A DNA stretch of 64,000 bases from Cordylochernes scorpioides (Eukaryota > Arthropoda > Arachnida > Pseudoscorpiones > Chernetidae): contig CP092870.1 of assembly GCA_030710605.1 (NCBI GenBank), positions 52,217,921 to 52,281,920 on the forward strand. The letters are read 5' to 3'. The translations under genes and the position numbers were made by a program. The notes under the pieces were generated by a model that did no database searches, was not told where the DNA came from, and saw only the letters and a program-made list of their open reading frames with translations. This document shows, piece after piece, positions 1 through 64,000 of this stretch (the stretch's first letter is position 1; every line of letters begins with the position of its first letter).

Positions 1-664
1 ATATAAAAATGAATGTTTGTATGTCTGATTGTCTGTATGTCCGGTATACAAATTCGCAGTAGTTCACTAATTCAAACCAAAATTTCCATACATAGGTAAA
101 AGAATACGGGGAATACGATAGGCTATTTTAAAAAATATATAAATCAATTATTAAAACTATATATTCAAAATATTCAACTTAGCTCACGAGCAGCGCCCTC
201 TAGAACGCGTGGCGATTTTGACGGCGGGGGGCGCCCATTGGCTGCCGGCGCAGCACATGACTTCCCTGCCCCCTGCCCCCCCCCCCCCCCCCCCGCCGAG
301 TAAATGTGATCTCCCGGCTGCCGGTCGGTTGGACAGTTGCGCGGGGGCAGAGTGACCTCGCGGGTGCCCTCCGGGAACTACGTCCATCTTCCATATGTAA
401 TATACATTTAATCGTGTAAACCCAGGCGTTGCCCGGGTCATTCGTCTACAAATTCGCAGTAGTTCACTAATTCAAACCAAAATTTCCATACATAGGTAAA
501 AGAATACTGGGAAGACGATAGGCTATTTTAAAAATATTGCTGTATCATGTTTGATTATCAGATACAAAATTATATCGGGAAAAATTCCAAAAAGCAGAGA
601 CCACGGGTGAAACAGGGTACATTTAATAGGGTAAAACCCGGGCGTTGCCCGGGTCATTCGGCTA
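1..664 (+). mobile_element. Non-autonomous Helitron-like repeat with internal duplication
   Basis: The 3' end shows a GC hairpin (CCCGGGCGTTGCCCGGG), then a short spacer and CTAG at 661-664 followed by T, which is the Helitron terminal pattern. The segment at 48-133 recurs directly at 452-537, and a second hairpin lies at about 421-437, so two copies appear fused. An inverted relative occupies about 27735-27966. There is no Rep/helicase coding. The start may lie just outside the window. Confidence 0.6.
276..294. repeat. Homopolymer C run
   Basis: Nineteen consecutive C residues lie inside a GC-rich stretch (about 200-370) of the Helitron-like repeat. The length is likely polymorphic and error-prone in assembly. 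Confidence 0.9.
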
Positions 665-769
665 GTAGGTTATATATTTTCTCTGGGATATATATAATGC
701 ATTGTTCTAATTGTTCATTGTTGCATATTTAAAGAAGGAAATATTCCTCTCTTTATATATATATATAAC

Positions 770-950
770 AAATGATTTTAATATCTTGAATATTGATTAA
801 ATTATATAGTACTAGCGAATGTTCCCGGCTTCGCCCGGTTTTTACCTTAGTAAAAGGTTTCCTGAAAAACATTTGTTAAAACGATTCTAGAAAACATCCA
901 ATCCACCTATATATAGATTTATAAACGTATATAAATATTATTGTAAATGC
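770..950 (-). mobile_element. Helitron-like 3' end, minus orientation
   Basis: Read on the minus strand it ends in a CCGGGCGAAGCCGGG hairpin, then CATTCG and CTAG (812-815) followed by T. The same sequence, including about 40 bases beyond CTAG, occurs inverted at about 24525-24708, and a third copy lies at 47265-47423. It therefore forms one arm of an inverted repeat around the Penelope-like array. Confidence 0.6.
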
Positions 951-1118
951 AAAGTCGAACTGCTTTTCACATGTGGTGCAATTACAGTAAAAGCAGTTGC
1001 CTACTTCTACCTACCATGATTATCATGGCCTGTACCACGTGGTGTCACTTTGAGACGACTAGAAAAGACATCATACTTTATTACTTACATATCACATTGT
1101 TTAAATTACGATATATAT
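951..1118. other. Unassigned AT-rich spacer with (AT) run
   Basis: No gene is recognised. The segment ends in an AT dinucleotide run (about 1111-1122) at which the Penelope-like array begins. Confidence 0.5.
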
Positions 1119-1738
1119 ATAATAATAAATAGTTATTTAATTTTATAGTCCAGTTTTGTATTAAAATTATCTTCACTATTATGATCATTTAAATACAAAT
1201 TATAAAATTTGTAAAATGTTATTAATTTGTAGATAGAGAGAGAAAAAAAAATCCTTTACTTCTATTACATCCTCAAGTTAATTATATATTTATAATTAAT
1301 AACAATAAAAAAAATTAACAAAGTAACGTCTATTACATCGGCTTTTACACGTCATTCAGACATACTCTAATCCTATATATAGAATAATCGAAGAGATAAT
1401 ATATATAATAGTTAGAAAAAAGAGAGAAAGACAGAACCATGCACTTTTAATCAAACTAATAATAAGGAAAAAAAAAAAAGAGTTTTATAAAGAAGGTAGA
1501 TAAGATTGTTAGTATATATATATATATATTTTTATGATTTTATATTTTATCCTTTTTTTTTTTTTTTTTAAAAAGATTTTTAAAGGTTTTTTTATTTTAT
1601 AATATGATTATAAATAGTTGTATTTAGTAATATATCTATAGTATGAATTAACATTTGTTATAAGTTTGGATATTATGTTTTGAAACCCTAATGGTAGACC
1701 AGACATACACAAAAAACTTTAAATTGAAATAAATTGGA

Positions 1739-1823
1739 AAAAGAGATCTGCTGGAACGGGGATCATCAGATAAAATTCCAGCGACATTTCAACCCCTTCT
1801 TTATTATGTCATAGATCTCTTTT
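1739..1823 (-). ncRNA. Three-way-junction RNA element (copy 1)
   Basis: Reverse-complement copy with all three stems and the GGGG/CCCC loop pair unchanged. Confidence 0.6.
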
Positions 1824-1922
1824 AAACCGTATTTTATGTGTTAATATTAAGTTGTTTCAGTGAAATATTTAAATGAACATATAACAGATACAAGTGTTAA
1901 CAAATTCAAACTGTAAACCTAC

Positions 1923-1943
1923 CTTGACCGCTGCGTCCTCCAT
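1923..1943 (-). promoter_or_regulatory. Candidate start exon with 5' splice site (copy 1 region)
   Basis: A seven-codon ATG exon (MEDAAVK) is followed by GTAGGT. No long frame lies downstream on the minus strand before the array ends, so this copy has no target. Confidence 0.5.
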
Positions 1944-2426
1944 TGTGTATATCTATTTCTGGCTGGCACATGTCGCGGGAGGGGAATGTCCCCCCACATT
2001 TCAAATTTAGACCATTTCTTCAGAATTTTTTTGAACAACAAGAAAATTAAAGAAGATAGGAAAAATAGTTAAAGGAAGAAAGCTAAGTTTTATAATCTTT
2101 ACAGATAGTTATATCAAAATAACTGATTTAACACTTATTCATCTTTTAATATTCCTTTAAAAAGGCAAATTATAAGAGTTTAATAAAGCTATTAATTGTG
2201 CAAATTCATCTTTATTTAACTTCCATTTTCCTCCCCAGAAATTGGAGATTAAACAAAAATGAACTATATACTTTAACACTTTAAAAATCTTGTGAAAAAA
2301 TCTTTTAATCAGTTATTTAATAAAAGTTTAATTAACTGTTAAAGATTATAAATTTGTATTAGTTAATATTAAGAGAAATTATAGAAAGTTGATTTCATAA
2401 ATGGATATTTCCATTTATTTTTTTTT

Positions 2427-4829
2427 TTAATATTTTATAATTGATATACTGTTGAAATATTTTACTTGTTTGATACTAAATTTGTTTTTAATAAATTCCA
2501 TGTTTAAATTTTTAACATCTTCTATGAAATTATCTAATATATTATTTATTCTATAAAATCTTAGAAACTGACCATAATATATACCTTTACAGCAATTTAA
2601 TGATATATTAGAATTCATATTACAGTATTTTATAATATTGAAATTATAATTACTCTTTTTATTATAAACTCTAACAGCACTATTTGTAAGGTCTATATTC
2701 AAGTCTAAAAAGTTAACTTTTTTGTTTCTATAAATTTTTTCATTGTTCTTAAGTTTCAAGTATTTAGGATATATTTCAGGTATTAATTTTTTAAACAGTG
2801 GATTATTAAATATTATTATGTCATCTACATATCGGAATATTTGCCAATTAATATTATTTTGTAGAAAGTATTCTCTTTCGTACCAGAACAATATTAAATT
2901 TGCTAGTAACGGACTAGAAGAAGTACCCATGGGAACGCCTTCTGATTGAATATATATTTTATTTTTAAATTCTATATAGTTAAAATTTAAAAATGTTTCC
3001 AGTAGAGTTTTTGCTGTTTTAAGATCTAATTTAAATGTTTTATATCTGTTATGAATAATTTTAATGTAGAAAGTTTTGTCATTAATTAATTCATTAAATA
3101 AATTGGTTATTTTATTCTTTAGATCTCTTAAATTTATTTTAGAATATAGGTCCTCAAAGTCAAATGTGTGTACTGTTTCAATGTTTGTCCAATTGTTCAT
3201 TAAATAATTAATGATTTTTTTATTTGAGTTGATAAATTTATAATTATATTTATTAGTTAATTTATTTATAATAAATTGTAGTGTTGAGGCTAATTGTATA
3301 TCAATATTTTTTATGACTGAATTTATACCAGATGTGATTGTTCTGAAAGAAATAGGTTTTTTGTGTAGTTTAGGAATTATATAGAACTTTGGTATGTTTG
3401 GATTTTTGTGGTTATTATAAATTTTTAGTGAATTTTCAACATTTTTGATGTCTTTTTTGATTTTTGTGCCTGTAGTTCTAGCAAAAGTGTATTTATGATT
3501 ATTATCAATTTCCTTTTTTAGTATATCGTGGTATAGATTTTTACAAATTAAAGATAAATTATTGGGACATTTATCTATAGGAGTGATAATATAGTCCTTC
3601 TGTAAATTAATTATATTTTCTTTGAAAGAAGGAATGTCTGAATTGGGTTTTGTGTATTTAAGTGTATTATTATAATAATTTATAATTTCCTTTTTAATAT
3701 TATGTTTCCATTCCAGAAAAGTAAATTCTGGAATACTGTATTTTATACTAGTTTTATTTATGAAAATATCTATATCTTTTAATATAGATTTAATTGTATT
3801 ATTATAATTGTGTTTAATTTGAGGTATATATTTATACCCTTTATTTAAAATTTCTTGATATTCTGGATTTAAAAAAGAAAAGTTGCTAGTTAATATATGA
3901 CCTGAGTACTTATATTTATCAATATAGTTGTTGCAATTACATTTAATTTTTTTAAAATTTGCCAAATTATTAATAAATTGGTTATAATTGCAAACTAAAT
4001 TACCTATATTTTTATTGTATCTCCAGATTGTTTTAAAATTTAAATTTTTTATAGGGAAAAGATTATTGATGATTTGGTTATTAAAAATATCATTAAATTT
4101 AATATGATTAAATAAATTGTTATTAAATTTAATGATAATATTAATGTTATTAGTATTTTGTTTAATTTTTCTGTATTTAAAGATGTCGTGTGTGATATCT
4201 ATTAATCTGTTAGTCAGATTATGAATTTTAATATATTCTATGAGTTTGATAAATTTATTATTATTTAGTTTAAATAATGTTTTAATAAATTTATCGACGA
4301 AGTTGTTAGTGTACATTTGTTTTGGGTCCAGTAATTCTTCAAATTCAATGTAACCTAATTTATTTGTAGTTTTACCTCTAGTTTTATTAGGTTTAGTTTT
4401 AAATTCATTTTTATATTTGCAACTGATTTCATAAGTTGAAATTTCTTCTGTTTGTGGTTTGTATGTGTAGTTTAATTCGTCGTTAAGTCCATAAGGGAAT
4501 AATGTGTTGTGTTTATAAATGTAGTTGTTTTCTAATAATAGTCGTTGTTTTTTGTTTTGACATATGTCTAGTATTTCTATCTTAAAGTTGTTAAAAGTAT
4601 GTAATTGATTGTGTTCTTTCATATATATATTACCAATTGATTTTTTAGCGTGGTTTCTATGTAGGTTTATTCGTATATTTAATGGATTACAAGTTTGTCC
4701 TATATATGATAGTTGACAAATTTGGCATGTTAATTTATAAATAGTATTCACTAATTTACAACTAGTTGTTTGAAAAGTGTCATGGTTCTTAAGAGAGGGA
4801 CAAGTTTGACAATTTTTTCTTAGGCAATT
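2427..4829 (-). CDS. Penelope-like retroelement protein, GIY-YIG endonuclease + reverse transcriptase (copy 1)
   Basis: The frame is open from a putative 3' splice site at 4829 to a TAA at 2427. An N-terminal GIY-YIG endonuclease (TIY, YIG, a downstream Arg and Glu, and PYGLN) is preceded by a Cys-rich stretch with NCQTCP. A CxC motif (KCNC) and a Penelope/telomerase-type RT follow (PKLHKKP, FDFEDLY, GVPMGTSSSPLL, YVDD, FLDLN). No in-frame ATG occurs before the endonuclease motifs; the only nearby candidate, GTG at 4751, is not a normal eukaryotic start. Translation probably begins in a spliced upstream exon (6213-6233). It should nick target DNA and copy the element's RNA at the nick in the nucleus. 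No internal stop is present. Confidence 0.9.
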   Translation of the reverse strand, partial: NCLRKNCQTCPSLKNHDTFQTTSCKLVNTIYKLTCQICQLSYIGQTCNPLNIRINLHRNHAKKSIGNIYMKEHNQLHTFNNFKIEILDICQNKKQRLLLENNYIYKHNTLFPYGLNDELNYTYKPQTEEISTYEISCKYKNEFKTKPNKTRGKTTNKLGYIEFEELLDPKQMYTNNFVDKFIKTLFKLNNNKFIKLIEYIKIHNLTNRLIDITHDIFKYRKIKQNTNNINIIIKFNNNLFNHIKFNDIFNNQIINNLFPIKNLNFKTIWRYNKNIGNLVCNYNQFINNLANFKKIKCNCNNYIDKYKYSGHILTSNFSFLNPEYQEILNKGYKYIPQIKHNYNNTIKSILKDIDIFINKTSIKYSIPEFTFLEWKHNIKKEIINYYNNTLKYTKPNSDIPSFKENIINLQKDYIITPIDKCPNNLSLICKNLYHDILKKEIDNNHKYTFARTTGTKIKKDIKNVENSLKIYNNHKNPNIPKFYIIPKLHKKPISFRTITSGINSVIKNIDIQLASTLQFIINKLTNKYNYKFINSNKKIINYLMNNWTNIETVHTFDFEDLYSKINLRDLKNKITNLFNELINDKTFYIKIIHNRYKTFKLDLKTAKTLLETFLNFNYIEFKNKIYIQSEGVPMGTSSSPLLANLILFWYEREYFLQNNINWQIFRYVDDIIIFNNPLFKKLIPEIYPKYLKLKNNEKIYRNKKVNFLDLNIDLTNSAVRVYNKKSNYNFNIIKYCNMNSNISLNCCKGIYYGQFLRFYRINNILDNFIEDVKNLNMEFIKNKFSIKQVKYFNSISIIKY

Positions 4830-6028
4830 CTTAGCGAGTTTAAATTAACATAAAAGAGGTGCTAACACTAATATGTTTGTAGTTTTTTTTTAGTTTTTTT
4901 AGTTTGTTATTCTTATGAATTTTTTAAATATATTTTACTTAATTGTTTTTGTGGTGATAAAATTTGTAATAAATTGAATAATTAATCTATAAATATGTAG
5001 ATATTACTGTTTGTTATCTGTTATATTTTTAAGAATAACTAATAAAAAAAACATCTTTAAACTAACAAAAACACTGAAAAAAACAAAAGTTCTGAAATTA
5101 TTTTTTTTTCTAGAATTACTTTTATAATTTAATTTTTAATAATCAAACAATGAAAGATAATTAAAATTTGTATGAAGATTTATTTATATTAGAATATCTA
5201 ATATAATTTAATTTGTATATTATGTTATATATAAAAAAAATATATCATAGAGCAAGCTCATATGAATTAATATAGTGTAGAAACTATATAACAAAATTAT
5301 AACAGTGATTCTAATTTTAAAAAATTTAAGGAGCAAACTGATAATAATGATAACTTATATCAGTTAGATTTGATTAGATTAGCAAGCTAAATCTAAATTA
5401 ATTATAATAATAAATAGTTATTTAATTTTATAGTCCAGTTTTGTATTAAAATTATCTTCACTATTATGATCATTTAAATACAAATTATAAAATTTGTAAA
5501 ATGTTATTAATTTGTAGATAGAGAGAGAAAAAAAAATCCTTTACTTCTATTACATCCTCAAGTTAATTATATATTTATAATTAATAACAATAAAAAAATT
5601 AACAAAGTAACGTCTATTACATCGGCTTTTACACGTCATTCAGACATACTCTAATCCTATATATAGAATAATCGAAGAGATAATATATATAATAGTTAGA
5701 AAAAAGAGAGAAAGACAGAACCATGCACTTTTAATCAAACTAATAATAAGGAAAAAAAAAAAGAGTTTTATAAAGAAGGTAGATAAGATTGTTAGTATAT
5801 ATATATATTTTTTTTTTATGATTTTATATTTTATCCTTTTTTTTTTTTTTTTTTTTTTAAAAAGATTTTTAAAGGTTTTTTTTATTTTATAATATGATTA
5901 TAAATAGTTGTATTTAGTAATATATCTATAGTATGAATTAACATTTGTTATAAGTTTGGATATTATGTTTTGAAACCCTAATGGTAGACCAGACATACAC
6001 AAAAAACTTTAAATTGAAATAAATTGGA

Positions 6029-6113
6029 AAAAGAGATCTGCTGGAACGGGGATCATCAGATAAAATTCCAGCGACATTTCAACCCCTTCTTTATTATGTC
6101 ATAGATCTCTTTT
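6029..6113 (-). ncRNA. Three-way-junction RNA element (copy 2)
   Basis: Identical minus-strand copy, within the predicted intron between 6213 and 4831. Confidence 0.6.
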
Positions 6114-6212
6114 AAACCGTATTTTATGTGTTAATATTAAGTTGTTTCAGTGAAATATTTAAATGAACATATAACAGATACAAGTGTTAACAAATTCAAA
6201 CTGTAAACCTAC

Positions 6213-6233
6213 CTTGACCGCTGCGTCCTCCAT
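6213..6233 (-). promoter_or_regulatory. Candidate start exon feeding copy 1
   Basis: Same seven codons and GTAGGT donor. The nearest phase-matched acceptor is AG at 4830-4831, giving an intron of 1383 nt before the copy 1 frame. Confidence 0.55.
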
Positions 6234-6657
6234 TGTGTATATCTATTTCTGGCTGGCACATGTCGCGGGAGGGGAATGTCCCCCCACATTTCAAATTTAG
6301 ACCATTTCTTCAGAATTTTTTTGAACAACAAGAAAATTAAAGAAGATAGGAAAAATAGTTAAAGGAAGAAAGCTAAGTTTTATAATCTTTACAGATAGTT
6401 ATATCAAAATAACTGATTTAACACTTATTCATCTTTTAATATTCCTTTAAAAGGCAAATTATAAGAGTTTAATAAAGCTATTAATTGTGCAAATTCATCT
6501 TTATTTAACTTCCATTTTCCTCCCCAGAAATTGGAGATTAAACAAAAATGAACTATATACTTTAACACTTTAAAAATCTTGTGAAAAAATCTTTTAATCA
6601 GTTATTTAATAAAAGTTTAATTAACTGTTAAAGATTATAAATTTGTATTAGTTAATA

Positions 6658-9117
6658 TTAAGAGAAATTATAGAAAGTTGATTTCATAAATGGATATTTC
6701 CATTTATTTTTTTTTAAATATTTTATAATTGATATACTGTTGAAATATTTTACTTGTTTGATACTAAATTTGTTTTTAATAAATTCCATGTTTAAATTTT
6801 TAACATCTTCTATGAAATTATCTAATATATTATTTATTCTATAAAATCTTAGAAACTGACCATAATATATACCTTTACAGCAATTTAATGATATATTAGA
6901 ATTCATATTACAGTATTTTATAATATTGAAATTATAATTACTCTTTTTATTATAAACTCTAACAGCACTATTTGTAAGGTCTATATTCAAGTCTAAAAAG
7001 TTAACTTTTTTGTTTCTATAAATTTTTTCATTGTTCTTAAGTTTCAAGTATTTAGGATATATTTCAGGTATTAATTTTTTAAACAGTGGATTATTAAATA
7101 TTATTATGTCATCTACATATCGGAATATTTGCCAATTAATATTATTTTGTAGAAAGTATTCTCTTTCGTACCAGAACAATATTAAATTTGCTAGTAACGG
7201 ACTAGAAGAAGTACCCATGGGAACGCCTTCTGATTGAATATATATTTTATTTTTAAATTCTATATAGTTAAAATTTAAAAATGTTTCCAGTAGAGTTTTT
7301 GCTGTTTTAAGATCTAATTTAAATGTTTTATATCTGTTATGAATAATTTTAATGTAGAAAGTTTTGTCATTAATTAATTCATTAAATAAATTGGTTATTT
7401 TATTCTTTAGATCTCTTAAATTTATTTTAGAATATAGGTCCTCAAAGTCAAATGTGTGTACTGTTTCAATGTTTGTCCAATTGTTCATTAAATAATTAAT
7501 GATTTTTTTATTTGAGTTGATAAATTTATAATTATATTTATTAGTTAATTTATTTATAATAAATTGTAGTGTTGAGGCTAATTGTATATCAATATTTTTT
7601 ATGACTGAATTTATAACAGATGTGATTGTTCTGAAAGAAATAGGTTTTTTGTGTAGTTTAGGAATTATATAGAACTTTGGTATGTTTGGATTTTTGTGGT
7701 TATTATAAATTTTTAGTGAATTTTCAACATTTTTGATGTCTTTTTTGATTTTTGTGCCTGTAGTTCTAGCAAAAGTGTATTTATGATTATTATCAATTTC
7801 CTTTTTTAGTATATCGTGGTATAGATTTTTACAAATTAAAGATAAATTATTGGGACATTTATCTATAGGAGTGATAATATAGTCCTTCTGTAAATTAATT
7901 ATATTTTCTTTGAAAGAAGGAATGTCTGAATTGGGTTTTGTGTATTTAAGTGTATTATTATAATAATTTATAATTTCCTTTTTAATATTATGTTTCCATT
8001 CCAGAAAAGTAAATTCTGGAATACTGTATTTTATACTAGTTTTATTTATGAAAATATCTATATCTTTTAATATAGATTTAATTGTATTATTATAATTGTG
8101 TTTAATTTGAGGTATATATTTATACCCTTTATTTAAAATTTCTTGATATTCTGGATTTAAAAAAGAAAAGTTGCTAGTTAATATATGACCTGAGTACTTA
8201 TATTTATCAATATAGTTGTTGCAATTACATTTAATTTTTTTAAAATTTGCCAAATTATTAATAAATTGGTTATAATTGCAAACTAAATTACCTATATTTT
8301 TATTGTATCTCCAGATTGTTTTAAAATTTAAATTTTTTATAGGGAAAAGATTATTGATGATTTGGTTATTAAAAATATCATTAAATTTAATATGATTAAA
8401 TAAATTGTTATTAAATTTAATGATAATATTAATGTTATTAGTATTTTGTTTAATTTTTCTGTATTTAAAGATGTCGTGTGTGATATCTATTAATCTGTTA
8501 GTCAGATTATGAATTTTAATATATTCTATGAGTTTGATAAATTTATTATTATTTAGTTTAAATAATGTTTTAATAAATTTATCGACGAAGTTGTTAGTGT
8601 ACATTTGTTTTGGGTCCAGTAATTCTTCAAATTCAATGTAACCTAATTTATTTGTAGTTTTACCTCTAGTTTTATTAGGTTTAGTTTTAAATTCATTTTT
8701 ATATTTGCAACTGATTTCATAAGTTGAAATTTCTTCTGTTTGTGGTTTGTATGTGTAGTTTAATTCGTCGTTAAGTCCATAAGGGAATAATGTGTTGTGT
8801 TTATAAATGTAGTTGTTTTCTAATAATAGTCGTTGTTTTTTGTTTTGACATATGTCTAGTATTTCTATCTTAAAGTTGTTAAAAGTATGTAATTGATTGT
8901 GTTCTTTCATATATATATTACCAATTGATTTTTTAGCGTGGTTTCTATGTAGGTTTATTCGTATATTTAATGGATTACAAGTTTGTCCTATATATGATAG
9001 TTGACAAATTTGGCATGTTAATTTATAAATAGTATTCACTAATTTACAACTAGTTGTTTGAAAAGTGTCATGGTTCTTAAGAGAGGGACAAGTTTGACAA
9101 TTTTTTCTTAGGCAATT
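6658..9117 (-). CDS. Penelope-like retroelement protein (copy 2), C-terminally extended
   Basis: All motifs of copy 1 are intact. There are two differences. A Gly to Val change follows the RFRTITS-type motif of the RT fingers (TSVINS instead of TSGINS). Sequence variation at the 3' TAT/poly-A junction also removes the usual stop, adding about 19 residues that end in FYNFS. The partial copy 3 shares the altered C-terminus, so these two left-arm units are the most closely related pair. Exon 1 would come from copy 3 (10497-10517). Confidence 0.88.
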   Translation of the reverse strand, partial: NCLRKNCQTCPSLKNHDTFQTTSCKLVNTIYKLTCQICQLSYIGQTCNPLNIRINLHRNHAKKSIGNIYMKEHNQLHTFNNFKIEILDICQNKKQRLLLENNYIYKHNTLFPYGLNDELNYTYKPQTEEISTYEISCKYKNEFKTKPNKTRGKTTNKLGYIEFEELLDPKQMYTNNFVDKFIKTLFKLNNNKFIKLIEYIKIHNLTNRLIDITHDIFKYRKIKQNTNNINIIIKFNNNLFNHIKFNDIFNNQIINNLFPIKNLNFKTIWRYNKNIGNLVCNYNQFINNLANFKKIKCNCNNYIDKYKYSGHILTSNFSFLNPEYQEILNKGYKYIPQIKHNYNNTIKSILKDIDIFINKTSIKYSIPEFTFLEWKHNIKKEIINYYNNTLKYTKPNSDIPSFKENIINLQKDYIITPIDKCPNNLSLICKNLYHDILKKEIDNNHKYTFARTTGTKIKKDIKNVENSLKIYNNHKNPNIPKFYIIPKLHKKPISFRTITSVINSVIKNIDIQLASTLQFIINKLTNKYNYKFINSNKKIINYLMNNWTNIETVHTFDFEDLYSKINLRDLKNKITNLFNELINDKTFYIKIIHNRYKTFKLDLKTAKTLLETFLNFNYIEFKNKIYIQSEGVPMGTSSSPLLANLILFWYEREYFLQNNINWQIFRYVDDIIIFNNPLFKKLIPEIYPKYLKLKNNEKIYRNKKVNFLDLNIDLTNSAVRVYNKKSNYNFNIIKYCNMNSNISLNCCKGIYYGQFLRFYRINNILDNFIEDVKNLNMEFIKNKFSIKQVKYFNSISIIKYLKKNKWKYPFMKSTFYNFS

Positions 9118-10312
9118 CTTAGCGAGTTTAAATTAACATAAAAGAGGTGCTAACACTAATATGTTTGTAGTTTTTTTTTAGTTTTTTTAGTTTGTTATTC
9201 TTATGAATTTTTTAAATATATTTTACTTAATTGTTTTTGTGGTGATAAAATTTGTAATAAATTGAATAATTAATCTATAAATATGTAGATATTACTGTTT
9301 GTTATCTGTTATATTTTTAAGAATAACTAATAAAAAAACATCTTTAAACTAACAAAAACACTGAAAAAACAAAAGTTCTGAAATTATTTTTTTTTCTAGA
9401 ATTACTTTTATAATTTAATTTTTAATAATCAAACAATGAAAGATAATTAAAATTTGTATGAAGATTTATTTATATTAGAATATCTAATATAATTTAATTT
9501 GTATATTATGTTATATATAAAAAAAATATATCATAGAGCAAGCTCATATGAATTAATATAGTGTAGAAACTATATAACAAAATTATAACAGTGATTCTAA
9601 TTTTAAAAAATTTAAGGAGCAAACTGATAATAATGATAACTTATATCAGTTAGATTTGATTAGATTAGCAAGCTAAATCTAAATTAATTATAATAATAAA
9701 TAGTTATTTAATTTTATAGTCCAGTTTTGTATTAAAATTATCTTCACTATTATGATCATTTAAATACAAATTATAAAATTTGTAAAATGTTATTAATTTG
9801 TAGATAGAGAGAGAAAAAAAAAATCCTTTACTTCTATTACATCCTCAAGTTAATTATATATTTATAATTAATAACAATAAAAAAATTAACAAAGTAACGT
9901 CTATTACATCGGCTTTTACACGTCATTCAGACATACTCTAATCCTATATATAGAATAATCGAAGAGATAATATATATAATAGTTAGAAAAAAGAGAGAAA
10001 GACAGAACCATGCACTTTTAATCAAACTAATAATAAGGAAAAAAAAAAAAAGAGTTTTATAAAGAAGGTAGATAAGATTGTTAGTATATATATATATTTT
10101 TTTTTATGATTTTATATTTTATCCTTTTTTTTTTTTTTTTTTTAAAAAGATTTTTAAAGGTTTTTTTATTTTATAATATGATTATAAATAGTTGTATTTA
10201 GTAATATATCTATAGTATGAATTAACATTTGTTATAAGTTTGGATATTATGTTTTGAAACCCTAATGGTAGACCAGACATACACAAAAAACTTTAAATTG
10301 AAATAAATTGGA

Positions 10313-10397
10313 AAAAGAGATCTGCTGGAACGGGGATCATCAGATAAAATTCCAGCGACATTTCAACCCCTTCTTTATTATGTCATAGATCTCTTTT
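10313..10397 (-). ncRNA. Three-way-junction RNA element (copy 3)
   Basis: Identical minus-strand copy, within the predicted intron between 10497 and 9119. Confidence 0.6.
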
Positions 10398-10496
10398 AAA
10401 CCGTATTTTATGTGTTAATATTAAGTTGTTTCAGTGAAATATTTAAATGAACATATAACAGATACAAGTGTTAACAAATTCAAACTGTAAACCTAC

Positions 10497-10517
10497 CTTG
10501 ACCGCTGCGTCCTCCAT
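10497..10517 (-). promoter_or_regulatory. Candidate start exon feeding copy 2
   Basis: Same exon. The acceptor is the AG at 9118-9119 just upstream of the copy 2 frame. Confidence 0.55.
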
Positions 10518-10941
10518 TGTGTATATCTATTTCTGGCTGGCACATGTCGCGGGAGGGGAATGTCCCCCCACATTTCAAATTTAGACCATTTCTTCAGAAT
10601 TTTTTTGAACAACAAGAAAATTAAAGAAGATAGGAAAAATAGTTAAAGGAAGAAAGCTAAGTTTTATAATCTTTACAGATAGTTATATCAAAATAACTGA
10701 TTTAACACTTATTCATCTTTTAATATTCCTTTAAAAAGGCAAATTATAAGAGTTTAATAAAGCTATTAATTGTGCAAATTCATCTTTATTTAACTTCCAT
10801 TTTCCTCCCCAGAAATTGGAGATTAAACAAAATGAACTATATACTTTAACACTTTAAAAATCTTGTGAAAAAATCTTTTAATCAGTTATTTAATAAAAGT
10901 TTAATTAACTGTTAAAGATTATAAATTTGTATTAGTTAATA

Positions 10942-11043
10942 TTAAGAGAAATTATAGAAAGTTGATTTCATAAATGGATATTTCCATTTATTTTTTTTTA
11001 AATATTTTATAATTGATATACTGTTGAAATATTTTACTTGTTT
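10942..11043 (-). CDS. Penelope-like retroelement protein (copy 3), C-terminal fragment cut by gap
   Basis: Only the last codons remain before the run of N. They match the tail of copy 2, including the read-through extension. The missing part is an assembly gap, not evidence of a truncated gene. Confidence 0.75.
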   Translation of the reverse strand, partial: KQVKYFNSISIIKYLKKNKWKYPFMKSTFYNFS

Positions 11044-11143
11044 NNNNNNNNNNNNNNNNNNNNNNNNNNNNNNNNNNNNNNNNNNNNNNNNNNNNNNNNN
11101 NNNNNNNNNNNNNNNNNNNNNNNNNNNNNNNNNNNNNNNNNNN
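11044..11143. other. Assembly gap (100 N) at array inversion point
   Basis: Exactly 100 N, the usual placeholder for a gap of unknown size. Orientation switches from minus to plus across it. At least the rest of copy 3, with its 5' region, and the first part of the pre-copy-4 unit are missing here. Confidence 0.95.
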
Positions 11144-11678
11144 ACTGATATAAGTTATCATTATTATCAGTTTGCTCCTTAAATTTTTTAAAATTAGAAT
11201 CACTGTTATAATTTTGTTATATAGTTTCTACACTATATTAATTCATATGAGCTTGCTCTATGATATATTTTTTTTTATATATAACATAATATACAAATTA
11301 AATTATATTAGATATTCTAATATAAATAAATCTTCATACAAATTTTAATTATCTTTCATTGTTTGATTATTAAAAATTAAATTATAAAAGTAATTCTAGA
11401 AAAAAAAATAATTTCAGAACTTTTGTTTTTTTCAGTGTTTTTGTTAGCTTAAAGATGTTTTTTTTATTAGTTATTCTTAAAAATATAACAGATAACAAAC
11501 AGTAATATCTACATATTTATAGATTAATTATTCAATTTATTACAAATTTTATCACCACAAAAACAATTAAGTAAAATATATTTAAAAAATTCATAAGAAT
11601 AACAAACTAAAAAAACTAAAAAAAACTACAAACATATTAGTGTTAGCACCTCTTTTATGTTAATTTAAACTCGCTAAG

Positions 11679-14081
11679 AATTGCCTAAGAAAAAATTGTC
11701 AAACTTGTCCCTCTCTTAAGAACCATGACACTTTTCAAACAACTAGTTGTAAATTAGTGAATACTATTTATAAATTAACATGCCAAATTTGTCAACTATC
11801 ATATATAGGACAAACTTGTAATCCATTAAATATACGAATAAACCTACATAGAAACCACGCTAAAAAATCAATTGGTAATATATATATGAAAGAACACAAT
11901 CAATTACATACTTTTAACAACTTTAAGATAGAAATACTAGACATATGTCAAAACAAAAAACAACGACTATTATTAGAAAACAACTACATTTATAAACACA
12001 ACACATTATTCCCTTATGGACTTAACGACGAATTAAACTACACATACAAACCACAAACAGAAGAAATTTCAACTTATGAAATCAGTTGCAAATATAAAAA
12101 TGAATTTAAAACTAAACCTAATAAAACTAGAGGTAAAACTACAAATAAATTAGGTTACATTGAATTTGAAGAATTACTGGACCCAAAACAAATGTACACT
12201 AACAACTTCGTCGATAAATTTATTAAAACATTATTTAAACTAAATAATAATAAATTTATCAAACTCATAGAATATATTAAAATTCATAATCTGACTAACA
12301 GATTAATAGATATCACACACGACATCTTTAAATACAGAAAAATTAAACAAAATACTAATAACATTAATATTATCATTAAATTTAATAACAATTTATTTAA
12401 TCATATTAAATTTAATGATATTTTTAATAACCAAATCATCAATAATCTTTTCCCTATAAAAAATTTAAATTTTAAAACAATCTGGAGATACAATAAAAAT
12501 ATAGGTAATTTAGTTTGCAATTATAACCAATTTATTAATAATTTGGCAAATTTTAAAAAAATTAAATGTAATTGCAACAACTATATTGATAAATATAAGT
12601 ACTCAGGTCATATATTAACTAGCAACTTTTCTTTTTTAAATCCAGAATATCAAGAAATTTTAAATAAAGGGTATAAATATATACCTCAAATTAAACACAA
12701 TTATAATAATACAATTAAATCTATATTAAAAGATATAGATATTTTCATAAATAAAACTAGTATAAAATACAGTATTCCAGAATTTACTTTTCTGGAATGG
12801 AAACATAATATTAAAAAGGAAATTATAAATTATTATAATAATACACTTAAATACACAAAACCCAATTCAGACATTCCTTCTTTCAAAGAAAATATAATTA
12901 ATTTACAGAAGGACTATATTATCACTCCTATAGATAAATGTCCCAATAATTTATCTTTAATTTGTAAAAATCTATACCACGATATACTAAAAAAGGAAAT
13001 TGATAATAATCATAAATACACTTTTGCTAGAACTACAGGCACAAAAATCAAAAAAGACATCAAAAATGTTGAAAATTCACTAAAAATTTATAATAACCAC
13101 AAAAATCCAAACATACCAAAGTTCTATATAATTCCTAAACTACACAAAAAACCTATTTCTTTCAGAACAATCACATCTGGTATAAATTCAGTCATAAAAA
13201 ATATTGATATACAATTAGCCTCAACACTACAATTTATTATAAATAAATTAACTAATAAATATAATTATAAATTTATCAACTCAAATAAAAAAATCATTAA
13301 TTATTTAATGAACAATTGGACAAACATTGAAACAGTACACACATTTGACTTTGAGGACCTATATTCTAAAATAAATTTAAGAGATCTAAAGAATAAAATA
13401 ACCAATTTATTTAATGAATTAATTAATGACAAAACTTTCTACATTAAAATTATTCATAACAGATATAAAACATTTAAATTAGATCTTAAAACAGCAAAAA
13501 CTCTACTGGAAACATTTTTAAATTTTAACTATATAGAATTTAAAAATAAAATATATATTCAATCAGAAGGCGTTCCCATGGGTACTTCTTCTAGTCCGTT
13601 ACTAGCAAATTTAATATTGTTCTGGTACGAAAGAGAATACTTTCTACAAAATAATATTAATTGGCAAATATTCCGATATGTAGATGACATAATAATATTT
13701 AATAATCCACTGTTTAAAAAATTAATACCTGAAATATATCCTAAATACTTGAAACTTAAGAACAATGAAAAAATTTATAGAAACAAAAAAGTTAACTTTT
13801 TAGACTTGAATATAGACCTTACAAATAGTGCTGTTAGAGTTTATAATAAAAAGAGTAATTATAATTTCAATATTATAAAATACTGTAATATGAATTCTAA
13901 TATATCATTAAATTGCTGTAAAGGTATATATTATGGTCAGTTTCTAAGATTTTATAGAATAAATAATATATTAGATAATTTCATAGAAGATGTTAAAAAT
14001 TTAAACATGGAATTTATTAAAAACAAATTTAGTATCAAACAAGTAAAATATTTCAACAGTATATCAATTATAAAATATTAA
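11679..14081 (+). CDS. Penelope-like retroelement protein (copy 4), reference copy
   Basis: The frame runs from the AG at 11677-11678 to TAA at 14079-14081. It is closed upstream by TAA at 11661-11663 with no ATG between. Numbering residues from GTG 11757: TIY 3-5, Cys9 and Cys12, YIG 16-18, Arg27, Glu74, PYGLN soon after, CxC at Cys271/Cys273, RT motif A FDFEDLY 530-536, catalytic YVDD 641-644. The first in-frame ATG is residue 44, past the GIY-YIG signature. The protein is very rich in Asn, Lys and Ile, as expected from its AT-rich DNA. The upstream exon that would feed it lies in the gap. Confidence 0.92.
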   Translation, partial: NCLRKNCQTCPSLKNHDTFQTTSCKLVNTIYKLTCQICQLSYIGQTCNPLNIRINLHRNHAKKSIGNIYMKEHNQLHTFNNFKIEILDICQNKKQRLLLENNYIYKHNTLFPYGLNDELNYTYKPQTEEISTYEISCKYKNEFKTKPNKTRGKTTNKLGYIEFEELLDPKQMYTNNFVDKFIKTLFKLNNNKFIKLIEYIKIHNLTNRLIDITHDIFKYRKIKQNTNNINIIIKFNNNLFNHIKFNDIFNNQIINNLFPIKNLNFKTIWRYNKNIGNLVCNYNQFINNLANFKKIKCNCNNYIDKYKYSGHILTSNFSFLNPEYQEILNKGYKYIPQIKHNYNNTIKSILKDIDIFINKTSIKYSIPEFTFLEWKHNIKKEIINYYNNTLKYTKPNSDIPSFKENIINLQKDYIITPIDKCPNNLSLICKNLYHDILKKEIDNNHKYTFARTTGTKIKKDIKNVENSLKIYNNHKNPNIPKFYIIPKLHKKPISFRTITSGINSVIKNIDIQLASTLQFIINKLTNKYNYKFINSNKKIINYLMNNWTNIETVHTFDFEDLYSKINLRDLKNKITNLFNELINDKTFYIKIIHNRYKTFKLDLKTAKTLLETFLNFNYIEFKNKIYIQSEGVPMGTSSSPLLANLILFWYEREYFLQNNINWQIFRYVDDIIIFNNPLFKKLIPEIYPKYLKLKNNEKIYRNKKVNFLDLNIDLTNSAVRVYNKKSNYNFNIIKYCNMNSNISLNCCKGIYYGQFLRFYRINNILDNFIEDVKNLNMEFIKNKFSIKQVKYFNSISIIKY

Positions 14082-14194
14082 AAAAAAAATAAATGGAAAT
14101 ATCCATTTATGAAATCAACTTTCTATAATTTCTCTTAATATTAACTAATACAAATTTATAATCTTTAACAGTTAATTAAACTTTTATTAAATAA

Positions 14195-14350
14195 CTGATT
14201 AAAAGATTTTTTCACAAGATTTTTAAAGTGTTAAAGTATAGAGTTCATTTTTGTTTAATCTCCAATTTCTGGGGAGGAAAATGGAAGTTAAATAAAGATG
14301 AATTTGCACAATTAATAGCTTTATTAAACTCTTATAATTTGCCTTTTTAA
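14195..14350 (+). other. Possible small coding exon downstream of Penelope-like ORF
   Basis: A 51-codon open frame begins about 110 nt after the main stop and contains FWGGKWKLNKDEFAQL, which looks protein-like. It has no ATG. Equivalents are at 18481-18636, 22759-22914 and, on the minus strand, 2157-2312. In copy 2 a one-base loss extends it to end in GILKDE. In copy 3 a one-base loss in an A run shifts it. It may be a C-terminal exon, a relic of a longer protein, or chance. Confidence 0.3.
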
Positions 14351-14563
14351 AGGAATATTAAAAGATGAATAAGTGTTAAATCAGTTATTTTGATATAACT
14401 ATCTGTAAAGATTATAAAACTTAGCTTTCTTCCTTTAACTATTTTTCCTATCTTCTTTAATTTTCTTGTTGTTCAAAAAAATTCTGAAGAAATGGTCTAA
14501 ATTTGAAATGTGGGGGGACATTCCCCTCCCGCGACATGTGCCAGCCAGAAATAGATATACACA

Positions 14564-14584
14564 ATGGAGGACGCAGCGGTCAAG
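14564..14584 (+). promoter_or_regulatory. Candidate start exon feeding copy 5
   Basis: ATG GAG GAC GCA GCG GTC AAG precedes GTAGGT, a near-ideal 5' splice site. The ATG context is strong (A at -3, G at +4). The exon ends on a codon boundary. The AG at 15963-15964 opens the next long frame, also on a codon boundary (AAT TGC CTA). The exon is GC-richer than its surroundings, which supports function. The acceptor's pyrimidine tract is weak, which is the main doubt. Confidence 0.6.
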
Positions 14585-14683
14585 GTAGGTTTACAGTTTG
14601 AATTTGTTAACACTTGTATCTGTTATATGTTCATTTAAATATTTCACTGAAACAACTTAATATTAACACATAAAATACGGTTT

Positions 14684-14768
14684 AAAAGAGATCTATGACA
14701 TAATAAAGAAGGGGTTGAAATGTCGCTGGAATTTTATCTGATGATCCCCGTTCCAGCAGATCTCTTTT
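14684..14768 (+). ncRNA. Three-way-junction RNA element in Penelope-like unit (copy 4)
   Basis: P1 pairs AAAAGAGATCT (14684-14694) with AGATCTCTTTT (14758-14768), 11 bp. P2 pairs GACAT (14697-14701) with ATGTC (14720-14724). P3 pairs GCTGGAA (14725-14731) with TTCCAGC (14751-14757). P2 and P3 abut directly, as do P3 and P1, and two nucleotides join P1 to P2. GGGG in the P2 loop (14711-14714) can pair with CCCC in the P3 loop (14746-14749). CTGATGA lies in the P3 loop, GAAA follows GGGGTT, and AATAAA lies in the P2 loop. The order of these motifs does not give a standard hammerhead. The pairing was found by eye; activity is unknown. Confidence 0.6.
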
Positions 14769-15964
14769 TCCAATTTATTTCAATTTAAAGTTTTTTGTGT
14801 ATGTCTGGTCTACCATTAGGGTTTCAAAACATAATATCCAAACTTATAACAAATGTTAATTCATACTATAGATATATTACTAAATACAACTATTTATAAT
14901 CATATTATAAAATAAAAAAACCTTTAAAAATCTTTTTAAAAAAAAAAAAAAAAAAAAGGATAAAATATAAAATCATAAAAAAAAATATATATATATACTA
15001 ACAATCTTATCTACCTTCTTTATAAAACTCTTTTTTTTTTTTCCTTATTATTAGTTTGATTAAAAGTGCATGGTTCTGTCTTTCTCTCTTTTTTCTAACT
15101 ATTATATATATTATCTCTTCGATTATTCTATATATAGGATTAGAGTATGTCTGAATGACGTGTAAAAGCCGATGTAATAGACGTTACTTTGTTAATTTTT
15201 TTTATTGTTATTAATTATAAATATATAATTAACTTGAGGATGTAATAGAAGTAAAGGATTTTTTTTTCTCTCTCTATCTACAAATTAATAACATTTTACA
15301 AATTTTATAATTTGTATTTAAATGATCATAATAGTGAAGATAATTTTAATACAAAACTGGACTATAAAATTAAATAACTATTTATTATTATAATTAATTT
15401 AGATTTAGCTTGCTAATCTAATCAAATCTAACTGATATAAGTTATCATTATTATCAGTTTGCTCCTTAAATTTTTTAAAATTAGAATCACTGTTATAATT
15501 TTGTTATATAGTTTCTACACTATATTAATTCATATGAGCTTGCTCTATGATATATTTTTTTTATATATAACATAATATACAAATTAAATTATATTAGATA
15601 TTCTAATATAAATAAATCTTCATACAAATTTTAATTATCTTTCATTGTTTGATTATTAAAAATTAAATTATAAAAGTAATTCTAGAAAAAAAAATAATTT
15701 CAGAACTTTTGTTTTTTTCAGTGTTTTTGTTAGTTTAAAGATGTTTTTTTTATTAGTTATTCTTAAAAATATAACAGATAACAAACAGTAATATCTACAT
15801 ATTTATAGATTAATTATTCAATTTATTACAAATTTTATCACCACAAAAACAATTAAGTAAAATATATTTAAAAAATTCATAAGAATAACAAACTAAAAAA
15901 ACTAAAAAAAACTACAAACATATTAGTGTTAGCACCTCTTTTATGTTAATTTAAACTCGCTAAG

Positions 15965-18367
15965 AATTGCCTAAGAAAAAATTGTCAAACTTGTCCCTCT
16001 CTTAAGAACCATGACACTTTTCAAACAACTAGTTGTAAATTAGTGAATACTATTTATAAATTAACATGCCAAATTTGTCAACTATCATATATAGGACAAA
16101 CTTGTAATCCATTAAATATACGAATAAACCTACATAGAAACCACGCTAAAAAATCAATTGGTAATATATATATGAAAGAACACAATCAATTACATACTTT
16201 TAACAACTTTAAGATAGAAATACTAGACATATGTCAAAACAAAAAACAACGACTATTATTAGAAAACAACTACATTTATAAACACAACACATTATTCCCT
16301 TATGGACTTAACGACGAATTAAACTACACATACAAACCACAAACAGAAGAAATTTCAACTTATGAAATCAGTTGCAAATATAAAAATGAATTTAAAACTA
16401 AACCTAATAAAACTAGAGGTAAAACTACAAATAAATTAGGTTACATTGAATTTGAAGAATTACTGGACCCAAAACAAATGTACACTAACAACTTCGTCGA
16501 TAAATTTATTAAAACATTATTTAAACTAAATAATAATAAATTTATCAAACTCATAGAATATATTAAAATTCATAATCTGACTAACAGATTAATAGATATC
16601 ACACACGACATCTTTAAATACAGAAAAATTAAACAAAATACTAATAACATTAATATTATCATTAAATTTAATAACAATTTATTTAATCATATTAAATTTA
16701 ATGATATTTTTAATAACCAAATCATCAATAATCTTTTCCCTATAAAAAATTTAAATTTTAAAACAATCTGGAGATACAATAAAAATATAGGTAATTTAGT
16801 TTGCAATTATAACCAATTTATTAATAATTTGGCAAATTTTAAAAAAATTAAATGTAATTGCAACAACTATATTGATAAATATAAGTACTCAGGTCATATA
16901 TTAACTAGCAACTTTTCTTTTTTAAATCCAGAATATCAAGAAATTTTAAATAAAGGGTATAAATATATACCTCAAATTAAACACAATTATAATAATACAA
17001 TTAAATCTATATTAAAAGATATAGATATTTTCATAAATAAAACTAGTATAAAATACAGTATTCCAGAATTTACTTTTCTGGAATGGAAACATAATATTAA
17101 AAAGGAAATTATAAATTATTATAATAATACACTTAAATACACAAAACCCAATTCAGACATTCCTTCTTTCAAAGAAAATATAATTAATTTACAGAAGGAC
17201 TATATTATCACTCCTATAGATAAATGTCCCAATAATTTATCTTTAATTTGTAAAAATCTATACCACGATATACTAAAAAAGGAAATTGATAATAATCATA
17301 AATACACTTTTGCTAGAACTACAGGCACAAAAATCAAAAAAGACATCAAAAATGTTGAAAATTCACTAAAAATTTATAATAACCACAAAAATCCAAACAT
17401 ACCAAAGTTCTATATAATTCCTAAACTACACAAAAAACCTATTTCTTTCAGAACAATCACATCTGGTATAAATTCAGTCATAAAAAATATTGATATACAA
17501 TTAGCCTCAACACTACAATTTATTATAAATAAATTAACTAATAAATATAATTATAAATTTATCAACTCAAATAAAAAAATCATTAATTATTTAATGAACA
17601 ATTGGACAAACATTGAAACAGTACACACATTTGACTTTGAGGACCTATATTCTAAAATAAATTTAAGAGATCTAAAGAATAAAATAACCAATTTATTTAA
17701 TGAATTAATTAATGACAAAACTTTCTACATTAAAATTATTCATAACAGATATAAAACATTTAAATTAGATCTTAAAACAGCAAAAACTCTACTGGAAACA
17801 TTTTTAAATTTTAACTATATAGAATTTAAAAATAAAATATATATTCAATCAGAAGGCGTTCCCATGGGTACTTCTTCTAGTCCGTTACTAGCAAATTTAA
17901 TATTGTTCTGGTACGAAAGAGAATACTTTCTACAAAATAATATTAATTGGCAAATATTCCGATATGTAGATGACATAATAATATTTAATAATCCACTGTT
18001 TAAAAAATTAATACCTGAAATATATCCTAAATACTTGAAACTTAAGAACAATGAAAAAATTTATAGAAACAAAAAAGTTAACTTTTTAGACTTGAATATA
18101 GACCTTACAAATAGTGCTGTTAGAGTTTATAATAAAAAGAGTAATTATAATTTCAATATTATAAAATACTGTAATATGAATTCTAATATATCATTAAATT
18201 GCTGTAAAGGTATATATTATGGTCAGTTTCTAAGATTTTATAGAATAAATAATATATTAGATAATTTCATAGAAGATGTTAAAAATTTAAACATGGAATT
18301 TATTAAAAACAAATTTAGTATCAAACAAGTAAAATATTTCAACAGTATATCAATTATAAAATATTAA
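15965..18367 (+). CDS. Penelope-like retroelement protein (copy 5)
   Basis: From the GTG position onward the translation is identical to copy 4 and has no lesions. It is the one right-arm copy with both a sequenced candidate exon 1 (14564-14584) and an intact frame, so it is the best candidate for an expressed unit. The predicted intron is 14585-15964 (1380 nt), and joining is phase 0 on both sides. Confidence 0.92.
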   Translation, partial: NCLRKNCQTCPSLKNHDTFQTTSCKLVNTIYKLTCQICQLSYIGQTCNPLNIRINLHRNHAKKSIGNIYMKEHNQLHTFNNFKIEILDICQNKKQRLLLENNYIYKHNTLFPYGLNDELNYTYKPQTEEISTYEISCKYKNEFKTKPNKTRGKTTNKLGYIEFEELLDPKQMYTNNFVDKFIKTLFKLNNNKFIKLIEYIKIHNLTNRLIDITHDIFKYRKIKQNTNNINIIIKFNNNLFNHIKFNDIFNNQIINNLFPIKNLNFKTIWRYNKNIGNLVCNYNQFINNLANFKKIKCNCNNYIDKYKYSGHILTSNFSFLNPEYQEILNKGYKYIPQIKHNYNNTIKSILKDIDIFINKTSIKYSIPEFTFLEWKHNIKKEIINYYNNTLKYTKPNSDIPSFKENIINLQKDYIITPIDKCPNNLSLICKNLYHDILKKEIDNNHKYTFARTTGTKIKKDIKNVENSLKIYNNHKNPNIPKFYIIPKLHKKPISFRTITSGINSVIKNIDIQLASTLQFIINKLTNKYNYKFINSNKKIINYLMNNWTNIETVHTFDFEDLYSKINLRDLKNKITNLFNELINDKTFYIKIIHNRYKTFKLDLKTAKTLLETFLNFNYIEFKNKIYIQSEGVPMGTSSSPLLANLILFWYEREYFLQNNINWQIFRYVDDIIIFNNPLFKKLIPEIYPKYLKLKNNEKIYRNKKVNFLDLNIDLTNSAVRVYNKKSNYNFNIIKYCNMNSNISLNCCKGIYYGQFLRFYRINNILDNFIEDVKNLNMEFIKNKFSIKQVKYFNSISIIKY

Positions 18368-18849
18368 AAAAAAAATAAATGGAAATATCCATTTATGAAA
18401 TCAACTTTCTATAATTTCTCTTAATATTAACTAATACAAATTTATAATCTTTAACAGTTAATTAAACTTTTATTAAATAACTGATTAAAAGATTTTTTCA
18501 CAAGATTTTTAAAGTGTTAAAGTATAGAGTTCATTTTTGTTTAATCTCCAATTTCTGGGGAGGAAAATGGAAGTTAAATAAAGATGAATTTGCACAATTA
18601 ATAGCTTTATTAAACTCTTATAATTTGCCTTTTTAAAGGAATATTAAAAGATGAATAAGTGTTAAATCAGTTATTTTGATATAACTATCTGTAAAGATTA
18701 TAAAACTTAGCTTTCTTCCTTTAACTATTTTTCCTATCTTCTTTAATTTTCTTGTTGTTCAAAAAAATTCTGAAGAAATGGTCTAAATTTGAAATGTGGG
18801 GGGACATTCCCCTCCCGCGACATGTGCCAGCCAGAAATAGATATACACA

Positions 18850-18870
18850 ATGGAGGACGCAGCGGTCAAG
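18850..18870 (+). promoter_or_regulatory. Candidate start exon feeding copy 6
   Basis: Same exon and donor. It would join the AG at 20241-20242, but copy 6 then meets the nonsense codon at 20339. Confidence 0.55.
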
Positions 18871-18969
18871 GTAGGTTTACAGTTTGAATTTGTTAACACT
18901 TGTATCTGTTATATGTTCATTTAAATATTTCACTGAAACAACTTAATATTAACACATAAAATACGGTTT

Positions 18970-19054
18970 AAAAGAGATCTATGACATAATAAAGAAGGGG
19001 TTGAAATGTCGCTGGAATTTTATCTGATGATCCCCGTTCCAGCAGATCTCTTTT
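18970..19054 (+). ncRNA. Three-way-junction RNA element (copy 5)
   Basis: All 85 positions are identical to the 14684-14768 element although nearby homopolymers differ in length. Confidence 0.6.
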
Positions 19055-20242
19055 TCCAATTTATTTCAATTTAAAGTTTTTTGTGTATGTCTGGTCTACC
19101 ATTAGGGTTTCAAAACATAATATCCAAACTTATAACAAATGTTAATTCATACTATAGATATATTACTAAATACAACTATTTATAATCATATTATAAAATA
19201 AAAAAACCTTTAAAAATCTTTTAAAAAAAAAAAAAAAAAAAGGATAAAATATAAAATCATAAAAAAATATATATATATATACTAACAATCTTATCTACCT
19301 TCTTTATAAAACTCTTTTTTTTTTTTTCCTTATTATTAGTTTGATTAAAAGTGCATGGTTCTGTCTTTCTCTCTTTTTTCTAACTATTATATATATTATC
19401 TCTTCGATTATTCTATATATAGGATTAGAGTATGTCTGAATGACGTGTAAAAGCCGATGTAATAGACGTTACTTTGTTAATTTTTTTTATTGTTATTAAT
19501 TATAAATATATAATTAACTTGAGGATGTAATAGAAGTAAAGGATTTTTTTTTTCTCTCTCTATCTACAAATTAATAACATTTTACAAATTTTATAATTTG
19601 TATTTAAATGATCATAATAGTGAAGATAATTTTAATACAAAACTGGACTATAAAATTAAATAACTATTTATTATTATAATTAATTTAGATTTAGCTTGCT
19701 AATCTAATCAAATCTAACTGATATAAGTTATCATTATTATCAGTTTGCTCCTTAAATTTTTTAAAATTAGAATCACTGTTATAATTTTGTTATATAGTTT
19801 CTACACTATATTAATTCATATGAGCTTGCTCTATGATATATTTTTTTTTATATATAACATAATATACAAATTAAATTATATTAGATATTCTAATATAAAT
19901 AAATCTTCATACAAATTTTAATTATCTTTCATTGTTTGATTATTAAAAATTAAATTATAAAAGTAATTCTAGAAAAAAAAATAATTTCAGAACTTTTGTT
20001 TTTTTCAGTGTTTTTGTTAGTTTAAAGATGTTTTTTTTATTAGTTATTCTTAAAAATATAACAGATAACAAACAGTAATATCTACATATTTATAGATTAA
20101 TTATTCAATTTATTACAAATTTTATCACCACAAAAACAATTAAGTAAAATATATTTAAAAAATTCATAAGAATAACAAACTAAAAAAAACTACAAACATA
20201 TTAGTGTTAGCACCTCTTTTATGTTAATTTAAACTCGCTAAG

Positions 20243-22645
20243 AATTGCCTAAGAAAAAATTGTCAAACTTGTCCCTCTCTTAAGAACCATGACACTTTTC
20301 AAACAACTAGTTGTAAATTAGTGAATACTATTTATAAATAAACATGCCAAATTTGTCAACTATCATATATAGGACAAACTTGTAATCCATTAAATATACG
20401 AATAAACCTACATAGAAACCACGCTAAAAAATCAATTGGTAATATATATATGAAAGAACACAATCAATTACATACTTTTAACAACTTTAAGATAGAAATA
20501 CTAGACATATGTCAAAACAAAAAACAACGACTATTATTAGAAAACAACTACATTTATAAACACAACACATTATTCCCTTATGGACTTAACGACGAATTAA
20601 ACTACACATACAAACCACAAACAGAAGAAATTTCAACTTATGAAATCAGTTGCAAATATAAAAATGAATTTAAAACTAAACCTAATAAAACTAGAGGTAA
20701 AACTACAAATAAATTAGGTTACATTGAATTTGAAGAATTACTGGACCCAAAACAAATGTACACTAACAACTTCGTCGATAAATTTATTAAAACATTATTT
20801 AAACTAAATAATAATAAATTTATCAAACTCATAGAATATATTAAAATTCATAATCTGACTAACAGATTAATAGATATCACACACGACATCTTTAAATACA
20901 GAAAAATTAAACAAAATACTAATAACATTAATATTATCATTAAATTTAATAACAATTTATTTAATCATATTAAATTTAATGATATTTTTAATAACCAAAT
21001 CATCAATAATCTTTTCCCTATAAAAAATTTAAATTTTAAAACAATCTGGAGATACAATAAAAATATAGGTAATTTAGTTTGCAATTATAACCAATTTATT
21101 AATAATTTGGCAAATTTTAAAAAAATTAAATGTAATTGCAACAACTATATTGATAAATATAAGTACTCAGGTCATATATTAACTAGCAACTTTTCTTTTT
21201 TAAATCCAGAATATCAAGAAATTTTAAATAAAGGGTATAAATATATACCTCAAATTAAACACAATTATAATAATACAATTAAATCTATATTAAAAGATAT
21301 AGATATTTTCATAAATAAAACTAGTATAAAATACAGTATTCCAGAATTTACTTTTCTGGAATGGAAACATAATATTAAAAAGGAAATTATAAATTATTAT
21401 AATAATACACTTAAATACACAAAACCCAATTCAGACATTCCTTCTTTCAAAGAAAATATAATTAATTTACAGAAGGACTATATTATCACTCCTATAGATA
21501 AATGTCCCAATAATTTATCTTTAATTTGTAAAAATCTATACCACGATATACTAAAAAAGGAAATTGATAATAATCATAAATACACTTTTGCTAGAACTAC
21601 AGGCACAAAAATCAAAAAAGACATCAAAAATGTTGAAAATTCACTAAAAATTTATAATAACCACAAAAATCCAAACATACCAAAGTTCTATATAATTCCT
21701 AAACTACACAAAAAACCTATTTCTTTCAGAACAATCACATCTGGTATAAATTCAGTCATAAAAAATATTGATATACAATTAGCCTCAACACTACAATTTA
21801 TTATAAATAAATTAACTAATAAATATAATTATAAATTTATCAACTCAAATAAAAAAATCATTAATTATTTAATGAACAATTGGACAAACATTGAAACAGT
21901 ACACACATTTGACTTTGAGGACCTATATTCTAAAATAAATTTAAGAGATCTAAAGAATAAAATAACCAATTTATTTAATGAATTAATTAATGACAAAACT
22001 TTCTACATTAAAATTATTCATAACAGATATAAAACATTTAAATTAGATCTTAAAACAGCAAAAACTCTACTGGAAACATTTTTAAATTTTAACTATATAG
22101 AATTTAAAAATAAAATATATATTCAATCAGAAGGCGTTCCCATGGGTACTTCTTCTAGTCCGTTACTAGCAAATTTAATATTGTTCTGGTACGAAAGAGA
22201 ATACTTTCTACAAAATAATATTAATTGGCAAATATTCCGATATGTAGATGACATAATAATATTTAATAATCCACTGTTTAAAAAATTAATACCTGAAATA
22301 TATCCTAAATACTTGAAACTTAAGAACAATGAAAAAATTTATAGAAACAAAAAAGTTAACTTTTTAGACTTGAATATAGACCTTACAAATAGTGCTGTTA
22401 GAGTTTATAATAAAAAGAGTAATTATAATTTCAATATTATAAAATACTGTAATATGAATTCTAATATATCATTAAATTGCTGTAAAGGTATATATTATGG
22501 TCAGTTTCTAAGATTTTATAGAATAAATAATATATTAGATAATTTCATAGAAGATGTTAAAAATTTAAACATGGAATTTATTAAAAACAAATTTAGTATC
22601 AAACAAGTAAAATATTTCAACAGTATATCAATTATAAAATATTAA
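20243..22645 (+). pseudogene. Penelope-like retroelement protein (copy 6), endonuclease interrupted
   Basis: A TTA to TAA change at 20339-20341 places a stop inside the GIY-YIG motif region. The remaining frame is open from ATG 20450 to 22645 and keeps the CxC linker and RT. An 8-bp deletion in the A-rich leader upstream also distinguishes this copy. It could at most make an endonuclease-less RT. Confidence 0.88.
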
Positions 22646-23127
22646 AAAAAAAATAAATGGAAATATCCATTTATGAAATCAACTTTCTATAATTTCTCTT
22701 AATATTAACTAATACAAATTTATAATCTTTAACAGTTAATTAAACTTTTATTAAATAACTGATTAAAAGATTTTTTCACAAGATTTTTAAAGTGTTAAAG
22801 TATAGAGTTCATTTTTGTTTAATCTCCAATTTCTGGGGAGGAAAATGGAAGTTAAATAAAGATGAATTTGCACAATTAATAGCTTTATTAAACTCTTATA
22901 ATTTGCCTTTTTAAAGGAATATTAAAAGATGAATAAGTGTTAAATCAGTTATTTTGATATAACTATCTGTAAAGATTATAAAACTTAGCTTTCTTCCTTT
23001 AACTATTTTTCCTATCTTCTTTAATTTTCTTGTTGTTCAAAAAAATTCTGAAGAAATGGTCTAAATTTGAAATGTGGGGGGACATTCCCCTCCCGCGACA
23101 TGTGCCAGCCAGAAATAGATATACACA

Positions 23128-23148
23128 ATGGAGGACGCAGCGGTCAAG
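23128..23148 (+). promoter_or_regulatory. Candidate start exon at array edge (no downstream ORF)
   Basis: Same exon and donor. The array ends at about 24083, so any transcript from here would splice, if at all, into flanking DNA. Confidence 0.5.
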
Positions 23149-23247
23149 GTAGGTTTACAGTTTGAATTTGTTAACACTTGTATCTGTTATATGTTCATTT
23201 AAATATTTCACTGAAACAACTTAATATTAACACATAAAATACGGTTT

Positions 23248-23332
23248 AAAAGAGATCTATGACATAATAAAGAAGGGGTTGAAATGTCGCTGGAATTTTA
23301 TCTGATGATCCCCGTTCCAGCAGATCTCTTTT
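23248..23332 (+). ncRNA. Three-way-junction RNA element (copy 6)
   Basis: Identical copy, about 100 nt after the splice donor at 23148. It is retained although this unit's long frame is broken. Confidence 0.6.
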
Positions 23333-24078
23333 TCCAATTTATTTCAATTTAAAGTTTTTTGTGTATGTCTGGTCTACCATTAGGGTTTCAAAACATAATA
23401 TCCAAACTTATAACAAATGTTAATTCATACTATAGATATATTACTAAATACAACTATTTATAATCATATTATAAAATAAAAAAACCTTTAAAAATCTTTT
23501 TAAAAAAAAAAAAAACAGGATAAAATATAAAATCATAAAAAAATATATATATATATACTAACAATCTTATCTACCTTCTTTATAAAACTCTTTTTTTTTT
23601 TTTTCCTTATTATTAGTTTGATTAAAAGTGCATGGTTCTGTCTTTCTTTCTTTTTTCTAACTATTATATATATTATCTCTTCGATTATTCTATATATAGG
23701 ATTAGAGTATGTCTGAATGACGTGTAAAAGCCGATGTAATAGACGTTACTTTGTTAATTTTTTTTATTGTTATTAATTATAAATATATAATTAACTTGAG
23801 GATGTAATAGAAGTAAAGGATTTTTTTTCTCTCTCTATCTACAAATTAATAACATTTTACAAATTTTATAATTTGTATTTAAATGATCATAATAGTGAAG
23901 ATAATTTTAATACAAAACTGGACTATAAAATTAAATAACTATTTATTATTATAATTAATTTAGATTTAGCTTGCTAATCTAATCAAATCTATCTGATATA
24001 AGTTATCATTATTATCAGTTTGCTCCTTAAATTTTTTAAAATTAGAATCACTGTTATAATTTTGTTATATAGTTTCTA

Positions 24079-24081
<3 letters not shown>

Positions 24082-24112
<31 letters not shown>
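24082..24112. repeat. (AT)n microsatellite at array edge
   Basis: About 15 AT dinucleotides lie at the right boundary of the array, and a MITE begins inside the same run. Confidence 0.85.
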
Positions 24113-24114
<2 letters not shown>

Positions 24115-24345
24115 CCGTTAAGAGAATTTTAAAATATAAAAATTTGTTATTTAGTTTAAACATGTGGGGTTTATTTTTTATGCATGTAATAAATAAGTAG
24201 TAAGCATATAGTAGTATAAAGGAGAAAAAAAGTAAAACCAGCAAAACTTCAGCGGTTAAGCGTCATAGGCTGGGTAAAAAAAAGGATTGAGCGAAGAGAA
24301 AGTTTTATAGAAAAGGGCAAAGACAGATTCTCTTAACGGTATTAT
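24109..24345. mobile_element. MITE with perfect 19-bp terminal inverted repeats
   Basis: ATAATACCGTTAAGAGAAT at 24109-24127 is exactly inverted at 24327-24345. The 237-bp length and lack of coding suit a non-autonomous DNA transposon. The superfamily is not determined. It lies directly against the (AT)n that ends the array. Confidence 0.75.
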
Positions 24346-24524
24346 TCCATACAGAATTAGCTTGTTGTTCTGACTCAAAGTTATATTCGAAATATGTATT
24401 TCTTATTATTTTAGTATTCTCTATTTTCCAAAAATTTTACTATTATATATTACTATTATATATTTAAAGAAAATATCTTATTTAATATTTAATAAATGTT
24501 TTTTAAAAATCATGTTTTTCAAAA

Positions 24525-24708
24525 ATATATTTAAACGCATATAACAATATTTATATACGTTTATAAAACTATATATAGGTGGATTGGATGTTTTCTATTA
24601 TCGTTTTAACAAATGCTTTTTTAGGCAACTTTTACTAAGGTAAAAACCGGGCGAAGCCGGGAACATTCGCTAGTACTATATATTTTAATCAATATTCGAG
24701 AGATTTAA
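24525..24708 (+). mobile_element. Helitron-like 3' end, plus orientation
   Basis: A CCGGGCGAAGCCGGG hairpin, then AACATTCG and CTAG at 24670-24673 followed by T. It is the inverted partner of 770-950. Confidence 0.6.
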
Positions 24709-24904
24709 ATCATTTAATATGTTTCTTAGAGTTGATATAATAAGTCTAATTTCTTAATTTTTCTATGTGACAATATGGACGATATATTATACAAAAATAA
24801 AATTGTATCATTTTTACATAGTTCGGTGTTCTCAGGCCCATTCGGCCTAAATAAGAGTTTCATGATTTTTTAAGGATGAACCAACAACCAGCCTTTATTT
24901 TTTG

Positions 24905-25110
24905 TCGTTTAGGAACAGTTTGCACCACACTGATGAGCGCCAAAACTCCGAAACGCGTGCGTGGTTAGATTTCCATGATTAATCAAGAACGGGTATTCAA
25001 CTAATTCTGGAAAATAAAAATCAACGATCAATTGATAATTATACCGACAGATGGCCCAAACCATCATCAACTTTTAGTTGCTCGACCAGAAAATGCCCTT
25101 TTCTTAATAT
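24905..25110 (+). repeat. Short interspersed repeat with degenerate hammerhead core
   Basis: CTGATGA at 24930-24936 and GAAA at 24950-24953 flank a 13-nt segment in the position of stem II, which here pairs poorly. The downstream body (GCGTGCGTGG, then a TTGATTAATCAAG-like inverted stretch) matches repeats at 56540-56725 and 57485-57725. Confidence 0.5.
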
Positions 25111-25112
25111 TA

Positions 25113-25289
25113 GAGTTAAACCTGTCTATAGCGCCCCCTCTTGGGACTCACCAAAATAGGGTGATATAGAGAGGGAGTGCAATAGACAGGTCACTTTTAA
25201 TGTAAATCGCATCGTACTACGTATTTAAAATCGGGCGCTATAGAGAGGGAGGCGCTATTTAGAGGGGGCGCTATAGACAGGTTTAACTG
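25113..25289. mobile_element. MITE with AGTTAAACCTG-type TIRs, TA target duplication
   Basis: The ends read AGTTAAACCTGTCTATAGCG and its inverse, flanked by TA on both sides (25111-25112, 25290-25291). The right end reads CAGT inward, as in pogo/Tigger-like families. It is 177 bp with no coding. Confidence 0.75.
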
Positions 25290-25529
25290 TATATATATTT
25301 ATATAACAAAATGTCGTATGCTAATTTTTTAATCAAATATTTTTTCATTTCCAAAATATAACATTTTATTAAAAATAGGGCAATACATATTTGAATCATT
25401 ATACACAGTCTAGCCACATAAATTCTGTTACAAACAATTTTATAAATTAAATGATTAAGAACAAAAACTAATGGAATATAAATACATATTTTATTATCCA
25501 ATAAGACATAGATTTTAAATATATACAAT

Positions 25530-26560
25530 CATTCAAAATGCCCTCCCTTATTTTTGACACAGGATCTCAAACGTTCGGGCCACACTGATCTATGGTGGCA
25601 CGCACCTTTTCTAAGGGTATTTCTTTCATTGCTCTCACCAATGCTGATTTCAATTGATCCAAATTATGATATATTTTAGAGCACACCTTCTCCTCTAAAT
25701 ATGCTCACAAACTGTAATCAAGGGGGTTTAAATCAGGGCTTCCAGAGGGCCATTCATTGGCCTTTATAAACTCCGGAACATTCGTCTCCAACCATTGTTG
25801 AGTTGACTTAGCTTTGTGAGCAGGAGCTGAATCTTGTTGAAATATCCAATGTCCTCCATTAAACATATTTGTATTCAGAGGCTTTACTATTTGTTTCAAA
25901 ATATCTTCTTGATACTTTTTAGCTGTAGTTTTTACCCCTTTGGCACAGAAGTGGAGATCTGTTACACCTTGGTAGCTAACTCCCCACCAAACCATGACAG
26001 AAGAAGGATGGTGACTTTTTCAAGTCTTCTGACTTTCAAAGAAGCTTTTAGAGAGCTACGAGCATATATCCTATCATTCTGACGATTAATCTTTTCCTCG
26101 ACAGTGAACATTTTCTCGTCTGTAAAAGGATTCTCTCATGCCACCGACCATCATGCCGCGTCAACAACATTTTTTTATCTAACCCTTCTAATATCTCTAA
26201 GAGCAGGGGTTATCAAATGACCTGTGCGTCGTTTGAAAGCTCTCGGTCCAAGGTCTTCGTTGATTATCCTAGAAACGGTTCTTGGAGATAAATTCATCTG
26301 CTCTGCAAAGATCTTTTGTTTGCGGCGTGGATTTCGACGAATTCTTTCGCGAATTGCTTTTATAGCTGCTTGCGTTCGTTGCACGCGCGGTCGACCAGAT
26401 CTTTCAAGGTCATTAATAGTGCCAGCCTTGTTGAACCTTTCGGTGGTTCGATAAACAAATTGACGCCTAATATTCAAATTTTGTAGAAGTTTAAAAATGG
26501 ATGATGGACTTTGGCCTACCTTGTGTAAGGCTATACAGCTATACGGTTTTCTTTAACACC
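25530..26560 (-). pseudogene. Mariner-type (DD37D) transposase, decayed
   Basis: Cut-and-paste transposase remains. The N-terminal HTH region is at 26477-26175 (ERSGRPRV, LSPRTVSRII). The catalytic part is at 25995-25705 with QQDSAPAHKA and SPDLNPLDY; 37 residues separate the second and third Asp by my count. The C-terminal part continues to about 25550 in another frame (EIPLEKVRATIDQCG). The first catalytic Asp region at 26000-26170 is scrambled by frameshifts. No intact TIR pair was located. Confidence 0.75.
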
Positions 26561-26860
26561 CCAATCCATTATCAAAAAACAAATATATTCTGATTTTTTT
26601 TCTAAACACGTGTGAACGAGATATTCAAATAACAACTACTGTATTTTGAATACTTCACGCGGTCAAATTTAAATTTTTATCACTGATTTGGTTTTGTAAC
26701 AATATTTATGGCTAGACTAAGTATAATAAAAGACATCTTGGATTGAATAAAAGATGTATTTGCCAATATATGTTATTATATATATATATATAATAAAATT
26801 TCATATAATAATTGTATAAGAACGTGAATTTATACCCAAGCCTCTCAAAATAGTTATGTT
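26561..26860. other. No recognisable gene
   Basis: AT-rich DNA with a short (AT)n at 26775-26795. Nothing assignable is seen. Confidence 0.5.
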
Positions 26861-26869
26861 CCCCAGGTG

Positions 26870-27197
26870 TCGAATTATCATGATAAAATTGATTTGGATG
26901 TTTTTTAAGTTTGTTATTTTTGTTTCAATTGCTTTTGCATAGCCTTATATAGCTTTTCTAATTAAGCTTAATACATTTCCTTGTTAATATGAAATGTCTT
27001 CCAAGAGGGTCCATGGATATCAGTCATTTGTCTTTGGAGAGGGAAAACCTTGTTTTTCCTTGCTGGCGATGTTTTATGGATTTATTGTTTTGATTGGCGC
27101 TTTTATGAAGGATTATAATGATAAATTCATGTCTCATTACGTATTATCACACCAGAAAAAGTCTCCAGGAAGTCTAAACAAGAAGTGTGGTCAATAG
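26870..27197 (+). repeat. Duplicated segment with small hydrophobic ORF (copy A)
   Basis: It is homologous to 28240-28610, including about 120 bp of upstream sequence. The ORF at 26994-27197 (67 codons) starts MSSK and holds FSLLAMFYGFIVLIGAFMK, one predicted membrane segment. Relative to copy B it lacks an in-frame insert of about 12 residues. Both frames are open, but the substitutions are not clearly synonymous-biased. I do not recognise it. Confidence 0.4.
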
Positions 27198-27199
27198 CC

Positions 27200-27600
27200 C
27201 CATATATACGAATTAGGGGAAATAATAAATATATTTTCTGAAGAGAGCGCGCATTCATCAAACCTAAACAAGGATTACAAGGACCATCGTCTACCAAGTT
27301 AACTAGTTTCCTGCCGACCAATCAGCAGGACGCATGGTCGCTTCAAATATCGGAAAAAACGTCTCCGTTAAAGAGCATCTAACAGTTAGTTTTTCAAGTT
27401 TCAAATATGTGTGTGTGAATTAAAATATAAATACTTAAATATAACCTCGTTAAATAATTGCTTCAATATTTTCTATTTATATGGTTTGGTCAATAAATAA
27501 TGGCTCATCGAAAATAATTTCTCTATTGACAAGTTAGAAAACTGAAATTCTGAATTTAAGAATTCCTAATAGAGTCCTCTCTATATTAGAATTATTCAAT
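27200..27600. other. No recognisable gene
   Basis: Mixed AT-rich sequence with short reading frames only. No repeat ends or motifs were identified. Confidence 0.5.
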
Positions 27601-27601
27601 A

Positions 27602-27966
27602 CTAGACTGTTGACCCGGGCTTCGCCCCGAGATTGACCCGTGTGCATATCTACCCGAGTGATATATATTTAGATAAGATTTTTTTTATAATTGATTGTTA
27701 TTAGCATTATCTATTTGTTTGCATCAGCATAATTTAATCGTTGATAGAGGGCGCTTTTCGTGAGCAAAGTAGAATAATTTGAATATATAGTTTTAATAAT
27801 TGATTTATATATTTTTTAAAATAGCCTATCGTCTTCCCCGTATTTTTTTTTACCTATGTATGGAAATTTTGGTTTGAATTAGTGAACTACTGCGAATTTG
27901 TATACCGGACATACAAACAAACATACACACAAACAAACAAACATACAAACATTCATTTTTATATAT
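27602..27966 (-). mobile_element. Helitron-like non-autonomous element
   Basis: The minus-strand 3' end has a GC hairpin then CTAG at 27602-27605 followed by T. Its 5' half matches 1-210 of the window inverted (TATATAAAAATGAATGTTTG start). Confidence 0.6.
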
Positions 27967-28239
27967 ATAGATATCCATCTTCCTTTTGTACACATTTTAT
28001 CCAAGGTTGTTGCCATCTTTCAAAAGCAGATGGGTAGAAGCTATATCCAACTCTCTGAACTACCCTCTAACAGCTTGGAGTAAAATTTATCACGTCTCTC
28101 CAAATGTGTTGCCTCCTGAAATACACTTTGATCTTTCAAACAAATGGCAGTCTAAATGTTCCAAGTCAAGCCTGTACACAGGGTGAGGCATCAAAATTCA
28201 TCTATAACCTGCAATCTTCAGCAAGGTAAAGTGCGCCGT

Positions 28240-28610
28240 GTGAGGTCTCGAATTATCACGATGAAATTTGATTTGGATGTTTTTTTTTTTTTGGTATTTT
28301 TGTTTCAATTGCCCTTTTATGAATTTTCTAATAAATCTTAATACATTCCCTTGTTAATATAAAATGTCTTCCAAGAGTGTCCATGAATATCAGTTATTGT
28401 CTTGGTCCCATAATAAAGATGATCATGATTTTGTCTTTGGAGAAGGAAAACCTGGTTTTTCCTTGCTGGCGATGTTTTATGGATTTATTGTATTGATTGG
28501 CGCTTTTATGAAAGATCAAAATGAAAAATTCAAGTCTCATCACGTATTATCACACCTTTTTTTAATACACCTGAACAGGTTCTCCAGAAATAGTCTCCAG
28601 GAGGTCTAAA
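28240..28610 (+). repeat. Duplicated segment with small hydrophobic ORF (copy B)
   Basis: An 81-codon frame at 28364-28609, with FGEGKPGFSLLAMFYGFI as the shared core. An extra LLSWSHNKDDHD-like insert relative to copy A keeps the frame. It may be an exon captured by a mobile repeat, or part of an unknown element. Confidence 0.4.
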
Positions 28611-28835
28611 TAAATCTCTTAACGAATTTGCATCATTTTTCGTGTTTGAAATTTTTGAACCCATTTTGAGCATAATTTTCGATATCCAAGATCATTATAA
28701 GTTTAGGAACTTATATTTCAGATAGATATTAGTTGATAAGTCGTCATTGCCCGGTTATTCTTGATAAATTAATCCGTTCGAGCCATATTTTGACCTGTCA
28801 CTGCAGGGGTTTGTCTACCTGGCCTTATTTTATAA

Positions 28836-29326
28836 CTAGCTAGCCGAATGACACGGGCAACGCCCGGGCTTTGCCCGGGCTTTGCCCGATTAAATGTTTT
28901 AATTCAAATAATATTCGTTACAATTATAAATTGGCGCGGTGGTTGTCAATCTTGTGAAACGTCCTGCTCCAAACTTTGTGTGTTTTTAAAATGTAAAAAT
29001 AAAAATGTAAATTTTTACAACAATATTTGAAAATTGTATTGGAAGTGTCAAGAAGAACACGTTTTACATGTACATTAGGTCAGCTGATATTACCTCCCAT
29101 CTTCACCGCTAGAGGCGCTTCTCGCGAGCGAAAGGTCAAATTTGAAACGCAAATTTGCAAATAACTCGAAGAAATTAAAGATAGATACCTGAAATTTCAC
29201 TAGAGGTTTTTCCAGATTCTACTCTATATACTGTTAGAATTTCAGTCAGATTAGTTACGTATTGTGGAAGTGTATAGCCGACAAACATACCTACATACGC
29301 TGACTTTTATATACAGTATATAGGGA
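28836..29326 (-). mobile_element. Helitron-like non-autonomous element
   Basis: The minus-strand 3' end carries duplicated GCCCGGGC hairpin arms and a doubled CTAG (28836-28843). The 5' end near 29326 reads TATATAAAAGTCAGCG. It contains no coding. Confidence 0.55.
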
Positions 29327-29767
29327 TATCAATTTGCCAGTCTGGAAAGCGCTAAATCCATCTTTGTATTGTTCTTCTATACCCATAGCGTCGTTTCCAT
29401 ACACAAACTTCAGCTTCGAGTGAATAACAGTTACTGAGAAATGTTTCCAGACTTAAACAAGATCACCATCACCGACCGTTGTCGGATTCGTGTGTTTACT
29501 TCAGGCTGCTTATCTGAAATAATACAAAATATATCTTAAATCTGCTTGCGGATATATATAAATAGGAATGTTCCTTTAATAATAAAACATTATTTTTATG
29601 ATGATAAATGATATAAATAGGTTTTTATAGGTCATAGAGATATAATTACTTTTTCATTGAACGGCCTCTCTCTCTCTCTGTGTAGAGAATAGAATAAAAA
29701 TCAACTAAAAAATAATAATTAGGATATAAACTTTAGTAATTGTTGTGAATATATACTCATATATATA
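29327..29767. other. No recognisable gene
   Basis: AT-rich sequence with a (CT)n tract near 29668-29680. Nothing else is assigned. Confidence 0.5.
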
Positions 29768-31186
29768 CACTGAGTGACATTGAAAATGGAACACCAAGAA
29801 ATAGTGGCCAGAAAGTGATGAAACTCGGCAGACAGAGAGAGACAGGGACGAACAATAAGTGATCTATATTTCAAAATGATAGTCATAATACAGAGCTAGA
29901 ACGGCGTCGGCTTAGTAGCAAGTAGGACCACCGCGGACGGCGATGCACGCAGCAACACGTCTAGGTAGAGAGTCAATCAGAGTACGGATGGCGTCCTGAG
30001 GGATGGCTCTCCATTCCCTCTCAACCATTTGCCACAGTTCGTCTTCTGAACGCGGCTGTGGCAAGGCATGCAAACGGCGTCCAATGATGTCCCAGACGTG
30101 CTCGATTGGTGAGAGATCAGGAGAGTACGGTGGCCAGGGAAGCATCTGTACATCTTGCAGAGCTTGTTGGCTAATGCGAGCAGTGTACGGTCGGGCGTTA
30201 TCCTGCTGATAAAGGGCATTGGGTACCCCCTGAAGGTAGGGGAGTGTCACCGGTCGCAGCACATCATCAACGTATCGTTGGGCCGTCATAGTGCCCTGAA
30301 TACGAAGTAAAGGTGACCTGGAATCATACGCGATTGCGCCCCAAACCATGATTCCACGTTGTCGCACGGTGGGGCGTTCCACAATTGCTGCCGGATTGGA
30401 CCTTTCTCCACGTCGACGCCACACGCGTACACGGCGACTATCACTGGACAAGCAGAAACGCGACTCATCTGAGAACACGACCCTGTGCCATTCCGTCATC
30501 CACGTCGATCTAGCCCGGCACCGTTCCAAACGTTGGCGCCTATTCGGTGGGGTCAATGGCAGTCTTCTTAGTGGACGGCATGAGTGCAAGCCATTAGCAA
30601 CCAATCGACGGATAATGGTTCTGGTCGAGATGGAATGATCTAGGGTGTCTTGCACATGTTGCAGGATGGCGGTACAAGTGGCTTGTGGGGCCGCCACTGC
30701 TTGTCGAAGGATACGCCGATCCACACGTGCTGACGTCACTCTGGTTGCACCGACATTCCTATAAATTGCCACATTTCCTTATTCCAACCATCTTCTCCAC
30801 AGTCTGTGCACCGTGGACGCACCAAGGTGTGTATCAGCTGCGATTTGACGTATGGACCAACCTGCCCTTTTCAGTCCGATCACCATGCCCCTCGTAAAAG
30901 CGTCTGTCTGCTTGAACTGCCTCCGTTTACGATGACCTGGCATTCTCTGTTATTACACGTGTCTTTTGACACAAGAACAAAATTTCTACAATGATTTTCC
31001 TTGAAGAAATAACGACACGAATTCTGTCCTTTCTGCAAGTTCCTTCCCTTATATCTTACTCCATGTGCGCACGAGAGCTGCGCATTTTACATCATTTGCA
31101 TAACTCGGTTAGGCGCGTCTACCCTGAAATTTGCATAATTTTCTGGCCACTATTTCTTGGTGTTCCATTTTCAATGTCACGCAGTG
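29768..31186 (-). mobile_element. Tc1-like transposon A, complete with TIRs and TA duplication
   Basis: The termini CACTGAGTGACATTGAAAAT and CACTGCGTGACATTGAAAAT (inverted) extend as near-perfect TIRs of roughly 45 bp, flanked by TA at 29766-29767 and 31187-31188. It is 1419 bp and encodes one transposase on the minus strand. Confidence 0.9.
29912..30943 (-). pseudogene. Tc1 transposase with single nonsense codon
   Basis: ATG at 30943 starts MPGHRKRRQF, followed by a helix-turn-helix region (WSIRQIAADTHLGASTVHRL). A TAA right after RRWLE interrupts the frame, which then continues unbroken through the catalytic core (VFSDESRF, QQDNARPY, SPDLSPIEHVW) to TAA at 29912. The spacing from the second Asp to the Glu is 32 residues by my count, two fewer than the DD34E norm. 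Restricting to one lesion in 343 codons, the copy is recent. It binds TIRs and moves DNA by cut and paste when intact. Confidence 0.85.
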
Positions 31187-31209
31187 TATATATATATATG
31201 TTATAGATT

Positions 31210-31590
31210 AGAATTTTTTTGTGTGTTTGATTGTTGAAAAGAGGTGCAGTCGTGGAAAAATAAAATAATTATTTACCTTTCAAGCAGATTTTTATTTTGA
31301 ATCTATTGAAGTAAAAATATACATAAAATTATTTATATCACAGGAATATAGAATTTATATAATGAATTCTATAATCGTGGATAAAAGATAGGTAGGGTTA
31401 AATATACATATTTACAACAATAATAATTAAAAAGTGATATTTTTTTGAATATATGGTCAAAAATGCAGAACAGTCAATGAATGAAAAAATAAAATATATG
31501 TTTTTTTAAAAAAATAAAATATTTGTATTTTAGATTATATAATATATATATATATGAGATATGTGCTATAGTCTATGACATCCATTCCCA
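31210..31590. other. No recognisable gene
   Basis: AT-rich sequence with (AT)n tracts; nothing assignable. Confidence 0.5.
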
Positions 31591-31674
31591 TAGCAACATG
31601 ACTGAAATTTTTGGTTGTTCCAGCTTTCGCTTTAAAAAGCTTTTACCCTCGAGGCAAAGATGGCTGAGGTAAGT
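31591..31674 (+). promoter_or_regulatory. Candidate host first exon with splice donor
   Basis: CCATAGCAAC near 31591 resembles an X-box half, then TTTAAAAAG (TATA-like), then CTTTTACCC (a pyrimidine tract such as begins translation-machinery mRNAs), then ATG GCT GAG at 31660-31668 followed by GTAAGT. The compact layout suits a gene whose start codon sits in a tiny first exon. No partner exon was recognised downstream, so it may be a real gene with a transposon-filled intron, or a relic. Confidence 0.4.
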
Positions 31675-31852
31675 TCTGATAACTTAGATAAACATATAAA
31701 TAAAACACATGTACATTATTGAGTTTGTTAACTAAGGTTCCTGAAGAGTATAGAAGTTACCAACTAGCGAGCTTTCCATATCACATCTAAGACTTCTTGG
31801 TTTCATTCACATTACCATAGTGGAAATTCAATGTCAGTAAGGTATCGCCAAG

Positions 31853-33071
31853 CATTTTTAAACACTGCCTGACATCGAAATTTGAACGCCAAGAAAGAAG
31901 TACCAAAAGGTGATTAAACTTAGCAAACAGAGATAGGTAGGAACGAACAGTAAGTGATATTAATATCGAATTGATAGCCGTAATACTGAACGAGAACGGC
32001 GTCGGCTCAGTAGCAAATAAGACTACCGCGGACGGCGATGCATGCAGCAACACGTCTAGGTAGAGAGTTAATCAAACTACAGATAGCGTCCTGAGGGATA
32101 GCACTCCATTCCCTTTCAACCATTTGCCACAGTTCGTCTTCAGAACGCGGCTGAGGCAAGACATGCAAACGACGTCCAATAATGTCCCACACGTGCTCGA
32201 TTGGTGAGGAGTCAGAAGAATACGGTGGCCAGGAAAGCATATGTACTTTTGCAGAGCTTGTTGACTAATGCGAGCAATGTATGGCCGGGCGTTATCCCCC
32301 CTGGTAACCCCCTGAAGGTAGGGGAGTGTCACCGGTCGCAGCATATCATCAATGTATCGTGGGGGCCGTCATAGTGCCCTGAATACGAACAAACGGTGAC
32401 CTGGAATCATACGCGATTGCGCCCCAAACTATGATTACGCGTTGTCGCGCGGTGGGACATTCCACAAATTCTGCCGGATTTAACCTTTCTCTGCCTCGAC
32501 GCCACACGCGTACACAGAGACTATTACTGGACAAAGAGAGGCGTGACTCATCTGAAAACACGACCCTGTGCCATTCCGTCATCACGTCGATCTAGCCCGG
32601 CACCATTTCAAACGTTGACGTCTATTCAGTAGGGCCAATGGCAGTATTCTTACCGGACGACATGAATGCAAGCCATTAGCAACCAATCGATAAAATGGCT
32701 CTGGGCGAGATGGAATGATTTAGCGTATCTTGCACATTTTTTAGAATAGAAGTACAACGGCATGTGGGTTCTCCATTGCTTGTCGAAAGGATATGCCGAT
32801 CCATGATGCGACGTCACTCTGGCTTCACCGGAATTCCTATGAATTGCCTAATTTTATTTTTCCAACTATCTTGTCCACAGTCGGTGCACCGTTGACGCAT
32901 CCAGGTATGTTTTAGCTGCGATTTGACGTATGTAGCAACCTACCTTTTTTAGTCCGATCACCATGCCCCTGGTAAAAGCATGACTGATGGAACTGCCTCC
33001 ATTGACGACGGCCTGGCATAATCTTCTATTACATGTGTCTTTTGAAACATGAACTCAATTTCTACGATTGT
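31853..33071 (-). pseudogene. Tc1 transposon A family, decayed second copy
   Basis: It aligns along its length with 29768-30990 but has many substitutions and small indels. SSPIEHVWDIIGRRL and FSDESRLSLSSNS are still readable. The left TIR is degenerate (CACTGCCTGACATCG). The right end is lost at about 33071, where similarity stops. Confidence 0.85.
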
Positions 33072-33273
33072 ATTGTATTCTGAGTCTTAGGATGTGGAAC
33101 AAATTTTAGATGCTTGAACTATAAACCTGAACGATAATCCTTTTTTTACTTAGAAGCACAACTTCTTTGGAATAGGGATCACTGTAGAAGTACAAAACAA
33201 TTATTGTTATTTTTGATTTATTTATTATAATGTATAGTTCTGGATGAACTGTTTCAAAATGTGCAATTGATAT
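33072..33273. other. No recognisable gene
   Basis: Spacer between the decayed Tc1 and the first gypsy LTR; nothing assigned. Confidence 0.5.
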
Positions 33274-33515
33274 TGTCAGTAGGACAGAGTTTCCTGGTAT
33301 TCCCTCTTATCTGGACTGGACCGACCGGTCGGGTAAACAGTGGCGCCACGAAAAAGGAGGAAAGATCTCAGTACTCCCCTCTTACTCTAACGGCTGGGTC
33401 GATTTGGCTCATGTAAATAGTAACTCTTATTTTATATTTAAAATCTCTCATATAACTCATTAAATAAATATTTAAAGAAATTCGAAGGCCTAGTTAATTA
33501 TTTTTCATCGCGACA
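33274..33515 (+). repeat. 5' LTR of gypsy 1
   Basis: TG...CA ended. A primer-binding-site candidate TGGTGGAGACGCCGGGG starts at 33520, four bases past the LTR. Confidence 0.9.
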
Positions 33516-33518
33516 ATT

Positions 33519-34620
33519 GTGGTGGAGACGCCGGGGAACGAGACAGTCACCAGACGAAGTCGTCGCCTTCAAGGATTGCAACCAGAGCTATATACAGTGC
33601 TTGCCTTTCCTGCTCGGAAGAAAATGGAGAGAGAAGAAAACCGACCATTCTGCCATCGGTGGAGAGATCCCACTGTCTTCTCGGGAGAACGTGGGGAAGA
33701 TTCGCAGCGTTGGCTGAGCGACTTCCAGCGTGTGGCACGTTACATGTGTCCATGTGTCTGGCCAACGTCATCTTCTACCTCACTGGCACAGCGAAGTGCT
33801 GGTTCGAAAACTTCGAGGAAATCTTGAATTCCTGAAAGGAATTTAGGATAAAGTTTTGTAAAATATTTGGGAACAAGGAAGACACGGCTAGAAAATCCGA
33901 GAACATTCTTCGAAATAGAGCGCAGACGAGTGGGGAAAACATCGAGAGCTACATACAAGAAATCCTCCTTCTTTGTAAACAGAGCAACCCCAGAATGTCG
34001 GAAGGAGAAAAGGTGAGCCACCTGATTAAAGGCGTAGCGGAGGAAGTGTATAAGGCACTTGTTGGGAAGGACATCAGCACGGTAGAACAATTTGTTGCGT
34101 ACTGCCGCCGATTCGAGGCATTCAAGAGGATGCGTGTTGCACCGCCCAGGTTCAACCGACTGCCCAATGTGACCACCATCTCGACCGCTGAACCTGAGAA
34201 CCTAGAAGCCCTGATTAGAAGAATAGTAAGAGAGGAGGTTCAGAGGTTTATGGCTCCTCCTTCTACATTTTCCGCCCAGGATATCGACACTCCACCTCCC
34301 GACCTACGGGATGTCATCCGTAGTGAAATCCAGCAAACATTGGCTCCTATCTCTGCCCCTCGTCGCCCCGAGAGCTTCCGGGACAATACCTTTTGGCGAC
34401 AATACCTTCCCCAGAACGATCAAGGTTACTGACGAAGAACCGAAGGGCCACCAAATAATCAAAGGACTCAGTGGCGTATTGAAGATGACAGACCGATCTG
34501 CTTCCACTCTGGGCGCCCTGGCCACGTTGCACGTTATTGCAGAGACAGACGCCAAGCTTTTGCGGATGCCAGACTTGGAAGAGAAACAGTCTAATTCGGA
34601 AGACCAAGAACGGAAAATTA
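33519..34620 (+). pseudogene. gypsy 1 gag
   Basis: Capsid-like sequence spreads over two or three frames (33519-33827, about 33745-34432, then a shift). A zinc-knuckle remnant near 34495 reads ICFHSGRPGHVARYC, in which the second Cys of the CCHC box has become Ser. Frameshifts near 33750 and 34430 make it inactive. Confidence 0.8.
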
Positions 34621-34839
34621 CACAATGGGCGAATCAGGAAGCGAACTATCCCAAGGAAGATTTAGAAACCCGTCGCCATATCCCTACCGCGGAAGATTCC
34701 AAGCCCCCAGAAGAACCTCACAATCGCCTGCTCGCCGTCCCAGGAAAACTAGATGGCGCGCCCTCTAGAGGTGTGGTCGCCACAGACGAAAATCCTCCCT
34801 GCCGTATAGCCGCTACAATGGAAAAAAATGGATATCTGT

Positions 34840-37800
34840 CAACATACAAGGACGAAATGTACAAGCTCTTGTGGACTCCGGCGCTGATTACTCAGTAATT
34901 TCTGAAACTTTCAGACGTCCTATAAAGGCTCCAGTTTTTAAAGAAAATGGACCACTTCTAAGAGCCGCGGACAAGAAGCCTATCGTGACCCTTGGTAAGT
35001 GCTCTTTAGAAGTTCAAATCAAAGGACTCAATATTATTTTTTTATTTTGTAGTAGCCGCTGAATGTAACCACGATGTTATACTGGGCTGTGATTTCTTCA
35101 GAGCCACAGATGCCATTATAGATTGTGGGAAAAACAAATTGTATTCAAGCGAAGCTGAAAAATCCTACGAATGGAAAGACTTGAAACTTTGTGCTGCTAT
35201 AGACTGTGTCCTACCGCTGAAATCTTTTGGCAAGATAGTTGTCACCAACCAGGATGTATTTGGCAGCAGAGATGTAGTCGTTACAGGTTCCAAACGCCTG
35301 CAATTGGAAAAAATGACTTTTTATTCCCTCTTCCCTCGTTAGGGTCTTACATGGCAGAGCGGTGTTATGGGTGACTAACAGTACTCTACAGTCTCAAGTG
35401 ATACCTTCGGACATGAAGGTAGGAGCAATGCAAGATCTAGAAGTAGGGAGCATATCTAATCTTGACGCTTGTTCTGAAATAGCTGGAAAAGACTAAGTAA
35501 CTTCCCCAGGTGTGAGAGAATGCTTAATTTCAATGATTTCTACTGATTTGGAGGAAACAAAGAAAAACAGATTACTCACGTGCCTAAATTAGTTTGCTGA
35601 TATATTCGACTTTGAGAAAAAGAGCTTCCCTGTCTCTAGCGAAATAAAACATAAAATCGATACAAGTGATTATCCGCCTGTCAGACAGCGTCCTTATAGA
35701 GTGTCTCCCGCCGAAAGACGTGTCTTTCAGAGTGAAGTGGAGAAAATGATGGAGACTAAAATAATCCGGCCATAATCAAGTCCATGGGCCTCTCCCGTTA
35801 TATCAGTGAGGAAGAAGGACGGCTCGTTGAGATTCTGTGTCGACTATCGTCGTCTAAACAAAATTACAAAGAAAGATGTTTACCCTCTCATTCGTATCGA
35901 TGACGCGCAGGACACCCTCTCTGGATCCAGGTACTTCTCCACTATGGATATGAGATCGGGTTACTGGAAAATCGGAGTAGAAGATAAGGAACGGGAGTAA
36001 ACGGCATTTATCACTGCAGATGGGCTTTATGAATTTAATGTAATGCCATTCGGTCTATGCAACGCACCAGCAACTTTCGAGCAAATGATAGACAACGTCC
36101 TACGGGGATTGAAATGGGACATGTGTTTATGCTACTTAGACGACATTGTAGTCTATGGATCGACCTTTAAAGAACATTTAACACGTTTATACAAAGTTTT
36201 GAGATGCATTCAGCAGGCCGGGCTGTGCCTGAATCATAAAAAGTGTTATTACGCCTCGAGATAAATAACTATCCTCAGGCACGTCGTTAATGAATTTGGA
36301 ACGCAGCCAGACCCAGAAAAAGTGAAAGCCATTGTCCACTTTCCAAAACCCCGTAATATCAGTGAGACCAGAAGTTTTCTTGGGTTAAGCTCGTACTATA
36401 GACGCTTCATCAAAAGTTATGCTAACAAGTCTCGACCCTTGAATAGCCTTTTAAAGAAAGACGAAAAATTCATTTGGGGCGGAGAACAAGATGAAACTTT
36501 CCGGATTCTCAAACAGGAATTGGGATTTTCGCCTGTGTTAGGACATTTCGTAGAAGGTGCGGAAACTCATGTACATACTGATGCAAGCGGTTATGGTTTA
36601 GGGGCAGTTCTTGTTCAAATCCAGAATGACGCGGAGAGACCTATAGCCTATGCCTCGCGAACACTAACCAAAGCGGAAAAGAATTATTCCACTACAGAAA
36701 AGGAATGCCTCGCAGTTGTTTGGGCCCTTGGTAAATTCCGCCCGTACCTATATGGCAGACCCTTTACTGTGGTTACCGACCATCACTCGCTATGTTGGCT
36801 GGTAGGCTTGAAAGATTCTAGCCGCTTAGCCCGTTGGGCCCTCAAACTACAAGAATACGACATAAACATCGTTTACAAAAGTGGACGGAAGCATAAAGAC
36901 GCTGACTGTTTGTAAAGAAGTCCCTTGGCTGACACCGCGGAGATAGAAGGGCACATTATTTCTATCCAAGACGTTGCAAAAGAACAAAGTAAAGACCCTC
37001 ATTTGGTTGGGATCCGTGAAAAACTTGCCAATGAAAATTTAAAAGGGTATCAGATGATTGGAGGCGTTCTCTATAAGAAAAATTACGACCCTGAGGGCAA
37101 ACCATGGCTGCTAGTAGTCCCAAAACAGATGAGGCACAAAATTCTTAAAGATGTCCACGACACCCCAATGGCCGGTCATTTGGGGTTTGCCAAGACCTAT
37201 GACCGCGTTAGTTAGAGATTCTATTGGCCTGGACTTTATAGGACAGTTTCCCAATACATTGCTCATTGTAAAGAATGCCAGCGAAATAAGGGCGTGCCTC
37301 AGAAACCTCCTGGACTACTGGTCCCAATACCGCCAACTACCTCGCCTTTTCAAAAGATAGGAATTGATTATCTGGGAAGATTCCCCATATATCACACGGG
37401 AAATAGATGGATAATAGTCGCGACTGAATATCTCACCAGATTTGCGATAACAAAGGCCGCGACAACAGCGGAAGCTACTGAATTAGCAACCTTCCTTATT
37501 GAAGACGTCATACTCAAGTACGGAGCTCCTCGGGAAATCATCACGGACAAAGGAAGAAATTTCATGTCTCAGACCATACGAAAAATAAATACTCTAAATG
37601 GAACAATTCAGATTCACCACGGCGTACCACCCTCAAACGAATGGTTTGACAGAAAGACTTAACAAGACCCTAACTGACATGATCTCGATGTATGTTGACG
37701 TTGATCAGATAAATTGGGACAGCATCCTACCATATGTGACCTTCGCCTACAATACCGCTCGACAAGAGACATCAGGATACAGCCCGTTCTTCCTCGTCCA

Positions 37801-38236
37801 CGGCCGAGAAGTTGAAACACCGCTGGATTCTATACTGCCTTACCACCCGGCAGGAACTGCAGAAGATTATGTGGGCCATCTTGTGACCAACGCTGAGGAC
37901 GCACGGATGTTAGCCTGTCTTAACATCCTGCAGGCTCAAAGCAAAGACAAAGAACGCTACGACAAGAAGCATCAGGAGGTGACGTACAAGGAAGGTGATT
38001 TGGTGTGGGTGTTCACCCCAGTCCGTACCGTTGGCTTGTCGGAGAAGTTATTGAAGAGATATTTCGGACCCTATCGAGTGATCAGAAAAATATCGAGTGT
38101 AAATTATCAAGTAGAAGGCGTGACGAATACGAGGAGAAGACGAAAAACCCAAGATATCGTCCATGTAGTGAGAATGAAGCCCTACCACGACCCCGAAGTC
38201 CAAGAACAGATTGCCCAGGGTCATGTGACCGACTAG
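34840..38236 (+). pseudogene. gypsy 1 pol (protease, RT, RNase H, integrase)
   Basis: Protease DSGADYSVIS starts near 34874. RT has RFCVDYRRLN, MPFGLCNAPATFEQ and YLDDIVVY. RNase H begins near 36565 with [10 protein letters not shown]. Integrase has APREIITDKG and YHPQTNGLTERLN. RT to integrase lies mainly in one frame but is broken by stops at about 35998, 36262, 36913 and 37213, with a frameshift near 37600. A GPY-type C-terminus ends at 38236. Confidence 0.88.
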
Positions 38237-38274
38237 TAAACAGCGGGACGCTGTTTCTCTTGTGGAGGTAGTGA

Positions 38275-38517
38275 TGTCAGGAGGACAGAGTTTCCTGGTA
38301 TTCCCTCTTATCTGGACTGGACCGACCGGTCGGGGTAAACAGTGGCGCCACGAAAAAGGAGGAAAGATCTCAGTTCTCCCCTCTTACTCTAACGGCTGGG
38401 TCGATTTGGCTCATGTAAATAGTAACTATTGTTTTATATTTAAAATCTCGCATATAACTAATTAAATAAATACTTAAAGTAATTCGAAGGCCTAGTTAAT
38501 TATTTTTCATCGCGACA
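38275..38517 (+). repeat. 3' LTR of gypsy 1
   Basis: Second TGTCAG...GCGACA repeat. A short purine-rich stretch (GGAGGTAGTGA) precedes it as a weak polypurine tract. Confidence 0.9.
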
Positions 38518-38599
38518 ATATGCTCTCTAAAACCTGTTAACTCCAGATAATTAACTGTTTCAATGTCATGGGAGAGTAATAGTTAATTACTAGATGTAC

Positions 38600-38720
38600 A
38601 TTTTGCCGGGAGTATATTGATCTAAAGAGACAAGGGTCACCTCTCCCGTCAAAATCAGACGCCATCTATTGACCGTCGCCGCAAACTAGCGGCCTCGGGT
38701 CGGTGATAAAGCCACCACAC
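38600..38720 (+). repeat. Hairpin-bearing repeat, copy left of gypsy 2
   Basis: TTGATCTAAAGAGACAAGGG lies between inverted TTTTG(A/C)CGGGA and TCCCGTCAAAA arms. The same block, in the same orientation, lies right of gypsy 2 at 44090-44220. Confidence 0.6.
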
Positions 38721-38812
38721 CAGCTTGGGCAAACTGAAAAGCGTCCACCTAGAGACCATGGTTTCGAGCTAATAGCCCTCGTCATCCTAGGGCGGACTTT
38801 ATTCCATGATAT

Positions 38813-39147
38813 TGTTACATCATGATCAATGGCGTATTTCTTATATTATTTTTAATATATTTGAAATTTAAATTATATATTTATTTATTTTTATATTCTA
38901 TGATATTTATTTAAAACAGATTATTTAGATTATCATCATTTGTATTTAGGTACACGTGTGACTTCACTGCTCTCTTTGATGTGAGAAAATAAATAAATCA
39001 TTCTGGTGGCTACTTAAAGAAGACTTATCTCGTTATTCCCTTTTATAAAGTTGTAGGATGGTTGAAACACGCTCTGGTAAGATGCAAGACCCAGCACAGG
39101 AGAGAATCAAGGCTGAAGAGTCTGCCAAGCCACAACTTGGTGCAACA
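38813..39147 (+). repeat. 5' LTR of gypsy 2, containing the gag start codon
   Basis: Begins TGTTACATCA and ends TGCAACA. ATG at 39058 opens gag 90 bases before the LTR ends. A primer-binding-site candidate TGGTGGAGATGC starts at 39150, inside coding sequence. Confidence 0.92.
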
Positions 39148-40207
39148 ATTGGTGGAGATGCTAGTTCCGACCCAGTTGTCCTGAATCCCAACATCGACAT
39201 CCCCAAGTATGATGGAACAGAAGACCCTCGCCCATGGATAGAATCCCTCGAAGAGATTGGTTTCCTCTATCATTGGGCAGACTACATAATTGCCCGTTAT
39301 GCCGCCATGGACATGACGGGAAGCGCTAAAACCTGGTTGAATTTACACAAAGCGAGTTTCACGAGCTGGGAAAATATTAAAATCCACCTCATTCAGGATT
39401 TTTCTCTGGACGCCAATAAAGAAGAACTAAGAATGAAGCTCAACAGAATGCAACACTGGAATGAACCAGCAATCAGGTTCGCGGAAGACATCCTAGTGTT
39501 GTGCAACAAGGTTGACCCCGCAATGGAAGAAGAAACAAAAATCGATCATGTTATTGGAGGACTGAAAAAAAGAGTACTCATTCGCGCTCTACCTGAACCC
39601 TCCTAAAACGACCGATGAACTTCTTGTCGTGTGCAAGAAAATGGATTATTTTGAAAAGAAGTATCGGGAACGTGTGGAGAAATCCAGAAACCTTTATAAC
39701 GGCCCACGTTATTCTAGACCCCAACAACAATCGAGGTACGTGCCGCCGACTGCCACACGAAACTACCAGACCCCTTCCAGGTCCCAAGCCCCTGTTTCCA
39801 AAAATTACAAGAACGACTTCCCTCCTACTCCCAGGCAGTATCGAAACAACTTGACCCAGCCCTTTACCCCGAGACGTCCTTATAATCCAAACTTTGTGCC
39901 TAAACCAAACCTCCAGAGAAACACCTACAATAAAAGTCAAGAAGTGAGCAAAAATAGGACGGAAGATAGAAGACCAATCTGCTTCAAGTGTAACAAGCCA
40001 GGGCACGTGGCCCGTTATTGTAGGGTCAAGTTTATAAGAATCCTAGAAGAGGATCCAACAGCTACCCAAAAGAAGATCGAAGAGAAATGCCAAATGAATG
40101 AAATATCAGATAAATCAGGACCTCGGCTTTATGCTGATGTATGTCATAGCACACAGACAAATATTCCTACCCGAAATATATATTCCGTGTTGGAAGATTT
40201 AAACTAA
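39058..40207 (+). pseudogene. gypsy 2 gag, one frameshift
   Basis: Starts MVETRSGKMQDPAQ within the LTR. The capsid region runs to about 39604, where a single-base shift (PEP, then an early TAA at 39604-39606) moves the frame; it continues as KTTDELLVVCKKM. A basic, Pro/Asn-rich stretch precedes a CCHC knuckle, CFKCNKPGHVARYC, near 39981. Ends EDLN-TAA at 40207. Gag packages the RNA in a cytoplasmic particle. Apart from the one shift it looks intact. Confidence 0.88.
40198..40204 (+). promoter_or_regulatory. -1 ribosomal frameshift heptamer U_UUA_AAC
   Basis: T TTA AAC lies in the correct gag phase, immediately before the TAA stop at 40205-40207. A -1 slip continues as CTA AGC GTC in the frame of pol, which is open from there into the protease. 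Confidence 0.75.
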
Positions 40208-43200
40208 GCGTCGCGCCTGAATATGTCAATCAAAGCAAGTCGACCATAAATGGAATAAAAAAGTTGGACTCTAAATACAAATTAAAAATTCATGTGGACA
40301 AGATAGGAACTTTTGAAGCTTTGGTTGATACAGGCGCTGACCTCTCAGTGGTCGACCTCAGAACGGCCCTCGATACAGGCCATGGTATAAGTAAACTCGC
40401 AAAAACTTGTGCAGGACCCGATGGAAAAAAATTAGACATAGTAGGAAGTATATTGTTAAATATAAAAATTGATGACAAAGCATTATCGCACAAATTTGTG
40501 ATTTTGAAAACGCATTTACGGACATTAATTTTTGGAAGAGATTTCCTTAAGAAAATGAACGCGAAAATAGATTGCAAAAAAGAAATAATAAAATACGATC
40601 TGACAAATAATCATGACATAAGCAATTATGAACTGAAAAAAATAAAAGGCGTTGAAGATACTGTTATACCTGAACTGTCTATTAGATTAATTAAGGCCTC
40701 AATAGAAGCAGAGGATGGCGAATATGTCATCGAAGAGAACAAAAGAATGATCCAAACAAATGGCCTTCGATTGGCAAGAAGTTTGCTTACTGTCACGGAT
40801 AGGAAAACTCATATCTGGATAACGAACCCTTATCCTCGACCTTTAAAAATCATGAAAGACCAAACATTGGCTCATGGAAGCCTTCCTGCAGATGTAAAGT
40901 TCATAGAGAAGTTAGAGCAAATTAATAATGACGAAATCCAATTTCAGATAAACATAAATATATCACCTAAAGAACAAGAGGATTTGAAACAAATTTTGAT
41001 AAAGTATGCTGATTTGTTTTCTCCGAGGTTAGGCAGGAACAATTTGGCAAAACACCGGATCGATACAGAAGATGCAAAACCGATAAAGCACAAGCCATAT
41101 AGGGTGAGCCCCAAAGAACGGGACATTATAAAAAATCAAATTGATGAAATGCTCAAAGAAGGCATAATTAGACCATCTTCAAGTCCCTGGTCTTTCCCTG
41201 TAATACTGGTCAAGAAGAGAGATGGTAAGTTCAGATTTTGTGTAGACTATAGAAAATTGAATGAGGTAACAGTAAAGGATGTTTATCCAATCCCAAGAAT
41301 TGATGACGTAATGGATACTCTCCAAGGATCGAAGTACTTCTCAGCAATAGACCTTAGATCGGGATATTGGCAAGTCGAAATTGAAGAGAAAGACAAGGAG
41401 AAGACAGCTTTCACTACGACCTAGGGTTTATATGAATTCAACGTCATGCCCTTTGGACTATGCAACGCCCCTGCTACTTTTGAGAGGAATATGGACAATG
41501 TGCTTGGAAATCTAAGATGGCAGATTTGCCTTTGTTATCTGGACGACGTTATTATATACAGCTCAGACTTTCCAACCCACCTTAAAAGATTTGAAGCTGT
41601 CTTAAAATGTTTTAGTGAATCTAATTTGAAACTGAACGACAAGAAATGCAGATTTGCTTTTGAAGAACTTGAGATCCTTGGTCATATAACCAACCAACAG
41701 GGTATAAAACCGGCCGAATATAATATCAAAGCCGTTAGGGATTTTCCTCAGCCCAAGAAGGTCAAAGAAGTACAATCGTTCCTAGGAATGTGTTCCTATT
41801 ATAGAAAATTCATTAAAGATATCTCATTAATTGCTGACCCATTGACAGGACTCATCAGGAAAAATGCGCAATTTACCTGGACAGAAAAACAAGAGGAAGC
41901 ATTTCAAAACCTTAAAAAAGCTCTGATAAATCCGCCAATTTTAGGTCACTTTGATCCAAATGCAGCCACCTACATTCACACAGACGCCTCTAACATCGGC
42001 TTAGGTGCAACACTGGTCCAAATTATCTGTGGGGAAGAGAAGGTGATATCATATTTGAGTCGAACTCTAAGTAAAGCTGAGCAAAATTACTCAACCACCG
42101 AAAAGGAATGTTTGGCTGTGGTGTGTACGATATCAAAACTACGACCCTACCTATGTGGAAAACACTTCAAGATAATTACAGACCATCACGCATTGTGCTG
42201 GCTGAAAAATCTTAAAGATCCAACAGGTAGACTTGCAAGGTGGTCACTGAAAATTCAGGAATACGATTTTGACATAATACACAAATCGGGTAAAAAACAT
42301 ATGGATACTGATGGCTTATCTAGAGGACCCCTACCTGAAACGGATTGGGTCGAAGATTATGAACGACTATTTTTGAATCAGATAATAAATGAAGAGGATA
42401 AATTCATAGAAAATGTTAAGAAAAGCCTTAAAGGAAGCAAACGAGCAATCACACAGAATTTTAAAGAGGAAAATGGATGTCTATATAAGAAGAACCCAAA
42501 CCCTGAAGGCAGAGCATGGTTGCTGGTAGTGCCAAAGAAGAGAAGGAAAGAAATCATGAGTGAATTCCACAACCATATGCTGAATGGCCATCTAGGCGTC
42601 GCCAGAACCACATACCGTTTGAAGAATAAATATCATTGGCCTTCCATGCTGAAAGATGTTTCAGAATTTGTAAAGTCGTGCCATCTTTGCCAAAGTCGGA
42701 AAGGTTCAAATCAGTTGCCCTCTGGACTTTTGCAACCCATTCCCCCAGCTAACTACCCTTTTGAAAGAATCGGGATTGACTTTGTTGGTCCCTTGCCATC
42801 AACGAAAAGAAGAAGGAAGTGGATAATTGTGTTGACTGATTATTATACCAGGTACGCTGAAACAAAGGCAGTCTCAGAAGCAACAGTGAAAGAAGTCTCT
42901 ACATTTTTAATCGAACAAATTTTTTTACGTCACGGGGCCCCAAGGTTTCTTATTAGTGACAGAGGTTCACAGTTCACTAGCAATTTGATGAAGGAGGTTA
43001 TGAAAATGTGCAAAGTTAAACACTGCTTCACGACGAGCTACCATCCCCAGACTAACGGACTAACGGAACGGCTAAATAGAACTCTAATCAACATGATAAG
43101 CATGTATGTAAATACAGACCAGAAGAACTGGGACGAAATCCTCCCTTTCGTCACCCACGCGTACAATACCACGATTCAAGAAACCACAGGCTACTCTCCA

Positions 43201-43670
43201 TTTTTCCTGTTATTTGGGAGGGAACCCATGTCCCTTTTAGACGACGATAATATCCCAATTGACAGTAACATGAACGATTATGACGAATATATAGAAAATT
43301 ACTTAGATAAAATAGCAAGGACGAGACAGGTAGTCATTAACAACACAGAGAAGACTCAGGAAAGAATGAAGAGAAACTATGACAAAAACACAACGAGAGA
43401 ATCTATGACCCAGGACATTTAGTGGCAGTTTGGACACCAGTCAGGAAAATCGGAAAATGTGAAAAACTATTGAGAAAATATTTTGGCCCATATCGAATAT
43501 TAAAGAAGCTGTCTAACGTAAATTACTTAATTGAGCCGAAAGATAATCCTGGCCAAGACCCATTGATTGTCCATGTCTCAAGACTCAAACCCTATTTTGA
43601 GAGAATTGATGAGGTAACTCACGAGGACGTGACGACCTCTGGAGAGGGGGAAGTGTTACATCATGATTAA
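40204..43670 (+). pseudogene. gypsy 2 pol, one nonsense codon and one frameshift
   Basis: Protease LVDTGADLSVV near 40321. RT from about 41060: FRFCVDYRKLN, MPFGLCNAPATFE, YLDDVIIY. RNase H with HTDASNIGLG near 41975. Integrase with a His/Cys zinc module (GHLGVARTTY, CHLCQSRKG), LTDYYTRYA, LISDRGSQF and TNGLTERLNRTL, then a GPY module (KYFGPYRILKKL). Lesions: TAG at 41422-41424 where the family has a sense codon (CAG to TAG is the simplest path), and a shift at about 43400. This copy is probably dead but close to an active source. Confidence 0.9.
43641..43653 (+). promoter_or_regulatory. Polypurine tract of gypsy 2
   Basis: GGAGAGGGGGAAG directly abuts the 3' LTR, the expected plus-strand primer position. 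Confidence 0.85.
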
Positions 43671-43988
43671 TGGCGTATTTCTTATATTATTTTTAATATA
43701 TTTGAAATTTAAATTATATATTTATTTATTTTTATATTCTATGATATTTATTTAAAACAGATTATTTAGATTATCATCATTTGTATTTAGGTACACGTGT
43801 GACTTCACTGCTCTCTTTGATGTGAGAAAATAAATAAATCATTCTGGAGGCTACTTAAAGAAGACTTATCTCGTTATTCCCTTTTATAAAATTGTAGGAT
43901 GGTTGAAACACGCTCTGGTAAGATGCAAGACCCAGCACAGGAGAGAATCAAGGCTGAAGAGTCTGCCAAGCCACAACTTGGTGCAACA
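43654..43988 (+). repeat. 3' LTR of gypsy 2
   Basis: Includes the first 30 codons of gag, which here run into flanking DNA after 43988. Confidence 0.92.
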
Positions 43989-44089
43989 ATATCCACACGG
44001 GATCTAATGGAATCTTGACAATCTGCCAAAGAGGTGTTTAGCTGGCAAAGTGTCTGGGCCAAATCTATAGCTAAAATATAGAAGGAAAT

Positions 44090-44220
44090 TTTGACGGGAG
44101 GATATTGATCTAAAGAGACAAGGGTCGCCTATCCCGTCAAAATAGACGTCAAAACCGGACGCCATCTATTGACTGTCGCCGCAAACTAGCAGCCTCGAGT
44201 CGGTGACAAAGCCACCGAGT
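44090..44220 (+). repeat. Hairpin-bearing repeat, copy right of gypsy 2
   Basis: Matches 38600-38720, with TTTTGACGGGA and TCCCGTCAAAA arms. The pair flanks gypsy 2 but the sequence between repeat and LTR differs on the two sides, so this is not a target duplication. Confidence 0.6.
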
Positions 44221-44908
44221 TAATGACTATTTTTAATGTTCGAATTTTGCACTTATGAGTATGTCAGAGCTCCGTTCTGTTATTTACATTCGATGGTGGG
44301 ATAGGACTATTACCAGAACTGGAACCATCGAAGAAAATTTATGCTTGACCAAAAAAGTGCCTAACGCGGGATAAGATCCCGGGTCGCTACTATTGAAAAT
44401 CGATGGTTTTATCACTGCTCCATTTTATAAGTGTCTCCACTTTACCATTTTACTGAGGTGTTGAGTTTCAGGATCCGACACCTCCTCGCATCTTGTTTCT
44501 GCACCAAGTAAGTTTTTAGAGACAACGTGAAGATATTTTATATATCATGGAATACAAATTTTATGATGATGGAAAAATTAAGTACATCAAATACAAAATT
44601 TTGAAATTTCATTATAATATTTTTGTAAATATCACAAATTTACCTTATACTGAATATATATTGAGGAGCTTGGAAGAAGACACTACCAAACAATTATTTG
44701 ACATTAAAATCTAAAGACGACTCTCTCTGTGACAGCTCCCAAATGGTCCAGTCAATTTATTTATTCATAAGGTATGTCCTTAATATAATATGGGATGTTA
44801 TCATTTTAATCATAACTCTAAAATTATCATATTTGTTATGGATCTTTATTTTAATTGAACAATGAAAATTATAAAATTTATATTTTTAGTGAAAAAGCTA
44901 ATTATATA
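44221..44908. other. No recognisable gene; weak tRNA-like stretch
   Basis: On the minus strand at about 44435-44365 the sequence TGGAGCAGTGATAAAACC followed 40 nt on by GGGATCTTATCCC loosely recalls pol III boxes of a tRNA-derived SINE. The B box lacks the usual TTCRA. The rest is unassigned. Confidence 0.25.
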
Positions 44909-46284
44909 CAGTGTACTCCGCTTATAACGAAGTCGCATTATCCATGACAATCACTTTGTTATATCCGAAGTTTGTTATATCCGCAGTTGGAAAAAAATGT
45001 TTTGTACCAATAATTTTATTTACTATTCAACTCAAAAGAGCAACACAAAGATCAATAACAACCTCATCAGGTGTTTTTGGAGAAGTAGTTTGTGATTTTC
45101 TTTTGACATTTAGAAGTCAGTAACAAGTGCTGAACACTCTTTTCGATGTTGTCCAAGTCTGACAGATGCCTATGAAGAGACTTGGACTCATCCTGACATT
45201 TAAGAAACAATCGCAGAGTTTGAATGCTCTCCAAGACCTCTTTTGGATGCGGAATGTGGACAATTGGGTCTACTTCTTCATCAACTTGGTCCGTTTCTAC
45301 TTCTTCTTTTGCTTGAAGAATGCTCTCGACAATTTCTACATCGGATAACATGGCATTTGTAACGACGTCATTGTCAGCGTCAGCATAAGAATCGAAATCC
45401 ATCTCTAACGGTATTTTTAAAACTTCTTTCATGCGATTGCAGGCTGTAGTGTATCCAATGGAGAACTGACATCGGACTTAATAATTCCACTATGATGCCA
45501 ACAGTTGGAAATTGTCGCTGGAAGCACATCATTCCATGCTACAGATATAATATCCAGGGTCTTCGCCTTTTCGGAAAGCAATGGACCATTAACTGGAAGC
45601 GCTGCACTTCTTGCCTGCTTGAACCACTGCAGCAGAGCCTCATCAACATCAGCATATGTAGATCCACGTGTTCGTTTCCGACTGCTTTCTCCCGCATGCA
45701 GAGCTTGTTGGTGGATCTTCTCAGAGTTCTTTATTATGGTGCTGAGCGACGACTGTGGGATATTATGTTTCTGGGCAACATCTGTCTTTTTCTTCTTCTC
45801 CACTTCAATCTCTCTTAGGATTTGCAGCTTGACTGACAGAGATAGTGAGTTTCTTGTTTGTTTTCGTTCTCCTGCCATGGTAAACGTTAATAAAATATAA
45901 GCGTTTATTAAACAAATTAATTTTGTTTAAATAATGTAAAAAAAATACTTATAATATGTTTGCATATTTTAAAATTGTATATTATTAACTTATTTGTTGT
46001 GTATCATTAAATTTGTGTCATTCACACGTTGTAATTTGATATATATTATGCATAATATATTAGTCAATTATAATGGTAAATGAGAAAACTTCGTTATAAA
46101 CGGATAAAATAAAAATTTATACATGCAAATCACTTCGTTATAAGCGAAAATTATTTATATCCGACTTCGCAATATCCAGAGTTCTTTTAATGGTTTAAGC
46201 CCTTCTTTTCTTTCGTGCAGACAATTTCATTCGCTATATGCGGAATTTCGCTATAACCGACTTTGTTATAAGCGGAGTACACTG
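44909..46284 (-). mobile_element. Pogo/Tigger-like transposon with internal deletion
   Basis: The TIRs CAGTGTACTCCGCTTATAAC and inverse are flanked by TA at 44907-44908 and 46285-46286. It is 1376 bp. Further copies of the TTATA(A)GCGGA-type motif lie inside both ends. Confidence 0.88.
45067..45878 (-). pseudogene. Tigger transposase lacking its DDE core
   Basis: The N-terminus (45878-45429) has the CENP-B-like HTH (SLSVKLQILREIE, VAQKHNIPQSSLSTI) and the start of the second DNA-binding half (ADVDEALLQWFKQAR). After PVNGPLLSEKAK it jumps to AWNDVLPATISNCWHHSGI, a C-terminal motif, so the catalytic domain is missing. The tail (45432-45067), one frame off, ends KKITNYFSKNT. The product could bind TIRs but not cut. 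Confidence 0.85.
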
Positions 46285-46289
46285 TAGTT

Positions 46290-47260
46290 ATATCGCTTGA
46301 TGCGTAAACAAAATAGTAATATTTAAAACTACAACAAAAAGTGGCTTTGATCATTATGTCCACATTTTTAAAACGATTAAAAAATATACATACATTAATA
46401 TTTCATTTAAAAAATGGTCAGAAGTGGGATCTCTGTTTATAAGGAAAATTCCAAGATGTCAATGGAAACTTGAAGCATGGCGGCAGAGAAATAGGAAGTC
46501 CTGCAGGTTCTTTTCTCTGGAATGGTTTCGTTTAACATACATATCGAAGACGATCCAAAACACCTGCAAGCAAAGCAGCTGTCAACAATTAAGTGAACAT
46601 TTAAAATGGCCGAGCTTGTCGGCATTAGTGAGAGACATGAGTACCAACATAAAGCCACAAAAAGATCGAAATTCGAATATACGTAACCCGCGAAAATTCA
46701 AAATTCGCGATACTTTTTGAACACACCTCGTATAGGCTATTCAAAAATCTAAAAAGGTTAATGCGCTTTTTTTTTTTTGAAAATGTAAAACCAAAAGGCG
46801 TTAGTTCCAGCATTTTACCGCTTGGCGCCGCACTGGTCCTGACAATAAATGAATTTGATTGGTTAATAATTTTACACGTAGTTTGCTAGTCTGTTTACAC
46901 GATGAATGTTTTTAAAAGGTAAAATTATCCAATCGCCGTGAAACTTTAGGAAGTTATTTACTATAATACTGGGAAAGTTTCTGGTTTGAATTTGATTTGA
47001 AATAAATATTCGTTGCAATTTTATTTGCAAATTTTCTACTTCCACTCACAAGCAGCGCCTCTCGCGGCATCTGGTGAAATTACATTTATAAATTGTAAAA
47101 ATGCTAAAATGTGTTCCAAGTATAATAAATTTAATATTTAATTTGAGGATTTAGTAAAATAATATTCCAATGACGTTGTAAAAAACGTGGCATTTCAATA
47201 TTAAAATATATTTTTAAATATATATCTTATTTATAATTTAATAAATGTTTTGAAAATTAT
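46290..47260. other. Unassigned region with mariner-end-like sequence
   Basis: The minus strand at about 46732-46701 reads GAGGTGTGTTCAAAAAGTAT, like a mariner-family terminus. No transposase was recognised. From about 46990 to 47090 the sequence resembles internal parts of the Helitron-like repeats. Confidence 0.3.
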
Positions 47261-47264
47261 TATG

Positions 47265-47423
47265 TGCTTCAAAAATATATTTAAACGCATATAACAATAT
47301 TTATATACGTTTATAAATCTATATTTAGGTGGATTGGATGTTTTCTAGAATCGTTTTAACGAATGTTCGTTAGGCAAACTTTTACTCGGGTAAAAACCGG
47401 GCGAAGCCGGGTACATTCGCTAA
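47265..47423 (+). mobile_element. Helitron-like 3' end
   Basis: Same family as 24525-24708 (ATATACGTTTATAAAT, GGTGGATTGGATGTTTTCTA). It ends with the hairpin CCGGGCGAAGCCGGG, then CTAA at 47420-47423. A further partial hairpin copy lies at about 47535-47585. Confidence 0.55.
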
Positions 47424-47599
47424 ATACAGTTATTTACAAATGTTCGTTTGTGGCAAGATACTATTCCTTCAACTCAAATTACCAAGTGGACCAATTAATA
47501 TTGATTTTATTCTACTTATCGAGTATTTTTCAATTTTCGTTAGGCAAACTTTTCCTCGGGTAAAAACCGCGCGAAGCCAGGAACATATATATATGCTTG

Positions 47600-47939
47600 T
47601 CGGCTATGCACGCCCTCAATATATTTAACTAATCTCGCTGAAATTTGAACAGGACAGAGAGTTAAATCTGGAAGAGCTTTTTGTCGCACTTTTAACCAAG
47701 AAAAACTATAATTAACCAAGTACTGAGCGCAACAATATTTTTTTAGTTAAAAATGATTATGACAATATTGCTGTATCGTGCTTGATTTACAAAAACAAAA
47801 TTCTTTAGGGGAATATTCACTAAAGCAGACCACGGGCGAAGCCAGATAATAAGTTTAGTAGGCAGGAACAAAATTCTACCAGCGAAACATTCATTTGAGC
47901 AGAACACACACGAAGCCAGGTCATCTCTATATATAAAAT
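47600..47939. other. Fragmentary Helitron-like sequence
   Basis: Two more weakened hairpin-like motifs (ACGGGCGAAGCCAG near 47830, ACACGAAGCCAGG near 47907). No gene is seen. Confidence 0.35.
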
Positions 47940-47980
47940 ATCGTTTCTCGGCCTTTTGACTAAGGTCATGTAGTATATCT
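47940..47980 (+). pseudogene. U2 snRNA 5'-end fragment
   Basis: ATCGTTTCTCGGCCTTTTGA followed by CTAAGGTCATGTAGTAT matches the conserved first 35-40 nt of U2 spliceosomal RNA with a few substitutions and a small deletion. The branch-site-recognition region is degenerate and the rest of U2 is absent. It is a pseudogene, not a working snRNA. Confidence 0.75.
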
Positions 47981-48299
47981 CTAGATATTTTTATTTATAT
48001 ATATCCTTTTTAAAATAAATTCAGTAGACAGAGTGGATATGTTTACTTGAAAAATATATTTCATATATATGGTAATTTAAACCAACAACCCCATATTGTA
48101 TAATACTTATAACAAGATTGTCATGTTGTATGTAGAAACACATCTGTAAATGGTTATATGCATGATTGACAAGTACCATTATATCATCATATGTATTGTA
48201 CTTTGTACAAACTGAGGATAATAAATAAAACTCTGTAATAGATTAAGAGTTGAGCTAAAGAGGATAGAACCACAAAAACGTCTAAATTCGAGATAGATG
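47981..48299. other. No recognisable gene
   Basis: AT-rich; nothing assigned. Confidence 0.5.
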
Positions 48300-48760
48300 T
48301 AAATCACAAAGCAACTTCTAAAGATAGATTGGAAGCCGTCAGGTCGGCGCTAGTGTCCAGTTTCGACACGTGCTGTAATGCAATATTTCTTTGTCAGAGG
48401 AGTTATATAAAAAGCCTCCCCCGGCTTAGCAACAGTTAGTCAGTTCACCATCAGCGCGTCGTCGGTTGTCTCCAAGGTCCACCTCATTCACCATGTAGTC
48501 AGTAAGAACTCTTCTATCTCTCCATCTTGCTCTTAGCTCGACTTTTATCTGTTCATGGAACTTTCCTACTACGACTGTGTCTCTTCGTTTTTTTTTTTTT
48601 TTTGTGTGTGTGGACATTCCCAAGCTTTCTACTCTGCCTCAACCACGACTGCCTGTACTCTGTGAAAACTGTTAAAGGTCCTACAAGGTGCAGAGAGGTA
48701 CTGGAAAACTCTCCACGCCCTGACTGTCCCTCTCGGTTACTACAGGTTTGACCCTCGGTT
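48300..48760 (+). repeat. LTR-derived segment with TATA and initiator
   Basis: TTATATAAAAAGCC near 48404 and TTAGTCAGTTC about 30 nt on look like an LTR promoter and cap site. The transcribed part (CCACGACTGCCTGTACTCTG) matches the inverted segment at 59100-59350. No partner LTR or coding was found beside it, so it is a solo or truncated LTR. Confidence 0.5.
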
Positions 48761-48852
48761 GCCACATATATTATATAAATATATAATGTAACGAAAATTA
48801 TTATCATTATTATCATAATATTCTGTGTGTTCCTGAATATTATTATCTATAA

Positions 48853-48914
48853 TATTCGTTAGGCAAACTTCCACTCGGATAAAACCCGGGAGAGGCCGGG
48901 TACACATCCGCTAA
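48853..48914 (+). mobile_element. Helitron-like 3' end fragment
   Basis: ATTCGTTAGGCAAACTT, then the hairpin CCCGGGAGAGGCCGGG, then CTAA. Related to 47265-47423. Confidence 0.45.
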
Positions 48915-48989
48915 TAAATCTATAAAAACAATCATCATCATTAAAAAGGAAGTTGCCAAACAGTTTGAAAATCTCAAACACACGAGACT

Positions 48990-50860
48990 TGGGATTTGAA
49001 AGCAGAATATCTACTGCTGATCTTCAATCTCAGATCGTGTTTTAAAGACAAAGAACCGGTCCATTCTTTTCAAGAAATTATCTTTTGTCACGCGGTTCCT
49101 TCAACGGACTATCTATCTGGCTCGGACCTGTTCCTCCGTATTACAACCAGCTTCAAGGTAAAGTCTCCAAACTTCAATGGCACCTTTTCATGGACTACCT
49201 TCAGAGCGCAGTTCGAGTCAATAGATGGTTCGATATCAAGATAGTGGTTGTTTGGCGGCTGCTCTTCGTGGTTCAGCCGCCGAGATTCTGGAGGTTATAA
49301 CCGTGGAGAAATAGCTAGCCTGAGGAACCTTGGTCGACTCTCTAAATGGAAGATACGGAAACGATTACCATCAGCATCTTCATGCAATTCGTTTTCTAAA
49401 TAAGATACAGGCTAAAGTTGAACCATTATAATAAGTTATAAGATTTTATAGACTAGAAAAATATTATAGAAGCCCGACGAGATTCTGATATGCAGCAATA
49501 TGCCCGGCTATCGCCTTTCTGAAATTTCCAAGTGCTAATTATGGCTATTAGGTATGTAGCGTCTCAACAAACTTTGAAAAATTCTTCGATTTGATCCTTA
49601 TATAAAAGTTAGTACCTACCCTTTCAGACATCTTTATCAAAGCCAACTCACCCCAAGTGGAAATAAAGTGAGATGCTGTAGATGTAATCAAAATGAACAT
49701 CTGCATCAAAAATATTCCTAAATTATTTCAAAGACGCGAAAAAATTCCTGACATCCAGAAAAACGACAATTAGTCGCAGACTGAGATATCCTCAACAAGA
49801 AGAAAAACCTTTATCAAAGCCATGCTAGCCTCAGTTTTTCAAGGAAAGAAAATGAAGATACTTTTTATGTAAGGGAGTGTTCAAGGAATTTCTTGCTGCA
49901 TGGTCATTGACATCGGGTTAAACACCAGTATCATTCGAAATTATGTATTCTATTAACTAACCTCAAAACTCCGCGCAGTTTGAATTACCGAAAATCCTTT
50001 TCATAGCTACAGAAATCTGGGATCAGGCACCTATACAAAACCGAGTGCTCTTTGAGATTCAAATCGGTGAAAACGTCATCCAGAATCTCGGGTATGTAGC
50101 TAATATAATGGTCGATGTCATTATTGGATTTAGTTTATTGAGTAAATATATACTGATGCCGTATAGATTTAAGATAAGGTATTCGATTTTTTGACATAGG
50201 AAATTACTATTTTAAAGGGTAGACCAACGGACTTCACACAGGCTTTCCGAGTTGTGGTCAGGGAAGATGTAGAAATTCCAACACGGAGTGAATGTATTGT
50301 CAGAGGCGATTTAGAGGTGTTGAAAATACCGTTTTGCCTTGCCATTTTGGAAGAAAGTAAGCCTGGAAGTGAAGTCATTATTGCTAAAGAATCGATCGTA
50401 ATTCAGAGCAAGTCCATACCTCTTCGTGTTGGCAATTGGTACTAGTCTTCTGAAGTACTCAAGAAAGGATTTTAATTAGGTATCGTTGAGCCTTTTGTCA
50501 CCGTGACTCAGCATCATAAAGTTTAATACATCATCACAATTGTAAACAAAGTACTGGATCACCTTGAGAACCTCGGGGAAACTTCCAAAATAGGTTTTCA
50601 TAGTCGCCCAAAGATTGGGGGAGGACCAAAACGAATCAGCATTGGATCGACACGAAGGAATCTCCACGTATAAAACAAGCACCAAAACCAATTCCTCTTG
50701 ATCAAAGACGAGGGCTGAAACTCTAGTGAAATATAAATTGGATCAAGAAGTCATCGAGCTATCTTCCACTCCTTGTAACTCACCGGTTGTGCTTACCTTA
50801 AAGAATGGTGAGTCCATCCAGTTCATTGTTGAATAGTGAATGCTGATCGATTACACACAT
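48990..50860 (+). pseudogene. Decayed Ty3/gypsy gag-pol fragment
   Basis: Gag-like FNGTFSWTTFRAQFE near 49178 sits in scrambled frames. A retropepsin-flap-like stretch follows near 50090 (GYVANIMVDVIIGF), then VEIPTRSECIVRGDLEVL near 50270 and the RT entry SSTPCNSPVVL near 50765. Many stops. LTRs were not found. The clade differs from gypsy 1 and 2. Confidence 0.55.
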
Positions 50861-51158
50861 TAAGATCTTACCCCCTTTGTAGAATAGACACTATATTCAA
50901 CTCTTTCTCTGATTACAAATGGTTTTCTACTTAAGAAGTGAAAAGTGGGTATTGACAAGTAGAGATGCACCTCAACGATCCAATGCATCGCAGTACACTC
51001 GGCGTGGCAGACTTACATGATGCAATATGGGGTGTGGGGTGAGACAATTCTTCAGGGCGTCGAAAGCCTTTGTCAAGAGTTATTTCAGACCCACGTCACA
51101 TTCTTTTAGAAGGTTGTTAAGTGAAGTCCGCAAGCGGGCATAGTCCGGGAAGAACTTG

Positions 51159-51830
51159 TTATAAACGTTCACCGCATCTAGGAAGGACTAATGTTTTGTG
51201 TTTATGGCGTTTATTATGTCTGTATTGCGTGCGAGAGGTGTGATGGTACTGGGTGTCATCGTATATCTCAAGAATTCTATATTTTAAATTAAGAAATGCG
51301 CAATTCGGGAAGTTGAGCTGTAACCTCTCGGTCTGGCAAAACGCCATAAATTCTCGCAAGGGTGTTTGGTGTTCTTCCAATGTTTTGGAATAGATGATAA
51401 AGTCATCTAAAAATGGAACATGGTGAATGGTGGTAAATTATACATCATTTGGGGATGTACATGTCGTTTGGTGAGTGGTCGTACAGGGTACACGAGTTAA
51501 TGTGTATCAAGGAAAATATGCATAAAGTCTTTGGGTGCCTGTATGGCACATGCTGGTGATATACCTCGAGTTCGTGGTTGGAACATGTATAGGGCGGGTG
51601 CGTTATATAGACGTTGCCACAATAGATGATACAGCATGCTCATCGGACGAATGTACATATTGACTGTTCTGTGCGGTAGGCATATATATGATGCGGCCCA
51701 TTTAATTGACCGCTTGACATTGCCAATATGTGCATTCGCACTATGCAAGTGTAAAATGATAGGCGGAGCATGAGAAGGGAACTTGGAGCTGAAACATAGT
51801 GCCTTTTCTGACATAAACTCGAATTTTTGA
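51159..51830 (-). pseudogene. Decayed gypsy RT and integrase fragments, rearranged
   Basis: The minus strand reads FLDDFIIYSKTLEEHQTPL (RT catalytic loop) followed by a LQLNFPNCAFLN-type palm segment (51415-51159). Upstream on the same strand (51814-51497) is an integrase zinc-like HLHSANAHIGNVKR. RT normally precedes integrase, so the order has been shuffled. Confidence 0.45.
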
Positions 51831-54276
51831 ATCTTTCAGGGTGTTTATGGATAGTTTTACAAACGGAAGAGGAGCAATCAATATATGGAAAATCTATGTC
51901 CTGGTTACTTGTCCTAGGGATCTGGGTCGAGGTTGAACCTTCTATGGAATTTATGAGTAAAATAGAGTTATGATGAATTTTTTAAATTTTCAAATAAATA
52001 TTGATAAATATTATTAGGCTATGTGTACTATGTTGACTATGTTTACACCCCGCACCCGTGTCAACTAGAAATAGTAGGGGCATACATTGGGAGAGGAAGA
52101 ATTCTACAATTAGCTGCTTGACGAAGAAAACAGTCTGCTGCATGTCAAAAAGAATCAGTGGTGCCTACCTGGCTCTCCTCGGATCTGTCCGAGCTTGGTC
52201 GAGTGTTCGTGGCTTGCTTGGCTGGGCTAGAAATCCCCGGCCATGGTCGCTATGGTCGCATGTGCACTATAGTGATGCACCCTCTTGTAGCGGCAATTCG
52301 GAATGCCAGTCGGGCCCACCGCAGTCACAGCTGTAATCAGACAGGACTGAAAAAGACGTGTTTGTGTAGGTTCCTGCAAGTTCGGCGAAACATCGCTTGC
52401 TGTTTTGATGTGTAGGCACTTTTTCCACGCGCTCGTGATACTACAGAGCACCACTCGCCTAACGAATTTGGGGCGGACACTCGGATTAGGCGCTGGTTGA
52501 GACTTGGAAGACTTTCGGTCAAGGTTTCCAGAATCACTTCTTGTGAAGGTCCAAGTTGAAGGTCCATCGTACACTTTTTCTGATAGTTATCTTCGAGGCT
52601 GGTATAGCCTTGCAATTTGATGCCAGAGATTTTGGGGTAGGACGTATCGATGGTGTACGGAAACAAATCAATGAAAATATGTCTAACGTCGGTGTAGGGT
52701 CGCTCGTCGAACGAATAGCTTTGTAAACAAGCTTAATGCTTTGTCGGCTAGGAAGTGATGCATATTGATTAGTTTTGGGTGGTCAACAGGAGGCTGCTGG
52801 CAAGGCTCCCGTCAGAACAGCGTGGCCTTTCTATATCAGCTGTGGGGAGAACTCAATCTTGGTCAGTTTGCAGGTTAGATCGTCTGTCTCGTTGTTCTTC
52901 TGTCTACTGGTTGCTTTTGTTTCCGATTTATCCAGTTGTCTGTTTGTATCCTCTTTTTATGCGTAATTCTTTTGTTGTTTTTTTAAACACAGAATTCTAA
53001 GTTACAGGCTTTAAAGTATCCTGTCGACTTTCGAAAAGGCTGAGGTGATCTGGAAGTCCACTAATAAGGGAGAAATAAATCTCTCCTAACTAGACGGCCC
53101 ATCGGAATCTATCACCTGGTTTTTGCCGTCTGTGGCCAAGTTACTTCTCCTTTGTCTTGTAGACAAGACACATGAAGGATTTCGTAAACAAGAAGCTCCC
53201 AAACATCGATGACAATAAGGTAGTTCTTAAATTCTGGGTGAATTCAGGTGCGCACAAGGTTTGACGGGTAGTTAGCGAAAGTCCTGAAGAACATGAGAGA
53301 CTCACCAGCGTGAAGTCTGGACTGGACTGTTTATCGTGCTGATCTGCTGATTTCCACTGAATCTGTAAACTCTGACTGAACCATGTAGACGGGACTCGAT
53401 CCCTTTTTTAGGGAAGAGGTCACATGATGATTTTTGGAACAGTACGTCATAGCAAAATGGCTGACACATTTTTGGATAGGGAAGAAGCATCTATTTTGGT
53501 TGTGTACTCTCTTTTCTCACCCAGGTTATTTAAACAACTTACTTCCTGTCTTTTTCAGAGGGCGTAATTTCATTCAATTTTGTCATTTATTTTTATAGAG
53601 TTCAAAGGTTAGTTTATTTGCCATACATTGAAAGACTGAAAAGGTTTTTTATAAGGTGAAGATACATTTAAATTATTTATGAACAGGAAAAAAAATGGTT
53701 GAGATGGGATGTTTGTCAGGTTAAAGCTAGTTGACACATAAGATAACGTTATTTTATTGCGACATTGATATACCAGAATAAAGCCTTTCCCTTTAATTAT
53801 GCATAAGAACCATATGCACTGTCCATCATATTTACTAGTGATTATACCATATCACCAGATTCAACAAATTCAGACAAAATTCCAACCTGTATACCTTGGT
53901 TTCGGGCTTTGGCCTTCGTAAACACATAGGCGGTTTTGATATCCAGTTTCCTAGCCTGTTTGGTAAATTACCTTTCTTAGGAGATTATGTAATCGAATCT
54001 ACCCCTGGACTGATGAGGGCCAAAGCTCTAAAACATATTATATAGGATGATTTTTGTTCTAATTTGCTAAAACTGGTGTTTCGGCTCATTCTTTATCATC
54101 ACTAGTCAAGCTTTTGCTAGGGTGATGAAAGATAGATCGTTTTGATGTATAAGTAAAAGGAGAGGCGCCTCTTTCGGTACATGAATATTATTCTTCTGCA
54201 ACTTTATGTTGTATGTATATATATATATTATAAATAAAATATTAGATTTTCTTCTGTTTTTTGATTGTTATTTATA
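51831..54276. other. No recognisable gene; hammerhead-like scrap at 54010
   Basis: Several open frames of 60-115 codons (for example 52337-52666 minus) match nothing I know. At 54010-54034 CTGATGA is followed by AGGGC-CAAA-GCTCT and AAAAC, a hammerhead-type core with GAAA altered to AAAA. Confidence 0.4.
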
Positions 54277-55566
54277 CAGGGTGTACCAGGTAAATTGGGA
54301 CTAACTTTGACAGTCCATAAAACAAAAACTACTTGAGATTAAAAACTTGTTTTTTTTTTATTATGTAGCCATATTCATGTAAAATGCAACAGTACATGTG
54401 TGCGCAGTGTAGTGATGAAGAGTAACCGACAATTTGAAAATCGAGCTGCCATCATCGTTGCTCTGCGCCGGAAGAGATAGTGGATTTTCTTAAGTTGCCC
54501 AAAACCACTATTTATCGTGTCAAGAAGCAGTTTGATGAGGCCGACAGTACCAAAGAGGGGATAGCTACAAGGAAAAAGCACTCGCGTCGATCGGACAGGG
54601 TAAGAGGCGAAGAATTTGTCAAAAATGTCAAGGAGAAGATTGATGGAAACCCTGGGAAGAGCATGAGGGCCATAGCCAAGGAAATGGACGTTGGCTCTAT
54701 GACAATTGTCAGAACTATCCATGAGGACCTTGGTCTCAAGTCTTATGCCCTTCGGAAAGGTCAGTTGCTGACTGAGAATTTGAAGAATAACAGAAAAGGA
54801 AAGGCTGCTGCCCTCCTCAACAACCTGAAACACGACTCTTTTGGCATGCTAAGGTTCTTCTCTGACGAAAAGAACTTTGACGTGGACCAAAAGGTAAATC
54901 CCAGGAATGATCGCTGGATCTGTAAAGACCCCTCAGAGATACCTGTCGTGATGCACACGAAATTTCCTGCCTCCGTAATGGTCCTTGGCGTTATCAGCAG
55001 TGAAGGTGATGTCATGCCTCCCCATTTCTTTGAGAAGGGCCTTAGGATGAAGGCTGACACCTAAATCAATGTTCTGGAGACCGTTGTGAAGCCTTGGATG
55101 GACATGGTGGCCGCAGGAAGGAAGTATGTCTTCCAACAGGACTCAGCTCCAGCCCATAAGGCAAAAAAGACACAATCGTGGCTGACACTTAACGTTCCTA
55201 GTCACTGGGGTCCTGATATTTGGCCCCCTAATTCTCCAGATTGCAATCCCCTCGACTACTATGTATGGGGCGTTGTTGAGAGAGATGTCAACAAAGCTCC
55301 TCATACCACCATCCAGTCTGTCAAGAAAGCAGTTCACACGGTGATGACCCAAATGGACAAGGTCATCGTCGCCAAGGCCTGTGCTTCATTCCGCACTCGC
55401 CTCGAGACTGTTGTAGCTAATAATGGAAACTACATTGAATATATAAAAACTATATCCTTTTATCTACTACTGTGTCAAATTTCATTCGGATATTTTAATT
55501 TTTACTTGCAAAAAATTTCAGTTAAAATACCATTGTTGAAATTCCCAATTTACCTGGTACACCCTG
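54277..55566 (+). mobile_element. Mariner-type transposon with TIRs
   Basis: CAGGGTGTACCAGGTAAATT at 54277 and its inverse ending at 55566, flanked by TA on both sides. It is 1290 bp. The TIRs continue a few bases further as TGGGA. Confidence 0.9.
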
Positions 55567-55601
55567 TATATATATCATTAATTTATATATTATCTTCATG
55601 A
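54415..55601 (+). pseudogene. DD37D mariner transposase, one stop and one frameshift
   Basis: ATG 54415 starts MKSNRQFENRAAI. A one-base shift near 54475 leads into VDFLKLPKTTIYRVKK (HTH) and MRAIAKEMDVGSMTI (second HTH). The catalytic triad is FSDEKNFDVD, FQQDSAPAHKA and SPDCNPLDYYVWG, with 37 residues between the last two Asp by my count. TAA at 55062-55064 interrupts the frame where TAC/TAT would restore sense. The frame then reads through the right TIR to 55601, suggesting the natural stop is also lost. It shares its spacing class with the decayed copy at 25530-26560. Confidence 0.87.
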
Positions 55602-55609
55602 TAAAGAAG

Positions 55610-56530
55610 TTCTTGCCATGTTTAAAAAAAATTTAGCACTTCCATCACTACCAGTATGGATAGGAGTTCCTTCTTCGAACCAACCATATCTTATGCATCA
55701 TAATATAATTGTTCAAATAAAAGACTCAATTTAAAGTTTGCCCGAAGAAGCATTGCTCGAAGCATATTATATATATATAATTGTATGTAATTCTACTGTC
55801 CTCAAAGCTTATGTCCATAGTTCTTCTAAAATACCCATTCCAAGAGTCTTGTATCAGTATCACTATAAAAGGAAGTTCCAAAAATACAATATAACAGCGG
55901 TATGGTAGATTAAACTGGCGACACCGCTGGCAGGGTTTACTACTGATGAGTCAGGCCCTGCCTTTAATTTTTCTATTGCAGTAAGGGCAGTAAAAATTGT
56001 TTAATTTTCAAAAGAATCATACGCGTCTATAATAGTTTCGAATATTCACAACCATGCCTTCTTACAATGGTTCCTCAGCATAGAGAATCCAGAAAGTCTT
56101 AGCTTACAAGATGGATGAAACATTTATAAGACATTAATTAAGTTCCACATCGACCGGGAAGTTTGTACAAGAATACTGATGCTCTTTCCAGGTCAATACT
56201 GGGCTTTAATATAGGATGGCTGTTATAAAGAGAGAAACCTGTATACTGCGGTTAGAGTACTAAAAGAGTTATATATTTTAAATATATAAATTGATCTATT
56301 TCTAAAACCTATTTAATAAATTTTCAAAGTATTATATGCATATGTATATTTTTGAAAATAGAGCAATCCATAAATATATATCTAGTTAAAAAATCATATA
56401 TTGGATCAAAAATATTAATTTACCAATATTTCAGTTAACTGAACGCCAACCTTTTTCTAGGTACAACAACTATTTATGTGAACAACCAAATATTTGTAAA
56501 AAAAAATAGTAAAAATGTTATATTGTACTG
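55610..56530. other. No recognisable gene
   Basis: AT-rich with short (AT)n. Nothing assigned. Confidence 0.5.
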
Positions 56531-56539
56531 GGATAAGGT

Positions 56540-56725
56540 GCATAAATTGCCCGAAAGGCGTCCGTGGGTAGCTTTTCTTGGTTAATCAAGAATAATGGGC
56601 ATTTGCCCAATTCTGGAATAATTAAAAATCAACGAGAAAAGTTGATATTTATTACGATAGATGGCACAAGCCTTCAGCAACTTTCAGTTGCGCGATAGGG
56701 AGATGCCTTTTTCATAACAAAATAT
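56540..56725 (+). repeat. Hammerhead-bearing repeat family, partial copy
   Basis: Retains CCGAAAGGCGTCCGTGGGTA and the downstream CAGCAACTTTCAGTTGCGCGA, but lacks the CTGATGA half of the core. Same family as 24905-25110. Confidence 0.45.
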
Positions 56726-57484
56726 TTGTTCCTTAGAATTTCAATATATGCTTTTTTATTTAATATTTCATATATTTTTACCTTAATTGTGCATACCTTA
56801 ACAAATATATTTTTTAAATACAGCCTATAGACAATTTTCAAGACTTATTTGATGAGCCAACTGCCAGAAAAGATTAATGTGAACGTTCACTAACTCCTTC
56901 CCACCACATATTCCTTAACTCTGCCTTTGTCGGTCCCAAGCCCGGATGAAAAAGGATGAGGGTGAGTAGTAACAAGCTCACTAAAAAACCTGGGTTCAGC
57001 TGGCCCGGCTGATAGTACCCTGTAAGGGCTCCTGGTCCAGGGATACAGGATGAGCAGCATTTATACTCCATGTTTGGAGCGGCTGCACATGGAGTCTGTT
57101 TTTCATGTCAGAGGCGGCCATTTCTTCTGGAGCTAAGTCGGCCTGCCACTGAGTAGTGCTCCCAGTCTTAATGACAAAGGCAGATGCATTCTTATTCAAC
57201 CAGACATGGTCTCAAGCTTTACAAGCTTGATACCCTTTGATTGAGTGGAGATAAGAAAGAAGAAGAAGACATATTCCTTTAGATAGTGAACTTGAACAGC
57301 GGTCTTTATTCCATTATTTTATTCAACTATTTTCACACAGGGTCTGTTGTTTGAGAAGACAACAGTGAGAAATTATAGTGTGTGTGATGATTTCACATGT
57401 CATATAGTCCATATAACTATATAAGATACTCTACATATATATATAGTTCTGTGAAAAATAATACAAAAGTGAATTTGTACTTGG
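56726..57484. other. No recognisable gene
   Basis: GC-richer patch at 56880-57260 with short frames on the minus strand (67 and 65 codons) that I do not recognise. The rest is AT-rich. Confidence 0.45.
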
Positions 57485-57725
57485 ATCAGGTGGATAAATT
57501 AAGAAAAAGGCATTTCCTGATCGAGAAACTGAAAGTTGCTGATGGCTTGCGCAATCTATCGGAATAAATATCAACTAATCGTTGATTTTTAATTATTCGA
57601 GAATTGGCCAAATAACGTTTCTTGATTAATCAATAAAAGCTACCACGTACGCGTTTCGGACTGTTGGCCCTCGTCAGAAACTTTCAGTTGCACGATCAGG
57701 AAATGATTGTTTTCTTAATATATAA
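57485..57725 (-). repeat. Hammerhead-bearing repeat with inverted ends
   Basis: Both ends carry ATTTCCTGATCG plus AACTGAAAGTT in inverted orientation (about 57505-57545 and 57673-57712), like a MITE. The minus-strand core is CTGACGA (57679-57673), GGGC-CAACA-GTCC as a 4-bp stem II, and GAAA (57659-57656), a correct hammerhead core layout. Stem III (ACG/CGT) is short and the base after it is G, so cleavage is doubtful. Confidence 0.55.
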
Positions 57726-58009
57726 TTCTGTTAGAGTGTTGTATTCGTCATTGTAGATCACATTGATTCTCTGGTTGTTCTAGGCCCGAGGAAGAACCGC
57801 CCGCCACCGAGTAAGTATCTGACAGTACTTCAACTTAAACTTACAAAACGACATTAGACAAATATCCCGGAAATGTTTCTTTTGAACGAAAATTCGAAAT
57901 TTATTTGAAGAGAAATAACGATTATTTCTATTCTTAGGGATGAAGTATGATAGGATGAATTGGGAAGAGTAATGATAAACGGAAAATAAAGTGTCCAAGT
58001 TTTGGAATC

Positions 58010-58072
58010 GAACCTATAGTGTTCCGCTTACCGGGCAGATGCCGTTTTATTCGTTTACCCAAATTATATATT
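58010..58072 (-). other. tRNA-like segment (possible SINE head)
   Basis: The minus strand has GGTTCGATTCC, a good pol III B box, preceded about 45 nt by a weak A box (TGGGTAAACGAAT). No confident clover-leaf was drawn. Confidence 0.3.
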
Positions 58073-58199
58073 AAAGAAAATAATATTGATACTATTAGGT
58101 TCATAATCATTCACATAATAAAGAAAAACAGGAAAAATTTGATATCTATGAAATTAAGCGAAAATCTTCCACTTAAAAAAAGGTGCTTGAAGAAACTTT

Positions 58200-58860
58200 A
58201 ACTCCAACCGAAAGAAAAATAAAGGAAATTATTGTCAGAGAGAATCCACCTTCTCAAAGGAAAATTTACACAATAACCAACGTACCACTTTCTACCGTTA
58301 ACCGTATTATTAGAAAAAAAAATCGGCTTAAAAATACGTAAAAAGGCGAAAGTTCATGTCCTCAAGCCGCACCTTATTGAGGAACGAAAGACCTGTAGCA
58401 GGGCCCTTTATGAAAAGTACCTGGCAGGTGAAAAATGGAAGGATGTTGTTACTTCGGACGTGGCATGGGTTTACCTCAATGATAGCAACCAACCCCTTGC
58501 CATTTACCAAGCCAACTCTCAAATAAACACCTTCCAGAACTGGGCCAAGTAATGCAAGGAAAGTTCCTCAAAGGGCTCCATGATCGCTGCAGGTTTCTGC
58601 TACAATGGGAAGTTTCCAATAAAGAAGGCAGACTCAAATGTGAAGATAAATTCGCAAATCTATCAAAGACTTGTCTTAGACCCATTATTCGACAATGGGG
58701 TTTTTGTATCCAAGTGACTCAAGATCCATTTGGATGCACCAGGATAAAGCCACGAATAATACATCAGGTTCAACACGTCAATACCTGGATGAAACTGTAT
58801 TTCGTACATCCCTTTTAAACACATCCTTGAAAAATCTCTAGACTTGGCCCCTATGAATAT
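58200..58860 (+). pseudogene. Decayed mariner-like transposase
   Basis: Across shifting frames one can read RKIYTITNVPLSTVNRII (HTH), KAKVHVLKPHLIEERK, EKWKDVVTSDVAWVYL (first catalytic region, with D before V-A-W) and a downstream palm. Many stops; no TIRs paired. Confidence 0.5.
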
Positions 58861-59099
58861 TTGTTTTTTTGGCTTGCTTAAAATTTCTCTTAGATATAGA
58901 AAACCGAAGACACTAGAGGGTCTCTGGAAAGTCTGAGAACGTAATATTTTACGAAATCACTTATAATTTTAGGCATTTAGAATTTTTTCAAGTATTTTTT
59001 TATGAAATATAAATCAATGCTTATTCTTTCGAATAAAAATAACAACCCCCAAATCGCGCGCTTCTTTTGCGAGCTACAGCGTTTCAAATTCGTTATGTT

Positions 59100-59350
59100 A
59101 AAAATGGAACACCTTGTATATGTGGTAATCGAGGGGACAATCAGGTGTGGAGAGATTTCCAAAAACCTCTCTGCACCTTGGAAGACCTTTCACAACTTTC
59201 ACAGAGTACAGACAGTCGTGGTCGAGGCAGAATGGAAGACTTGGGATAGTCCACACATAGAACGAAGAAAACAGTTGCACTGGGAAAATTCTGTGAACAG
59301 AAAGAGTTGAGCTGACCAGAAAGCTGGAGATTGTTAAGTGGAGTTTCATC
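59100..59350 (-). repeat. LTR-derived segment, inverted relative to 48300-48760
   Basis: CCACGACTGTCTGTACTCTG and flanks match the transcribed part of the 48.4-kb LTR-like segment. Its upstream (U3) side faces the 58-bp tandem repeat. Confidence 0.5.
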
Positions 59351-59403
59351 TAAGGTGGCATAGTCATATTCTGCGAATCAACTGACAAGTGATCACACAG
59401 ACT

Positions 59404-59693
59404 TAAACAAACCTAACTTGTCATGTCGTTATATAAAAGTTCCAGCTTGTCACTTCGCTATGAAACAAACCTAACTTGTCATGTCGTTATATAAAAGTTC
59501 CAGCTTGTCACTTCGCTATGAAACAAATCTAACTTGTCATGTCGTTATATAAAAGTTCCAGCTTGTCACTTCGCTATGAAACAAACCTAACTTGTCATGT
59601 CGTTATATAAAAGTTCCAGCTTGTCACTTCGCTATGAAACAAACCTAACTTGTCATGTCGTTATATAAAAGTCTCAGCTTGTAACTTTTATAT
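59404..59693. repeat. 58-bp minisatellite, five copies
   Basis: The landmark TCATGTCG recurs at 59421, 59479, 59537, 59595 and 59653, exactly 58 bp apart. Each unit contains GTTATATAAAAG, a TATA-like box, and CTTGTCACTTCGCTATG. Units are nearly identical. A related half unit (GAGCTTGTCACGTCGCTCAA) lies beyond the Tc1 insertion at about 61251. Confidence 0.9.
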
Positions 59694-59694
59694 A

Positions 59695-61208
59695 CACTGG
59701 TCCGCAAAATTAAAGGAACAACATTTTTTTTTCATTTATCTCAAATTTTATTGAACATTTATCAATGAAATTCTATACACAAATTTATTATTCCATTATT
59801 GATTAGAATACCCGAAATCAAAGAATTCTAACACGTATTTTATGCAAATTAGCAGGTCAAGCAATGATCTTCTTGCAGTCAGTGCATAAATATCTTGGAT
59901 ATTGTTGTTAATATGGGGTATGATCGCCTTTAACTGATAGACAGGCTCTACATCGGTGACCCATACTAATAATTAGGGAGTTTATCAGTTCCTGTGGAAT
60001 CAACGCCCACTCTTGTGTTAAGGCTGTTTCTAGCTCATGGGTGTTTCTAGGAGGGGGTTGGAGGGATGAGATCCGCCGTCCTAGGTTGTCCCATACATGC
60101 TCAATGGGATTTAGGTCTGGGGATCGAGCTGGCCAATTCATCCGAGCAATTGCATGGTTTTGGAGAAAAGTGTCGACCACACCAGACCTATGTGGACGGG
60201 AATTATCATCCATTAGAAGAAAATTTTCTCCCATTTCCAATGCTTGAGGCATCACATATGCTGCCAAGATCTCGTCCCGATACCTCTGTCCAGTCAGGGT
60301 TCCTTGCCGAAAAATATGGAGTGCTGTGCGACCACCCAAGAAGATTCCAGCCCAGACCATAAAACCTTGGCTTCTGTAGGGATCCCTTTCAACCATATTC
60401 GGGGATTATTTCTGGTTACTACCTCTCTCCAGACAAAGACACGACGAGAATCGCTGTTTAGAGAGAATCTGGACTCATCAGTGAACATTACACGCCTCTA
60501 TTCATCTGGATTCCAGGCGACATGTTGTCTGCACCAAAGTTTCCTTGCTCTCTTTTGAGGTGGTGTCAATGGCACACAAATTATGGGTCGTCGAGTATAG
60601 AGGCCCTTCTTGTGAAGCCTTCTGCGTATTGTATCAGTTGATACTAAGACTCCTGTAGCTGCATTGAGGTCACTTCGTAGTTGCGATGCTGTCATTCTTC
60701 TATTGCGACGCACAAGGAGACTCAAATAACGGTCTTGATTTAACGTTGTGACCCTTGGCCGTCCTTGTCCGGGTGTTCTGGCAACATTAGCTTTCGTTTG
60801 AAATTTTTTCCAAAGCCTTGAGACAACGTTTCTTGTCACTTCAAGCCATATTGCTACTTCTGCCTGTGATTGGCCTGCTTCCATCCTTCAAATAGCTTGA
60901 CATTTTTTTCTTGTGATAAATGCTGCCTATAAGCCATGAAAACTTTAAAAAACAAAAAGGTTCAATATGAATCTAGTGGAGCGTAAAATTAGGACGCTTT
61001 GAGAAAGACTCAGGCACGTGCTGGAGGCGGAGTCAACGTAGACGGTGGTATTTTGCATATTGGGAACAACTTTAATTGTTTTTCTGTTTTACATACTCTC
61101 TTAATTCATGGAAGCTTTTGAATATACCAAAACTTGATATATATATCCCTTAATATAACTTTTCTTTTTCTTTAACATGTGTTGTTCCTTTAATTTTGCG
61201 GACCAGTG
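59695..61208 (-). mobile_element. Tc1-like transposon C with TIRs, inserted beside the minisatellite
   Basis: CACTGGTCCGCAAAATTAAA and its inverse, flanked by TA (59693-59694, 61209-61210). 1514 bp. The TIRs differ from Tc1 A, so this is another family. Confidence 0.92.
59908..60937 (-). pseudogene. Tc1 (DD34E) transposase with few lesions
   Basis: ATG 60937 starts MAYRQHLSQE. A frameshift at an A run and a TGA follow near 60890. The HTH (QAEVAIWLEVTRNVVSRL) and GRPR box are intact. TAG at 60498 replaces a residue before RRVMFTDESRF. A shift near 60395 leads to FMVWAGIFLGGRTALH, MDDNSRPHRS and SPDLNPIEHVWDNLG. Asp-to-Glu spacing is 34 residues. Ends at 59908. Confidence 0.87.
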
Positions 61209-61210
61209 TA

Positions 61211-61541
61211 TAACATACTTAGCTTTTCACATCTCTATTTAATAAATCGAGCTTGTCACGTCGCTCAAATGAAAAGCCTCTTCCTCTACAATTAGTGGGT
61301 ATCTGATATATTGGAAAAATTGTGTGTGTTGTGGGTGAATACAGTTTTATATTTCAGAGCGACATAAACCTTCCTAGGCATTTTTGTTTCATACATTTCA
61401 ATTTTCAAAAAAAATCCAAGAAGAGCACAGGCCACTACTTATTTCCATAAAAATATATCAAGTAAATATTGGTTTTAAATTTGTTGGGAGTTTCCTATGG
61501 TTTAGGTTTATTTACAGCTGAAATTGTTTCAAAGAAATGGC
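61211..61541. other. No recognisable gene; continuation of LTR-like U3
   Basis: The first 70 bases resume the U3/minisatellite-like sequence interrupted by Tc1 C. The rest is AT-rich and unassigned. Confidence 0.4.
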
Positions 61542-61555
61542 GAGAGAGAGAGAGA
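61542..61555. repeat. (GA)7 microsatellite at LINE 3' junction
   Basis: GAGAGAGAGAGAGA directly next to the LINE 3' end; on the LINE strand this is (TC)7. Confidence 0.85.
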
Positions 61556-64000
61556 CTATTGACTATTGAAACACTTTTATTGACGTCTAGTCAATTTTTA
61601 CAAAATGATTATGATAAAAGTAATGAAGAAATAATGGGAATTTACAATGATTTTAGGAGCTAGGGAGGCTCCACCACCTTGATAGGGTTCTCCTCCAGAC
61701 AAGGAGGGGGTCTTCTTGGACTCCCCGCATCTCCAGGCCCAGGAAGTACTTGTAGATGCGGGTCTTGGCGGACGCCATGATGGCCAGGGCGTCGTCCTCC
61801 AGGTCATGCCCGAAGATCCAGCTTTGCAGGTCAGGAGGCCGTTGGAGGATGGTGAAGGCCTCCAGGATGACAGGCCTGATCCGACTACAGGACCAGTAGC
61901 GGTGGGCCAGTGACAGGTCTCCGGACCCACAGGCGATGCAGGACTCCCGGGCTGAAGCCGGATGTGCTGGATGGGGAAGGGCGTGCAGGGCCAGCCGCAC
62001 GGCAACGTCAGCATTGTGCCCCGAGAAGGCGCAACGCCGGAGGGAAGACCAGCTGATGGAGATGGGGATGCTGACGTGGGGGAACCACCGTCCGAACAGC
62101 TGGGTAATGGGCAGCGCAGCCAAGCGCGGACGCTCAAGCAAGCGGCGGGCTGTGCGGGTGGTTAGGCGCTGGAAGGCGGTGGTCGACCCGCGCACCACGA
62201 TTGCGTCCGCCAGGCTGTCGACGCGATAACGTCCCCGGGCATTCTGGGTTATCAGGCGTGTGCAGAAGCTCCCCAGAGCAGCGACGTCCGTGAGGGCGAC
62301 ACGCGTAGCGATGGTGATGTTTGGAGCAGGCCCGGTCAGTTCTCCGATGCGCCAGCCCAGCCATCTTGTAGGAGCCAGGAGCTCAGGAGGCCGCAGGAAA
62401 CGGCAGTCGCCCACGACCCGAAGAGCCCGAAGAAGTGCAGGTTGTAAGATCCGGTGGTTTAGATCTAGGATCTCCGCGGCAGGCTCGAAGAGGTGAAGAC
62501 TCCGACGACGCCGCGGGGGAAGCCAGATGCCAGGAGTGGACGCAGGAGTCAGCCACATCCCGCTCTCAGCGAGCCAAGAGTGAGCGTTACGGCCTCCACG
62601 CAGTGCTGCCTGGACACCCTTAAGGCACGACAGCCGGAGCTGAGTGCCCACGTCGAGAAGTCCCATGCCTCCCACAGAGATCGGCCGCGCCAGGATGCTA
62701 CTGGGAAGCCATGAGGTTCGATCGTGCCCCCACACGAATCGAGCCAATCTTGCCTGCAGTCTTCCGATGGTGGTCTCGCTGGGAAGGTAGGCCTGGAGAT
62801 GATAGTAGATGGCCGAGAGCACCAGGCTATTGGCCGCTTTTACTCAACCAGCAAGTGAGAGACCGCGGACAAAGGGGGACCACCTAGCAATGGCTCGCTC
62901 CAGCAACTCTTGCAGGTGTTGATCTTGAGCCGAAGTTCCCATTCCAGGAGTCACTAAGGTCCCTAGAATATTGATTTTCTCCCTGTTCCAGGAGATTGCC
63001 GACGGGGAGTCAGTGCGGTTCCTCCATCTCCCGCACCAGAGACCCTGGCTCTTACCGAAGTTGACTCTTATTCCTGACGCACGCCTGAAGTCCTCGAAGA
63101 TCTTCCTGACGACCTCCTGCTGCCCATCCTCGCGGATAAGCAGGACGATGTCGTCGGCGTACGCCAGGACATTATCCCGGCCAAGTAGCTGTTCCAGGCG
63201 TAACAGGAGGGGCCCGGTGGAGATGGTAAAGAACGCTGCGCTGGCAGCGCAGCCCTGCCTCACTCCGTTGAGCATGTGGAACAGAGGAGTTCTCCCAATC
63301 CCCTCAATCCTCGCCGCAGCCTCGGCCCCAGCGTAGAGCAGAAGAATCCACCCCACGAAGACTGGCGGCAGACCGACGGAGAGAAGAGTGGACACCAGGA
63401 AGCCTCTGTCCAGCGTGTCAAACGCTGACTCCAAGTCGATGGCGACGACTGCTAGTGGGGCTTCATCTCTGCAGGCAGTGGCAACTTCATCAGCTACGCG
63501 GGCTATGTTCCAGGCTGGTGTTCTACCTGGAACGGCGTAGCTCTGGAATTCAGGTACGATGTCTCGGAGATGGGGTCGCAGTCGCCAGTAGAGGACCCCG
63601 CTGAGGACTCTGTAGTCCGTCGTTGGCAAGGAGAGGGGTCGAAGTCCGGCTAGGCCCGGACCACCGTGCGGTTTTTCTATCAGGGACATTTCGCTGCGCC
63701 GCATGGAAGTGGGCAGAGCCCCGCAGAGCTGGGACGCCTCGAAGACCCGACGGAGTGCACTCGCGAAGTAATCCTCAAAACCCCTGAAGAGCTCGCAGGG
63801 CAAGTCATCCCACCCGGCCGCTTTCCCAGTTGGCAGACGACCGATGGCAGCAACGATCTCTTCCTCGCCGATCCCATAGCGGTGGAGTGGATCGCTTTCC
63901 TCAATGGTGACCCTTAGAGTAAAACCCCGCAGGAAGCCATCGATGTCCTCCGGTGAGCACGAAGGATGGGAAAAGCGCTCTTTCAGGTTGACGAAAGCCA
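61556..64000 (-). mobile_element. L1/Tx1-like LINE, 3' part
   Basis: A strongly GC-rich block against AT-rich flanks. On the minus strand the coding region is followed by a short 3' UTR with AATAAA near 61580 and ends with two AATAGTC repeats against (TC)n. The 5' part, including any endonuclease, lies beyond the window. Confidence 0.8.
61653..64000 (-). pseudogene. LINE reverse transcriptase ORF2 (partial), one nonsense codon
   Basis: The frame enters from the window edge. RT motifs: GRLPTGKAAGWDDLPCELF near 63850, AIDLESAFDTLD, NGVRQGCAASAAFF, VLAYADDIVLL (YADD catalytic), VNFGKSQGLW. TGA at 62841-62843 interrupts VRGLSLAG before VKAANSLVLSAIYYHLQ; CGA to TGA is the simplest origin. The C-terminal domain (FVWGHDRTSWL, PISVGGMGLLDV) and a Cys/His motif CIACGSGDLSLAHRYWSC are typical of L1/Tx1-type LINEs. 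The stop is at 61653. Confidence 0.88.

What the first reader, a model, noticed from the sequence alone, without database searches (positions are those of the whole stretch)
14684..14768. Invariant three-way-junction RNA with a loop-loop pair in every Penelope-like unit
Seen in the sequence: stems of 11, 5 and 7 bp meet in a junction with only two unpaired bases, and GGGG in one loop faces CCCC in the other. All six copies (1739, 6029, 10313, 14684, 18970, 23248) are identical. Known: canonical Penelope-like elements carry hammerhead ribozymes in their pseudo-LTRs, while N-terminal-endonuclease (Naiad) elements are described as lacking canonical ones. Inference: CUGAUGA and GAAA are present but in an order that does not form a standard hammerhead, so this may be a rearranged or new self-cleaving RNA, or the RT's template-recognition structure.
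Basis: partly seen in the sequence, partly recalled or inferred. Interest (0 to 1): 0.88.

Follow-up and report, generated by a model that had tools for sequence, protein, structure and literature searches.

The report
Permuted hammerhead ribozyme in Naiad retroelement
A repeated 85-base RNA element in a jumping gene of an unnamed large genome has every part of a self-cutting hammerhead RNA, but with the parts in a scrambled order known so far from environmental RNA samples; whether it cuts has not been tested.

Summary
In detail: six identical 85-mers with stems of 11, 5 and 7-8 bp and a GGGG/CCCC loop-loop pair. The RNA is not a new class. It fits the non-circularly permuted type-SGC hammerhead of Eckert et al. 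2023 block by block: U16.1-A17|stem I, 3-nt linker, stem II, GAAA, stem III, CUGAUGA, and a helix joining stems I and II. One irregularity: stem II starts with unpaired U/UU.

The Naiad copies are too alike to show covariation. The same genome holds a second, unrelated type-SGC family in a 368-nt retrozyme-like repeat, one decayed copy in this window (55737-55998). Three distinct copies show compensatory changes in all four helices. A strict pattern has 62,772 matches, control 0, and listed copies show the head-to-head tandem layout of the Naiad.

Eckert et al. found no type-SGC RNA in genomes of known organisms. Cleavage, circularisation and movement of the repeat by the Naiad are inferred, not tested.

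The parts
14684..14768 (+). permuted (type-SGC) hammerhead with closing helix P1; representative copy
14684..14694 (+). P1 5' strand AAAAGAGATCT, pairs with 14758-14768; extra helix outside the hammerhead core
   Evidence: fold
14697..14701 (+). stem III 5' strand GACAT (14696 T can add a T.G pair); 14701 = U16.1
14702..14703 (+). predicted cleavage between A17 (14702) and 14703
   Evidence: by analogy with type-SGC; not tested
14703..14707 (+). stem I 5' strand ATAAA (14708 G can add a wobble pair), followed by 3-nt linker 14708-14710
14711..14714 (+). stem II 3' strand GGGG, then unpaired TT 14715-14716
14717..14720 (+). conserved GAAA (block G)
14720..14724 (+). stem III 3' strand ATGTC
14725..14731 (+). 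helix joining stems I and II, 5' strand GCTGGAA
14733..14737 (+). stem I 3' strand TTTAT
14738..14744 (+). conserved CTGATGA (block C)
14746..14749 (+). stem II 5' strand CCCC, after one unpaired T at 14745
14751..14757 (+). joining helix, 3' strand TTCCAGC
14758..14768 (+). P1 3' strand AGATCTCTTTT
18970..19054 (+). second + copy, identical
23248..23332 (+). third + copy, identical
1739..1823 (-). - strand copy, identical
6029..6113 (-). - strand copy, identical
10313..10397 (-). - strand copy, identical; lies in a partial unit without its own full ORF upstream
11757..14081 (+). Naiad-type ORF, 774 aa from the listed start; ribozyme lies in sense, about 600 nt after the stop
   Evidence: GIY-YIG and RVT_1
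16043..18367 (+). Naiad-type ORF, second + unit (774 aa)
20450..22645 (+). Naiad-type ORF, third + unit (731 aa)
6658..9039 (-). Naiad-type ORF, - unit (793 aa)
2427..4751 (-). Naiad-type ORF, - unit (774 aa)
1118..24086 (.). whole head-to-head array of 4.29-kb units (minus units left, plus units right)
55737..55998 (+). diverged copy of the 368-nt type-SGC repeat (70% identity to L049 over 276 aligned columns)
55896..55962 (+). its type-SGC ribozyme; all four helices kept, core GAA reads GAC (decayed)

Best explanation
The 85-mer is a type-SGC (non-circularly permuted) hammerhead ribozyme carried in sense, once per 4.29-kb unit, by a young tandem-arrayed Naiad-type Penelope-like retroelement. 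Shown: every core block, all four helices and the order. Inferred: the RNA cleaves after A17 (14702|14703), so tandem transcripts are cut into unit-length RNAs whose 3' end (P1 and stem III 5' strands) stays paired with their 5' end (P1 and stem III 3' strands). That favours re-ligation into circles. Circular or multimeric templates copied by the element's own RT would then give the tandem, head-to-head arrays. The same machinery plausibly moves the second, seemingly non-coding 368-nt type-SGC repeat of this genome.
For: Order, core letters and helix positions match the published type-SGC description, including the 3-nt stem I-II linker, the joining helix and the 0-nt link from stem III that the paper reports for a few members. 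Low chance expectation. All six copies lie on the strand of the ORFs of their half of the array (five ORFs listed). A second, sequence-unrelated type-SGC family in the same genome: three distinct copies, 25 pairs in four helices, 98.6% of 74 cells paired, 5 pairs changed on both sides with at least one in each helix, none in slid controls, 2 of 500 shuffles as high. Pair 2 of its joining helix genome-wide: G-C 45,121, A-U 13,162, A.C 1,565, G.U 1,721 of 62,772. Neighbouring copies are (-,+), (+,+) or (-,-), and (+,-) is absent at short range in both families: 0 of 24 Naiad pairs within 9 kb; 0 of 15 and 0 of 37 pairs of the repeat within 450 nt, in two overlapping capped lists of 100 places.
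Against: Stem II is not flush with the core: one U on one side and UU on the other are unpaired before four G-C pairs, so the usual 10.1-11.1 pair is missing. No covariation inside the Naiad family; its copies are near-identical, and substitutions in two loci break one pair each. No clear extra conservation of the 85-mer. No shared sequence was found between Naiad and 368-nt units, so covariation in one is only indirect support for the other; the structure counted was laid by me on three sequences. The A-U class may be one subfamily founder event, and the double change tried at pair 3 has only 2 copies. Within 1000 nt, 2 of 22 neighbour pairs of the repeat are (+,-). In one other Penelope-like element, hammerhead mutants did not change insertion in vitro (PMC11167929, passages). 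No cleavage assay. An earlier pattern with a large excess over its control turned out to match an unrelated repeat, so pattern counts need care.
Confidence: 0.86

Rival explanations
1. A decayed or slow hammerhead: the permuted fold is inherited but the imperfect stem II leaves it with little activity, and the element spreads without it.
For: Missing 10.1-11.1 pair; hammerhead mutants harmless to insertion in vitro in another Penelope-like element; no clear extra conservation of the 85-mer.
Against: The whole 85-mer is identical in 40 of 40 scored copies, and no variant in fetched loci touches the core letters; Eckert et al. [quoted passage not shown]
Confidence: 0.08
2. A structured RNA that the RT recognises as template or start site; hammerhead letters are coincidence.
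For: Stable nested fold, one copy per unit; retroelement RTs bind their own RNA (established knowledge).
Against: Coincidence of core letters with four correctly placed helices is about 3e-5 per unit strand; recurrent 3' ends of arrays lie at unit positions 4249 and 95, some 600-850 nt from the ribozyme.
Confidence: 0.04
3. A DNA-level feature: the 11-bp inverted repeat AAAAGAGATCT/AGATCTCTTTT marks a tiny inserted element or a cruciform, with no RNA role.
For: Perfect 11-bp inverted ends.
Against: Internal helices and core fit an RNA; no target duplication at its edges by eye; same strand as the ORFs.
Confidence: 0.02

Closest known systems
Type-SGC hammerhead ribozymes (HRIMA-1 motif and variants; Eckert et al. 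2023, PMC10085705, sections and passages read)
   Same: Block order S-G-C, CUGAnGA, GAAA, stems I-III, joining helix, linker of about 3 nt, predicted cut site.
   Different: The paper reads as metatranscriptome-derived for this type and says none was found in genomes of known organisms; here in the DNA of a retroelement, with an extra 11-bp closing helix and an imperfect base of stem II.
Minimal type I hammerheads of Penelope-like elements (Cervera and de la Pena 2014; Lunse et al. 2017; neither is held; known here through)
   Same: Hammerhead in the repeated part of a Penelope-like element.
   Different: Permutation SGC instead of CGS (type I); this element has its GIY-YIG domain at the N-terminus.
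Metazoan retrozymes (PMC7229834, passages)
   Same: Tandem repeats of 150-450 bp with one hammerhead each, very high copy numbers in some animals, Penelope-like elements suggested as helpers.
   Different: Those carry type I hammerheads; the 368-nt repeat here carries type SGC.
Pseudoknot-containing hammerhead and pistol (PMC11300833, passages)
   Same: Hammerhead core with a pseudoknot helix.
   Different: Described as a loop of helix II pairing with a stem-loop attached to helix I; 'permut' does not occur in the paper.

Membership tests
type-SGC hammerhead | 5'-to-3' block order S, G, C | tested here: met
type-SGC hammerhead | CUGAnGA in block C | tested here: met
   CUGAUGA
type-SGC hammerhead | GAAA with A15.1 pairing U16.1 | tested here: met
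type-SGC hammerhead | cleavage site U-H (H not G) | tested here: met
   UA
type-SGC hammerhead | stem I and stem III flush with the core | tested here: met
   5 bp each, 6 with one G.U
type-SGC hammerhead | stem II next to the core | tested here: inconclusive
   4 G-C pairs, but 1 and 2 unpaired U at the base; the paper allows one or two nt between CUGAnGA and its stems
type-SGC hammerhead | helix joining stems I and II, and linker of about 3 nt | tested here: met
   GCUGGAA/UUCCAGC; linker GAA
type-SGC hammerhead | covariation in the Naiad ribozyme itself | tested here: inconclusive
   copies too alike; present in the separate 368-nt family
type-SGC hammerhead | self-cleavage at the predicted site | not testable with these tools
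   needs transcription in vitro
Naiad clade of Penelope-like elements | N-terminal GIY-YIG, C-terminal RT (feature recalled) | tested here: met
   PF01541 E 9.8e-7 at residues 28-108 of a 160-aa piece; PF00078 E 2.8e-9 in the C-terminal piece; the whole protein gave no hit
Naiad clade of Penelope-like elements | place in a tree of Penelope-like RTs | not tested
   no relatives in the collections searched
retrozyme (368-nt repeat) | small tandem repeat, one hammerhead each | tested here: met
   L049, period 368, 2.2 copies
retrozyme (368-nt repeat) | circular RNA in cells | not testable with these tools
   no RNA data

The most novel reading that the evidence does not exclude
Naiad-type elements and a huge family of retrozymes in the same genome both run on the non-circularly permuted SGC hammerhead. 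The Naiad RT copies circular or multimeric RNAs made by these ribozymes, its own and those of the retrozymes, which would give type-SGC ribozymes a DNA home and a life cycle. In this element both the protein domains (endonuclease first) and the ribozyme blocks are in a permuted order relative to the classic Penelope-like elements.
Probability: 0.4. Interest if true: 0.88.

Novelty: new variant of a known kind. Interest (0 to 1): 0.74.

Why it matters
Type-SGC hammerheads were described from metatranscriptomes, from poorly understood hosts and, as the paper reads, without a DNA form. Here they sit in genomic DNA, once per unit of an autonomous retroelement and in tens of thousands of copies of a small repeat. 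That gives the permuted fold a natural population large enough for covariation and structure work. It also makes two questions testable: which ribozyme Naiad elements use, and whether Penelope-like RTs copy ribozyme-made circular RNAs into tandem arrays.

Tried and rejected
Rfam at gathering scores: no hit in the window, but it also missed the canonical-order hammerhead motifs in L054, L058 and L061, so its silence says nothing. Relatives by protein or by RT motif in viral contigs and genome contigs: none. Pattern GGGGTTGAAAV..CTGANGA: 16 hits against 10 in the control; apart from L049, whose Naiad ribozyme it met across a head-to-head junction, treated as chance. Pattern SSNNGAAAV..CTGANGA: 1,637 against 36, but the one hit with letters (L012:381) looks by eye like Tc1/mariner coding sequence, so rejected. 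Pair 3 of the joining helix (G-C against C-G): only 2 copies of the double change, one of them the window's; the two broken classes were asked once, not answered and not repeated. The relaxed count of 117,019 against 3,244 is not used as a copy number: of 6 hits in fetched sequence other than the common Naiad form, 2 were the 368-nt repeat, 1 a Naiad variant and 3 another repeat. Conservation of the 85-mer as evidence of selection: rejected. Shared sequence between the Naiad unit and either small repeat: none convincing (best E 0.81). Family search PF01541 did not complete. No structure prediction of the protein was run.

Full report
What is there. Positions 1118-24086 hold an array of 4.29-kb units, minus units on the left, plus units on the right, with a 100-N gap between. 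Five open frames are listed, of 774, 793, 774, 774 and 731 aa. In the unit at 11757 the first 160 codons of the frame read from 11682 match GIY-YIG (E 9.8e-7, residues 28-108) and the C-terminal 426 codons match RVT_1 (E 2.8e-9); the whole protein gave no Pfam hit in the same call. That order, endonuclease first, is the mark of Naiad-type Penelope-like elements (recalled from Craig et al. 2021, which is not held). The family is young: 40 of 40 scored copies of the 85-mer are identical (903 candidates in the first look, the rest not scored), and 58 of 58 scored copies of the protein are listed at 100% identity, rounded.

The 85-mer. All six copies are identical and lie on the strand of the ORFs of their half of the array; in full units the 85-mer comes about 600 nt after the ORF stop. 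Placed against the type-SGC hammerhead, the pieces fall as follows in the copy at 14684: stem III 5' GACAU (14697-14701), A17 (14702), stem I 5' AUAAA (14703-14707), linker GAA, stem II 3' GGGG (14711-14714), UU, GAAA (14717-14720), stem III 3' AUGUC (to 14724), joining helix GCUGGAA (14725-14731), stem I 3' UUUAU (14733-14737), CUGAUGA (14738-14744), U, stem II 5' CCCC (14746-14749), G, joining helix UUCCAGC (14751-14757), all inside P1 (14684-14694 with 14758-14768). A descriptor scan of the window, both strands, finds order SGC at these six places only, and one further hit of order GCS. Eckert et al. 2023 (PMC10085705; I read sections 7, 13, 14, 15, 16, part 1 of 18, the abstract and passages) define the blocks S, G and C, report a linker of typically three nucleotides between one side of stem I and stem II, a helix joining the other sides, and a few members with no nucleotide between stem III and that helix. 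All three apply here. They showed cleavage of five type-SGC RNAs and, for one, rescue of all four helices by compensating changes.

Chance. In 2.136 Gb of first-order Markov sequence built from the window, stems I>=5, II>=4 (up to 2 nt from the core) and III>=5 in order SGC occur 137 times, and 14 times with a joining helix of at least 7 bp; the real values are 6, 4, 6 and 8 by the same script. That is about 3e-5 per unit strand, or 2e-4 if any of six orders is allowed (105 hits). An earlier, smaller run of 19.2 Mb gave 2 SGC hits without the joining helix.

What does not fit. The base of stem II is not paired (U against UU). The 85-mer is not clearly more conserved than its surroundings. Among 94 distinct BLAST matches (of 112), 5 of 85 positions vary (difference rate 0.0034), against 39 of 2325 in the ORF (0.0011), 50 of 500 in unit positions 3001-3500 (0.0075-0.0137 per 100-nt bin) and 44 of 600 in 3601-4200 (0-0.0071 per bin). 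So it lies below the stretch upstream, within the range downstream and above the ORF. The variants seen in fetched loci (50 identical hits, 25 others including 2 partial, some counted twice where loci overlap) change the linker, the unpaired G after stem II, one P1 pair to G.U, the first base, and in single loci one P1 pair and one joining-helix pair to A.C; none touches GAAA, CUGAUGA or the UA site.

A second type-SGC family. A relaxed genome pattern (GAAA, 12-24 nt, CUGAUGA, N, two G/C) gave 117,019 matches against 3,244 in the backward control. Looking for the cause in sequence already fetched, I found in L049 a tandem repeat of period 368 (2.2 copies) with a complete type-SGC ribozyme: AGCGGU-C|UAGAGA..UUUGGC-GAA-ACCGCU-GAGAGGG-UUCACUA-CUGAUGA-GCCAAG-CCCUCUC, with one mismatch in stem I. 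Two diverged copies were also in hand: window 55737-55998 (70% over 276 aligned columns) and L050:2614-2709 (75%). Each has lost one core letter (GAA to GAC; CUGAUGA to CUGAUUA), yet the helices are kept. On the alignment of the three distinct sequences, with a structure that I laid by hand, 25 pairs in four helices: 98.6% of 74 cells paired, five pairs changed on both sides (one in stem III, one in stem I, one in stem II, two in the joining helix), zero such pairs for every slid register, and 2 of 500 shuffles as high. A model built from these four copies finds them and nothing else better than E 0.1 in the window and 46 of the 61 loci. It does not report the Naiad ribozyme, and no shared sequence was found, so the two families may have arisen separately.

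Counts. A strict pattern around the joining helix of this family has 62,772 matches, control 0. At pair 2 of that helix: G-C 45,121, A-U 13,162, A.C 1,565, G.U 1,721, leaving 1,203 with other letters. The two paired states are separated by changes on both sides; the intermediates are rare and about equal, as expected of later decay. This counts copies, not events; one subfamily founder could account for the A-U class. At pair 3 the double change has 2 copies, and its broken classes were not obtained, so nothing can be said there.

Layout. Of neighbours within 450 nt among the first 100 places listed, 10 are (-,+), 5 (+,+), 0 (+,-), 0 (-,-) for the strict pattern; within 1000 nt they are 13, 5, 2 and 2. 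For the A-U class, whose list overlaps, they are 13, 8, 0 and 16 within 450 nt. One array in that list has 14 minus copies, mostly every 368 nt, from C1:8844962 and then 4 plus copies every 368 nt, the last at 8852352. The Naiad copies listed (38 of the 40; two lone copies left out) give 11 (-,+), 8 (+,+), 5 (-,-), 0 (+,-) within 9 kb. Head-to-head tandem arrays thus occur in both families. This is what one expects if the same machinery inserted both, but it is not proof.

Mechanism. Cleavage in a tandem transcript would leave unit-length RNAs. The 3' end of each carries the 5' strands of P1 and stem III, its 5' end their partners, about 16-17 bp in all, so the ends are held together for ligation (inference). 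Retrozymes of other animals are found as linear and circular RNAs of about 170-400 nt, and Penelope-like elements have been proposed as their helpers (PMC7229834, passages). Against a required role, hammerhead mutants of an Anolis Penelope-like element still inserted in vitro (PMC11167929, passages). Recurrent 3' ends of arrays at unit positions 4249 and 95 suggest that reverse transcription starts inside the unit, as reported for that element.

Literature check. 'type-SGC' occurs in one paper of the library. Searches pairing hammerhead or ribozyme with Penelope, retrozyme with permutation, Penelope-like with Naiad, and for permuted hammerheads gave, in their listings, no report of a permuted hammerhead in a Penelope-like element or in animal DNA (20 of 22 rows shown, 15 of 944). 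Eckert et al. [quoted passage not shown] Most subscription papers are not in the library, so this is not proof of novelty.

Verdict. A type-SGC hammerhead by anatomy, in a place where I found none described. The ribozyme kind is known; its home, its extra closing helix and its parallel in a very large retrozyme-like family are new as far as I could search. Activity and role remain to be tested.

Noticed in passing
L049:1-797: Tandem 368-nt repeat with a complete second type-SGC hammerhead next to a Naiad array; a strict pattern for its family has 62,772 matches in the genome.
   Followed up: partly
24925-24989 (+), 57484-57677 (-), 56549-56611 (+): Diverged pieces of a small repeat whose L061 form (352-nt tandem) carries a canonical-order (type I) hammerhead motif; so classic and permuted hammerheads lie in the same genome.
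   Followed up: partly
unit positions 4249 and 95 (window 1118 and 24086): Naiad arrays in the fetched loci often end at one of two places 133 nt apart in the unit, perhaps two reverse-transcription start sites.
   Followed up: partly
L049:1440-1568: Two Naiad arms meet head-to-head inside the ribozyme, both starting at its base 26, the seventh base after the predicted cut. Found by a pattern that selects for this, so only a hint.
   Followed up: no
11044-11143: Gap of 100 N between the inverted halves of the array.
   Followed up: no
G000, places listed: 818 matches to a Penelope-like RT motif that excludes this family's codon (control 0), more than ten different strings among the 90 shown with letters: probably many other Naiad-type families, unread.
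   Followed up: no
29912-30772 (-); 39058-43422 (+); 62844-63803 (-): Tc1-type transposase; gag, protease, RT, RNase H and integrase pieces of an LTR element; a further RT.
   Followed up: no
59405-59687: 58-nt tandem repeat, 4.9 copies, 97% matches.
   Followed up: no
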